Origin: Boswellia sacra
Lineage: Eukaryota; Streptophyta; Magnoliopsida; Sapindales; Burseraceae
Assembly: GCA_013180625.2 (NCBI GenBank)
Contig: SNVD02009584.1
Location: 62,001-126,000 of the forward strand
Direction of reading: 5' to 3'
DNA: 64,000 bases
Shown here: positions 1-64,000 of the stretch, piece by piece
Numbering within the stretch: position 1 is the stretch's first letter
How the letters are laid out: each line of letters starts with the position of its first letter
The notes under the pieces: model-generated
Database searches by the model: none
Seen by the model: only the letters and a program-made list of their open reading frames with translations
Told to the model about the DNA's origin: nothing
Position numbers and translations under genes: made by a program

Positions 1-1086
1 CAATTTTAGATTGAGTGGGATGTTGACCAATTTCAAAACATTGGTTAGGGAAAGTACCAAAATAAATTATTTTTGTTAACTCTACATGACATCATATCAA
101 TGTGTATGAACGAACTTGTATAACTAGTTTTAACTTGTAAGTTTCATATTTTCGAAAAAATCAGACGCCCTCGAGTTTTCTAAAGCCTCCACTAAACCCC
201 CAGCCATTACAAGCCGTTTGTTGGAGCGTCAGCAATTCTATGTCATTGAATGCAATGACTGATTTACGCTTGACAAGTCAGACTAAAAATTATAATTTTG
301 CTCACTTACAATCTTATTTTCTCTCTCTCTTTTCCTCCTCTTTTTCTCTCATCTCTTCCCCTGTTTTACAATGTCAGATTTGTTTGGTTGGTTCATATTT
401 TTTGTGTTTGTTTGCTGAGAAAATGAAGGAAAATGCAAAGTCGCCTGCCAATTGAGTTTATTTGAAGTGATCAGACCTGGACGACTAAAGAAAGATGCAC
501 GTCTATCTAACAACACAGATATCATTATCAGCCCCAATTTTTTGATCTATAATTCGTCAAAAGTTACCATCATTACAGCAAGCAAGGACAGGCTTTAACC
601 AACAAGTGCAACAAAGCCCCCAGCCATCGTTACTTTCATCGCCATGATTGACAGCCAGTTAGCCACATCCACCACCACCGCCTCTTAATATAAATCCATG
701 CTTTATTAAATCTCCATTCAACAACAAAAAACCATGCTTGCAACAACAAAGGAGAAAATAAAAATGCAGCCACAAATCATTCAACAACAAAAATAAATTT
801 GTGTTTTGAAAATGGTGAGTTTGGAGAGTTTCCAATGTCAAATTTCATAGACCCAAATAACCTACTAGGCAATGAAGGGACAGAAGGACAAGAAGAAGAG
901 TAAGATAAGTTTGCGCCAGTAACACTATATCTAAAGAGATATTATAAGTCCATGCTATGGTTATTTCATCAGCTTCTCTCCACAATGCGAAATCCAAAAT
1001 ATTACTCCCAAATCAGAAACTTTTCTAATACACCCTCTGTTGTCAACAATTTTAATCTGCTTACAATTCCTAGAATTAGATTGGTA
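1..1086. other. Unassigned AT-rich flank
   Basis: I recognise no gene here. Short open frames exist on both strands, but none has a family motif, a codon pattern or splice signals that I can defend. The stretch is the left flank of copia element A and ends in the GAAGA target-site duplication at 1087-1091. A CT-rich run lies near 320-360. Confidence 0.5.
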
Positions 1087-1091
1087 GAAGA

Positions 1092-1538
1092 TGTGAAGTG
1101 TGAAGACATTTTTGCCTTTCACACAATCCCACATTGGTGGGAAACAAAATGTAAGTGATGAGGTTTGGTTACATAATAAATCCTCCTCCTCCCCTTTGAC
1201 TGATCCAAAGCTTATGTATTAAGCTTTTCTATTTGTTCTCCCTTGTTATCTCCTCCATTCTAATTGTGAGAGAGATTATAATATTTTCTTGATATTAAAA
1301 TATTTTCGGTCTTGTCTAGTTGAGGCTTCTCTCAAATTAGGGATTTTATTACGTTAAATTTTTGTGCCTTTATTTTTCTTTATTGCCTTTAATTTATTTA
1401 CTATGGAAGGTGGAGCCGTCCAAGTTGTCTATTTTATTTATTGTGGAAGGTAGTGCTACCCTAATTGTTATTTCTAACATAACAATTTGTTTCTTATCTT
1501 TTGTTTGAGCTGCGATGGAAGTGCTCAATCTCCTAACA
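1092..1538 (+). repeat. 5' LTR of copia element A
   Basis: A 447-bp terminal repeat that matches 7644-8090 along its length with scattered substitutions. The GAAGA duplication sits immediately to the left and the primer-binding site immediately to the right. Confidence 0.93.
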
Positions 1539-1839
1539 GTGGTATCAAAGCTAAGTTGCCAAGGCAGACCCAAAGACTAGGGCAGTGAGTGATTACTTTA
1601 ATGGTTATATACATGTCTAGAAAAGCTTTATAAAAAAGATGATAAGAGTCTAAAGAGACTGCATTTTAAGTGGGATCGCTTGTGACCCCTCTAGTCTTTC
1701 TTGGAAGTTTTTTTGTGTATATTAAATCATACTAGCACTTACTACTATTCCTGATTACTATTTAGCAATGGTGTACATATACGAATATTGTTATTGTTCA
1801 CGTATACGATACTATTCAAGAATACTATTCACATATACG

Positions 1840-2540
1840 GTACTGTTCACTACAAGACAAAAGAGATATTTAAGATAGAAAAGTTTAACGGAAACAACTT
1901 TGGGCTATGGAAAATAAAAATAAAGGCAAGAAATGGGAGAAGATAGATAGTTATGCGATGACAAGTCTATATCTAGCAGTTGCAGACAAAGTGCTGTCAA
2001 GTATTCAAAAATTGAACTCTGCAAAGGAGATTTGGGATACATTGACAAGCCTGTATGAGGCCAAATCTTTACACAACATAATTTTCTTAAAAAGGAAGCT
2101 GTACACTCTTCGTATGTCAGAAACCATTCTAGTGATTGAACATATCAACACTTTAAAGACATTATTCTCTCAGCTCTTAACATGGAGCATAACATAGAAG
2201 AGAATGAACATGCTGAGCTTCTACTTCAGAGTCTACTTGATTCATGTGATAATCTCATCCTTAACTTGGCAAATGGTTCAATGAAGTCATCTCTAGTCTT
2301 CAATGATGTTGTGGCTACTGTCTTGGAAGACGAAAGCAGACATAAAAACAAGGAACACAAAATAATGACTTCTCAACAAGCATAAGCCTTATTCGCTAAC
2401 AGCAGGAGATCAAGGGAACGTGGTTATAGTAGGAGTTACAATCAAAACAGGGGAAAGTCCAAATGAAGGAAGCTTGTTAAATGTTACTATTGTGGAAAGC
2501 AAGGGCATGTGAAAAAAGAGTGTTGAAATCTTAAGAAGAA
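1840..2540 (+). pseudogene. Copia A gag remnant with zinc knuckle
   Basis: A broken capsid-like gag. Pieces at 1907-2197 and 2182-2385 carry the usual copia gag features: WEKIDSYAMTSLYLAVADKV followed by a run ending IWDTLTSLYEAKS. A CCHC zinc knuckle (CYYCGKQGHVKKEC, pattern C-x2-C-x4-H-x4-C) lies near 2480-2525 and is followed directly by a TGA stop. Part of the gag start has been lost, because the FNGNNFGLWKIKIKAR region near 1885-1930 runs straight into the later KWEKIDSY segment. Frameshifts separate the pieces. It is not functional. Confidence 0.8.
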
Positions 2541-2699
2541 TGGAGAGAGAAACATCAAAGGAAAAGAACCTGAGTCATCAGGATCTTAGGGTTGTGTAGC
2601 AAGTACTTCAAGAGATGGTGCAATCTTGTGTATCGAGGTAACAACAGTTGCGAAAGGCAGAAAAAGGTTTGCTGATATCTGTTAATTGATTAAATAGGA

Positions 2700-3186
2700 A
2701 CATGGCATATGAATTCTAGGAGAGATTGGTTCTATCAATATAAACCTATCTCAGAAGGGTCCGTGTATATGGGTGACGATAATGCCTTAAAAATTACTGG
2801 TATTGGAACCGTCAAAGTAAAAATATTTGATGGTACGATTCGTACTATCCAAGATGTACGACATGTGATTGGCTTGAAGAAAAATTTGCTATCGATAAAA
2901 CAGTTAAATGATCTCGGATGTGAGTTCCATATGAAAAATAGGACCATGAAGGTTGTCAAAGGTGCGCATGTGGTGATAAAGGCAGAAAAGATTGTTGCTA
3001 ACCTATACATACATGAAGAAACTATTCAGGAGGTAGAAACAGTTGTTGCTAATTCTGGTGAAGAATTGTCTATGATATGACATCGAAGACTTGGCCACAT
3101 GTCCGAAAAGGCTTTGAAGATTTTCTCTAATCGAAAACTGCTTCCTGAAATTAAAATTATAAGTTTATCATTCTGTGAGTATTTTG
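2700..3186 (+). pseudogene. Copia A protease / pre-integrase remnant
   Basis: The frame holds the stretch around the copia aspartic protease and the GAG-pre-integrase domain: IQDVRHVIGLKKNLLSIKQL, then after a stop HRRLGHMSEKALKI (the His part of the integrase zinc finger), then FCEY. A TGA at about 3078 replaces the Trp normally preceding HRRLGHM. The frame is cut after FCEY by the solo LTR at 3187 and resumes at 5067-5072 with the second half of the zinc finger. Confidence 0.8.
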
Positions 3187-3513
3187 TGTTGACCCAGGTA
3201 TGGCAACCCAAGAGGGGGGGTGAATTGGGTTTTTATTTATCAAAACGGATTTAAAAAACTTTTCTTAAAAGATCAAAATTAGTTTATTCTTTTTTTGAGA
3301 ATAAAGGCGAAGAAGATGAAATTAGAATTTATCAAAGATACAATCAAAAGAATAATAATGATGGACAATCACAAGTGCAAGTAAATGTAAAGAGGAAAGG
3401 GATAGAAAGAGTGCAAACTCAATTTACGTGGTTCGACAAACCTTACCTACGTCCACAGGCTCCTAGCTCCACGAGCTAAGCTTTTCACTAAGTTTTCGAA
3501 ATCTTACAACTTG

Positions 3514-3838
3514 CTTGATGAACAACCTCATCAAGACTTTTTCCTTCAACTCTTGATAACACCACACCAAGAGTTCTTCTTGATGAACAACCTCACCAAG
3601 GCAACTTCCTTCAACTCTTGATAATATCACACCAAGAGTTCTTCTTGATGAACAACCTCACCAAGGCAACTTTCTTCAACCCTTGATAACACCACACCAA
3701 GAGTTCTTCTTGATGAACAACCTCACCAAGACAACTTTCTTCAACCCTTGATAACACCACACCAAGAGTTCTTCTTGATGAACAACCTCACCAAGGCAAC
3801 TTCCTTCAACTCTTGCTAACACACAACAAGAGTTCTCT
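3514..3838. repeat. 65-bp tandem array (about 5 units) in the solo LTR
   Basis: The unit begins CTTGATGAACAACCTCACCA and ends CAAGAGTTCTT. About five head-to-tail copies with few substitutions are visible. The unit alternates short complementary stretches (CTTGATG, CAAGAG), so single strands could fold. Confidence 0.85.
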
Positions 3839-4099
3839 CAAGGATAACTATTATCCTTTACAAGAATATCTCACTCTCACCACAATACAAGAACAAAGAT
3901 AATTTTTACAACAAAAGTATAATTCTCTTCAAAGAGTAGATAAAGAATATAAAAGCTCTCTAGACTTGATATTTCTCTTGTTTTTTTTTTTTTTGCTTGA
4001 TAGATACTTCTCTTGCTATTCTTGCTGAATGCATGGGAGAATGGCTTCTTTTATAGGCAAATGAGATGAACTTAATCAAGTAAAGACACCAACTCTAAA

Positions 4100-4870
4100 T
4101 TTTCTACCCACTATAAAAACTGTAATTTTGTCTGCCATTTTTGTCAATGTTTCGTTTGAAATTTGAAAATATGAAAAACATAAAAGATCTGCACAATTGA
4201 ATAATCTTTCCAACGCATTAGGAACCAAGTCATTTGGAAATCTGTAGCTCAAGACGTGGCTAAAACACCATTCAGTGCTCATGTGACTTGATTTTTCTTT
4301 CTTTTGTTAGTCCACCGACTTTCATGTGTATTATGTCGACTTTATGTTTGAAATTTGAATTTCTTCAAAGAATATGAAATATGCTCCATTGAATCATCGT
4401 TCCAATGCCACAAGAATCAAGTCATTTGGATATCTCTAACTAAAGATATGGATAAAACATCATTCAGTGCTCAAATGAGTTGATTTTTCTTCTCTGTGTC
4501 AGTCCACCAAATTCCATGTCAATTATGTCAGCCTTGCGTTTGAAATTTGAATTTATTCAAAACATATGAAATGTTCTTCATTAAGTCTTCTTTCCAATTC
4601 TATAAGAATCAAGTCATTTTGATATTTCTAGCTTAAGATATGTCCAAAAGAGTATTTGGTGCTCATGTCCGCTGCTTCCATTTGTCTTTCAACTTGCATG
4701 ATGATTTGGACAACTTTACACTTGAAATTTGAATTTCTTTAAAACATATGAAATGTTATAAATTGAGTAAGCTTTCCAAAGGCTCAAGAATCATGTCATT
4801 TGGACATTTGTAGAGAAATATATGACCAATTGATTAAACATTGCTCATGTGTCACATTCCTTGAATCAAA
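4100..4870. repeat. Four degenerate ~190-bp direct repeats in the solo LTR
   Basis: The order 'TTTGAAATTTGAA ... ATATGAAA ... AAGAATCAAGTCATTTGGA ... GCTCATGTG' recurs about four times (near 4150, 4345, 4540 and 4720) with many substitutions. It is an older internal amplification than the 65-bp array. Confidence 0.7.
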
Positions 4871-5071
4871 CCTTGTTCTTAAACTTTGGTGCCTTTAACA
4901 TGTAGTCTTCTCCTTAGCTTCAACACTTCATTTTAATAAGCCTTTTCTTGATTTTACAATTATTTCAATGATATTACTCTTGTACATAAATAAACATGTT
5001 AGTAAATCACAATGAATGAATGTGTATTGTTATCATCAAAATTATCATGTAGCCTTAGAGCTAACATTGTG

Positions 5072-6060
5072 TTATTAGCAGGCACAGTAGACAGCAATTT
5101 TGCAAATCTATTGCTAGGAGTAAAAATTTTCTAGATTTGATTCATTTTGATGTTTGAGAATCACTTATTACATCCTTAGAATGAGCAAATTACTTTGTAT
5201 TATTTGTGGATTATTATTCTAGGAGATGTTAGGTATATGTCATCAAGAACAAGTCAGATGTATTTCCTATATTTAAAGCCTTCAAAGCATAGGTGGAACT
5301 TGAATCCGGAAAAAGGATCAAGTGTTTCAGGATACATAAGAGGAGAGAATTCTACAACAAAGAATTTGATGCATTTTGCAATCAAGAAGGTATAAAACGG
5401 TTTAAGACAGTTGCTTACGCACCGTAAAAAAATGGAGTGGCAGAGCGGATAAATAGAACTCTCGTAGAAAGAATGAGAGTGTTACTAAGGACTGCGAGTT
5501 TATGCAAGACATTTTGGGTAGAAGCAGCCACTACAGCTTGTTATTTGATAAATAGTTCTTCATCAACAATAATTGAGATGAAGACATCTATGGAGAGGTG
5601 GACTGATAAGCCAACTAATTTTTCTCTCTTCATATTTTCGGATGTCCTGCTTATGTGATGTATCATGACCAAGAAAGAATGAGGCTGGATCCAAAATCTA
5701 GGAAATATATCCTCTTAGGGTATGCTGATGGAGTAAAGGGGTATCGCCTGTGGGATCCTACTACCCGTAAGGTTGTCATTAGCAGGGATGTTGTCTTTGT
5801 GAAAGACATGTTTAAATGTGAAGAAAGAGATAGCACAAAGAAAAATGTTGAGACTGTATCAATACAGGAAGAAACAGTTTCTTCTAAAGCAATACTAGAA
5901 CACGATGATCGAGAATCAGTCGAGTTTAAAGCATCTAAAGTATGTTGATCAACTCGAAAAAGAAAGGAACCTTCTTGGCATTTAGAGTACGTGATGGCGA
6001 ACAATGTTGCATGTTGTCTCCTAACAGAAGATGGGAAGCCTTTAACCTTTTAGGAGGCTA
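5072..6060 (+). pseudogene. Copia A integrase remnant
   Basis: Integrase core and C-terminal portions in several frames. Near 5425-5660 the typical AERINRTLVERMRVLLR and WVEAATTACYLINSS segments occur. At 5655-5948 the C-terminal part follows, including YILLGYADGVKGYRLWDP. Much of the catalytic core, with its first acidic residues, is missing or scrambled between 5100 and 5400. It is not functional. Confidence 0.78.
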
Positions 6061-6079
6061 TAAACAATTCTGATACATC

Positions 6080-6800
6080 TTTATGAATGACAGCAATGCA
6101 TGAAGAGATGGAAGCTTTAGACAAAAATAAGACATGGGAACTTATGTCACTACCACATGGAAGAAAAGTCATCGAAAACAAATGGATTTACAAGATCAAA
6201 CATGATGGAAATGATCAAGTGAAGCGGTATCATGTTAGACTGGTGGTCAAAGGATATATTTAGAAAGAAGGAGTTGATTTCAACGAGATATTCTCTCTTG
6301 TGGTACGACTTACAACAATTCGAGCAGTCTTGGCTATGTATGCTACATTTGACTTACACTTAGAGCAGTTAGATGTAAAAGTTGCGTTTCTTCATGGAGA
6401 ACTTGAAGAAGAAATTTATATGCTCCAACCGGAAGGTTTTAATAAAGAAGGAAAAGAGAACTTGATTTGCAGGTTGACCAAATCTCTGTACAGCTTAAAA
6501 CAGGCGTCAAGTTATTGGTACAAGATATTTGATTCATTCATCATCAGCCTTGGGTACAATAGGCTCAGTTTAGATCATTGTATGTATTACAAGAGATTTG
6601 AGGAAGACTTTATCATTTTGTTGTTGTACGTGGACGATATGTGGTATCAGGCACTAACAAAGATCGGGTCCAAGAATTAAAGACACAATTAGCTAGGGGA
6701 TTTGGAATGAAGGATTTAGGATCGACAAACAAGATTCTAGGGATGCAAATTGACCGTGATAGAAAAAACAGGAAGATTTGACTATCTCAAAAGAACTACT
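6080..6800 (+). pseudogene. Copia A reverse transcriptase remnant
   Basis: The reverse-transcriptase domain is recognisable: EMEALDKNKTWEL near 6100, FNEIFSLVVRLTTIRAVLA, then LDVKVAFLHGELEEEIYM, LKQASSYWYKIFDSF and the catalytic box LLLYVDDM near 6620-6645. Directly after YVDDM a frameshift moves the downstream KDRVQELK segment out of frame, and an in-frame stop occurs near 6780. The polymerase is therefore dead. Confidence 0.82.
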
Positions 6801-6811
6801 TAAAAAAAATC

Positions 6812-7560
6812 TTGTCTCACTTCAACATGCAAGATTGTAGGCCAATTTCCACCCCACTTCCTGTTAATCATAAATTATCCTCAAGTATGAGTTCTAGCAA
6901 TGAAGGAGAGAGGATGGAAATGTCTCGAGTACCGTATGCATTAGCAGTTAGGAGTTTAATGTATGATATGATTTGTACAAGATCAGATATTGCACAAGCA
7001 GTGGGAGCGATTAGTAGATTCATGGCTAATCCGGGGAGAGAGCATTGGAATTCTGTTAAGAGGATCCTTAGATACATCAAAGGGACCTCTGATGTTGCAC
7101 TATGCTATAGAGGATCAGAGTTCATTGTCAAGGGCTATGTTGATTTAGATTTTGTAAGAGATATTGACAAAAGGAAGTCCAATATAGGCTATATGTCCAC
7201 ACTTGTAGGAGGTGCTATAAGCTGGGTATCAAAACTACAAACTTTTGTGGCTCTATGTACAATAGAAGCAGAGTATATGGCCACTACACAAGCTTGCAAG
7301 GAAGCTGTTTGAATCAAAAGGTTATTGGAGGAACGGGAGCACAAAGAAAATGAAATTTCTTTATTTTGTGATAGTCAGAGTGCCTTGCATGTTGTAAGGA
7401 ATCGAACCTTTCATTCAAGGACGAAGCACATAGGAGTTCAATATCATTATGTACGAGAAGTAGTGGAAGATGGAATAATGGATATGTAGAAAATCCACAA
7501 AAATGACAACATAGCAGATGCATTGACTAAACCAATCAATGCTGACAAGTTTATCTGGTA
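6812..7560 (+). pseudogene. Copia A RNase H remnant
   Basis: The frame at 6812-7312 runs through copia RNase H: YALAVRSLMYDMICTRSDIA, FMANPGREHWNSVKRILRYI, KSNIGYMSTLVGGAISWVSK and IEAEYMATTQACKEAV. A stop replaces the usual Trp after KEAV. Readable coding continues beyond it ([11 protein letters not shown], then NIADALTKPI near 7510) until just before the 3' LTR. Confidence 0.8.
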
Positions 7561-7643
7561 TAAAACGTCTTGTGACCTGTTAGAGACAAGAGTAGCCTGT
7601 ATAGAGAGAACACTAAAAGGAAAGTTGTCTTCAAGTGGAAGAA

Positions 7644-8090
7644 TGTGAAGTATGAATGAATTTTTGCCTTTCACACAATCCCATATTGGTAGGAAGCAAA
7701 ATGTAAGTGAGGAGGCTTCGCTATATAATAAAGCCTCCTCCTCCCCTTTGACTTGTCCCACGCTAATGTATTAAGTTTTTCTCTTCTTTCTCCCTTATTA
7801 TTTTCTCCATTCTAATTATGAGAGAGATTGTAATATTTTCTTCATAATAAAATATTTTCATTCTTGTCCCGTTGAGATTTTCCTCAAATTGAAGGTTTTA
7901 TCACGTTAAATTTTTGTATTTTTATTTTTCTTTATTGTCTTTAATTTATTTACTATAGAAGGTTGAGCCGTCCAAGTTGTTTATTTTATTTATTATGGAA
8001 GGTAGTACCACCCAAATTGTTATTTCTAACATAACAATTTGTTTTTTGTCTTTTGTTTGAGCTACCGTGGGAGTGCTCAATCTCCTAATA
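7644..8090 (+). repeat. 3' LTR of copia element A
   Basis: Direct copy of 1092-1538, followed immediately by the second GAAGA at 8091-8095. Both LTRs carry a candidate AATAAAATATTTTC polyadenylation region. Confidence 0.93.
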
Positions 8091-8095
8091 GAAGA

Positions 8096-8938
8096 CAAAC
8101 TCATCTACCTTCAAAATCAACTTGTCAAACCAATAAGGAAAAAATGAACTCGACGAATTTGGACAACATATTCAAAGAATACATTTAAGCCTTAAAATTG
8201 CATAACAGTACCAAGATAAAATCAAATAGAAATAACCTAGCGTTTCCTGTAGACAAATAGTTCACATATCTTGATAGCAAAACTAGACCAATCTATAAAA
8301 GTAGATTACCAACACTCACAGCAAAATTTATAATTGATTTCTTGCATAACCATTTCTTTGCATGGTTGGTTGATTCCATGTTTTGAAAGAGGGTGTGGCG
8401 ATTGGTGGGAGACAACTATTGCTATCCGGCCATGGCGTTTAGGCCCATTTGTAGCTCTTTGTTAGGTGATTATGATGTGGGGAGTGTGATTTTCAGATTT
8501 AAATCTTGAAGCATGTTGTCTAGAGTAAAGTTTAAGGGAGGAAGAAGAAAATGAAGAGATAGAAAAGAAAAAAGATAAATAAGGGGAGAAAAAAGAAGAT
8601 AAGGAGGAGGAAGGAGGAAGAGAGACGAAAGGAGGAAGAAATAGAAAAAGAAAATAGAGAGCAACGAACGTGAAGAGGAAGAAGAAGGCACAAAAAAAAG
8701 TTGGGGAGAAAGAAAATGTTAATTTTTTTATATTCTAATTTAATAGATGAAAGAAAAAAATTTATATTATATTTCAATGATATTTTTTACATTTGAATGG
8801 AATTACATTGTTACCTTTGTTTTTTAGATCTGACTGAATGGAGATTAATAGCAAGGGGCTTGGTAAGGTTTTTGAAAACTCGGGGGAGCTCAATTTTTTT
8901 CATAAATAAAGGGGGTTAGTGATAATTACTCTTATTCA

Positions 8939-9000
<62 letters not shown>

Positions 9001-10280
9001 AAGTTTATAAACACAAGATAATGATTTAGTAAGTTTAACAAAATCATTTTTGAAAAATTAAACAAAAGTTGAGAATTAAGATAATGGTATAGAAAATTTA
9101 GCAAAATTAGTTCTAGAGAAGTAAAGTTTTGGCAAGTACTCCCATTCAGTTACCAAGTATCCTTATTTATGTATTTTTATTACCATTTAATTTTATTATT
9201 GTTATTTTAAAATAAAATATTGTTTGATGAGAGATTAAAAAGGGGTCTTGAATAAACTAGTCGTAAATTTATTAATTCATAATACATGATGGGTGCAAAA
9301 TTAAAGGGAAAATATCCAGAGTCCCCTTACCTTTTGGTAAAATAAAAAAAAAACAACTTTTGATATTTTGTATTAGCATGTACACCTACATTTTTAAAAA
9401 GTCATAATGAATTACCATTCTGTTAAGTTTTTTGTTAGTTAATATCACTTTTCTATCTAAAACCATTATAATTATCAAACTACTCTTCAATTTTTTTTTT
9501 AAAAACTAAAATCAACATGATTCGAAATCATGTCATTGAAAAAAACACAATTATCTTTACCATCAGACGAACTCCTTAATTGAAATAATATACACAAAGT
9601 TTATTATTTATTATACACTCATTTTAAGAAATTAAAAAAAAAAGAAAAAATTCCAATACCATCGCTTTTGAATGCTGTACATTAAGAGAATGCTGGTGGT
9701 GGACTCTAATCACTCTCTTAACCCTTGATTTCCTGCTAAATCAACAAATATAAACGTTTAAAAAAAAAAATCAAAGCATATTAAAAACTGAAGAAAAAGG
9801 CGACTGCGGTTAAGCGAAGATGAAGACAAAGGCGGCTTTCCACAGATGGAGTAGTAAATTCAAATCCAGACGAGAAGGAAGGTTGTATGCTATCAGTATC
9901 TGCAGTCAACAAAGACATGAAAGAAATTCGTAGCTGAAACAGGGAACACGAAAAACCCAGATCCCAAGCTAACCAAAAAAGGAACAGAAACACAAGTCAA
10001 AAGAGGTGATCAATCATATCAATGAAAACAAAAACACTAAAAAAAAGAAAAAACTCATTTCTTCAATTGAATTTTTTTTCTTTTTGACTTTGAGCACTTA
10101 AGACAAAGAAACTATATTTAGACTTTTGCCCCCACCAATTTAACTTTACAAACTACAATAATGCAGTGTGATTATTTGAATAAATTAAAAAAATTAATTA
10201 TATTAATCAAAATAAAGAATATTACATTATATAATAATATCATTTCAATTTATATAATCATGAAGTCAACTATCTAGCCT
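8096..10280. other. Non-coding stretch between copia A and the CRK
   Basis: I see no supported gene. Contents: a purine-rich (GAA/GGA) region at about 8530-8720, a long GA microsatellite at 8941-8998, and AT-rich sequence. A minus-strand open frame at 9781-9993 follows a TTGACTGCAG acceptor-like site but matches nothing I recognise. Confidence 0.5.
8941..8998. repeat. (AG)n microsatellite
   Basis: About 29 uninterrupted AG units. Confidence 0.98.
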
Positions 10281-10369
10281 CTGTAGATGATTGGTGGTTT
10301 ATCCAAGTCTCTGCACAAATTCGACTTTTGGATCTTTTACGAATTTTTCCCACGGCTGCTGCTAATAGG

Positions 10370-10396
10370 TGGCTTGACTTTTTGCTCTGTTGACTC
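10370..10396 (+). promoter_or_regulatory. Paired W-boxes upstream of the CRK
   Basis: Two TTGACT motifs at 10374-10379 and 10390-10395 lie about 210-230 bp before the CRK start, and another lies near 10084. TTGAC(C/T) is the WRKY-factor binding core, and CRK genes are commonly induced by pathogens and salicylate through WRKY factors. The motif is visible; the regulation is inferred. Confidence 0.5.
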
Positions 10397-10600
10397 TTCC
10401 GTGTCGCAGACAAGTGTTTTATTGGCAAAGACAAATTATTTGCAATTCGCCACTCGTGTCCGCATCATATTATTAATTTATCCGAAGATATGATGACGAA
10501 CATTAATTTTAGAAAGAGAAATTTTAACCAGGTAACTTGAAGCAGATTGATAAAATCCATCGCCCGGAAAAAAAGCTTTAGAAACTTTCTGTTATTCCCC

Positions 10601-11384
10601 ATGATCCTTGTGTTTCTCTCTTTTCTAAGCTTTGTGAGTTTCACAACAGCAGCTGATCCAACATACCTTTATAATTATTGCCCAAACACAAATTTCACTA
10701 CAAACAGCACCTATCAATCAAATCTCAAGCTTCTGCTCTCTTCTCTTCCCTCCAACGCCGCTCGCAACCAGGGATTTTACAACGTTACCGCAGGCGAAGA
10801 CCCTGACAAGGTTTATGGACTCTTCCTTTGTCGCGGCGATGTCTCGATGAGCACCTGCCAAGACTGCGTCACTTTTGCCGCCAAAGATATAACTGAGCGT
10901 TGTCCCGCTCAAAAACAAACCATAATATGGTACGACGAGTGCCTTCTTCGTTATTCAAATGAATCCTTCTTCTCTATCATGGACACCGAACCCAAAATTC
11001 TCCTGACTAATACAAGAAATGCAAGTAACACTGATGGGTTTGACCAGCTGGTGTGGAATCTGATGACGGCAGCTTTAAATGAGGCTCTAATGCTTCCTAA
11101 ACTTTTTGCAACAAGAAAGGATGATTTTGGAGGGTTTCAAACACTGTACGGCCTAGTACAGTGCACGCCCGACCTGTCAAAAGATGATTGTAGTTCTTGT
11201 ATCCGACAAGCCATTCCAGATTTGCAAGATTGTTGTTCTCAAAGGGGAGGAGGAAGAGCGTTGTATCCGAGCTGTAATATCCGGTATGAGGTGTACCCGT
11301 TCTATGCCGGCGCTTCTACTGATGCACCAGCACCGTCACCGATACCGGGAACCACGCCTGAGTTTCTGTCCCCTCCAACTCCTG
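10601..11384 (+). CDS. CRK exon 1: signal peptide and two Gnk2 domains
   Basis: This exon encodes the secreted part of the receptor. I choose the ATG at 10601 because it opens a clean signal peptide (MILVFLSFLSFVSFTTA, then ADPTYLYNYC); the open frame extends upstream without another ATG. The first Gnk2 domain has the C-x8-C-x2-C motif CRGDVSMSTCQDC and the second has CTPDLSKDDCSSC, each followed by a further Cys. Several N-glycosylation sequons (NFT, NST, NVT, NES, NAS) are visible. A Pro-rich stem (APAPSPIPGTTPEF) leads to the GT donor at 11385. There are no stops or frameshifts. Reading past the donor gives about 30 extra residues before a stop at about 11477. Confidence 0.9.
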
Positions 11385-11712
11385 GTAATGTAACAAAATC
11401 AGAAGCTAAGGCCGAATATAATTTGTATTATCTTAATTACCTTTTGCTAAATGCTATACATTTTAAATTCTCGAAATAATAATAATAATAAGTATACTTA
11501 TGGAATATACGGAAATGTCATTTGTAACTGGCATAAGCATCAACAGTAATATATAGTGCATTTGGTTGATAACATTATCGACCTGCAAATAAATCAATTC
11601 CCTTATTTTGTTGTTTATCCTATTGCTGCTAATTATAATCCGAATTAACATATATATAGAGTATCGTATTATTGAATATACATAAACTTGAATTGATGAA
11701 AGTTTTTGCAAG

Positions 11713-11832
11713 GAGGGAAAGGAAGGAAAGCAACATCGATTGCGGTTGGCATATCAGTATCAGCAATTATAGTTTTCTTCTTGTTTGCTTCTTTTCTTTG
11801 CTATATGCGGAGAAGAAACAAAAGATTCAAGG
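11713..11832 (+). CDS. CRK exon 2: transmembrane segment
   Basis: The acceptor AG at 11711-11712 joins in phase to exon 1. The exon encodes GGKGRKATS, then a hydrophobic helix of about 20 residues (IAVGISVSAIIVFFLFASFL), then a basic stop-transfer sequence CYMRRRNKRFK. The donor GT is at 11833. This is the usual CRK exon 2. Confidence 0.85.
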
Positions 11833-11925
11833 GTAATCTTCGAACAGACCTTGCATTAACAAAATCTATAATGCCTTTCTCTTTTTTGGTTTAACTAAAT
11901 CTAAATGCATAATTGTGCCTTGTAG

Positions 11926-12048
11926 AGGAGAGTGCAAATAATCAAGAAGTTCAATTACTTGAAATGAGAGGAGGCGGAATTGGAAGTGAGTATTCTTATG
12001 ATATTTTACGAGGAGAGCAGCAGGTGGAATCTCAAGAGTTGCCTCTGT
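11926..12048 (+). pseudogene. CRK exon 3, 5' part (up to copia B)
   Basis: The acceptor TTGTAG precedes the juxtamembrane linker (EESANNQEVQLLEMRGGG, then SQELPL). Copia element B enters directly after the Leu codons and duplicates TCTGT (12044-12048). The linker continues at 17596. Confidence 0.85.
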
Positions 12049-12420
12049 TGTTGGGATGCAATATAAACTCAGAACAGAATTTGGGAGAAAAATGACTTGT
12101 ATTAACAGAGAAAATTCAATATACAAGATTTATACAAAAACTCCCCTAAATTTTCTGGAGCTCTCCTGGCTCTCTCTCTTAATCCTAAACTCTCTGGTTT
12201 AGACTCTGGACTCTCTCTGGAATCTCTCTAATGCATAAACAAGGCAGAATTCGTCCCGTATTTATAGGAAAAATTCTGCATACAAATTCAAATCAATTTT
12301 GGCTACCTACCTTTGACTTTCAATTGCATTCATCATGGGGAGGGATTCTGGAAGCCATGCATGTCATGCATGAGCTCAGCAGAATTCTAGAACTCATGCA
12401 TGTCATGCATGAGCTCATCA
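12049..12420 (-). repeat. 3' LTR of copia element B
   Basis: Direct repeat of 17224-17590. It contains two copies of the palindrome-rich block CATGCATGTCATGCATGAGC near its right end. Confidence 0.95.
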
Positions 12421-12466
12421 ATTCTCCCCCTCCATCCCATGTGAAAGGGAGTAACAACAAAAGTAA

Positions 12467-13180
12467 TTAGACAGCTTCTAATCCAACTATGTCTCTGCAT
12501 AGTTCTAGCTTGTCTCTGATGACCACTTTTGTTAACATGTCGGCTGGATTCTTTTTAGTATGGATCTTCACTAGTTTCAACAGTTGCTTGTCCATCACCT
12601 CTCGTATCCAATGATAGCGGATGTTGATATGCTTCGTTCGAGAATGGTACACTGAATTCTTGCTCAAATCCAGAGCACTTTGACTGTCACAGTGTACTTT
12701 ATACTCCTTTTGCTCAATCCCAAGTTCTTGGAGAAATCACTTCAGCCACAACATTTCTTTTCCAGCTTCCGCTGCGGCAATATATTCTGCCTCTGTCGTG
12801 GATAGCGCAATACACTTCTGTAGTCTTGACTGCCATGATACAGCTCCCCCTGCAAAAGTTTAAACAAAACCTGATGTAGATTTCCTATTATCAGGATCTC
12901 CGGCCATATCTGAATCTGTATAGCCTTCCAAGATTGGATCAGCTCCCCCGTAACACAAGCATATCTTCGAAGTACCTTTAAGGTATCTGAGAATCTACTT
13001 GACTGCCTCCCAATGTTCTTTCCCTGGATTGGAAAGAAATCTGCTCATGACTCCTACAGCATGAGCAATATCTGGCCTTGTACACACCATGGCATACATC
13101 AAACTTCCTACAGCAGAAGAATAGGGCACCGACGCCATGTCCTCTATCTCTTTCTTGGATGAGGGACATGATCTCTTGCT
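12467..13180 (-). pseudogene. Copia B RNase H region, frameshifted
   Basis: The minus strand encodes copia RNase H in more than one frame. Near 13140-12990 it holds VPYSSAVGSLMYAMVCTRPD and the EHWEAVK region, with MSRFLSNPGKEHW between. The frame at 12667-12467 finishes with NSVYHSRTKHINIRYHWIRE and NPADMLTKVV. Frameshifts separate these from the reverse transcriptase at 13180-13596. Confidence 0.8.
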
Positions 13181-13596
13181 CAGCTTGAAATGATTAGCCA
13201 GTGGTACATAACTGGCTTGGCACTATCCATGTTGAACCTTTGGATCACACGTTCAACATATTTTTCTTGAGACAGCCATAATTTCTTTTGTTTTCTGTCT
13301 CGACGAATGTGCATCCCTAAGATTTGCTGAGCTGGTCCCAAGTCCTTCATATCGAAGGTTTTTGATAGTTCATTCTTCAGCTGTTTTATTCTTGTTGCAT
13401 CTTTTCCGACGATCAACATGTCGTCCACATATAACATTAATGCAACAAAGTCTCCACCTGGAAGTTTCTGAAAGTAGACGCATTGGTCTGCAGCGGTTCT
13501 TTTGTACCCATGACTCACCATGAAGGAGTCAAACTTCTTGTACCATTGCCTTGGTGCTTGTTTGAGGCCATACAAGCTCTTTTTGAGCTTGCACAC
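13180..13596 (-). pseudogene. Copia B reverse transcriptase, C-terminal part
   Basis: This continues the polymerase after a frameshift at about 13600. It contains CKLKKSLYGLKQAPRQWYKK and the catalytic box LMLYVDDMLIVGKD, then MKDLGPAQQILGMHIRRD and KYVERVIQRFNM. The catalytic Asp pair is intact. The frame is lost again near residue 125, before the RNase H. Confidence 0.88.
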
Positions 13597-15632
13597 GAGG
13601 TGTTCTTTTTTTGAACCTCGAACCCTTCTGGCTGCTCCATGTAGATTTCTTCATGCAAGTCTCCATGAAGAAATGCTGTCTTTACATCCATCTGTTCAAG
13701 CTCCAAATCAAAACTTGCTGTCAATCCGAGGATGACGCAGATTGAGGACACTTTTACCACCGGTGAGAATATTTCATCAAAGTCAATTCCTTTCTTCTGA
13801 AGGAATCCTTTTACCACCAATCGGGCTTTGTGCTTTATCACCTTTCCTGTTCCATCTTTCTTGAGCTTGAATACCCACTTGTTCTTCAGTGCCTTCTTTC
13901 CGTCTGGGAGTTCGACCAGTTCATAAGTTTTGTTCTTCTCTAGAGAATTCATCTCATCTTGCATTGCATGCAGCCATCGTTCTTTGTCTGGATGAGATAA
14001 AGCTTCATGAAAGCTTTCTGGCTCCCCCTCATCAGTAAGCAGTGTGTACTCTGATTCCGGATATCTCCTCGACGGAATCCGACCTCGCTCAGATCGTCGT
14101 AGCTGAGGTTCTTCATTTCCAGGAGGTATAGCAGCTTCTATGGGTGATTGTGGCTCCCCCGGCTCAGCAATCTCTTCATTTTCTTCCTCCTGATCTGCTT
14201 CTGGAACTTCTTCTGGTATTTCATCATTTCTTGTGGCATTTGGTGTTGAGTCTGCAACAATATCTGGGGCACTGCTAGTGGGATTTGTAGATATTGTTGT
14301 CTTTTCAGCGTCTTCATATGTTTGGTCTTCGTGAAATACGACATCTCTGCTCCAGATGACTTTCTTTTCTTTGGGATCCCATAATCTGTATCCAAATTCT
14401 TCATCTCCATAACCGATGAAGATACATGGAACAGTTCTTGTATCGAGCTTTTGTCTGAGCTCCTTGGATACATGTACGAAGGCTAAACAACCAAATACTT
14501 TCAAATGATTATAGGAGGGCTTTTTGTTAGACCATACCTTTTCTGGAATCTCGAAGTTCAGTGGTGCCGATGGTGCTCTGTTGATTAAGTAACAGGCGGT
14601 GCAAACTGCCTCCCCCCAAAATGGCTTGGGTAACTTAGCCAATCTGAGCATGCTTCTGACTCGTTCCATGATGGTTTGATTCATCCTCTCGGCCACTCCA
14701 TTGTGTTGTGGTGTGCGTGGGACTGTTCTTTGATGTCGAATGCCATATCTTCGACAGTAGGCATTGAACTCTCTGGAGGTATACTCGCCTCCGTTATCTG
14801 ATCGAAGGCATTTTAATTTCTTACCTGTTTCACGTTCTACCATGGCGTGAAACTCCTTGAACTTCTCCAGAACTTCATCCTTTGTTCTGAGGAAATACAC
14901 CCACACTTTCCGAGATGCATCATCAATAAAGGTCAAGAAATACCTTTTACCGCCTAAGGACTCGACTTCAAGAGGTCCGCATACATCACTGTGTACTAGC
15001 TCCAACAGCTTTGATTTCTTCACTGATGAGGAGCTGAATGACACCCTCCGTTGTTTCCCATACAAACAATAGTCGCAAGGATGAGACGCTGCATCCTTGG
15101 AAACAGTGATCAGCTTCTTTTTCTGAAGGGTTGATAAGCCCTTTTCACCCATGTGACCGAGCCTTTTATGCCACAAATCTAGAGGTACCATGTGCTCTGC
15201 TACATGAAGACTCTCTCCGTTTATCTTTACATGGATCCTGTAAAGATTGTCACATAATTTACCTCGAGCAACCACCATGACCCCTTTCAACATCTTCCAT
15301 GTACCATTAGTGAAGCAGCTCTCATAACCTTGCTGATCAAAGGCTTTTACCGAGAGTAAGTTGAGTCGAATATCTGGCACATGACGAACGTCCTTCAAAG
15401 TTATTTTGCATCCGACGTTCGTTTGGAATTGAATATCACCAATTCCCATGATTTTGGCAGTGCTATTGTTTCCCATCTTCACTATCTCAAAGTCTCCTGC
15501 TTTGTACGTGGTGAAGATCTCTCTGCAAGGAGTGACGTGGCAAGAAGCTGCTGTGTCAATGACCCATTCTACTCCTTGATCTGCTGTGTGAAAGCATGTC
15601 TCTTCTGCACAAATGGTCACATCTTCTACCAC
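13515..15632 (-). pseudogene. Copia B protease-integrase-RT polyprotein (705 codons open)
   Basis: A long open frame holding most of pol. In order: the protease site WVIDTAASCHVTP (the usual Gly after DT is Ala here), the pre-integrase segment DLWHKRLGHMGEKGL with CDYCLYGK closing the His/Cys finger, the integrase core acidic sites within LVHSDVCGPLEV and KCLRSDNGGEY, PQHNGVAERMNQTIMERVRS, the C-terminal FIGYGDEEFGYRLWDP, and the first part of reverse transcriptase including ASFDLELEQMDVKTAFLHGD. A frameshift after EGFEVQ scrambles the last 30 codons. The DTAA change in the protease may itself inactivate processing. Confidence 0.92.
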
Positions 15633-15662
15633 TGTAACTCGTGGTTCTTCGTTGCTTTGTGC

Positions 15663-16448
15663 CTATGAACTCTCCTGGTTCTGCTTCCGAAGACTGCGAC
15701 AATTTCTCTTCAAATGTCCATCTTTGCCACAATTGTAGCACTTGTATGTGGGTCTCCGCCCATCTGATGACCTGCCCCTTGATCTGCCTCTGCTTTTGCT
15801 TCTACCTCTTCTCCAGTCTTCACCTTGAGACTGTCTTCCTCGATTCTCTGTGATGTAGGCTTCATCTTGACTGGTGCCTGCATCTTTTCTTCTTGCCTCC
15901 TCGTTCATCAAAGCATCCTTAACCATTGATAGGGTAAGTTTGCCTCCGGGCGCTGAATTACTGATGGAGACCACTAACGTCTCCTATGAATCTGGAAGGG
16001 AACTGAGAAGTAAAAGTGCTTGTTCTTCGTCTCCAAGCTGTAACTCGACTGCTGTCAACTGATTCACCAAGTTCTGGAACTCAGTTGTATGTTCTGCTAC
16101 AGGAGTTTCGCTCCGCAACTTCAAGTTCACAAGCCGTCTCATCAGGATGGCTTTGTTCCGTGCTGACTTGGCTTGATACATACTCTCTAATTTTTTTCAT
16201 AGAGTATATGCATATGTTTCTTTGGCTATATGGTGGAAGACACTATGATCGATCCATTGTCTGATCTGACCGATGTATTTTCTATTAATTTTCTTCCACT
16301 CTGCCTCTTTTTCTGTCTCAGGTCTCTGCCCTTCAAATTCTATAGGGTCATATAGATCCTTACAACTAAGGAGATCCTCCATCCTGGGTCTCCATAGTGT
16401 GTAATTTGTAGCAGTCAATTTTATCATGGCTCCGGATGATTCTTTCAT
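15663..16448 (-). pseudogene. Copia B gag with three stops
   Basis: One continuous phase from ATG 16448 into pol. It begins MKESSGAMIKLTATNYTLW (the usual gag N-terminus) and has RRLVNLKLRSETPVAEHT and LLLLSSLPDS in the middle, then an Arg/Ser-rich stretch and the zinc knuckle CYNCGKDGHLKRNC. In-frame stops fall near 16197 (TGA), 15982 (TAG where Trp is usual, after LPDS) and 15665 (TAG after QESS). The last two are single G-to-A or C-to-T type changes, the kind expected from deamination of methylated repeats. Confidence 0.88.
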
Positions 16449-17223
16449 TTTAGAATAATTAATTCACTAAAATAGAAATTGAATTTTGAAAATCCGAGCC
16501 CACCGTTACGTCCGGAACGGTCAAATTAGGTGGAATAACCTCTTCCGGGGCTCAAAAATTCCTTTTATACAATAAATACTAAGCTTGGAAACTTTAAGGG
16601 CTCAACTGAAATTTCTTAAGGGCTAAAATGAAATTTCAGAAACTAAAAAGGGGCATAATGTAAATCACCAGAACTACAGGGGCCAAACTGATATTTCCTA
16701 AGGACTGAAATGTATATTTCAAAAATTCAGGGGTCAAAAGTAATTACCCAGAAATAAAGGGGCCAAAATGAAATTTTTCAACGATTTGCTGACGTGGCAG
16801 GTGGGGTCCACTGTGCTGACGTGGCGACACGTGGCAGGTGATGTGGCACGATGACGTGGCTTTGTTGACGTGGCGACCTGCTGACGTGGACTGATGACGT
16901 GGCAAAAAGTGCGCTGACGTGGCTGGTGACGTGGCACTGACGTGGTTGTCTTCTTAATTGGGATGGCGCGTGCGGCGCGTGGGGCGAGTGAGGACCACTC
17001 GCAGTTCAGGCAGACGGCGCGTGCGTCTTCTCTGGTGGTCGGTTCGGTCGCTAGAAAATTGCAGAATGATCGGCATGACGTCACTAACACACAGGACACT
17101 TCAAATTCGAAATTCGATGACTTTTCGAAAAATCGAAATTTTCCAGAAACAAGGGACAAATTTTCTCTGAATTTTTGCTCTCTGTTCTGACGTTCCAGGA
17201 GCTCAACGAGGCTCTGATACCAC
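16449..17223 (-). other. Copia B leader with CACGTGGCA/GACGTGGC repeats
   Basis: The untranslated leader between the primer-binding site and gag. At about 16790-16940 the plus strand carries at least nine occurrences of the short motif GACGTGGC (also CACGTGGCA), spaced irregularly. ACGTGG is a G-box/ABRE-like core recognised by bZIP factors in plants, so the cluster may be regulatory or a simple amplified leader repeat. No coding sequence is evident. Confidence 0.6.
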
Positions 17224-17590
17224 TGTTGGGATGCAATATAAACTCAGAACAGAATTTGGGAGAAAAATGACTTGTATTAACAGAGAAAATTCAATATACA
17301 AGATTTATACAAAAACTCCCCTAAATTTTCTGGAGCTCTCCTGGCTCTCTCTCTTAATCCTAAACTCTCTGGTTTAGACTCTGGACTCTCTCTGGAATCT
17401 CTCTAATGCATAAACAAGGCAGAATTCGTCCCATATTTATAGAGAAATTCTGCATACAAATTCAAATCAAATTTGGCCACCTACCTTTGACTTCAATGCA
17501 TTCACATGGGAGGGATTCTGGAAGTCATGCATGTCATGCATGAGCTCAGCAGAATTCTAGAACTCATGCATGTCATGCATGAGCTCATCA
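17224..17590 (-). repeat. 5' LTR of copia element B
   Basis: Matches 12049-12420, followed by the second TCTGT at 17591-17595. Confidence 0.95.
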
Positions 17591-17595
17591 TCTGT

Positions 17596-17681
17596 TCCCA
17601 CTCGGTCTCACACTAGAGGCCACCAACAATTTCTCTGATGAAAATAAGCTTGGAGAAGGTGGGTTCGGTCCTGTGTACAAG
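17596..17681 (+). pseudogene. CRK exon 3, 3' part: kinase glycine loop
   Basis: Resumes the host frame after the TCTGT duplication: [19 protein letters not shown] and the ATP-binding loop [10 protein letters not shown], then the GT donor at 17682. With exon 3's first part it forms a normal CRK exon once the transposon is ignored. Confidence 0.88.
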
Positions 17682-17804
17682 GTAATTAAGTATAGGATGA
17701 TTGAACGTCAAGAAATTATTAGCAGTTGTGTTACTTGTGTATGGTATTTGTTGAAATACAATCTGTTTATATTAGAGGACATATTTTCATCAACATAACA
17801 GAAA

Positions 17805-17970
17805 ACTATTTACATGAGGATTCTCGACTTAGAATAATTCATCGAAATCTCAAAACTAGTAATATTTTACTGGATCATGAGATGAACCCAAAGATATCAG
17901 ACTTTGGATTGGCTAGGATATTTGGTGGAAATCAAAGTGAAGCTAATACTAAAAGAGTTGTTGGAACATA
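17805..17970 (+). pseudogene. CRK kinase exon with altered catalytic loop
   Basis: The frame [20 protein letters not shown] then [13 protein letters not shown] holds the catalytic loop and DFG motif. The normally invariant HRD Asp, the catalytic base, is Asn here (HRN), which predicts a dead kinase. The left edge is unclear, because the sequence before YLHE does not look like kinase and the preceding exon is missing. The donor GTAAGT is at 17971. Confidence 0.85.
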
Positions 17971-18483
17971 GTAAGTGACTTTATTATGTGTTATTATTAT
18001 TATACTCTGTCTACATTCTATTTCCTACCTTTGGTAAGTGGCTCCTTGAACAATTGCCTTCTTTTCTGTAATGGCCATCAATTTCAGTCTTCATTGTCTT
18101 TCGGCCTTATTTCTCTGACAGAATATTTCTCTTTAATTAAGCTTGTATTTAGAAGTTTAGCTTGATATTAAAGAAAAAAAAATAATTTTTAAACTCTAAG
18201 AACAAGCTATGTAAGGCGAAATTTGTTAACCAATGGTTTTTATGTGGCTTAATACAAATGTAAACACAAATTAATACAAAACATCAAATAGTATATATAA
18301 CTGATTTGTCACTATAAACTTTTAAGTGAATGCTATGATATTCTATATAATTAAACATTACCTGCAAGAGGTGGAAGACTACTTATTGAACTCACTAAAC
18401 CAATCTTCTTTTTCGTGGATTTGAGATTCTGATTTCATATTATAAGGCTACTTATCTTATTTTATTTTTCCAATTTTTAACAG

Positions 18484-18633
18484 CGGATATATGGCACCAG
18501 AGTATGCTATGGAAGGACTATTTTCGGTTAAATCAGATGTTTTCAGTTTGGAGTTCTTCTACTGGAGATTGTGAGTGGGAAAAGGAATAGTGGATTTTAT
18601 CTTTCCGAACATGGTGAAAGCCTTCTTACTTAT
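18484..18633 (+). pseudogene. CRK kinase exon with one-base deletion
   Basis: Acceptor AACAG, then [20 protein letters not shown]. At about 18550 one T is missing (AGTTTGGAGTT where AGTTTTGGAGTT is expected), so the following [15 protein letters not shown] continues in another frame. Donor GTATGT at 18634. Confidence 0.85.
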
Positions 18634-18750
18634 GTATGTATCCATCCTGGATCTATGACTTTTAAAATGATTTCCAGTTAAATGATATTTTCAATCTGAA
18701 ATCGTTAATTCGCATGTTGGGGCACTTTAATGGCTTGTTTAATTTTGCAG

Positions 18751-19059
18751 ACATGGAAACTCTGGAGTGAAGGACATGCATTAGAGCTGATGGACAAAAT
18801 ATTAGTGGAGTCATGTGTTTCCGAAGAAGTATTGAAATGTGTACATATTGGATTATTGTGCGTTCAGGAAGATCCGGCTGATAGACCTACCATGTCATCT
18901 GTGGTTGTTATGCTGGCAAGTGATACAATAACACTTCCTAAACCAACCGAACCCGCGTTCTCTGTTGGCCGGGTTGTTGGAAAATCATCTCAATCATCAT
19001 CTGATAATAAGGTTTCCTCTGTTAATGAGGTAACTCTTCCAAATGTGCTACCCCGCTGA
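18751..19059 (+). pseudogene. CRK last exon: kinase C-lobe and tail
   Basis: Acceptor TTTTGCAG, then TWKLWSEGHALELMDKIL, the conserved C-lobe motif IGLLCVQEDPADRPTMSSV, the tail LPKPTEPAFSVGR, and a stop at 19057-19059. The exon itself is open and looks normal. Confidence 0.88.
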
Positions 19060-19487
19060 CATTATATTCATCAGGACAACATTTTGATGTGAAATACTAT
19101 TTATTTTGAACAAGAAAATGGGTCAGTATTTTATAATTTCAATATTTACTTAATAAATTTTCAATAGTCATTTAATTTAATCTAATCGTGCATAGAACGT
19201 TTTGATACTAGAATAAAACTTGACTGCGGAGTTAAATGGAACAAATACTATTTACAAATTTGCATCGATTTTCTTAAACCAAAATTAGTTTATTTATTAA
19301 AAGATCTTGAGTTAAAAAAACTAATAATACTTTTCTTAAGAAAAGCAATGTAACTAAGTTTCCAAGCTATTATAATTTAGAAGAATTCTTTTTCTTTGTA
19401 TGAAACTCACATGAAAAGTTAATTTTGCCCATTACTTGTAGTTTATAACAAGCTACTTGTAATGTTTGGCCAGATAATCGAAATTTT

Positions 19488-19872
19488 AGATTCAATTAAT
19501 TACTGTAATTTCCATATTATATGATATTAATTATGAATTGTTGAAACTTAAGAAATAACTCCTAATTTCGTGTGTACTTATTTTTTAAAAAATAATAGTC
19601 AAAGGTTCGTTATTTTCAAACCTCACCTAATGAAGATTATTCTTATGCTTGAAACTTGAAATATATATTTGTATTTAAAAGAAGATTCAATTAATTACTT
19701 TAATTTCCATATTATATGATATTAATTATGAATTGTTGAAACTTAATAAAATAACTCCTAATTTCGTGTGTACTTATTTTTTAAAAAATAATAGTCAAAG
19801 GTTCGTTATTTTCAAACCTCACCTAATGAAGATTCTTATGCTTGAAACTTGAAATATATATTTGTATTTAAA
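19488..19872. repeat. 195-bp tandem duplication
   Basis: Two adjacent copies starting AGATTCAATTAATTACT at 19488 and 19683 and running through ATATATATTTGTATTTAAAAG. They differ by a few substitutions and small indels, including an extra TTA in the first copy. Confidence 0.9.
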
Positions 19873-20104
19873 AGAGAGAGAGAGAGAGATCTTACGGGTG
19901 TGCGCGTGAATATATATAATAGTTGAATAAAGAACTATGCGCCATTTGTTTGTATTTCTTGTTGGACACGTACGTCCTCTTTGATTGTTAGATAAATATT
20001 GACACATGTAAATCGAGCATAAAGGAGCACTCTAGGGGATGCAACTAGGGGCGCCATGTATGCTAAGTATGCAGGTACCCGAAAATTCCTCGCACGATCC
20101 AGTC

Positions 20105-20225
20105 TTTCTTTTTTTTTTTTTTTTTTAATTTTAGAATATAAAACACATGGGGTAAGGTTCAAATCCAAGACCTATGAGTTGAATTTTAAATTGTTAACCA
20201 CTTAACCACATGGCTTTTTATGTTA
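20105..20225 (-). mobile_element. Possible tRNA-derived SINE
   Basis: Read on the minus strand, the head GCCATGTGGTTAAGTGGTTA resembles a pol III A box. It is followed by GGATTTGAACC, a B-box-like variant, about 45 bases on, and then by a tail of about 20 A residues. The size (about 120 bp) fits short plant SINEs. I could not define flanking duplications. Confidence 0.35.
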
Positions 20226-21424
20226 TTTGTTCAAGATAAATTTATATAATGAATTTTTTTTTATATATTCAATTATAACTTATAAATTGAGGGAGTTGTG
20301 GTTCGCACGCAGGCTCAAAACGAGGCTACCAAAGCTTATGCAACCAACTTTGCCACCAATGTTAGCCACATCTTTGAGAAGTTTCATGCAATCGTATACT
20401 ATTTAACTCAATTAAAAGCATGAAAATTTTTAAAAATTAAAAAATGCTGGAAAAATTTGGAGTTTTTTTCAGGTGCGTGTGTAGCACCCCAACACCACCA
20501 AATACCCACACCGAAAAAAACCTGAAAAAATTTGGGGATTTTTTGGAGGGCGGGAAAGAATGTTTTGGTCCGATGTGGATGCGGAAACGCCAACCCGCAC
20601 TCGCACCTAGATTTTGTCATCCTTAATATACGCGTCACATAAGTGTGAGGCACCTACATAACGTAATCTGGGCTGCCTACTACAATGCAACAGTTGTACC
20701 ACAAATTTACACATAAAAAAAAAGAGTAAATTTATGGTACATTCACTGTAATACAATGGATACAATAAAGGGATGCGACGTATGCACCACATCAATATAA
20801 GATGCCTACATCGCGTGATCTGGGTGAAAAGGTTGTTTGAATAAAATTAAATTAATATAATGAATAAAGTAAAAGCTCAAGTCTCCGTAGAAGATATGCG
20901 AATCCTTTTGTAGGCACAATATCATATATAATATTTGGTATAATATTATAAAATAAACATTTCAAAAAGCTTCATAATAAAAAAATGTCTATCTAGTTAT
21001 AATTTAATTTATCTTTGACTTTTACTAGTTGTATTATCGGTTTATTATTGTAATTTTTTCGAATAATTGATACAATCAATAACTTGTAGAATAAGAATAA
21101 TGTAGGTCTACTCTCAATGTTCCTTTCTGTATCAACTCAAATTGATACAAATCCAACGTCCAAGAATTCAAAATTTTACAAAGAATAATAATAATTAAAT
21201 AACTCTTTCACAAAGCTGATTACAATAACTATTACCTTTTAATATGCTAATAATAATATATTGCTATTAATAATTATTAGAAGTTAGATTTGTGTTTTTA
21301 TTTATTTCTAAATGAATAATGATAAATTTATAAAGTTTGTATACAAAATTAATATGACATTACTAATTCAATGGTGCATAACTTATCAATAATTTTTCCT
21401 CTTAATAAAGATACATACGTTAGA

Positions 21425-21720
21425 CACGCTCCATCCCTTATAAGGTGATGGACAAGCCCAAGCTCTAAGCCTAATCTGTCTCTAACCAAGTCAAGCACCT
21501 AAGCCCATGCCCCTACCCCTATGAAAACAATGGGTCCACCACCCCACGTAAGGTTATGGGCTAGCCCAATACTCGAGCATAGTCCTCCCCTAACCAGGTC
21601 ATGCACCTCAGCACATGCCGCCCCAATGAAGGCTAAACAACCACCCCAAGCCTCAAGCCCGATCCTTCTCTAACAGGTCAAGTAACTCAGCCCATGCCCA
21701 CACCCCATGTAAAGGCAAAG
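21425..21720. repeat. Degenerate ~100-bp repeats
   Basis: The order 'AGCCC.A..CTC.AGC...TCC..CTCTAACCAAGTCA.GCACCT.AGCCCATGCCC' recurs about three times with truncation. The C-rich composition stands out from the AT-rich surroundings. I do not recognise it. Confidence 0.55.
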
Positions 21721-22285
21721 TGAGGTGTAGCCTAATGGTGTACTCATCAATATTTATTACAATGACTATTTATATTAATCATTCGATTCATTTAATGTCA
21801 TATCAACTTTATATACAAAATTTATGTATAGACTTTATAAGTATAACATTATTGTTTCTAAATTTTCAAATTTTGTATGTTTGAAATCTAATCTAAGGGA
21901 TCTTCGATAGTCTTGTATTAATGTCGATATCAAGTGAAATGTTACAATAATTTGTTTTATCATATTTAAGAATCAAAGAAAAGCATTTTTTAATGATATT
22001 AAGTGTGAGTTTCAAAATATTCTATGAGTATGTTATTTATCATTATTATTATTATTTTTCTACTTCTCCCATTTACTTCGTATCTCTTATAAAAAGTATA
22101 TGAATTAATTTTAAAGAATGTTGTTTATATATCTCTTTTTCAAAGTATAATAAGTATTTTAAAGTTAGAATTATTAATTTGGAATCATTGATAACATAAA
22201 TTGATAGAATATATTTTCTAAAATTTAAGTCGGTTAAAAAAAAAAAGTGGTTCTATCTAACCTCTATTTGTTACCTCATCAGACT

Positions 22286-23111
22286 TGTTAGATCCACGTG
22301 TAGGGCATTAGAGGTTCCTAATTTGTTGTCATCTTACAAAATTAATTTGATATCAAAAGGACCAAAGTTTTCCTAATGCTAGTTGAATTCCACTATTACT
22401 TTGTTGCATAAAACTCAATCATATTTAATTAGGATTGTTTTAATTCAATTAGGAGACTTATGTTTTGTCTTGTTTTAATTAAAGTTTACTTTAGGACTTT
22501 AATTAATTCAATTTAGGATAAATAGTAACTAGAGTCTAATTTTTAGGAGAATTATTCACATTATGTTATTTCTCTTATTCTCCTAGCTAATATTCTTTCC
22601 AAAAGAGTTTTAATATTTCTTGTAGGAAAAGGTAAGGTGCGAAGCCTTCTTGGATGACATTATACAAAAACGTTCTCAATGCTTATGGAGATTATGACAC
22701 TCAAGTATGTAGAGAGAAAATCAGTAGTACATTTGTTACATACATGTCAGTAGAAAGCCGCAAAGCTTTTGTGATTTGTTAGATCGTGTGGTGCTTTTAT
22801 CAAGTATGAGAGTGTTATCATGAGTTATTCAACAGATGGTGTTGTAGGTCTAACGACTGTAAGAGTGTTAGGTTACCAGTGTTGTGTTCTTGGAGAGAAC
22901 AACTTTATATATAATAGGTGAGTGAGTATAAAGGTTCTTCCACTATAATAGTTCCTTAGTCACTTAAACTATAGACAACATAGTTGATTGCAACTCTAGT
23001 TGTCCGTGGACATAGGTTTTTATAATCAAACCATATAACATCTTTATGCTCTTTTACTTTACTGTTTTATGTTATATTCTGTATAACAATATATTACTAT
23101 CAATCCTAACA
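22286..23111 (+). repeat. Left LTR of element C
   Basis: 826 bp, TG...CA ends, with a primer-binding-like site immediately after. It is homologous to 29348-29856. Confidence 0.75.
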
Positions 23112-23224
23112 ATTGGTAACAAAGCGGGTTTCACTGATATAATAGTGAAGATCTTGTTGATCTATAGTTATGGGATTTTAGGTTCTATCTCTTGTCTTCT
23201 TATACTTGTTGAGTGAAAGATAAT

Positions 23225-23330
23225 TTGTTTTGAGCATGTCACATCGAAAAATCAATTGGCTGACTTGTTCACAAAGGTATTAGATGCAACAAAGTTTAAA
23301 AAGCTAAGAAAAATTACTAGCCTTTTTTAG
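23225..23330 (+). pseudogene. Copia RNase H C-terminal remnant in element C
   Basis: The plus-strand reading EHVTSKNQLADLFTKVLDAT is the typical end of copia pol (usual form ADLLTKAL). It lies only about 110 bp after the left LTR, so nearly all of pol has been deleted or never existed here. Confidence 0.6.
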
Positions 23331-23339
23331 TTTCTTTAA

Positions 23340-26300
23340 TTGAAAATAGTTTTTTGTTCTATCTTACATATGTGAAGCATCATAAACTTCTAACTGATTA
23401 TGTTAGAGTTGATTATTTTTATTTAATATTTGTGTTATGTTTTTAATTACATGAGAAAAATAATGGTGAATATAGAGAGAGCTACCGGTATATAATATGT
23501 AAAAGTCATCCACTAAAAGCAATTTTCTATGTATCTAAAAAATATACTTAAGTTTTGCCCTCAGTTGGAAAATGGCTATATATGTAAAGCCATAGATCTA
23601 TCGCTCTTCCATTACGTAACCAATCCAATCATTATGAAACTTTACATCTAAATTTCTTTTTTTTATATAAGTTATACAATCATTATTACACCAAATATCT
23701 CAAATATAATACCTCCAATAATATTGTGTACTTATCCATTACAATAACAATACAACACTTCATATCAATGAACTAATAAGTTTACCACAACTTGGAAGCG
23801 TTGATCTAACTTTACTTCAAACCAAGTCCATAGTCGTTTCTTCATTTGGTCATTCAAGTCTACAGAAGTCTATATCGTATTCAATCTTTCTAACCCTGTC
23901 ACTAAAACCACTCTTCAAAAAAGTTGGTGATGAGGGGTAAGCCGTCAACTTGGTAAGCATAATCAATCCTAACATTTTTTTTATATTAAAAACCTTTTAT
24001 GAAACATAAATGTCTTTAGTAATCATAATTTTACATAATAACGTAATCTTATACTTGAAATTAATTGCAAAACATTTAATTGGAGACCATATAAAATAAT
24101 CAATATAAATATAAATTGTCAACTTAATAAATAATACCCACATTAGAGCATATAAAAAGAAAACATATAAACCAGATTTACCATAACAAAATCTCATATC
24201 AATTCTCATAAAACATACAAAATAACGTAATTAATTCAAAATATTGCAATTTAATAAAAGTATTAAACTAGTACTAGAAAACATATTTTTATAGTAACTC
24301 ATGTCACGCAGTCGTATCATAACATATTGTATCACATCATATCATATCATATCATATCAGAGTATTAGTTCACGATCAAACATATCAAATTATATTTGTG
24401 CACATTAGAATGTACATCCAGCTAAAACCATAACATATCATATCATTTATGTGTGGCCCTTTGCACTGTATGTGGCACTTTGTGGTCCCCACATAGTCTC
24501 AAGATCTGGCTCCCATGTAGCCATATCATAATATATAGGGGTGCTACAGACAATGAGCCCAAATTCTTTTCTTATTATAACTTAGAGTGTGAAATACTGT
24601 TTCAAGAAATCTCATAAATATCAAAATACTATAATAACCCTTTACATAATAATTTCATATATAAACTTCATTTCTTAGGCAAACAATTTCCTTAGAAAAC
24701 ATTTAAAACCAAGATAGTTTATTTTTTAAAGTTTCAAAGAAAGATGGAAGTATAACGGCTTGTAAATCCTATCTTTCGATAATTAATTAGTTAAATGAAA
24801 TAAACTATTTACTTTGAATTGTTAATATAGAGAAAAATGAAAAGATACTTTGCCATTTAAAAGCTCAATTTATAGAAAACTACTTTCCATTTATGAAAAA
24901 CTATAAAACTTAAATTTTAGAATCATGATGGTTTTCACATATTTCAAATAAAGCACCCTAATGTGAATATCACTAAAATGCAAATTTCATAACACCAATA
25001 CAAACATGTATTTTTATAAAACCTATTTTTTATGCAAATAGATTGTTTATATTTATAAAGTACTTGTATGCATAAAAAATTTATTTGAAACTGTCGAAGT
25101 TTTTTTTAATATTTTGAAAACCACTATTCAAAACATCATATTATAGCTAAAACAATTTTGAATGAGTTGTATGAAATGCATACCAAGTTTTGGACGTACA
25201 TGTAGTTTTTGATACTTGTAACAGAATGTGTATCTTACAAAACACACTTACATAGACAATATACATAACATAAGAATCATTTCTATTTCCAAATAGTTTA
25301 TAAATAATAACTTTTCATGACCAAATATATTTTTAGTTATGCATGTAAACTAATTATATTAAGAATGATTTTATTTACTTCAAACTTGCAAACCATACAT
25401 GATATATATTTTAGTCATCCATCCAACATCTTTTAGTGATCTAACATAATGAAACATAATTCAATCATATCAATATCCATCACAATTTATCATCGAATAC
25501 AGAAACTACTAGACTAACTCAAATTCCCAATTTAGTCTCTTCGATAACATCTTAGACAAACTATTTTCCATGCAATCGAATAGTCATCATCTCCATACCA
25601 AATGAGCCAGAGATCTCATAATTAATACACTCAAATCAATATGATAAGAATAACAAAATTCATCTTATGTAATTTCATAAGTTTAAAACCTTCTAATTGA
25701 CATTCCAATTACAATACTTCCACCTTTTTTTAAACAAAAACAATAAAACGTTCTCCTATTTTTAATAAATAATTTATAGTCCCAAAGCTTCCAATATCTT
25801 TCAGAGGCATAATAGACATATGCATCTCAAATGACAAAAATTATCAAAACATTTTGGATTTGAAAGTTCTTTTAAAGAAATCATAATTTAAGGGAATATC
25901 AATTCTATTTGTTAGATTCCAAGATTGACATCCGTTACTTTCTAAATACAAAATAATTTGCCATTAATATATAAAACCATGAAAACTTCTAGAGTAAAAC
26001 TTAACATGCCAAAGAAGATGTATATGTAAAAGCTCATAATTTTCTAAAAATTATAACCAACTCAAATCAAATTCATACTTTTGACATTCTGCTGAAAACG
26101 ATAAATTCCATATTTTCAAAGTCTTCAGTTTTAAAAATCATTAAAAATAAAATACTTAGTTATTTTTTAGTGAAACTAATTTTACAAGAAATATTTACAT
26201 GTCTAATGTTAGATATAAAAATTTTAGAACAAAAATGAAGTTCAAACCATACTTATAATTTTTGTAAACTCACATAATCAGTTAAAAACAAAGATTTTCA

Positions 26301-27475
26301 GAATTCTATCTTCAAATTAAAAAATTTATGAAAAATCAATCTTTCATATTTTCCTCTAAAATAAAGTTTAAAAGAATCCTTGGGACAAATATGTAATATT
26401 AAAACATAAAATTGAAAATCGGAGTGAGAATAAACTTATACACTGGATATACTATCTCATGTAATATTGGTAAATCTAGTTCCTAGATATCAAACTCCGA
26501 CAGCTTATTAATACCACAACTCCAATACAATTGAATATTAAATCATTAAAATACAAACCCTTAGATAAAATAGACATCATCATGTCACAAACATCAGATT
26601 TAAACTAATTAATCTAACAAAATATAAATTCTTGAACTCAACTCCAATCTTAGCACTTCAAACTAAGATAACACCAATCTCGAATTTTTAGTTCACAAAA
26701 TACAAATCAAAATCCTTTTAGACATATGTAGACTAGTCCAATAATTTTTTCCATGAATTTCTAATACCAAAAACATTTTCAAACATATTTATATTTTGGG
26801 TACAAAAATTTTGCTAGACAGTGTTTGACATTGAGTCAATCTATTTAATGATTTTATAAATTTATATACTGATCAAAACCATATCAAAATTTTCAAAAAA
26901 TAGTATTAGACATATAAAATAATAAGATTATCAAATCTAACAATTTACAAACAATATTTGGATAGGTAAAGAAATTTCCGAATTCAGTTTATCGAACAAA
27001 ACGACTTAAATTTCAATTTAATAGTGATGTTTCAAAAGTACACTAAAAATTGAAATTGTAATCATTTTGGGTGAAATAAAATTCATATGAAATGTGGAAT
27101 CTTTAGTTTCTCTATAAAAAATCATGAGCTCAAAATCATAAAGTAAATAAAATAAAAATTTGTGAACAACCTACTATCTTGATAACTCAGTCAATGATCA
27201 CCAATCAATATGATACCTTAACCTTCTTATCGCATAAATCTATTACAAGTACCCACTTCTAATATTGATTAGATGTCTTAACATAAAACCATATCAAACC
27301 AAACTTTAATTCCATCCATAATAACGAATGAGTAATAGATAATATTCTTATCCTAAATAAGATCCAACTTTATTGAGTTTCTCTTTGATCCAAACTCTTC
27401 ATCTCTAACCTCCCACACATTTGCTTCAATGTTGAACTCATATTTTTCTTTTAGGTTTTCATGTTAGAGGGGTTG
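23340..27475. other. AT-rich interior of element C, unassigned
   Basis: Strongly AT-rich with no coding frame I can support. A short (ATATC) repeat sits at about 24333-24359. A G/C-richer patch at 24455-24550 and the end GGGTGTTATA near 28751 (minus strand TATAACACCC) suggest that a gypsy LTR in minus orientation may occupy part of this interval, but I could not find its second boundary. Confidence 0.4.
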
Positions 27476-27480
27476 AAAGG

Positions 27481-28327
27481 TGATGTAGGGCATATTAGGA
27501 ATAAATTAGGGATTTCAATTATATTTTAGGGATTTTAATTAATTAGGGATTTTGACTTCCTACATGTGAAGAATCTCATGAAATCAATCAAGAAGTTGAT
27601 TTCATAGGTTGTGATTCATATTTAGGCTCTTCTACTCCTATCATTGGGTCAACGGTGAAGTCTTCTATAGTGATTATTGTTTCTCTACCAATATCAAAGG
27701 CTGCTGAAGCATCAGTAATTTTTCTATCATGTGTGCTTCCAATATTAGATTGTCATGAAGTGAAGACATGGATTGACGACTTTCCAATGATTGTGCAAGA
27801 CAAAACGTGGCGTTTTCTTGTATATTGGCAAATTTCTCCTTGACAACTCACCAAGAGTCGAGTTCTTTCAAGCGGAGGAGAATTGATGTAGGGCATATTA
27901 GGAATAAATTAGGGATTTAAATTATATTTTAGGAATTTTAATTAATTAGGGATTTAGACTATTATTAGGGATTTTGACTTCCTAAATCAGGAGTAATCCT
28001 AATTTGAGTTATTTTCCTAGTTAATAGTTTACTATTTTATCTAAGATTTATTTTTGGCATTTTCTTGTTTAGTTGGAATTAGATTCTATTTCTTAATAGA
28101 TTCTATTTTTTAGTCAAATTATGATTATTGACACTAAAAATAAGTGTCTTTAGTTATTTTATTTCTTAGGTTGTTGAATATGGTTTTTTGATCTTTTAGT
28201 AAAAAGAATAATTTTCTCCCTCAATTTCACTCTACTTCTTTCTCAAATTTCTTCTATTATTTCTCTCATTTCCTCTGTCTATATCTCCCTCTCTTTTTGT
28301 TAATTTGAAGAACTTCATTCCTCATCA
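27481..28327 (+). mobile_element. Internally deleted LTR element with AAAGG duplication
   Basis: A compact LTR-element derivative. The left end starts TGATGTAGGGCATATTAGG at 27481. A complete right LTR starts with the same bases at 27884 and ends CCTCATCA at 28327. Both sides are flanked by AAAGG (27476-27480 and 28328-28332). The left LTR is colinear with the right for only about 75 bp, then runs into roughly 330 bp of internal sequence ending in the polypurine tract AAGCGGAGGAGAAT. The short open frame at 27655-27843 may be a remnant of pol or of an accessory gene; I do not recognise it. Confidence 0.85.
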
Positions 28328-28332
28328 AAAGG

Positions 28333-29347
28333 TCTAAGATAATTTAACGGCAAAATACATATGAGATGGAAAATAGGTTCTTTTCAATTAAGTGATATAT
28401 AACCACGACAGTCTTATCTTAAATAAATACCTATACTAACTCCCACTCATTATGTAGCTTTCCAAATAAAATCAATCACTTAAATCTCCAATTTATTTCA
28501 AATAAATGTTAACACTTGATTTTCTCCTTCAATAATTATCCAAAATAATGCCTATAAATCAAATCCTAAATATTCCAATCAATCTTGAATTACCATTAAT
28601 ATATCAATATTCCAATAGTCAGCTAAATCTTCTCCCCTTATAAAAAAATGATAATTTTAATTACTTGCACCCATAAATGTGTTCCGATTCCATTGAAATC
28701 AGCCCATTAAATTTCCCTCATATTTTGATGAGTCAAAATTTTGGGTGTTATAGGTTACCTTTATACTTGTGTGGAAGCTACTGTATTTGGCCAAAGATCC
28801 ATTAAGATTAAATTTTATCTAATGTATATTTATTTAGAATGGATCATATGATGTAAGGATATTGTTGTTATATTAGTTTTATATAACTATTTTCTGTTTT
28901 CTGTTTTATAACTAATATGAAGGTCTTATGTGCAAGTTTGTGTCATATCAGTAGGTTACTTCGAAGAGAAGTTTAAAAAAGCAAGGATATTTTGATTTAA
29001 TGATTTTCTTTGTTTCCCAATTTGAATATATTACACCTTGTTGCAATATCCAAAAGTTGAGGGGGAGAACATTCAATCAGGGTAAGATTAATTTATTTCT
29101 AGAAGGATTAATTTTTTTATCTTTTGGTTTTTATTTTAAACTTTGGCACTTTTGTGACAAAAAGGCACAAAAAGATGGTACGTTTCTTTGTTTCCTTGTT
29201 TATGTTGTTTTTCTTCCAATAAGACCTTTGTTTAGACTATTGCATTAATTTGTCTTGTATATTTTGATAGTTTACTAAAAACTTGCTTTTCAAGAAAGAA
29301 ACAAGGTCACCTATTAGTTTCTCTCACAAGATGGCAAATTGGTAGAT
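28333..29347. other. Element C interior, right part
   Basis: AT-rich. A polypurine stretch, TTGAGGGGGAGAAC, at about 29057-29070 resembles the region upstream of a copia 3' LTR but lies about 280 bp before the LTR itself. I can support no coding sequence. Confidence 0.4.
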
Positions 29348-29856
29348 TGTTAGATCCACATGTAGGATGTTACATATTCTTAATTTGTTTTCATCTAGCT
29401 TATTAGGATTACTTTGATTCCAAAAGTACAAAAGTTTTCCTACTCCTAGCTGAATTCTACTATTACGTGGTTGCCTAAAGCTTAACTACCTTTAAATATT
29501 ATAGTTTTAATTGATAGGAGAATTATGTTTTTTTGTTTTATTTGCAATTTACTTTAGGGCATTCACTAATTCAATTTAGGACAAATAACAATTAGAGTTT
29601 TATATTTAGAAGAATTATTCACGTTATACTATTTCTCTTATTCTCCTCACTGATGCTTTTTTCAAAAAGAGTTTTATTTCTTATAGGAAAAGGTAACATT
29701 CAAAGCCTTCTTGGACGCCATTATATAAAGACATTCTTAATGCTTATGGAGATTACGGTGCTCAAGCATGTAAAAGGAATCAGTAGTGCATTGTCATGTA
29801 CATGTTGATAGAAAGTTACAAAGCTTTTGTGATTTGTTAGATCGTGTGGTGCTTAA
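29348..29856 (+). repeat. Right LTR of element C, truncated
   Basis: Colinear with 22286-22800. It breaks off after GATCGTGTGGTGCTTA, where element D sequence begins. I did not find the missing half further right. Confidence 0.7.
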
Positions 29857-30049
29857 ATCAATTAAGTAATGACATGTATCAGGAATTAGAGAGGAACTGT
29901 AAATCCAGATTAGAAATAGTGAAGTTTGCATATTTATATACAAAATGCAAACGACGTTGATTGTGTGATTTGATTTCGTAACATTCCCCATCAAGTGAAA
30001 CAGAGCTAAAAGTTCTATAAGCTTGCCACCCAAAACATTGAACTGAGAC

Positions 30050-30790
30050 ATAGGTAGCGATTTGGTAAAAATATTTGTTGTCTGATAAGCTATAGGAGCA
30101 TATCAAATTTCAATTTCTTTTGTAGCAACTCCTCTTGTATGTAATGCATATCAGCCTCAATATGTTTGTTCGAGAATGAAAAATTGGATTGGAGGCCAAT
30201 GATTGTGCACCAACATTATCACACCAGATGATTAGACAACCTAAAATTGTCAGACCAAGTTCTTAAAACAGATTACGAATGCAAATAGCTTCAATGGCTG
30301 CTTGAGTTGATGAATGATACTCTGATTCTATAGAGGAACATGCCATTGTTTTCTACTTGCTAGAGCTCTAATAAATCAAATTACCACCAAGAAAAATGCA
30401 GAACCCAGAAGTCGATTTTTGATCATCTAAGTAGTTGGCCCAATCTGCATCTAAATAAATTTCCAGTTGCATAGATAGACATGGTTTAAAATGACATCCA
30501 TAACCAATAGTTCCTTTGAGATATCTTAGAAGTCTTTTGCAAGCATACCAATGATTTGTAGTCGATGCCTTTAAAAATTGGCTTAACTTATTAACTAAAA
30601 AGGAGATATTAATACACATCATAGTAAGGTATTGCAAGGCTCCAACTGTACTTTTATACAATGCTAGATTATCAACTAAATAACTATCATCCAAGGATAA
30701 TTGGCAGCCTGGTATCATAGGTGTAGGATAACTCTTGGCATCTAACATATTTGTTTTGCTTAGCAGACCTTTTGTGTACTTAGCTTGCAT
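30050..30790 (-). pseudogene. Copia D RNase H
   Basis: From 30790 downward: KYTKGLLSKTNMLDAKSYPT, YKSTVGALQYLTMMCINISF, HWYACKRLLRYLKGTIGYG and YLDADWANYLDDQKSTSGFC, then after the frame ends ESEYHSSTQAAIEAI and CDNVGAQSLASNPIFHSRT. This is the full RNase H order of Ale/Retrofit-type copia elements, with stops after about 140 codons. Confidence 0.82.
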
Positions 30791-30799
30791 TAAAAAAAA

Positions 30800-31480
30800 A
30801 AAAGTCCTGTAGAATCTCTATAAGTTTTAAACCCTAGAAAAATAGCTAACAAAACCAAGGACCTTTAAAGCAAATTGAATGTTTAAGTTAGTAACAATTT
30901 TGTAAACCATATGAGAATTAGAACCAGTAATAAATATGTCATCCATATACACTAAGTGATAAAGAACAACATGATTAGATGAGTAAATAACCAAAATTGG
31001 AATCTATAGCAGAATTTTGAAAGACGCAAGGAGCAAAAAGCAGCTTTCAGCTTCTCAAACAAAGCTCTAGGAGCTTGTTTGAGACCATACAATGCTTTAT
31101 GTAATTTACAAACATGTGGGATGTAAAGAGTCTTCAAAACCTTCAAGTTGTTACATAGACACTTCCTCCTTCAAGTCAATATTTAGAAATGCATTATTGA
31201 TGTTAATTTGTTGAACATCCCAATTTCTAGAAACAACAATAGTCAATATAATACAGATAGTAGATGGTTTAACAATAGGACTAAATATTTCAAAAAAATC
31301 AAGCCCAGGTGTTTGTTGGAAACCAGTGGCAACTAGCCTTGCTTTGTACTTTTGTAAAATACCATCCTTGTTATTTGTAAAGTGCCATCCTTGTTATACT
31401 TTAGTCGAAAAACCTACTGATTTCCAACAACATTCATAGAAGAATTATATGGGACAAGAGACTAAGTTTGATTTTCTCGT
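30800..31480 (-). pseudogene. Copia D reverse transcriptase remnant
   Basis: Near 31146-31040 the minus strand reads CKLHKALYGLKQAPRALFEK, preceded by an INNAFLN-type block with acidic residues following. The YVDD region near 30950 is present but frameshifted. It is not functional. Confidence 0.75.
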
Positions 31481-31749
31481 AGTGCCTTAAAAGATGTAGG
31501 TTCTTCAGTAGAAAGACCAAGAATGGTAGCTTGTGTAAGATAGGATTTTGGTGATCGTAATGAACCTAGTTTAGCTCAGGTTTACAAAGGATGTATATCT
31601 GAAGAGAAGGTTGTTTACGAGGACAAGGAAAAACCATTTCAAGATCAATGGCAAGACATGGAGAAATAGGTAAATACTAAACAAGATTCATAGACAATGA
31701 TTAAGTAGATTTAGAAGAACTAAATGATGACTAAAATACAGCATTAGAC

Positions 31750-34239
31750 TTGAAAAGAAAAGATAACTCATCAAAAGAAACACTGTTTACAATATACACG
31801 CTTCTAAAAGAATTAAACACTTACAACCTTTAGGAGATAGGTTAAAACCACAACATACATTGAGATGTACGAAACTGAAATTTATGATGATTAAAAGTAA
31901 AATCAGTTTTATGGTGAACACTTCAAATAAATTTTATTTAAAATAAAATATTTAGCTATAAAGAGGAAGAAAGCTATAGAGATTGAAGAAGATTAAAGAA
32001 ATGTAAGTGATCCATAGAGAGATCGATGAAGGTGTTCATATGGTTAATTAATGAAGAAGGTTCTTATAAAATTAATAAGAAAAGAGAAGAAGTACTTTGA
32101 GTTGTGCCGTGCAGCAATAAGTAGAAACCCTAAAAAATGAGAGGCAGAAATGGGTTGCATTGTAAACATATGGGTGTGCACACAAAGGATAGCTGCACAT
32201 TAGAAGCTCAACAAAATCACAAAACCAATTAGCACATAGCCAGCCCGTGTACACGTCACTAGGCCAGATACAATTTTATAAGCTTCTATATCTAACCCAA
32301 TTTAAATTTTTTGTCTTGCTTCTTGGAGTTGGACTTAAATCTTTATGCTAACATTATGTTTAAAGGCCTCTTAACAATCCAATTAGAGATTGCAGAATTA
32401 ATAAACAAAAATGAACATATCATGTGAATGCAAACCCATGTCAGAATACACTTCAAACAACGAAAAATACAAAACTAAGACTTTAACTTGGAAATTGAGT
32501 CTGAACTCTAAAGCTGTGAATTTGAGAATCTTAAGTGGCATAAAAGAGGGCCAGGGGCATAAACATTTAAGTTAAAACATTATATTATAATCAAAATGAA
32601 CAAAAACATGTAAGAAATTAACAAGAATCTTTATCACCTACTAATCAAAATAAACATATCTATATGTAAGATGTTTAGTGGTGCTAGAATAAAAATACTA
32701 TATTTTGGCTTTAACGGAGAAATAGAAAAGAGAGAAGAACTCTTGATTTTAGGCCTTACCAACTACCATGCTTGAGGGATGAAAGAATATAGTAGCTAAG
32801 GTGTATCTTCACTCTTCAGGTTATTTGGGCTAAAATTAAATAAATGACAAGAATTGTAATTAGATAAGAAGCAAACAAGTATCTTGAAAACACCTTTAGT
32901 TTCTTTAAGTAATAAACACTTGCAAAAACTAAACAGGATGGGAAATACCAAGTATGTACAGAGCTTCATTGCTGATAAAAGAACTCTACTGAAAATAAAG
33001 GAAACACCAACAAAGAGGATATATCATCATTTTTCGAATCAATATTCCAAGGAAATTAACCATGAAATAATCTGTTAGGGGAAATAGATAAAATTAGCAA
33101 AGTTTAAAGTGAGAAGCAACAAATTGAACATATCAATAAAATTATGATAATGTAAGTTTCAAAAATATGCATCTGAGCACCAAAAATTTATGAAGAGAAG
33201 GGAGAATTAGCTTCAAAGTTATAGAAAGAAAGAAGCTACATCCTTTTGGGAAATAGCAAATATATGTTGTGAAATTCCCATATTAACAAAAGTCACTAAT
33301 TAAATATGATAACCGAAGTGGTATTAAAAATTGGACCGGGGTATCACATTGTGAGAGCTACTAACTACCGACATTAAAAGCAGATACAAAATCATAAACT
33401 GAATAACACAGGTCAGTTAGATAAATCTAAACTCTTTTGGTTTTTATTATAAAAGGCTATTACCTACTTTACCATCCTCTTTTGAAAAGAACTAGGTGAG
33501 TTAAGATTAGTGTAAACTTCAGCAGATTTTAATGAACTAAGAACAATTACTCTTCAATGTGACCATTCACAAGTTGGAATAGTATTGAAATAAAACTGAA
33601 GCAGTATTTTCTACGAAGCAAAAAAGAAACTTTTAATATTAAAAAGAATCATAAAACCAATCAACATTTTACTTTGATTGTTATATTAAACCTCAATAAG
33701 GTAGAAGCAATCAATAGTGAAAATTAATGTAATGCTCATCATAATCCACTTTTCCCATAAGATAAATCTTAAGACAACCAAAATATTGATTCAAGGTAAT
33801 GCACCTACATAGAGAGTCTAATGAGCTCCTGCACAAAGTGATCCAAGGACCGTCTTCCATAACCACCCTGTTAACCAAATACTGGAAAGGCAAACCTTCA
33901 ACAGGGTGGTTATGATCTCTTTCTTTTTGCTCTATCTCAATTGAGAGGGTGATAAGAGTTATATAGTGATGGCCTTTTGCAAACATGTCATTTAATGATC
34001 ACCATTATAGGGATTGCCTTATGTTATCACATCATTTTATTTCATGATCAACATATATGACCCAACCACAAGCTCCATATTGCAAAGCCGAATGGAAATT
34101 ATCCAGGTTCCCCATGAATGTTAATCGCATTTACATGTTAGAATTAAGCTTTAATTCCACATGCAAGTGAAGAACAGTGTTATTTGTACCCACCAATTAA
34201 CTGAAAACCCCATGTATAATTTAATGAAATCAAATATTG

Positions 34240-34240
<1 letters not shown>
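31750..34240. other. Unassigned AT-rich region
   Basis: No gene or element that I can name. Short frames lack motifs. It lies between fragment D and the microsatellites and is probably old repeat or true intergenic DNA. Confidence 0.45.
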
Positions 34241-34243
<3 letters not shown>

Positions 34244-34289
<46 letters not shown>

Positions 34290-34302
34290 TGTGTGTGTGT
34301 GT

Positions 34303-34356
<54 letters not shown>

Positions 34357-34367
34357 TTATCATAAAC

Positions 34368-34401
<34 letters not shown>

Positions 34402-34443
34402 TATGTGTGTGTATATATATATATAGGGTATTATCATAAACTA
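34244..34443. repeat. Duplicated compound microsatellite (CT)n(TG)n(TA)n
   Basis: Two tandem copies of the same compound order, CT run then TG run then TA run, each followed by AGGGTATTATCATAAACTA. The first is long (34244-34369) and the second shorter (34371-34443). Confidence 0.95.
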
Positions 34444-35041
34444 ACCCTAAGGTTAAGCTTAATATCACTTAGAAAGCAAGTTTGATGTTTATATTGGTGC
34501 CCCCTTTAAAGTCATAACTTTTTTATCTTCTAAGTCCAACTAATGGACTTCATTGCTTTCTAGTTTGTGTAAATTAGAAATTTTATGCAAAACAGCCCAC
34601 CTCTGTCAATTGCTTGACACGCTACAAACCATTAGCTGCATCAAGCCATAAATCATTGTAAGAAATCTTCCAACCTATTAATGTGTGACCAACTCCACCA
34701 CTTCCAGTTCCAATCATCCACTAACATTGCTAGCTCAACATCCAACCAACCAACCAATCTTAGATTTGACCATATTAACCAGCAAACACCATTTATAGCT
34801 AGCTAGGACCACCATGTAATCCAACACTGATTCGAATAGCCAACACACCTAATCAAAGGAAATGAAGAGATTAAGTTATGACATCGTTCTAACCAAATAA
34901 TCTCAGTCCCTTGTTTGTGCATTAGTCTTAGTTTTTCATTGTAAGGACTCATTCTTTCATGTGGCATTTGATCTCCAAACCCACTTTGAATTATTCCTCC
35001 AGTCGCATCACTTGGGAACTGTCAACTTTAGGAGGAAAACA
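34444..35041. other. Left flank of copia element E
   Basis: Non-coding. I see no motif beyond the AT-rich sequence before the LTR start at 35042. Confidence 0.4.
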
Positions 35042-35248
35042 TGTTATAGATTGTGTGTACTGGTGGTTTGTAGTTTGGATTTGGTTAGTTATTTACTAAG
35101 GTAATTGAGTTTGTTAGTCTTCGTAAGCAGATTATTTGTGGTCAATTGCTACTCATGTGATCTCACTTGACCTGTATATATATATGTGTTGACTTGTGTC
35201 ATTCTTATCAATTTTAGATCAACAAAATTCTTTAGAGTCTTCTCTTCA
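35042..35248 (+). repeat. Putative 5' LTR of element E
   Basis: TG...CA boundaries and a primer-binding site three bases after the end support this. A TATATATATATG region near 35176 could be the TATA box. The partner LTR is not in the window, so the left boundary is uncertain. Confidence 0.55.
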
Positions 35249-35343
35249 TTTTGGTATCAGAGCCATTGATTAACATCATGGCAGATCCTTATTTTACTGG
35301 AAATCACAAATCTTACTTGCCTTGAGAGCTTTTGATCTTGATG
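35249..35343 (+). pseudogene. Element E primer site and gag start
   Basis: TGGTATCAGAGCC is followed by an ATG at 35278 opening MADPYFTGNHKSYL, then a stop. In another frame, RAFDLD at the CACTA insertion joins GYNNWSKAL at 46974 once the CACTA element and one ATG copy are ignored. GYNNWSKAL is the typical copia gag tryptophan region. Confidence 0.75.
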
Positions 35344-35880
35344 CATTACAAGAAAAATGTTCATATTTGACGGTTTTTGACCGTCAAATATGTATATATT
35401 TGGCGGTCTTGAAAACGCCACCAATGGCACTGCCAAATATGGTCAATTTAACATATTTGGCAGTTTTATGACCGCCAAATATGCATTCGACTATACTTGA
35501 CGGTTTTTGGCCGTCAAGTATAAATAGTTTTAGAAAATTAAAAAAATATATACTTGACAGTTTTTAGCGCCAAATATGCACCTAACTATACTTGGCGGTT
35601 TTTGACCGCCAAGTTTAATAGGTTTAAAAATTAAAAAATATATACTTGACAGTTTTTGGCCGCCAAGTATAAATAGTTTTAAAAAATTAAAAAAATATAT
35701 ACTTGACAGTTTTTAGCGCCAAATATGCACCTAACTATACTTGGCGGTTTTTGACCGCCAAGTTTAATAGGTTTAAAAATTAAAAAATATATACTTGACA
35801 GTTTTTGGCCGCCAAGTATAATAGTTTCAAAAATTAAAAAAAATATACTTGAAAGTTTTTAACCGCCAAGTATTTAAAAG
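35344..35880. repeat. CACTA left terminal inverted repeat and subterminal repeats
   Basis: The terminus CATTACAAG is followed by about ten copies of a short palindromic motif in both orientations (TTGACGG/CCGTCAA, TTGGCGG/CCGCCAA), spaced by AAAATTAAAAA-type linkers. A 149-bp block beginning TACTTGACAGTTTTTAGCG is duplicated at 35551 and 35700. In En/Spm such subterminal motifs bind the TNPA-type protein. Confidence 0.85.
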
Positions 35881-35881
35881 A

Positions 35882-35917
<36 letters not shown>

Positions 35918-36059
35918 GTATCATTGTTAAATAATACAATTTTATAGCATTCTTTGTCCATACACTAATCTCATTGTAACATTTTTTACTAAGAAGCTCT
36001 ACAAAGGAATATTTCTGAACCCAGAAAAGGTGTAGAAAGTAATGGTCTCACTTGTTATG

Positions 36060-36499
36060 ACTGTATTGATGTCTCCCCAGACAAAATTCCCTTGATTTTG
36101 TTCAGTCTTTCGACATATGTCACTTCTTTTGGATCTGCTTCTGGAAAATTTGTGTTAGTAGAAAAATCTGTCATTTGCACATCCTCTGCAGCAGTAGAAT
36201 TTTCGTTTTGTGCAGCAGCTGGATCACTAGCTACTGGTTGTGCTGACACTAAAGGTTGAGACTTAGGTACAGGAAGGTGATCTCTCACATTCAAGAGAAA
36301 AGCTTGGTGCTCATTCTCCACAAGATCAAAGGCTACTTGGAATGCCAGTAATGCTTCATCCTTATTTTCAGAACGGAGAAGCTTTTCTAATATACTCACA
36401 ACACCTTCAAGTTCATCCAGGAACATTAGACACTGGCAAATACTCAAATAATCTGGAGAAGGCAGCTTTTGGTATACTTTAACAAGAAGACGAAGCACC
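36060..36499 (-). pseudogene. RPN2: Captured exon of 26S proteasome subunit RPN2 (PSMD1)
   Basis: One exon of the gene for the proteasome lid/base scaffold subunit RPN2, which normally has about 1000 residues. The acceptor TTCTTCCTACAG at 36500 on the minus strand leads into VLRLLVKVYQKLPSPDYLSI, then FDLVENEHQAFLLNVRDHL, an acidic/low-complexity linker with AAEDVQMTDF, and EVTYVERLNKIKGILSGETS. About 147 codons are open without a stop. The end at ACA|GTCATA could be a donor; the next RPN2 exon, which should hold the first PC repeats, is absent, as is the preceding exon. The gene's intron/exon border is kept, so DNA rather than mRNA was captured. Confidence 0.92.
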
Positions 36500-38107
36500 T
36501 GTAGGAAGAACCAATTTTTATCACACCACTTCAGCATGACATCTTCTAGAACATTCCACCAAATTCAGGCCGTTCATTTATAAATAATTTCTTCTTTGAA
36601 CCATTGGTTCAAATTTAAATTCATAAAGGTATGTCATGCTTTCAACAACAAACAAAACATACCAAGCACTGGTATATGTTACTACATAATTTTAGTAATC
36701 TACCACTAGAATCCTACTCGATAAACTGAAAATAAGACATTAGTAGATAATAACAACAAGAAAAATGAAAATCCATGATACAAAAATTAAGAGGATACAA
36801 AAAGGATGAAGAAAGTGTGAAAGCATGGATGTTAGAAATGTTAGCTTCAGTACAATCAAGTCAACTGTTTTCTTATAATTATCTGTGCAAAATTGACAAG
36901 CTAGGATATTCCTAATTACAATAAGGACACAGTACAGTGTGAAAGCATAGCTGGTTCATCACAATTCACGAAGGAGACAATTTTTCTTTTTTAAACCCAG
37001 AAACCCTCTACCTTCCCCTTGTCCAACGAGTTCTAAATTAAGTGTTACATCCAAAACCTACAAGCTTGGCAGCCACCAAACATATGAGACATATACATGT
37101 CCCAAGTAGGTGGCCAAGGTGATTTGAACTCTGGCATATTATTTGAGCTTATTCAGTAGGTGAATATGCATAAAACAATATAAAAATACAAAAACTATCT
37201 AGCCAAAACCATCAAATGGGTAAAAGAAGAAACATAATGTCAATATAAAAAAGCCATTGGAAGCTACAGATTGGCATCCAAGAAAGGTAAATTCGAATTA
37301 CACATAAGAAAACAGTTTTCAATGGCTTGGAAAAAAATAGGCACAAGATAACAGATGCAACTTGGAATACAAAACCTGGCTTAGATTAACTTTCTATATT
37401 TTCAGGACATTATCTACCAAATGTAGCTCATCAAAAACAACTAGACCACCGAAAACCTATTAACTCCTAAGTAATTTACAGTAACTCAAAATAATTTCGG
37501 AACTTATGTATTATTGATAAAAATGTTCAGACACCTTTGAAAGCAGGAAGCATAATATGAGGGCCACACATTTAGGATCATAAGCTTTATAAGGGGGTTG
37601 GGATCCAACTCATGTAAAAATTAAGGGAATATGCTGCAGCCTTGCCATCTCCTGGCCATGAAGCACACATTTTTTTACTCAACCATCTTCCTTTACCATT
37701 GATCAGTTGTCGGACCATAAAACAAAACACCACTAAATTATTCATGAGAAGCACCAATAATTAGAAATAAACATTTAAGTCTAATCGCAACATGTGGACA
37801 ATTTCAACTTAGAAGAATGTTTGAATTTATGAGTACTGCTCCAACAACAAGTCAAAAGGCAACAATAATCATGAAGGTAGCAATTATAACATAAACAGGA
37901 TAGCAATAAAGCATAAAATTACTTAAAAAAGCTCAACCATAATCACTTTAATAATATTTATTTAACAAAAATATAATTAAAAGAGCAATGAAAATAGTTG
38001 CAAATAGGACCCAAATTATGCAAATAGTTTCTTGAAAAGGAATAACAAGCATGAAATGACATGGTAGTCAATTGACTACCAAAATATTGTTAGCATAAGC
38101 TAAATAC
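36500..38107. other. CACTA interior between RPN2 and UTP10 pieces
   Basis: AT-rich with no exon I can recognise on either strand. It is probably flanking intron DNA of the captured genes and filler. Confidence 0.45.
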
Positions 38108-38270
38108 CTCTGTTCCATATTTTATGGCACCGAAAGACTATGGCTCAATGTGCTGCGCAAAGAAGTCACAGACAAAGCAAGGAAATTTTTGTCTGATAAT
38201 ATAAACCTTTTTTGTCGAACCATCAAGCCTGAAAGATCATCAAGAAAATGACTCCAAATTGCAGTGTTTC
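38108..38270 (-). pseudogene. UTP10-like exon 5 of 5 (nonsense near the end)
   Basis: Acceptor ATGACAG joins in phase 1 to exon 4, then NTAIWSHFLDDLSGLMVRQK and RFILSDKNFLAL, ending SVP, a TAA where Lys is expected, then NMEQR and the donor GTATTT. Confidence 0.8.
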
Positions 38271-38391
38271 CTGTCATTAACCCATTCAATACATAACAAT
38301 ACTGCACAGTCTTCTTGCTATATAAAAATATATAATGAAAATAAGTGTAACCGCTATGGACATGCAAGATCCAGCATTACAGTGAGAATAC

Positions 38392-38474
38392 CATTTTTCT
38401 TGCTAGAAGTGTCAACACGGCGCCATAATGGCATATAGCCCTTCAACACAGCCCATGGTAGCTAATCTTACATC
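38392..38474 (-). pseudogene. UTP10-like exon 4 of 5 (one-base insertion)
   Basis: Acceptor TTTTTAG, then DVRLATMGCVEGLY. An extra base shifts the frame, which then reads LWRRVDTSSKKN up to the donor GTATTC. Confidence 0.8.
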
Positions 38475-38676
38475 CTAAAAAGAGAGACAAAATATCACTC
38501 GGAACAAAACCACGGTACCTCTTCAAACCCAAGACTAAATAAGAAATTAAAAAAACAACACTTAGAAAAATATAATTAGGCTACTGCATTTTGAAAGAAA
38601 GTTTCAGAAAGACTACCAAGAGCACAAACACAATCACCAACAAGAAATAGGTCGAAGTGAAAGAAAAATGCAGTAC

Positions 38677-38812
38677 CTGATTATCACTAGCCAATGGAAC
38701 AAGCACTGAAGGGAATTCAGCCAGAAGTTCAAACAACAATCTATCATCTGACTGAGAACAAAAAAAGCAAAACAGTGGAGACTTTCCATTTGGACAGCAA
38801 CAGGTTTATCTG
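38677..38812 (-). pseudogene. UTP10-like exon 3 of 5 (one-base deletion)
   Basis: Acceptor TTTAGCAG, then KPVAVQMESLHCFAF. A T is missing from a T run, after which the conserved CSQSDDRLLFELLAEFPSVL continues in a shifted frame to SDNQ and the donor GTACTG. Confidence 0.82.
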
Positions 38813-39392
38813 CTAAACAAAGTTTCATGACATGTTATTAAGTTATTTTCAAAAAACTGTTTATAGAAAGATGACAAGAAATTGGATTCTGTAATTATTA
38901 AAATTTAGGAACATTTCACCTCATAGGAGTAATTTGAAATCAGTTTTTTGATGTCTACCAAATTTCATACACTAAAGTTGAACGAAAATAATTTTCTTTT
39001 TCTAGTCTGTATTTCACCAATAAACAAAACAGCAGGTTTCAAAAATTTTAGGAGACATTTAACATGTCCTTATAAAAATTTTACTATGACATGAAATAAT
39101 TAACAAAGCTTATTTTGTGCCTTATGAAAAGAGATCCAAGAACAAGTTAATCTTGTGAACACTTAAACAAGAAATATGAAAAGCAAGCAAAATTGAATGT
39201 ATATATCATTTGTCAAAAGCCCATCATCAGAGTTCAAAAGAAATGATCTTATTTCAACAGATTTTGACTCAAATTGTTTCGGACGACAATTACCAGAAAA
39301 GAGTAGAAAAATAGGTACACTCAAGAGTGTTAAATTGATAAAGAGAAGAAAATAATAGAAGAGTTAGCATGATCAGAAGCAAAAATAAACAC

Positions 39393-39542
39393 CTTCTTCT
39401 GTAAAAAACCTTGACAGGAAACAAGCAAGAAAGACTTTGCATTTTGAAACAAGGTAGTGGCAATGTTCCTTGAAACAATGTTTCAAATGCGAGTTTGAAA
39501 AAAAGACAAACAAGTCTTGAATTTTGCTAGACCATCCTTCAT
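39393..39542 (-). pseudogene. UTP10-like exon 2 of 5
   Basis: Acceptor CATGATGCAG, then EGWSSKIQDLFVFFSNSHLK and HCFKEHCHYLVSKCK, ending SRFFTEE before the donor GTGTTT. Open throughout. Confidence 0.8.
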
Positions 39543-39662
39543 CTGCATCATGAAAAGTTGCCATATTCAACAATAATAAGAATATAGAAGGGAACAAATA
39601 AAAACAACCAAAGCAATCTTAGAAGGCGATAGAAAAGCAATGAATGAAGGAAGAGCACCGAC

Positions 39663-39767
39663 CAGCAAGATATTTGTAGGCATTGTCAAATAAACTGCCT
39701 CAAGCAACCTCCAAAATGTGCAAACTAGGATTTTTATATTTGAAGCCTCAATGTCAGTATCAAACAG
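39663..39767 (-). pseudogene. UTP10-like exon 1 of 5
   Basis: Minus strand, acceptor AAAGGTCAG, then LFDTDIEASNIKILVCTFWR and LLEAVYLTMPTNILL, donor GTCGGT. Open throughout. Confidence 0.75.
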
Positions 39768-40052
39768 CTGACCTTTCCAGGAACATATCAAACAACTTTC
39801 TCGCTCATTAATTAATTTAGCTTCATAGAAGCTAGCTAGACCTGGAATTAATAACTACTAGAATTCCAACTTAAAAAATTTTATAACCGCACGTATCTAT
39901 GCTCCAATTGCATCTATGTGGTTGCCATATGGATTCAAATCTGCGATCTTAGTTAAATATCGTTGGTTTAATGTGATTGAAATTTTTTTACATTTTTTAA
40001 AATATAAATTTATAGGTCTGAGCTTAATTATAATATTTAAGACTCTAATCAG

Positions 40053-40089
<37 letters not shown>

Positions 40090-40416
40090 ACTCACTCATG
40101 CGCACATCCCTTTCTGAGGGTTAAAAATGTGTGTCTACGAGAACACATTTTTTATGGTGGGTAAAGATGGTCCCAACAATCTCGACAAAACAATCAAATG
40201 AGCATTTTACCAAATGGTTTCCAAATTCAAGGAAACTTTATCTAAGATTCTAACACAAGACGAGAAATGATGAGAATTAAAAACCATTAACAACAAATCC
40301 GTTTTAAACTCCAGATAACTGATTTTTGCAACATTTAATCAACACATTCATATGAACAAGTTCTGGAACTAAAACAAAGACAACCGCAAATCAATAAACT
40401 GTGAAATAGAACTTGC
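39768..40416. other. CACTA interior with TA repeat
   Basis: No exon recognised. A TA microsatellite lies at about 40056-40086. Confidence 0.5.
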
Positions 40417-40528
40417 CTGTTGTTTGATAATGCTAAGCTTACTACTTGCATAACGCGGTGCCAGCACACAATTCACAGATGAATGCTTGAAGAACTTCTT
40501 GGTTTCTTCATCATGCGTCGCCATCACT
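40417..40528 (-). pseudogene. PLDdelta: Captured exon of phospholipase D delta
   Basis: The minus strand reads VMATHDEETKKFFKHSSVNC then VLAPRYASSKLSIIKQQ, which I recognise as the region just upstream of the first HKD motif of the C2-type phospholipase D delta subclass, a plasma-membrane enzyme making phosphatidic acid. The HKD motif itself belongs to the following exon and is not present. The acceptor is likely GCAAG at 40529. The end is CAACAG followed by GCAAGT, so this would be a GC-AG intron, or a GT that mutated to GC. The 37 codons are open. The upstream frame runs on through an ATG at 40557, so the exact left border is uncertain. Confidence 0.78.
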
Positions 40529-40848
40529 CTTGCCTGAACCACCAAATCCCACTTCATGTCATAACTCCCAAGTACTTATTCACGCTTGGTAACAAACCAT
40601 TCACCCAATAACAAGTAACAACACTTACAATGATCAATCCAATTGACTTATTAACCAGTTTCATTAGTTGACATCATGTGTTTCAATTGACTTATTAACC
40701 AGTTTCATTTCTCTGGCTAGGCAAGAAAATTAGGTGGCATGAAACTTTGAACATTAAAGACAAAAAGAGAGCTCAAAAACTGGAATCAAAACCACTTTCA
40801 AGAGAAGTATGCAATCAGTATCTCATAGTATTGACAAGAGATACTCAC

Positions 40849-40996
40849 TTGGTATGTTATCAACATCAAGCCTCATGATCTTTCCTAGCAACGATTTCTT
40901 ATTTTGGGAAAAGTTGTAAGGATCACCCACACCACCACCATCTCCCATCATGAAATATAAATACCCATTAGCAGGTCTGTTATTTAACCACCACCC
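40849..40996 (-). pseudogene. Captured exon of a HIPL (glucose/sorbosone dehydrogenase-like) gene
   Basis: Minus-strand exon with acceptor CTGGCAG and donor GTGAGT. It reads [20 protein letters not shown], then [20 protein letters not shown], the strongly conserved beta-propeller core of plant HIPL (hedgehog-interacting-protein-like) proteins, which are secreted or GPI-anchored and related to PQQ-type sugar dehydrogenases. The 49 codons are open. The neighbouring exons of the source gene are not present. The N-terminal dozen residues (GWWLNNRPA) fit the family less well and may be divergent. Confidence 0.78.
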
Positions 40997-41091
40997 CTGC
41001 CAGATAAATCAACATACAAAACTCAGCGAATATAGTTTGTGGGCAAAAATTAGAGCATGCAAGAAATAACCATGGAAAACTATTGATCTAC

Positions 41092-41207
41092 CTAAAATCT
41101 GTTGATGGATCCTTTCCTTGCTAACCCATTTCCTTCCACTCCTCCGATATTAGACCACATAGTTCTTCTTCCAGAAAAGCAACATTCCACAAAGCTCTCA
41201 AAGCTTC
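41092..41207 (-). pseudogene. Captured exon of an ELMO/CED-12 domain gene, with stop
   Basis: Minus-strand exon with acceptor CCTTTAG and donor GTAGAT. It reads EALRALWNVAFLEEELCGLI, then SEEWKEMG, a TAG stop where Trp is expected, then QGKDPSTDF. This is the opening of the ELMO domain found in plant ELMO-domain proteins (animal relatives act in Rac signalling). The nonsense codon makes it a dead fragment if translated in this frame. Confidence 0.82.
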
Positions 41208-42060
41208 CTAAAGGGAAGATACAATAACACACAACGATAAGAAAGAGAAACTTCATACTGCAATAGCAGAGATCCAACTATTTAGAAAAGTTGTTTACAA
41301 CGAACAAGGAGCTAAAACAAAGACCAACATAGGACCATCAGTACAAGAAGTAAAATGCAAATAAGGAGTAAAATGCAAAACGTAGTACACATTTGATTCA
41401 AACCTCTATTGCTCCACACAATAAGAAAACCATTACTTGTATAGTCTCTTTTTCAACTTCAAATGTTATGCAATCCTAATATTCCCAAATACAAATAAAA
41501 CTCTTGAAATACACTGTTATTACAGCACTATTTTCCTTTTAAATGAAATTAATTTTATGATGATCAGCCTCCTTTTTATTATTCCGTAGTAAAAGATGGT
41601 GCCTAGTTAATAGTCTTTAAGGGGAAACCTTAAAATGATAAGCAAATAATATTGATCGAGTATCTGGGAACCTAATAACAAGTATCAATGTATCTCGAGA
41701 TTGTCAGACTAGTAAAAGCCAAATCATTCTATCTTCATGGGTTTATTCATCTATGAATTGCCACAGTAACTAAAAAAAACTACATCCAGAGCTTTTTCTG
41801 GAATCTGCAATAGCTAAAACCAAATTCAAATTCATTGCATAAACACAAAAATAATAAATAAATAATTAAATAATTAAAGACCCTTGAGTAAACACCAAAA
41901 TCATTTAAACTATAGTATTCTATCTTGTAAATCAACATCACAAACTACTATATGGATGCATTGCCTAATTAAAAGTCATTAGCATCAGATTCTAGGTTTC
42001 TGTTTTTAACAATTATTACACAGCCAATAATTGTTTAACAATAATTGTCTATAGTGAAGG
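41208..42060. other. CACTA interior, likely ELMO intron side
   Basis: AT-rich, no exon recognised. Confidence 0.4.
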
Positions 42061-42063
42061 TAG

Positions 42064-42267
42064 AGGGCATATTTGGATTCTCAGTAATCTAAAACTCAAA
42101 AGGATGAAAGAGTTTTACATTATCCCATTTTTAGCGTCATTAGATTCCTGAGTTTAAAAAATATATTAGGCCTACAAGGGGGAGGTTTCAATTTCAATTT
42201 CCTATTCCCCCAAGGACAAAACCGTGAATCAAACGGTAGACGACAAAACCGCAAACCAAGCGGCCCT
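42064..42267. mobile_element. MITE (Tourist/hAT-like) inside the CACTA element
   Basis: A 204-bp non-coding segment with imperfect inverted ends (AGGGCATATTTGGATTC versus, reversed, AGGGCCGCTTGGTTTGC) flanked by TAG on both sides (42061-42063, 42268-42270). A 3-bp duplication points to the PIF/Harbinger (Tourist) group; the end sequence would also fit hAT. It landed in the captured or filler DNA. Confidence 0.6.
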
Positions 42268-43806
42268 TAGGTTTTGTTGAAATATTGTCTTATGCCACCT
42301 CATCATTACACTACAACCCACCAACCCCCTCAGCTTAAACACTTCACAGCCATTATCATTATGCATTACAGCCAGAAATTAATGGCTCTTTAACATGTAA
42401 GACCTTCATGCATCTCCAAGAAAAGCAAAATCTCAAGTAACCATGTCATTGTTTGTGAATCTTTTTAGAGCCTTTTCTGGCCCATAAAACTCCATTTGTG
42501 GTATCTTTGATTTTCTTCCTAATTAAAAAATATATACGTACAATATTTATTCATTAATATATCATGTCATGCAAGAAATGAGGAAGGTATACAACCACTT
42601 ATAAATATCCAGGTTTGTGTGTGATCTTTCTCCTCGTGACAGCAATGTATAAATAGTTCTTATGGCAATCCAACTCAAATATTCGATTAATAAATTACCA
42701 ATTAATCAAGATAATATACAACTCAATGCTGACATTATCAGTTGATGTAGCAAATGCACTACCCTAGTATCGCTAACATAAAAATCAGAGACTACTAAAA
42801 ACAATGAAGATTTTTCGGTTTTGATGGTTTCACTAGGCTTTTAAAGAAGTGTTACAACTTTTGAAATTATTTCAGGGATACATACTAATAATATTCTATA
42901 TAAATAAATAAGGCCTAGAATATTCATATATATAGTGGCATCTAAACCTAGATAGCTAGTATGAGCAGCATATTAGAGCTCTCTAATTGGGATCCCATGT
43001 TGATAGATCCAAATGGTAAGTATTCTTACAAGCATTAAATTAAACCACATAAAATATAATAATCCAAATTCCCAAGTGAAGCATTTTATCCTGTGAATTA
43101 AAACGATAACAAAGATGACAATAACTGACCAATTATTACATTATTATAGCTTACTATATATAATATACTTAAATCTTTTTTTCTATAATATATATAATCT
43201 TAATTTTATTCGCTATATAAACAATACATTTCGATGATCAGTAGAATTACTCGAGTTGAATATGAAAGCAAATTTGAATATCATGCTTACAACATATAAT
43301 ATACAAAGACAGTTCACTGCAGAACAAAACGGCCAAAGATGTTGTTGACATAACCTGCATTTGTGCAACATAGAATAATGATTGTGTTTATGCCTTACAA
43401 AGTATATAAAGCAGAAGCTATACAAGTAACACGATAGATCCATACCAATCTAAATTCCATCACATATACTGATAATAAAAACAAGAAGAAAAAAACATAC
43501 AAACATCACATCAAATCACATGAATTAACATGACTATATAACATGTTACTAAAGTAGTATATAGGGCAAAGTGATTCTGAAGGTTCAGAATCACCACTTT
43601 GGGTTACAAAATTTTATAGCTAGTACTGTCTGTCTACCACATCAACCATTGTCTCCTTCTAACTGAGTCTTTACACTATCTCTTTAATGTCTTTTGTAAT
43701 ATAATAAAATGCCCATTACGGAATTGATAATATTAGCCATCCCTGCCGGTATCTTTATGTGTGTATAAATATATATTCCCTCAAAGTTAAACTTTAATGT
43801 GTAAAT

Positions 43807-43848
<42 letters not shown>

Positions 43849-44236
43849 AATTAAAATGCATGTGTTAGGCAAACTGTGTTAAGGAACATATTACTCAGTC
43901 CATATACAGAGAAGTGCACATTTTCTAGAGAGAGAATTTAATTTTCTCAAGTTCAAACCTGATAATTATTCAATATATGTGTATAATTTTTTCACGATAT
44001 AGATATCAGCAATAAAAATAAAGGCATGAATTGTTTTTGACTTTTTTTTTTAAGATATGAATTGGTTTCAATTTAGAAATGGATAACATTAATTAAATGT
44101 GTTTTTCATTTATCTTTGATCATAAAATCAAATAAGAGCAAAGTTAAAAATTCACGTTTTGTATTTAAATATTAAAAAAGATTTAGTTAAAAGATGTGAA
44201 CCCTAGGTTCGTATTGCCCTTTATTAAAGTTTTTTA
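42268..44236. other. CACTA interior, mostly unassigned
   Basis: A plus-strand exon-like piece starts at ATG 42961 (MSSILELSNWDPM) and ends at a GTAAGT donor at about 43016. A minus-strand piece after a GTGCAACAAATGCAG-like acceptor near 43365 is open for 13 codons. I recognise neither. An AT microsatellite lies at 43809-43846. Confidence 0.35.
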
Positions 44237-44287
44237 TTAGGCAGCGGCAGCAGGAGCACACACTTTGGGGTCACATTGCTCAAAACA
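44237..44287 (-). pseudogene. Possible captured 3' terminal exon, Cys-rich tail
   Basis: On the minus strand an acceptor-like GCTCAG is followed by CFEQCDPKVCAPAAAA, a stop, and within 20 bases AATAAA. This looks like the last exon of a gene for a small Cys-containing protein, but 17 codons are too few to name it. Confidence 0.3.
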
Positions 44288-45437
44288 CTGAGCATTTCAG
44301 TTACTCGTCATCCATATGGTAACTGCTGATAATGCACAGCCTAAGCCTTGATGCGATTGGCAGAGAATAAATTAAAAACTATAACTTATAGAAGCCATGT
44401 CCTCCATATCATCCTCCACATGTACATAACACAAAAAAGAAGAAGCAAACAGTAACCCCTAATATGAACAAGTATTGCAATTTAAGAACTAAACTCTAGT
44501 ATAAGATACGTTAAAAAAATAGAAGAATCAAAAAATCAATCTAGCTACATCCTACTCCAACACGAAGGTACGTATAGATTGAAAGAAGAGATAGTCACAA
44601 ACAATGCTAGCTAAACCAAATTTCTATACAGGAGCAATCGAATTAGGTATATGTATGTATGTAGCCGCCAGTGACACACTGTGTGGAAAATAATTGGACT
44701 CGTTGTCAATCATCTCTCTCTCTATCATTCTTTCTTTCTCTTTTTTAAGACATGACACCATGTTTGATAAATGGTACCCCATGGCCGTGGAATGCCAGTT
44801 TTGTGTCGTTCGATTTTTCAAAAATTTGAGGTCAATTCATATCATTTTCTACAATTTAATATGGAATATTCAATTGACATCGTTAATTTGTTTATTAATT
44901 GAAACCCTTTATGGATTCACTTTCTATAGTACAATTTATTCATATAAATGATATCGGTTATCTTTTTAATTAGTTGTTAATTAGGTCAAGATCGTTTAAA
45001 ATTCCTGTACAGATTAATTATCAAGTATTCGTGCTCAAAGCTTAAACCACTGAAGTTGTACAATAAAATAAGATCAAGGACACAGTAAGATTAAAAAATA
45101 AAATTAAAAAAATCTAAATTGAGTTATATATATAGGAAACTAAAATCTTATAAAGAGAAAAAAAGATAGATAAAGCTTAGGCAGGCATAGAGTTCGCGTT
45201 TCACGCCATCGACTACTATTCATATAAAAAAACTATACAAACAATTCTACATAGTCTAATATAGTATAATTTTTCATTTAATCAATGATTTTATCACATA
45301 ATCTATTATTGGTTTTTTTATTTATAATAGTATTATATATTATAGGTTTTCTTATTTATAATAGTATTTTATGATGTTACAACTTATACGAAGTTAATTA
45401 CATAGATTGTTTATATTCATATTCATATTAAAATTAG

Positions 45438-45473
<36 letters not shown>

Positions 45474-46240
45474 CTTCCTATGACCAATTGGTGGATCAGA
45501 TATTGTGTGAAGGATCTTGATTATTTCAAGATGGAAACTATGTAAGTAATTAATATGTGTTATTTGAGAGTGTTTAAATGATTGGCCAAAATTGATAAAA
45601 TTAAAGTTTTTATCTTAAACAAATAATTAAGCAGTACTTAAATAAAATACTTTATATGGATTGGAAAACGATTTTAAGATTATCATCTGGAAATTTTACT
45701 AGAAATAATTAAATATTAATTAGAAAGTGTTATCAGATTTTTTCAACAGATATTCTCGTAAAAGGCATTATCACAGCTCTCTGGTCATTTTATCCACTGT
45801 ACAAAGTGTTATCAGATATTCTCTTAAGAATATTGTAGAAGTTGGAAGAGTTAGAGAGAAGATTATAATAACTAAAAAAAGATTTACATATCAACATCCT
45901 TTTTCTTATCTATTATGTCCTTGTTTTGTACCCGCCAATCTCCGGAAGCCCACTAATAATTCTTACCTAACCTAACCCTAAAAGCAAAAAGTAACTTTAA
46001 CCCTAATTTATACAAAATTAATAATCAACTTATCGTTTAAGCTCCTATCCCAAAGTTTTGGCTCCAAATTTCTAGTGATCCAATGCAGCTCCCCAATATC
46101 CTAGCTTTATATAAAATCAATTGATCAACTACATTATTAATAATCAGAACCCCATAACAGATCCACTTATTGAACATAACTCAGTCATCCCATTTGCTCA
46201 CGGACAAAAATTTTTAAAGAACAAGCTTTCAGAAGTTTTA
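44288..46240. other. CACTA interior, unassigned, with CA repeat
   Basis: No recognised exon. (CA)n at 45440-45470. The region 45720-45930 has an open plus-strand frame that I cannot place. Confidence 0.4.
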
Positions 46241-46271
46241 AGTTAACAAAAATTTTCAAGAAAGAAATTAC

Positions 46272-46620
46272 CTCTGAGAAACAGATGTTTTATCGATGGT
46301 AGTAAGCGAAGTGACGGGTTGTTTCGATGCACAGGCTTGAGTGAGAAGGGTAGCATTGCCGTCACAAGGGAACCGATGATGGAGTTGACCTGATAGCTGG
46401 CAATAATGGAGTAGAACCACGAGTGAGGATGGTGGAGGCGTCCTGTTTTGATGCTTGGGTGAAGAAGATGATTTTCGAACAAATTGAGACTCCAGAGTTG
46501 ACGCCGTTGGACGACGGCTTGGTGAGTGGGTATGGCAGAATAAAGCGGGGGTCCTGGAGGAGCACGGTGCTTGGCGAGTGGTTAGAAGTTTAGGTTTGCC
46601 GTTTAGGGATTAGGGTTAAT
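46272..46620 (-). pseudogene. Candidate 5' exon near the right end of the CACTA element
   Basis: A patch clearly richer in G/C than its neighbours that ends on the minus strand at CTCAGAG followed by GTAATT, a good donor. Two frames are open over much of it, one reading TPPPSSLVVLLHYCQLSGQL and another NSGVSICSKIIFFTQASKQD. Upstream on the minus strand is an AT-rich stretch. The pattern suits a first exon with its promoter, taken from a nuclear gene I cannot identify. It lies upstream, in transcription direction, of all the other captured exons. Confidence 0.4.
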
Positions 46621-46859
46621 CGAAACATCTTTTTCCTTATATGGTATATGAAATTTCCAGAAAATCCCCATCTATTAAGACTTGTCAAAATTGTCCCTGT
46701 AAATTACATAAGAATCCATATATTCTATAAATTTTCAAATACTTTATAATACGGAGTAAGACAAAAAGTTTTATTACTGTATATGCTTGTCCACATACTT
46801 GGCACTATCTAAAAATGTGAGAAATATATAATAAAGTCAAAACAGTGAGTGACAAATAT

Positions 46860-46970
46860 GAACAAAATATGGGTTTAACTTTTATATTAAGGTTATATTT
46901 CTCACTTTTTTAAAAAACCGCCAAATAAAAAAAATTAAAAGTGATAAATATATGAAAAATTCTTATAGTG
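46860..46970. repeat. CACTA right terminal inverted repeat
   Basis: Ends ATTCTTATAGTG, preceded by an AAACCGCCAAAT subterminal motif matching those at the left end. ATG follows at 46971-46973. Confidence 0.85.
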
Positions 46971-46973
46971 ATG

Positions 46974-47707
46974 GTTATAATAACTGGAGCAAAGCCTTGT
47001 CTATCACCAATTAGTGTCTCAAGAAATAATGTTGAGTCCTCTGTTGTTGTTACTCAAATTAATCCTGTTTATCTTAACTGGACTCAAATTGATCAACTTA
47101 TACTTGGTTGGTTAATGTCTTCAATCACTAAATCTATGTTTGGCTATATTGTTTGATGCAAAACCTGAATGGAAGTTTAGGTTACATTGGAGAAATTGTT
47201 TCATACTCAGTGTAATAGATCAATGCACATCAAGCATCAACTTCAAACCATAAAAGAAAGGCTCTATGTCAATTTTTGATTACTTTCTCAAAACGAAAGA
47301 ATATGCAGATATGTTGCTTGCTATAGGAGTTACTATTATAGATAATGATATGGTAACCTTCTTAATATCTCTCATATTGATTCTAATACTATTTCCTCTT
47401 TGTTGCCTAATAAATCACTTTTTCTTCACAAAATTTTACATGTACCTGCCTTAACCAAAAATCTACTAAGTGTTTCTCAATTCACCAAAGATAATAATGT
47501 ATTCATTGAATTCCATTCTGATTTTTGTGCGATTAAGGACAAGGAAACCAAACTACCATTACTATAAGGCACACTTAATCAAGGTTTATACCAACTTGCT
47601 GCAAGTCCATTGTCTTTTACATATCTCAGTTTAGTTGTCAAATCTTATGTATCTTCTCTTATGCCTTCATCTACTTTTTCTTCTTGGAATCAAGTGTGTT
47701 TGTCTAG
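46974..47707 (+). pseudogene. Element E gag to pre-integrase segment
   Basis: Gag pieces: YNNWSKAL, then NPVYLNWTQIDQLILGWLMS, then LKTKEYADMLLAIG. Near 47420 the protease/pre-integrase portion appears: HKILHVPALTKNLLSVSQFT, then NQGLYQLAASPL. Large parts of gag and the protease active site are missing, so element E was decayed or internally deleted apart from the later insertions. Confidence 0.78.
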
Positions 47708-48897
47708 TGTTAGTAATATGAGTTAGAAACATGTCCTAAGAGTATGTATATTTTTCTGCAATATATAAACATTATTATTATAAATGAATAAAAGTTATTA
47801 TTTATAAATTACTCATGGTGTGACTGTATCAATGAGTAAAGGCTCCAGAGCTTGTACATTGATAAAGTTTTTATGTATATGAGATATATCAGAGACACCC
47901 AACCTTATTATAGCTCAAAATTAGTTCACAACCTATAAACAAAAATTGGGTGCTTTATTTGAACAAGATTGTTATGTCGTTTGTCTTTAACAGGGAAACA
48001 TTTGAAGTAGAGACTTCAGGACAAAAACACTTGTGCATTATGAATGCATTGAACACAAACCACGTAGAATTATCCATATGATAGAAAAACCATGACCAAA
48101 TCTCAATTTCTATACTTGAGCACTAAAGCATTCCTACCTTCATCTTGAGTAAATAGTGTACCTCTAGTATACAGGCTATGGTCTTTAACTAGAAAAAAAA
48201 GTGAGATCTAAAAGAGTAAGGTTAATACCTCGGTTAGTTGGAATTGTAAGATCTGTATGCTAGTAGACACTATACCATAGATATGGAATTCATGACTCTA
48301 GAAGGATTGCAAAATACCTTCTTCATGATTTTACAAGGTTTTATTTGAGAGAATCTTACCTAAGTGTTTAATGAAAGTTGTTTATTAAACTGAGATATAT
48401 TAAGATAAATCTCAACTCATTTAAATGGTGTAAAACTGGTATCAAGGGTTCAAAATGTAATTAGAGGGGCAATATGATAAACCATACTTAGCTCTAATTA
48501 TTGGTATTCAATGAAGGATAATTATATAAACCTGCTCCTCAATGACTAGGGATGAAAGGAATAATTTAATCATATTAAATTATTAAGTTTTCTATAAAGA
48601 GTATTTAACTCAAGAGTGCAGCTTGGGACTAATAATGGAATGGACCAAAGTAAATAAGTTGGACACATTACAATTATAACAAAGTACTGGTTCAAACTTA
48701 TTGAAGCTTGTAATTAATATGTCCATCAAGGTCTCCTAAGTAACTAATTAAATCATCTGAACATGAGACTAAAATATTAAAAATAATTATTTAATTCAAT
48801 TGACAATTTATTGAGAATAAAATTTTATATATTAAAAAAATGTGAAATTGTAAATGTGCTGATTATTTAATTAAAAGAGTTTAATTAAATAAATAAG

Positions 48898-50741
48898 TGT
48901 AAACGAGGCTTTAATCATGCCAGAGCGTTAGCAATTACGACACTGTGTCAAAGTCTCTAGCGAGACTTAAGGAAACATAAAAGAGTCATAGGCACGTCTG
49001 AAGAAATAGAGTACCCACTCAATTATTCAATTGAGAATTAATGGGGGCAATCCGACCCTTTGCTTCAGAACTTAAACTACCCTCATCCCTTCAGAGATGG
49101 GTTCGAAAAGTTAGGCACGAGTCATTTGACTTGCCCCTATCAAGATCCGACCTCCACTAGGGTATACCAGATAAGAATATTTCATATTGACATACAATCT
49201 ACTTTGAATTGTTTATTTTATGCACACATTGTTCATTTTATCTTCTTTAGTCATGTGAGGTGATTATTCAATTAAATTATATATTTATCCAAAGAAAGAG
49301 GGAGAAAAATAGATTACATTTCCATCATACATAGGGGAAAGGGAATAGGATTACATTAATTACTCTTTGATAATAAAATGATACTTCAAATAAAATATTC
49401 CATACATTCATTCATAATAAAATCATATATTTAAATGTAAACAACTAATTTGAAACTCGATAAATAGTGAATTCCTTGCCACCATATGTGAGTCTATTCA
49501 ATGTTTGTCAAACCTCTTTCAAGGCACTATACAATAATTCCATTACACTTCTAATCATGGTATATTCATACATTCTTCATATTAATCACTAAAGCTATAA
49601 TCTAGAATCGTGGCATTCTAGCCTAGATTTGATAATTCTATCATGGCATTCTAGCTTATAGCTATTGTAATATAATTCATATTAATTCATAACATCATGG
49701 CATTTCTAGCCTAACATGGTTATCATGGCATGTTCTAGCCTAATTCAAGCAATCAAAGTTAATCAAAGCTATTCTAGCTTAATCACGCATTTAAAGAGGC
49801 AACATGATAATTCTTACCTAGTTTATACTATTTCCTAGCATGCATTAAAGCAATTATAAGTCTTCCTAGCATGACTCTAATCATGTGTTGCTAAGCATGC
49901 TTCTAAACATTCTCAAAGAGATTAAATTCCTAAACATGGTTTAAATGAAGAATGGAAACCGGACTTACCTTGACACGCTGATGCACCTCACAAAACAAAT
50001 GAAAGGTTAAGCAATTTATAAAATCCTAGCATACTTCTATGCATCAAAATAAATCATAATCATGCTTATTCTAAGCCTAATTTATCCTAAACATCCCTAA
50101 TTCTAAGCATGAAAATAAAAGGAATAAATAGGAAGGAGAAGAGAAATATGCTCTCAGAACGTACCCTTTATAGGTTTAAAGCAATATAAAACCCCAAAAT
50201 AATAATTAAAATAGAGAAGACTTCTCGAATTCCCGAGCGTGTCTTCAAGAGGGAGAAGAAAGGATTTCTAGATGTCCCCTCAAAGTGTGCCCAAGGTGCG
50301 CTTATATAGCCTTTTCTTGGAGTGAAAAAATGATAAAAAAACCAATGTGAGATTCATATGAATAGTATCGATTGAACAGTATCAGGTGAATAGTGCATCG
50401 ACTGTTTGATCGTTGGCCCTTTCTATTTTACAATTTTGTAATGCAGTCTCTTTTTACCTTTGTCTATTTAATTGCTCATAACTTTTTGAGTTCAACTCTA
50501 ATGTGTGATCCGTAAATTTATACGAAAACTAGACATCCATAACGTAATGGTAAATAACTCATCATCAGATTCCTCATAGATTAACTTCTATGATTTTTTG
50601 AAGTCACATAACAATTTTTGAGACCTTTCATCGATTCCCTCTTACCATTCCTTTCTTGGCCTCCAAGGGTATTTTGGTCATTTCTATTACTCAACATTTA
50701 TCTTTATTTCTTCATCAAGCCTCAAAAGTTCAGTATCTATA
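48898..50741 (-). repeat. 3' LTR of element G
   Basis: Colinear with 58854-60661. It contains several short direct repeats of CATGGCATTCTAGCC. Confidence 0.9.
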
Positions 50742-50907
50742 GCTTATCCCCTACTTTGGAGAGGTTTGTGAGACACAAAGGTCGACAAAGTATTCTAGCT
50801 TCATCATTCCTTTTTCCATCTTGACATCTTCATCTTCATCTTCATCTTCATTCTATCAAACTTCTCGTCATTTCTCTCTCTTTTTCTATTCCTACAAAAA
50901 GTTACAC

Positions 50908-51110
50908 CCATTTAAGGGCTGAAGTGCCCATTCTAAGGATAGATGTGCCCATTCAAGAGCTAATGTACCCATCTAAGGGCGGATATGCCCATTCAAGGGC
51001 TAATGTGCCCATCTAAGGGCGAATGTGACTCCTTCTAGGGCAAAAATGTGCCCATTCCAGGGCTAGTGTGCCTATCTAAGGGCCAAAGTGCCCATTCAAG
51101 GGCTAGAGCA
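50908..51110. repeat. ~20-bp tandem array in element G
   Basis: About ten variants of a unit like GGGCTAATGTGCCCATCTAA in a row, immediately inside the 3' LTR. Confidence 0.85.
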
Positions 51111-51139
51111 CATCCTTATGATGCTATGACAAAACATTC

Positions 51140-51465
51140 CTTAGTGTACCTATTTCTTAAGGTTTCCAACACTCTTCAATGCACCTACTTCTTAGGGTTC
51201 CCAATACTCTTTAGTGTACCTTTTCTTAGGGCTTGTGCCTATTCTAAAGGTTTAAAACACTTTTAAGTGCATCTACTTCTTAGGGTTTTCAACACTCTTT
51301 GGTGCATCTTTTCTTAGGGCTTGTATCTATTCTAAGGGCTTAAAACACTCTTAAGTGCACCTATTTCTTAGAGTTTTCAACACTCTTCAGTGCGTCTCGT
51401 CTTAGGGCTTGTGCCTATTCTAAGAGCTTAAAACACTCTTAAATGCACCTACTTAGGGTTTCCTT
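51140..51465. repeat. ~100-bp tandem array in element G
   Basis: About three copies of a unit running CACCTACTTCTTAGGGTTT, CAACACTCTT, TTTTCTTAGGGCTTGTGCC, TTAAAACACTCTTAAGTG. It lies directly next to the 20-bp array. Confidence 0.85.
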
Positions 51466-53780
51466 CTAATGCATGCCGAATGGGAAAACTTCTATCATAC
51501 ACTACTTTGCGGTCTTTAGACCTTCTCATTCTTCGTGCCTTCGACTAAGTATCCTTCATACTTTCTATGATCTCTTCAGACTTTGCATTCACTAGATTTC
51601 ATGCCCAAGTATTATTGCTTCTATTCTCGATGCCTTCTAGTCCACTAGGAAAATTCTTCATTCACCACGTTCTAGCATTCTTCATTCTTAATTACTTTTG
51701 CATTCGTTATGTTCTTCATTAGAGAATTCTTATCATGTTGATTCTTCAATTCACTGGGGATTTTTTCAAATTTTCTTGCAAGTCCATGCAAAATATCAAA
51801 CTTATCTTGGTAATTTCAAAATTAATTAAAATTTTACCTTGTATAGTGTGTTCTTCAATGAGATTTTTTCTAGAGAAATTCTTCCATGTGAATCAATCAT
51901 AAATCATGACATCGATCATTCTTTGTAAGTTGCTAAACTGTTAAAATGACCCGATGCTTGCAATCGGTATGCTCTAAAGATTCCTTTAACATACAAAGGT
52001 CTTCACCTTTTTTTCTTTATTTTCCTCTTTTTCTTTCTCTTCTTTCTTTCCTTCTCTCTTTTTCTTTTATCTCTCTTCTTTTTATGCTTTTAAATTTCTC
52101 TCTCTTCTTTCTTTCTTCTTCCTTTCTCTCTCTTCTTCTCTTTCTGTCAACTATATGACTTTGAATCTTCTTCCATTTCTCAAATCCTTTCTTCAAGATG
52201 ACCTTCCATCTTTAACGCGGGTGAACATCAAATTTCTTTTTTAAAATCTTTTCTTTAGAGTAAATTTCAAATTCTTTTTCCATGGTAAACTTCTTTTCTT
52301 TAAAGGAGAAGCCTTTTCAGAATGGATGCCTTCTTCTTCTTCTAGGGGGATTCCTTCTTCAAGATGAACTTCCTTCCTGTTCTTTAATGGAGATTTCTTC
52401 TTCAAGGTGGATATCTTCTTCTTCTTTCTCCAAGGTAGATACCTTCTTCAAAGGGACATTCTTTCTTCAAAGTGGATGTCTTCATTACAACTATTATGTC
52501 CTATTTAGACCATGTGAGTTTCTTTGAGAAGGTTTGAATTGTTCTAGGCGATTTGCAAATCTTGCGAACTAAGCAACTTTTAGGTTGAATTTACACTTCT
52601 TGTACAGTAGATTTTTTCAAATGTTTTTCCTCAAATGTGGTCCTTTTCTACTGTCTTCAATTAGGGAAGTATTTATTATAACATTGTCCTATTTTTGGCA
52701 TGTTATACTACTTAAAAGTTTTATCTATACCTTTAGCATTTCATGTTGCTTTAAGCGATTATTAGGTCTTGTCAACATTGATTTGCTTGATCCAAGTAAC
52801 TTACATTTTGTACTATTTATATTGCATTTCTTTAAGACTAACTTGCACATTGTGCTGCTCCTATTATGTCTCCTCGAGCTGTTGAGCCCATTTTTATGGT
52901 TACCCATAATATTTTATATTGCATTGTGATTCTACTCGTTTACTTCTGGATTGTATACCATACTGAATTGTGCCTTCTACAAGAAAATGTTTTATGGTTG
53001 TATGTATGACGTCAATCTTAATCATCTTTCTAACTATGTCTTCTTGCTTGGATTAGACAAGTCGTTAAGAGAATGCTCGTTTGGAGTGAGGGATCAAATG
53101 CCTTCAGGCTCAGGTCGCTGCTTCTTGATGCAGATGATAATGGTGATAATGAGCGAGGACTATTATCATCAGCTATTCTTTTTCCCTTCTACTTCACTTC
53201 ACACCTTCCAATGCCTTTTATCGTATTTCAACATGTCTGAGTTTTCTTCCAAGATTCTTCAGTTTCTATTGAGGCTTCTAAAGGATGACAATTGAAAGCA
53301 AGTCGAATCCAGCAATCTCTACAATATAAAATTCCTTCCACATGTAAAGCTCAACATCCCCTTTCTTAAGGATTGCATGACCTTCTAGGATTCTTATAAT
53401 CATGTCTTTCACTTCAATAGGTAAGAGCTTTACCTTTTATATGAGGAATTCTCGGTCATATTTATTTCTTATTCACCCAATTCTAACACCATCGATGTCT
53501 CACCAACTTTTTGACTTTCTGATTTTTACCATGAGCATTTACACTAGAAACGGTAGAGTGACATCGTCTTCTATCATGTCTTTGCTTGAGATGATGGATA
53601 GAAGCACATCTGATTTGCTTTCCAATTTTTATTAATCTCTCTAGATGGTCTTGTGATCATCATTCCTCAAATGGGCCTAGGTTTCACAACAGTTCCCCTA
53701 ATTTTGGCTGAAACATTGATCGGACTGGATCGAGTCAAGATTGATTAGAGTCAGAGGTTTGGTGGTAGTCCTCTGCTTCT
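51466..53780. other. Element G interior, pyrimidine-rich
   Basis: CT-rich on the plus strand (notably 51990-52150 and 52300-52460). Plus-strand open frames here are an effect of this composition. I can support no pol domain on either strand. Confidence 0.5.
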
Positions 53781-53784
53781 TCAG

Positions 53785-54090
53785 GTTTTTCTTTTAACCC
53801 TAAATTTTGCCTAAGCTACCTTTTTGGGTTTTCAACCTAAGGGGTTCAATCATTTTTTTTAATGCTCTAATTTTTGCTTGAGCTGCCTTATTCGGGTTTT
53901 CGACTTAGCAAGCTAGCCCTAACTTTCGCCTAAGCTGTCCTTTCTGGGCTTTCAACTTAACATGCTTTTTCTTCATTTCTTTCATGCCCCAACTCTTACC
54001 TAACTTGCCCTTTCAGGTTTTCAGCTTAGCGAATTTGCTTTAATTTTTGTCTAAGCCGCCATTTTAGGTTTTGACTTAGCAGCATTTTTT
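53785..54090. repeat. ~65-bp degenerate repeats in element G
   Basis: The order 'CCTAA.TTTTGCCTAAGC.(T)GCCTTTT.GGGTTTTCAACTTA' recurs about five times. Confidence 0.7.
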
Positions 54091-55557
54091 TTTTTTTTAA
54101 AGATTTGGTTGCAAGAGAGGAAATCTATTCTATTACCATTTCTTACACTTTCTTTGAGATGATTGAGATAATATCTCCATGATTGTCAAAATGCTTAGGG
54201 CAATTCTTTACCCCTTTATTTCATTTCTTACTTAAGATGATTAGACAACTCTTTGTTCCTTACTTTTTATCACTTATGAAGACGAATGGGTAATTCTTTA
54301 CTCACTGTATGAAGAGTTTAGTATCGTCTTAGGGAATTTCTTCATTATTCCTCTTTATTTGTAGACATCCATGCTAGACAAAATAGCTAACTTCTTCCAT
54401 ATATCATGCTTCTTCACCGTTGGTGGCAAAGTTGCTTCTTTGATTCCTTTAATGAAAACTGTTCGTAGATTTTCTTCTTTTTGTCATGTTTTCAATAAAA
54501 CTAATATCCTCGAATAACAAGTTGAAATGCTAAATGTGAGTTGTGCATCAGTTTGATCCACATTCAAGTTCCTCAAAGATTTCTCAAGTTCAATAGCTCA
54601 ATTGTAATCCATTGACATCGTGATTGTTCATAATTTCAACTCTAAGCCAGAATTATTTGATTCGAGATTCTTTGTTTGTGTGTGTATAGCCAATCATACT
54701 TCATTTGTTAAAACTTGAATAGCTTTATGTAGATAGAAACTAGTGATCGATCTCCAAATATAGAAGGACTACCATAAACCCGTTTTTCACACCACTCTCC
54801 ACCAATGTAGGCTCATCACAACATTAAGGATCTTAGGGCTTTATCAATTTTGTAATGACAGGCTAGGGTCAAGGTATGATAAAGGAAACTATAAAGTTAT
54901 CATAGTCATGCAACCATTCTAGGTATTAATTGAGAGCATTAATTCTTCTCTTTGTACCCCCAAACTTTGAGTTTTCACCGACTATGTTCGCTTTGCTTTT
55001 GATTTTGAATGCTACACCCCTAAACTTTATGAGTAATAGGATTAGCACCTTTCTTTTTCTTTTTCTTCTTGTTTTTTTTTCTTTTGCTTTCTGTCTTTTT
55101 TCTTTTCTTCTTTTCTTTCTTTCTTTCTTTTTTTTTTTTTTTTTGAGCTCAGAATTGCACAAAAACTTGTCAACTTCCTTTCATTCTCCCATAAGCATGG
55201 CTCTCAATGCTCTTTTCTAGAATGTTCATATGCTATGAGTGAAGGGTGCTATGTAGGGAAAATTTTTCTAGTGTTAGGATAAATTTTGTGGTTTGACAAA
55301 GAAAATGCTTGATTAGGCTTAATAGGGTATACTAGTAAAAATTAAATAAGTATAAGAAAGGCTTAATCGATTCAAAGAAAGCCTAGATCACTTTCCTTAT
55401 GTTGTGACGCCTAGGATTTCACCTCAAGTAGTGATCAAACAGGTTCTAAAATCTTATGAGATCTCAACACAAAGCTCTATTCACGTAAAGTTTCTATAAG
55501 TGATATATAGCTCTATATTCTTGGCTATTGTGCTCAAATATTGAAGAATCAAGAATG
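54091..55557. other. Element G interior, unassigned
   Basis: No coding sequence recognised. Contains a TTTC/T-rich run at 55040-55145. Confidence 0.4.
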
Positions 55558-55562
55558 AAACT

Positions 55563-56970
55563 TGATGCGTTCGAAACTAGCAAGTATACTAGTCGCACAA
55601 GTAATAAAGTGATAAGTAGATATCGTTCCCACGAGGATTGATTCTAATTGAATTTGTTATTTCCAGCAACAATAAACTAAACGGGGGGGATTTTTGTTGA
55701 ATGCTTTACTAAATGAAATAAGAATGCAAGTAAAGAATAACAAAACAGAAAGTAAATTTGAATGAAAAATCAATGGGAGACACTTGGTTAAGGGTTCATT
55801 CTCTGCCACAAGATATGAATTTGTGAATTAACATAGAATTGTAATCCAATTACAGCATTGAAGTTATCAACCGTAGATAACAACAAGCTCTGTTATCCCA
55901 ATCTTTCCTTACTTTGTTGTTAAATAAAACAAGCTCTTTATTTAATCTCTATCCATTAAACAACCTAGAACAAGCTCTCTGAGTTTAATTCAATGGAAGC
56001 ATTACGATGAGAAAGATAGGTTGATCTAAGCAATAATCACACAAGTTCGGATTATTTAACCTAGGTTGTATTTTCCAATTGCAATCTCTGATCACAATTT
56101 TGCTACTAATGATTGGAAATTCATGACAATTACGGATCAAGATTTCTAATCTAGCAATAGACAACAACCAGATTATATTCAGTTGGCCATTCCAAATACA
56201 ATCAGTAAGCAATCATAAGCATTAGATATGGGAAAATACAAGCAACTTCAATTAGAGAATTGGATAACAACTTCTTGCACAATCAACTTACAAAAACCAT
56301 ATCAGGGGCTTTGAAATCACCCTCAACCAATTCAGATTCAGTTACACATGTTTAAGAACGTGGTAAATACAATACAACATGGAGACATTCCAGAAAATGA
56401 AAGGGAAGGGAAAAACTTAGCAAATTTGATGTAATTCTCTTTGGATTGTAGTTCTTCCTCTTTCCAAGCTTCCTTTCTCCTTCAAGAACTCCAAGAGATG
56501 AAAGAATTCCAGAGCTCAGCCTCCACCACGTTCTCCCCTCTTCAAGTTATGAAAATAAAACCCTAAAATGTGTTTAAATACTCTGCTACAGTGCTACAGT
56601 GTCCCCCCGTATTATACATGCTACAGTGATTTGTGGAATTATATTTCTATACATCTCACACTGTTTTGATTACAACTTTTGGTACACTGAATGGATTTAT
56701 AAACCGTAAATTTCTCCAGAAAATAGACTTCGAGAGCTTTCCAACGGTATATAATATGTCATCGGGTTCATTGTATATCAATACAATTAAATCCGAGAAG
56801 ATGGTTGACTAGCAGAGGTGAAAATGAAGGGTTTTACTCCATTTTTGTGCAAGTTGCTCCAAAACTCCTACAAACATCAAAACCACACAAAAACATAAAA
56901 ATACCAAGGAATATAGCAAAGAAACATGGACGAATTGATATAAAAGTAATACATAAATAGACACCTATCA
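55563..56970 (-). mobile_element. Solo LTR H inside element G
   Basis: A 1.4-kb non-coding insertion with ends TGATGCGTTCG and ACACCTATCA (TG...CA) and a perfect duplication AAACT (55558-55562, 56971-56975). It contains the phrase TATCGTTCCCACGAGGATTG, which recurs in plant LTRs. There is no second LTR or internal region, so it arose by LTR-LTR recombination. Confidence 0.88.
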
Positions 56971-57227
56971 AAACTCGTCTAGTAAAAGGAGTCAAGCATG
57001 TAAACAACACAATCTCATATGTTATAAAAAATCTATTTTCAATGGGTATTACGATTTCATCAATGATCATCAAATGAATACACAACTCTCGTATTATTCA
57101 AACGTTTCTAAACATCGTTATTCTTTTCCCTAAGTTAAGGATTCTCCTGTGTACTTATGCAACCTCATTATCTGATTCATTGTATTGGTCATATTGCCCT
57201 TGATTTTTGTTGTCCCTTCTCTTCTAC

Positions 57228-58032
57228 CTAGCCTCAAAATCTTTTATTTGGATGCCTAAGTAATACAAGTCTTCAAAGGTTTTGATTGGAAACCCTGCCA
57301 GCCTATCATTAATATAGGTATGGGCCTCATTGATCACCATACGAACTTGGTCCTTCTCTGCAAGCCTCAAGGTCATCTTAGCAGCTTTGGCCCTCCAACA
57401 AACCAAGTATTATGAAAATGTCTCATTGGGCTTTTGGCGTGTAATCTCTGAATCCCTCAAAGTTACACCCAATTGGGTATTATGGTAATACTACTCTATG
57501 AGTTGCTTGGATAATTCCTCCCAATCTTCTCGGACTCTCTTAGGGAGGTCATGGTACTATACTATCGCATCAACTTCTAAGGATAGCATGAAATACTTCA
57601 ATATATGCCCATTTGACAAAGAAGTGATGCCCATGACAACTGCACACTACCTCATATATGTCTTTGGATTACCATTTCCATTGAACTTGGGCAAGTTTAG
57701 CATACAAAAGTTTAGATCTCAATGGGTAGGATGTTATCTAGGTTTTCGACCCCTTTTAGCCCCTTCTTCTTCAAGAGGGATTAGACCTTCTCGATGTCCT
57801 TGGCTAACTGCTTGACCGATTCGGGTTCTTCTTGACCGATTGGGCTTTTCCCTCTATCTCTGCCTTGGCTAGTCTCACCATCCTCACCACCATTGCCCTC
57901 GAGTAGAGGCTGATTCATGCGATTGGCCCTATTTCGTAAAGCTTTGATGAGTTGGGCCATTTGTCATTGGAGCACGGTGATGTTAGCCCTCACTTGAGCC
58001 ATCTCATTATTGTTGTTGTTGGGTGCAGCCAT
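57228..58032 (-). pseudogene. Element G gag
   Basis: From ATG 58032 on the minus strand: MAAPNNNNNEMAQVRANITV, then a gypsy-type gag core with NLPKFNGNGNPKTYM, REDWEELSKQLIE, NTQLGVTLRDSEITRQKPNE, RWRAKAAKM-like VCWRAKAAKMTLRLAEKDQ and DRLAGFPIKTFEDLYYLGIQ. Several stops and at least one frameshift interrupt it. The position, shortly after the 5' LTR and primer site, agrees with a minus-oriented element. Confidence 0.85.
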
Positions 58033-58853
58033 TTCGTCGACTGGTTCTTGTTGCCTCGTCAAACAACTACCTCATCTAACCTGAGCTATGATGGCCGTAA
58101 ATAAAGGTGTTAATGCCATGCATGCATGCATGTATGCATGATATGATGCATGCTCATACAAAGGCATAAACACACTTTCAACCTTCCAACCTTATTTCTC
58201 CCAAACACATGAGGCCGAGTCTTTTTTTCTTGGATTTTTGACCTTATTCCCAAGTTATCATCATGGGATGTGGGGATGCGAGATTCTCTCTCCTAATTCT
58301 AACATTCATGTTGATGTAAGATTCTTCATGATTATCATAACATAGTTTTCTAAACGTCATGATAACCTTAACTCATGATACATGTCCCCATTTTATTTTT
58401 ATGGGTGACTCAACATGTGGCATTTGTTCATGGTTCCATGAGGTTTCAAATGATGTTATTCCAATCATGGGGAACTTACATCCATAGACAGGTAATTCAA
58501 TAAAAGTTTTGGATATTCATCCTATTGAAAATTTATAGAGTCATCTATATGAGCTTGAGTCTCAAAAGTCAAATGGTCTAGGCTCCTTCAAGCAAGAAAT
58601 ACCCCCTTGAGTTAGTCTCTTTTCATACCAATTCAACGATATGTGTTCAAAGGTGGTGACACCAACATGAGCCGTTTAGGGGTCGAATGAAGCCAAAGAC
58701 CTCTCATGCCAATACCACACGACTAATTTGGGCAGTTCGTACTCATTGTGTGCAAAAATGTAGTGATGCAATGACTCAAAATGTCAAGATGAGCTATTAT
58801 AATTTAGTATCCTAATCAAAATCAACTTCTCTTATCCCCAATGGAGTCACCAC
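58033..58853 (-). other. Element G leader and primer-binding site
   Basis: Untranslated leader. The primer-binding site is the 17 bases next to 58853 on the minus strand (TGGTGACTCCATTGGGG), resembling the Tat-lineage site. Confidence 0.7.
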
Positions 58854-60661
58854 TGTGAATGGGTATTCATCCCGTTAGAGCATTTGTGACCACGACAATG
58901 TGCGAAACTTAAGAGAATACTAACGAGCCATGGGCATATATGAAGAAATGGAGTCGCTACCCAATTATTCAATTAGGAATGAATTGAGGCAATCTGATCC
59001 TTCATTTCGAGACCTAAACTACCTCCATCCCTTAAGAGATGGGTTCGAAAAGTTAGGTACAAGTCATTCGACTTGCCCGGATCAAGATCCAACCTCCACT
59101 TGGGTATACCAAATAAGAATATTTCATATTGACATATAGTCCACTTAGGGTTATTCATTTTTCTTCTTTAATAATGTGAGATGATTATTCAATCAAATTA
59201 TATATCCATCCAAAGAAACAAGGAGGAGAATAGATTACATTTCCATTATAAATGAGGGAAAGGGAAGAGGATTACATTAATTGCTCTTTGATAATAAAAT
59301 GATATTTCAAATAAAATAGTCCATACATTCATTCATAATAAAATCATATATTTGAATGTAAACAATTAATTTGAAACTCGATAAATAATTAATTCCTCAT
59401 CACCATATGTGAGTCTATTCAATATTTATCAAGCCTCTTTCATGGCATTATACAATCATTTCATTATCCTTCTAATCATGGTAATTTCATACATTCATTC
59501 ATATTAGTCACTAAATCCATAATCTAGAATTATGGCACTCTAGCTTAGATTTGATAATTCAATCATGGCATTCTAGCCTATAGCTATTCTAGCATATTTC
59601 ATATTAATTCATAGCATCATGGCATTTCTAGCCTAAACATGGTTATCATGGCATGTTCTAGCCTAATTCTAGCAACCAAAGTTAATCAAAGCTATTCTAG
59701 CTTAATCACGCATTTAAAGGGGCAACATGATAATTCTTATATAGTTTATGCTATGTTCTAGCATGCATCAAAGCAATTATAAGTCCTCCTAGCATGACTC
59801 TAATCATGGGTTGCTAAGCATGCTTCTAAGCATTCATAAAGAGATTAGATTCCTAAACATGGTTTAAATGAAGAATGGAAACTGGACTTATCTTGACATG
59901 CTGATGCACCTCACAAAACAAATGAAAGGTTAAGCAATTCATAAAATCCTAGCATACTTCTATGCATCAAAATAAATCCTAATCATGCTTATTCTAAGCC
60001 TAATTTATTCTAAACATGCCTAATTCTAAGCATGAAAATAAAAGGATGAAATAGGAAGGAGAAGAGAATTATGCTCTCAGAATGTACCCTTTCTAAGTTT
60101 AGAGCAATATAAAATACCCAAAAAAAATTAAAATAGAAAAGACTTCTCAAATTCTCGAGCATGTCTTCAAGAGGGAGAAGAAAGGATTTCTAGATGTCCC
60201 CTCAAAGTGTGCCCATGGTGTGCTTATATAGGCTTTTTTTGGAGTGAAAAAGTGATTAAAAAAACCTATGTGGGATTCAGATGAACAGTTCCATGTAAAC
60301 AACACTAGGTGAACAGTTCACCGGCTGTTTGCTGCCAGCCCATCCTATTTTACAATTTTACAATATAGTCCCTTCTGACCTTTATCTATTCAATTACTCA
60401 TAACTTTTTGACTTCAATTATATTTGTAATCAGTAAATTTAGCCAAAAACTAGACTTTTGTAGCCTCGTAACCATATATGACTCATCATCAGATTCCTCA
60501 TGGATTAATTTCTATGACTTTTTGAAGTCTATTAGTTTTAGAGACCTTTCATCGATTCCTGTCACCTTCCCTTTCTTGGCCTCCAAGGGTATTTTGGTCA
60601 TTTATATTACTGAAAATTCATCTGCATTTCTTCATCAAGCCTCAAAAGTTCAGTGTCTACA
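58854..60661 (-). repeat. 5' LTR of element G
   Basis: Colinear with 48898-50741 and followed by ATAAG at 60662-60666. Confidence 0.9.
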
Positions 60662-60881
60662 ATAAGCTAGTGGGTTTGATATTTAATTAATAAGATTTAT
60701 TAAATAAGGATTAGGCTACAAAGTTATTGGGCTTATTAGGTCTATTATTTAATTAATTAAGAGTTTAATTTGGAATTAAAGAGGCTTTGTAGTTGTTTGA
60801 ATTAGACCCAAATATATAAGAGTCCAATTCGATTTTTATATAAATTAGATTTATATTAAGGATTAGAAGAATCCGAAATAA

Positions 60882-62050
60882 ATTACAAGTCCATAATTAC
60901 AGTTTAACAAGAAAGCAAGAGAGATATATAACATACAAAGGTTTCACTCAAAACCTTAATAGATCTATAGGAACAAAAATGTGAACAGTACCATTGCCTT
61001 GAAATTTGTGCCAATATCAAAAACTCCTTCCCTAAGCTAAAACGTAGAAGTTTCTAGAGCACCATTGGGATCAAGTTTGAGCTGCCTAGACCTTTCCTAA
61101 ACTTGTTTATTTTGTGTTCTCAGGTAAAATTCAATCAAGATAAACTCTCACAAGTTTTGTTCAGTTGATCTTCAGGCATACTTAGAAATCAAAGTGGTGA
61201 GAAAGCACAAAAATTTTTGAAAGGTTGTATTCGCTAGATCCTAGTCCCGGAGTATTGTTTTCGCTTTATTGATCCAGTTAGTTCTAAGTCTAGGATCCTC
61301 GACTATCATAATGTGGCATAGGAGATTAGCCTACTCTAATGTGAATGTCTTGTCCCACATTGGCAAAATAACTTAGTCGTCCTTGTAAATTTGCTAAGAA
61401 TTTTCATTTCTATGACTTTTTTCAATTTGATAAAAAATGTCATAACACATATACTAGTTTCACTCAAAACTAGTATTACAAGTCCATAATTACAGTTTAA
61501 CAAGAAAGCAAGAGAGATATATAACATACAAAGGTTTCACTCAAAACCTTAATAGATCTATAGGAACAAAAATGTGAACAGTACCATTGCCTTGAAATTT
61601 GTGCCAATATCAAAAACTCATTCCCTAAGCTAAAACGTAGAAGTTTCTAGAGCACCATTGGGATCAAGTTTGAGCTGCCTAGACCTTTCCTAAACTTGTT
61701 TATTTTGTGTTCTCAGGTAAAATTCAATCAAGATAAACTCTCACAAGTTTTGTTCAGTTGATCTTCAGGCATACTTAGAAATCAAAGTGGCAAGAAAGCA
61801 CAAAAATTTTTGAAAGGTTGTATTCGCTAGATCCTAGTCCCGGAGTATTGTTTTCGCTTTATTGATCTAATCAGTTCTAAGTCTAGGATCCTAGAATATT
61901 ATAATGTGGCATAGGAGATTAGCCTACTCTAATGTGAATGTATTGTCCCACGTTGGCAAAATAACTTAGTCGTCCTTGTAAATTTGCTAAGAATTTTCAT
62001 TTCTGTGACTTTTTTCAATTTGATAAAAAATGTCATAACACATATACTAG
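60882..62050. repeat. 593-bp tandem duplication in LTR sequence F
   Basis: Two nearly identical copies starting ATTACAAGTCCATAATTAC at 60882 and 61475. By eye they differ at about ten positions. The junction between copies carries an extra TTTCACTCAAAAC segment that also occurs within each unit. Confidence 0.93.
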
Positions 62051-62850
62051 TGCATTGTCTTAATCTCATGCTCCCCTTGAACTTGTTTTTATAGATGTTT
62101 AGGGGCCATCACCAATGGTTTCAACTGATGGCTATAGATGTTACCTATTATTTTAGTAAATTCTATTGAATTTTTCCCTTAAGAACAAATTTTGAAGTTG
62201 CTATTATTTTTAAACAATTTTTAGCTTATGTTAAGAGACAATTTAACACAAAACTAAAATTTCTTTTAGACCTTTGTCATCTTATCTACAACCATTAGGA
62301 ATTACATTTAGACATCCTTGTCCCCACATTTACCAGCAAAATTTGTCAGTTATATGAAAATGCAGGTCTATAGTCGAAATAGGCTTAACACTGTTAGCTC
62401 AGGCTTCCATGCTTCTCAAATTCTAGTGGCATGCATTTGTAATAGGAGTTTATTTTCTTAATAGGCTTCCTATAGTATCCTTGTCTTTCAAGACACTAAA
62501 TCAAACACTTTTTAACTCCTCTCTTGATTATACCTTTCACAAGACCTTCAGTTGTGCTTGTTATCCCAACCTTAGGCCATACAATAAACATAAACTTTTA
62601 TTCCATTCTTCCAAATATGTGTTTATAGGTTACGATCCTTCTCATAAAGGTATTATGTTTGGATAGTTCAGGGAGAATTTATATTTCAAAGAGTGTTACT
62701 TTCCATGAATGTGAATTTCCATTTGCTTATGGATTTTCTTCTACAATTGCTTCTTCTAATTCTTCCTTAGTTGTTGCCTCTTCTAGTGCAAATTGGTATA
62801 TACCCTCAATTAATATTTCTACAGTTGCTTTAGTTCCTTTCTAACTAAAA
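62051..62850 (+). pseudogene. Element E integrase remnant
   Basis: Near 62070-62300 the plus strand reads SHAPLELV-, GHHQWFQ- and LKNKF-like integrase core pieces in shifting frames. From 62481 the C-terminal part is clear: FSCACYPNLRPYNKHKLLF, KYVFIGYDPSHKGIM, then DSSGRIYISKSVTFHECEFP. Multiple stops. The catalytic acidic triad cannot be read in one frame. Confidence 0.78.
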
Positions 62851-64000
62851 AATTCCAACACTCACACTACAAAAACTCCTTCCTCCACTAAATCTTTTTC
62901 TCCACATTCATAATAAACTCTGATATCTACTCCTATTTCAAATTCTACACAAACACAACCTTCTATATCTTCATATTCTTCTTCACAAACTCCTGGTCAA
63001 TCTGGTTCTATTTCTCCTTTATCAACTTACTTGTAATTATCACCATACGTTACCTCTCATAGTAATGTTCATCCAATGATAACCAGATCTAAGGCTGGTA
63101 TCTTTAAACCTAAACACATTTCCTACATAGTAACTTCTCTTTCCTCTTCTTATTATGAACCTTGATCTATTAAACAAGCATTGCCATATCCTAATTTGTA
63201 TGCAGCCACGGAGGATGAATTTCAGGCTTTACAGAAAAACCATACCTGGACTTTAGTGCCTTTCTCTGCTGATATGAATATAGTTGATAATAAGTGGGTT
63301 TAAAGTTAAACAAAATTCAGATGGCTTCCAACGTTAGAAAGCTCGACTTGTTTCAAAGAGTTTTCAACAAACCTCTCGTGTTGATTATTTTGACACCTTC
63401 GGCCCTGTAATTAAATCCTCTACACTTAAAGTTATATTCTCTCTTGTAGTGACTTTACATTGGGATATTCAACACATTGATATTAACAATGCTTCTTTTG
63501 AAAGGTGATCTTAAGGAATCAGTTTTTACGCATCAACTAAGAGGGTTTATTGATTCTTTACATCCCTATTGTGTTTGTGAATTGAAGAAATCCTTGTACA
63601 ATTTGAAGTAGGGCCCAAGAGGTTGGTTTGATATGCTCAAAGGAGCCCTATTTAAATGGGGGTTTCAAGAATCAAAATCTGATAACAACCTACTCATTTA
63701 CAAATCACAGAATGAGCTTGTATTGCTACTGATATGTGTTGATGATATCTTGGTAACGGAAATGATTTAAACAAAAAGTCATTAAAATTTTGAATAATCA
63801 ATTTGCATTGAAGATACTTGGATTAGTGAATTATTTCCTTAGGTTGAAGTTAAAAGAACTTCTAGTTTTATCTCTCTTGCTCAGACCAAAGATGCTACTA
63901 ACATGTTGAAAAAATATAACATGTTAGAGGCTAAAAGCTATGTAACACCCATGGTTATTAATTCCATACTATCTTTGAATGAGTTATTTAATCAACCAAG
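62851..64000 (+). pseudogene. Element E reverse transcriptase remnant, cut by window end
   Basis: After a Ser/Thr/Pro-rich spacer come typical copia reverse transcriptase pieces: EPXSIKQALP, then QALQKNHTWTLVP-like NHTWTLVPFSADM near 63240, a DTFGPVIKSSTLKVI-like stretch near 63390, LKKSLYNLK- near 63585 and a CVDDIL-type catalytic box near 63735 (VDD retained). KYNMLEAKSYVTPMV near 63915 begins the linker to RNase H. Frameshifts and stops are frequent. The window ends before RNase H and the 3' LTR. Confidence 0.78.

Follow-up and report, generated by a model that had tools for sequence, protein, structure and literature searches.

A Pack-CACTA element of Boswellia sacra holding pieces of at least five genes and a partly legible history of capture

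How DNA transposons come to carry fragments of genes remains disputed. Capture of several genes by CACTA elements is already known: the non-autonomous Tgm-Express1 of the soybean wp allele combines exon and intron fragments from five host genes unrelated to one another, within 5.7 kb (PMC1947982), and in maize a Pack-CACTA often contains sequence from more than one locus (PMC8903248). As described in the latter source, Pack-CACTA and other Pack-TYPE elements of Arabidopsis, maize and rice are bounded by terminal inverted repeats (TIRs), are free of transposase and contain captured gene DNA. For the Arabidopsis Pack-CACTA, a model has been proposed in which neighbouring elements fuse (PMC8903248; PMC13317346). 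The En/Spm-type Tpn1 family of Ipomoea nil is described as having conserved termini, subterminal repeats, a captured host interior and 3-bp target site duplications (TSDs) (PMC5105172). Gap-filled Pack-TIRs of animals carry filler within an existing TIR element at a small gap, and two thirds of them show 1-36 bp of microhomology at one end or at both (PMC8277862); for Chenopodium CACTA elements with host gene fragments inside, the authors favour abortive gap repair (PMC8978399).

The element analysed here, located in a window of 64,000 nucleotides of Boswellia sacra DNA, is a further case, with a legible history. One before/source/after set and five source-type loci are available from a single genome, and the junctions can thus test fusion against gap repair. 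The initial annotation had called the element a rich example of gene capture, a description to be tempered in view of Tgm-Express1 and the multi-locus maize elements. Tgm-Express1 differs in lying inside an F3H intron, in holding other genes and in its demonstrated spliced transcripts (PMC1947982), whereas the Boswellia element is 11.6 kb long, has other donors, has located source-type loci and relatives, and is known from DNA alone. The subterminal repeats given for the Tpn1 family are 122 and 104 bp (PMC5105172), a comparison by description and not by TIR sequence. Of the animal Pack-TIRs, 57% lie ≤15 kb from the parent copy and nearly all are single-copy, as reported in PMC8277862; the plant family described here is multi-copy, and several captures in it stem from different contigs. 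In the part of the Chenopodium report considered here, each element carries one captured gene, beside the transposase domain, and no before/source/after series is given (PMC8978399). While Pack-TYPE elements have been explained by neighbour fusion (PMC8903248), one capture in the present element resembles internal gap filling.

Positions 35344-46970 form a single CACTA-type insertion flanked by perfect ATG duplications read directly in the sequence (35341-35343 and 46971-46973), and both this TSD and the end positions agree with the initial annotation. The surrounding host sequence is decayed and copia-like. Removal of the insert and one ATG restores an open stretch, AFDLDGYNNWSKALSITN, that is gag-like as judged by eye, and the right flank matches copia Pol_BBD (E=1.6e-4, under the Pfam cut-off). 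The terminal repeats are those of the CACTA superfamily, with CACTATAAG at the right end and CATTACAAG, carrying one change, at the left. The left TIR, CATTACAAGAAAAATG (35344-35359, plus strand), has T instead of C at its third base and starts CATTA, so that the CACTA-type ends proposed earlier stand for the superfamily but not for the literal left end. The left end could be read in 12 non-allelic relatives; it is CACTA in 11 of them and CATTA in C6846. The right TIR (46954-46970) reads CACTATAAGAATTTTTC inward, and CACTACAAG in the other allele, C3822; it is contained in a family-wide right terminal region on the minus strand (46211-46970). An array of subterminal repeats lies at the left end (35360-35880, plus strand), where two 149-bp units accompany shorter repeats with the hairpin motif TTGGCGGTTTTTGACCGCCAA; one copy of this motif was found at the right end (46913-46922). 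In line with the initial annotation, no transposase domain was found in the element by Pfam in 12 frame scans of all six frames. In the Pfam search that identified gene blocks, matches to ChAPs, UL42 and EGF2_RECK were under the cut-off and disregarded. No Rfam feature reached the gathering score within 34000-48500. Mobilisation would depend solely on transposase from elsewhere, and with its CATTA left end the present copy may no longer be mobile.

The evidence supports the identification of 35344-46970 as a Pack-CACTA that holds pieces of at least five genes. The five genes named in the initial annotation were all recovered, the phospholipase D (PLD) block consisting of parts of two exons, and their blocks share one strand, the minus strand. 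Together with a 361-bp block they occupy 35976-41338, about half of the element. Source-type loci for all five were located in the same genome (638.6 Mb), each on a different contig, and match the blocks at 93-97% identity with non-coding parts included. The block of RPN2, a 26S proteasome subunit (35976-37132), comprises an exon (36061-36498) and non-coding sequence, matches C6287 at 93%, and was identified by Pfam RPN2_N (2e-17) and PDB 8amz (2.2e-55). After a 10-bp filler (37133-37142, from the junction alignment) follows the UTP10/At3g06530-like block (37143-39774), with five exons and their introns, 94% identical to C951 with gaps and 96% without. Two of its open reading frames match Pfam ARM_At3g06530 (2e-13 and 2e-7), and the exons are collinear with residues 740-955 of a Pistacia homologue. 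The 361-bp block (39764-40124) matches C4852 at 89%, in an alignment that runs into the UTP10 block where the two meet. In their protein matches, the RPN2 and UTP10 blocks indicate Sapindales. In Pistacia atlantica, a protein-match listing places the RPN2 and UTP10 proteins on contigs of unlike size, which agrees with separate donors.

The PLD-delta block (40129-40644) contains two partial exons and the intervening intron. It was identified through a PDB match to PLD-alpha1 (6e-6) and through a Citrus PLD-delta with 86% identity. The search that gave the Citrus match supports the PLD identity only, since no HIPL or ELMO entry was seen among the 120 matches listed out of 1118. Its best match is C3975 (96%), a PLD-delta paralogue; the PLD loci C3975 and C4173 contain stops, so that C3975 is a candidate source. 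A 13-bp templated filler (40645-40657) lies within a perfect 26-bp copy (40640-40665) of sequence from the adjoining HIPL block (40684-40709). The HIPL block itself (glucose/sorbosone dehydrogenase-like, 40658-40977) gives only a sub-threshold GSDH match (E=0.037), and its identity is settled by a 97% match to the GSDH-containing locus C3076. The block of an ELMO-domain gene (40986-41338; Pfam ELMO_CED12, 1.2e-9) is 95% identical to C6835, and its exon has a stop codon where that locus has Trp. Apart from the 3.26-kb block described below, the fillers at the junctions measure 10, about 4, 13 and 8 bp.

Both ends of the element recur together elsewhere in the genome, as the capture reading had predicted: at C5011 (TSD AAT), which also carries a universal-stress-protein fragment, and at C4776 (TSD ACA). 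All three non-allelic elements with both ends read thus have a 3-bp TSD (ATG, AAT, ACA). In 12 of the 13 non-allelic members examined the TIR directly abuts unlike flanking DNA, and the sites are distinct. The related copies are inserted independently, which demonstrates past movement only. The complete insertion C5011 contains several of the same gene fragments and shares the PLD/HIPL junction. Copy counts are lower bounds, as 40 of 105 candidates were scored for the RPN2 block and 40 of 1665 in the other genome search for element relatives. A tree of the RPN2 block was built from 14 fetched relatives (one an allele), the window copy and the source gene; 20 of 45 matches had been excised as loci, part of which entered the tree. 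Given its near star-like topology (support 0.01 to 0.99), we claim no sequence of captures for the left half. A copy spread over C6069 and C3822 was rejected as an independent transposition, its flanks being 95-99% identical to the window; judging by these sequences, it is the same insertion in the other haplotype or a duplicate. By eye, an apparent LTR element lies inside the PLD block of that copy.

In the right half, 41357-42036 is common to elements C2014, C5970, C1806 and C1225 by similarity, and about 41357-41863 is also found alone at further genomic places. The clearest record of a capture is a nested block, X2 (42888-46147, 3.26 kb). Before its presence, represented by C1225 and C36, the sequence reads GGGTTC-CC-TAGTATG; the window element and its other allele represent the state after, with the block at the same point. 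The direction of change would be a gain of X2. The putative source, C655 (90%), loses its similarity at both end points of X2, and lacks 44892-46108 (1.2 kb); no Pfam domain was found in it in the three frames scanned. The borders show overlaps of 5 bp (TAGTA) and 1 bp (C), that is, microhomology, and about 2 bp were lost. Insertion of X2 as a transposon was rejected, as no TSD was seen at the window element or at C655. The before/source/after series is complete for this capture only. No element was found in which the site of the five-gene chain is still empty, and these five captures could therefore have arrived by another route.

The insertion, the five source-type loci, the structure of the junctions, the independently inserted kin and the X2 series are direct observations. 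We consider it likely that this is a non-autonomous Pack-CACTA whose interior was largely grown in resident elements by copied DNA and which then transposed and diversified. Breaks or stalled forks would arise inside a resident element; repair, by a pathway that we infer, would copy stretches of unrelated loci and join them via microhomology and short fillers, and the enlarged elements would subsequently transpose and diversify. Any chimeric transcription would run from the right-hand end. More specifically, we lean slightly towards growth by serial nested template-switching repair, of which the family would be a readable record. On that tentative reading, the right half took two, perhaps three, nested steps (46211/about 42036, then 46147/42887), and the left half is a five-gene chain with a slipped template at PLD/HIPL. 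The interval 44891/46109 may be a third nested step, unless C655 has lost this sequence. C3615 and C853 contain a PLD-delta segment whose borders differ, and PLD-delta may thus have been captured twice. The published model is neighbour fusion (PMC8903248; PMC13317346): a gene comes to lie between two related CACTA insertions, whose inner ends are lost, and the pair then transposes as a single unit together with the intervening DNA; the stepwise internal insertions shown in a maize Pack-PIF cluster are likewise read as fusion in PMC8903248. The ELMO block sits between two element halves, linking a C5011-like left with a C1225-like right whose similarity ends at 41357, an arrangement also compatible with fusion. 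However, X2 interrupts the block-free form of the element at a single position, and no remnants of inner TIRs or subterminal repeats were seen there. The single-point join of X2 and the copied 26-mer at PLD/HIPL therefore favour template-switching repair at these junctions, and we regard fusion as unlikely.

The fragments lie close together in a single orientation, as they would in an ordinary chromosomal gene cluster or chimeric host gene flanked by chance CACTA ends. That explanation is refuted at contig level, the level at which donor linkage was tested (the RPN2 contig, C6287, is 70.6 kb), by the spread of the source-type loci, and donors as genomic neighbours were rejected. With several fragments and the PLD/HIPL junction recurring at C5011 and with reading frames broken by the ELMO stop, by frameshifts in UTP10 exons c and d and by a stop in exon e, it is extremely improbable. 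Scarcely more credible is a functional chimeric gene with its RPN2 exon under selection. The exon is open across 438 bp, the captured genes share one strand, and Tgm-Express1 exons do get spliced into transcripts (PMC1947982). However, differences from the C6287 gene are almost even across codon positions (4, 5 and 7 at positions 1, 2 and 3, each of 146), RPN2 frames are broken in C3380, C3518, C146 and C6846, and the apparent acceptor AG of UTP10 exon b is lost. In a search confined to proteins of similar length, none of the best 120 of 156 matches exceeded 89% identity, and the best match spanning most of the query reached 81%. P0001 was rejected as a chimeric protein, its top score being due to a repeated RPN2 segment. 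The UTP10 block matches its source-type locus at 97% within exons (638/659) and 96% outside them (1882/1962), and judged from such comparisons the captured coding sequence looks to be evolving neutrally.

Two copies of ATG enclose the insert at 35344-46970, in agreement with the initial annotation. The left end of the element is CATTACAAGAAAAATG and the right end, read inward, is CACTATAAGAATTTTTC. Subterminal repeats with a hairpin motif as building unit extend over ~520 bp at the left end, and one copy of the motif lies at the right end. No transposase domain was detected in twelve frame scans (six frames for each of two halves), as initially proposed. When the insert and one ATG were removed, the joined flanks formed an open stretch that, read by eye, resembles a copia-type gag, and the right flank gave a Pol_BBD match below the cut-off. 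The insertion site was thus probably a retrotransposon already in decay.

Both ends also recur together elsewhere in the assembly, as the capture reading of the initial annotation requires: at C5011:241261-246971, an independent insertion with the target site duplication AAT, and at C4776 with ACA. The C5011 element contains parts of RPN2, UTP10, PLD and HIPL, together with a universal stress protein fragment in the same orientation (L021:5714-6568; Usp, E=3e-22). Overall, a CACTA-type end stood against differing flanks at 12 of the 14 loci examined; of the remaining two, one is the other allele of the insertion, and C1212 showed no end in the part that was scanned. C6069 and C3822 were considered as a second transposition and rejected: their flanks are 95-99% alike to those in the window, and they thus represent another haplotype or a duplicate of the same insertion. 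In this other allele (L016/L017, C6069:6718; window 40566), the PLD block breaks off into sequence that by eye resembles an LTR-retrotransposon end.

Read right to left on the minus strand, the captured genes are ELMO, HIPL, PLD-delta, UTP10/At3g06530-like and RPN2. The RPN2, UTP10, PLD and ELMO pieces are supported by matches to Pfam, PDB and homologues; for HIPL, where the Pfam match alone is weak, the assignment was settled by its source-type locus, C3076 (97%). The RPN2 locus, C6287, encodes residues 72-655 of a maple homologue in order (4.1 kb examined), and the UTP10 locus, C951, encodes residues 1-1545 in order (20 kb examined). Candidate sources for PLD-delta are C3975 (96%), C4173 (95%) and C812 (93% and 87%), the first two containing stops, and the ELMO source-type locus is C6835 (95%). 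Both the GSDH profile at C3076 and the ELMO profile at C6835 extend past the captured piece. The donors therefore lie elsewhere rather than side by side, at least at contig level (five contigs), and the captured blocks are copies of genomic DNA from these contigs, not of mRNA. The UTP10 block matches C951 at 96% outside exons versus 97% within.

The UTP10 piece comprises five exons in order (residues 740-955 of a Pistacia homologue). Exons c and d are frameshifted and exon e contains a stop, but exon c reads through in the other allele. The ELMO exon has a stop at the position of a Trp in C6835. A tree of the RPN2 segment from the window and 14 relatives is nearly star-like around the source gene, from which the window copy differs at 4, 5 and 7 sites at codon positions 1, 2 and 3 (146 codons), as expected in the absence of strong selection.

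The junctions of this chain vary. Filler of 10 bp separates RPN2 from UTP10, and 8 bp separate HIPL from ELMO. A 361-bp block (39764-40124), which matches C4852 at 89% and includes an AT repeat that C4852 lacks in part, overlaps UTP10 by ~2 bp and is followed by ~4 bp of filler before PLD. At the PLD/HIPL junction, a perfect 26-mer at 40640 duplicates HIPL-block sequence at 40684, and the native PLD and HIPL loci have CAATT in common at this point. The arrangement resembles the product of a template switch with subsequent slippage; the structure in C5011 is nearly identical. The PLD segment of C3615 and C853 extends 38 bp beyond its border in the window and may represent a second capture of PLD.

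Several relatives have shorter right halves. C2014 and C5970 connect 46211 with ~42036, as does C1806 with 8 additional unmatched bases. The next layer is present in C1225 and C36, where only CC separates 46147 from 42887. At the point of this CC, the window and C3822 carry 3.26 kb (X2, 42888-46147). C655 matches X2 at 90% in two parts (42883-44891 and 46109-46147). The similarity stops at both X2 junctions, where C655 and the element without X2 share TAGTA on one side and C on the other. CC is lost where X2 is present, and there is no target site duplication. Judged from these joins, the right half reads as a nested series of layers, from C2014/C5970/C1806 through C1225/C36 to the window and C3822. 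C1225 and C36 might instead be deletion derivatives rather than the pre-capture state, but their breakpoints would then have to match the ends of the C655 similarity by chance. The 1.2 kb absent from C655 (44892-46108) may be either a third inserted layer of the series or sequence that C655 has lost. A neighbouring segment of ~507 bp (41357-41863) occurs alone at some 20 other genomic places with nearly fixed borders.

Capture of five genes by one CACTA element is already known from soybean Tgm-Express1 (PMC1947982), and the element here is one more such case; its value lies in a capture history that can be read. Other reports describe frequent capture of several loci by maize Pack-CACTAs and two successive internal insertions in a maize Pack-PIF cluster (PMC8903248), 140 CACTA capture events on wheat chromosome 3B, where double-strand-break repair at CACTA insertions is cited as one way in which genes become duplicated (PMC4290129), and host DNA capture by Tpn1 (PMC5105172) and by Chenopodium CACTAs. 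For the latter, abortive gap repair is named as the mechanism (PMC8978399), so gap repair in CACTA capture has already been proposed and is not new here. The Arabidopsis model invokes fusion of neighbouring insertions (Catoni 2019, via PMC8903248, PMC13317346), and gap filling with microhomology inside the element is described for animal TIR elements (PMC8277862). In the open literature searched, no paper dedicated to gap repair, template switching or filler in plant CACTAs was among the matches listed for these terms.

Elsewhere in the window, two ORFs on either side of a copia-like polyprotein ORF (13515-15662) resemble, by eye, a cysteine-rich receptor-like kinase ectodomain (10541-11479) and a kinase C-terminus (18709-19059). 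Direct repeats of 1.8 kb (48960-50739 and 58902-60659; 87%) and a near-tandem 577-bp duplication (60882-61458 and 61475-62051; 98%) were also observed.
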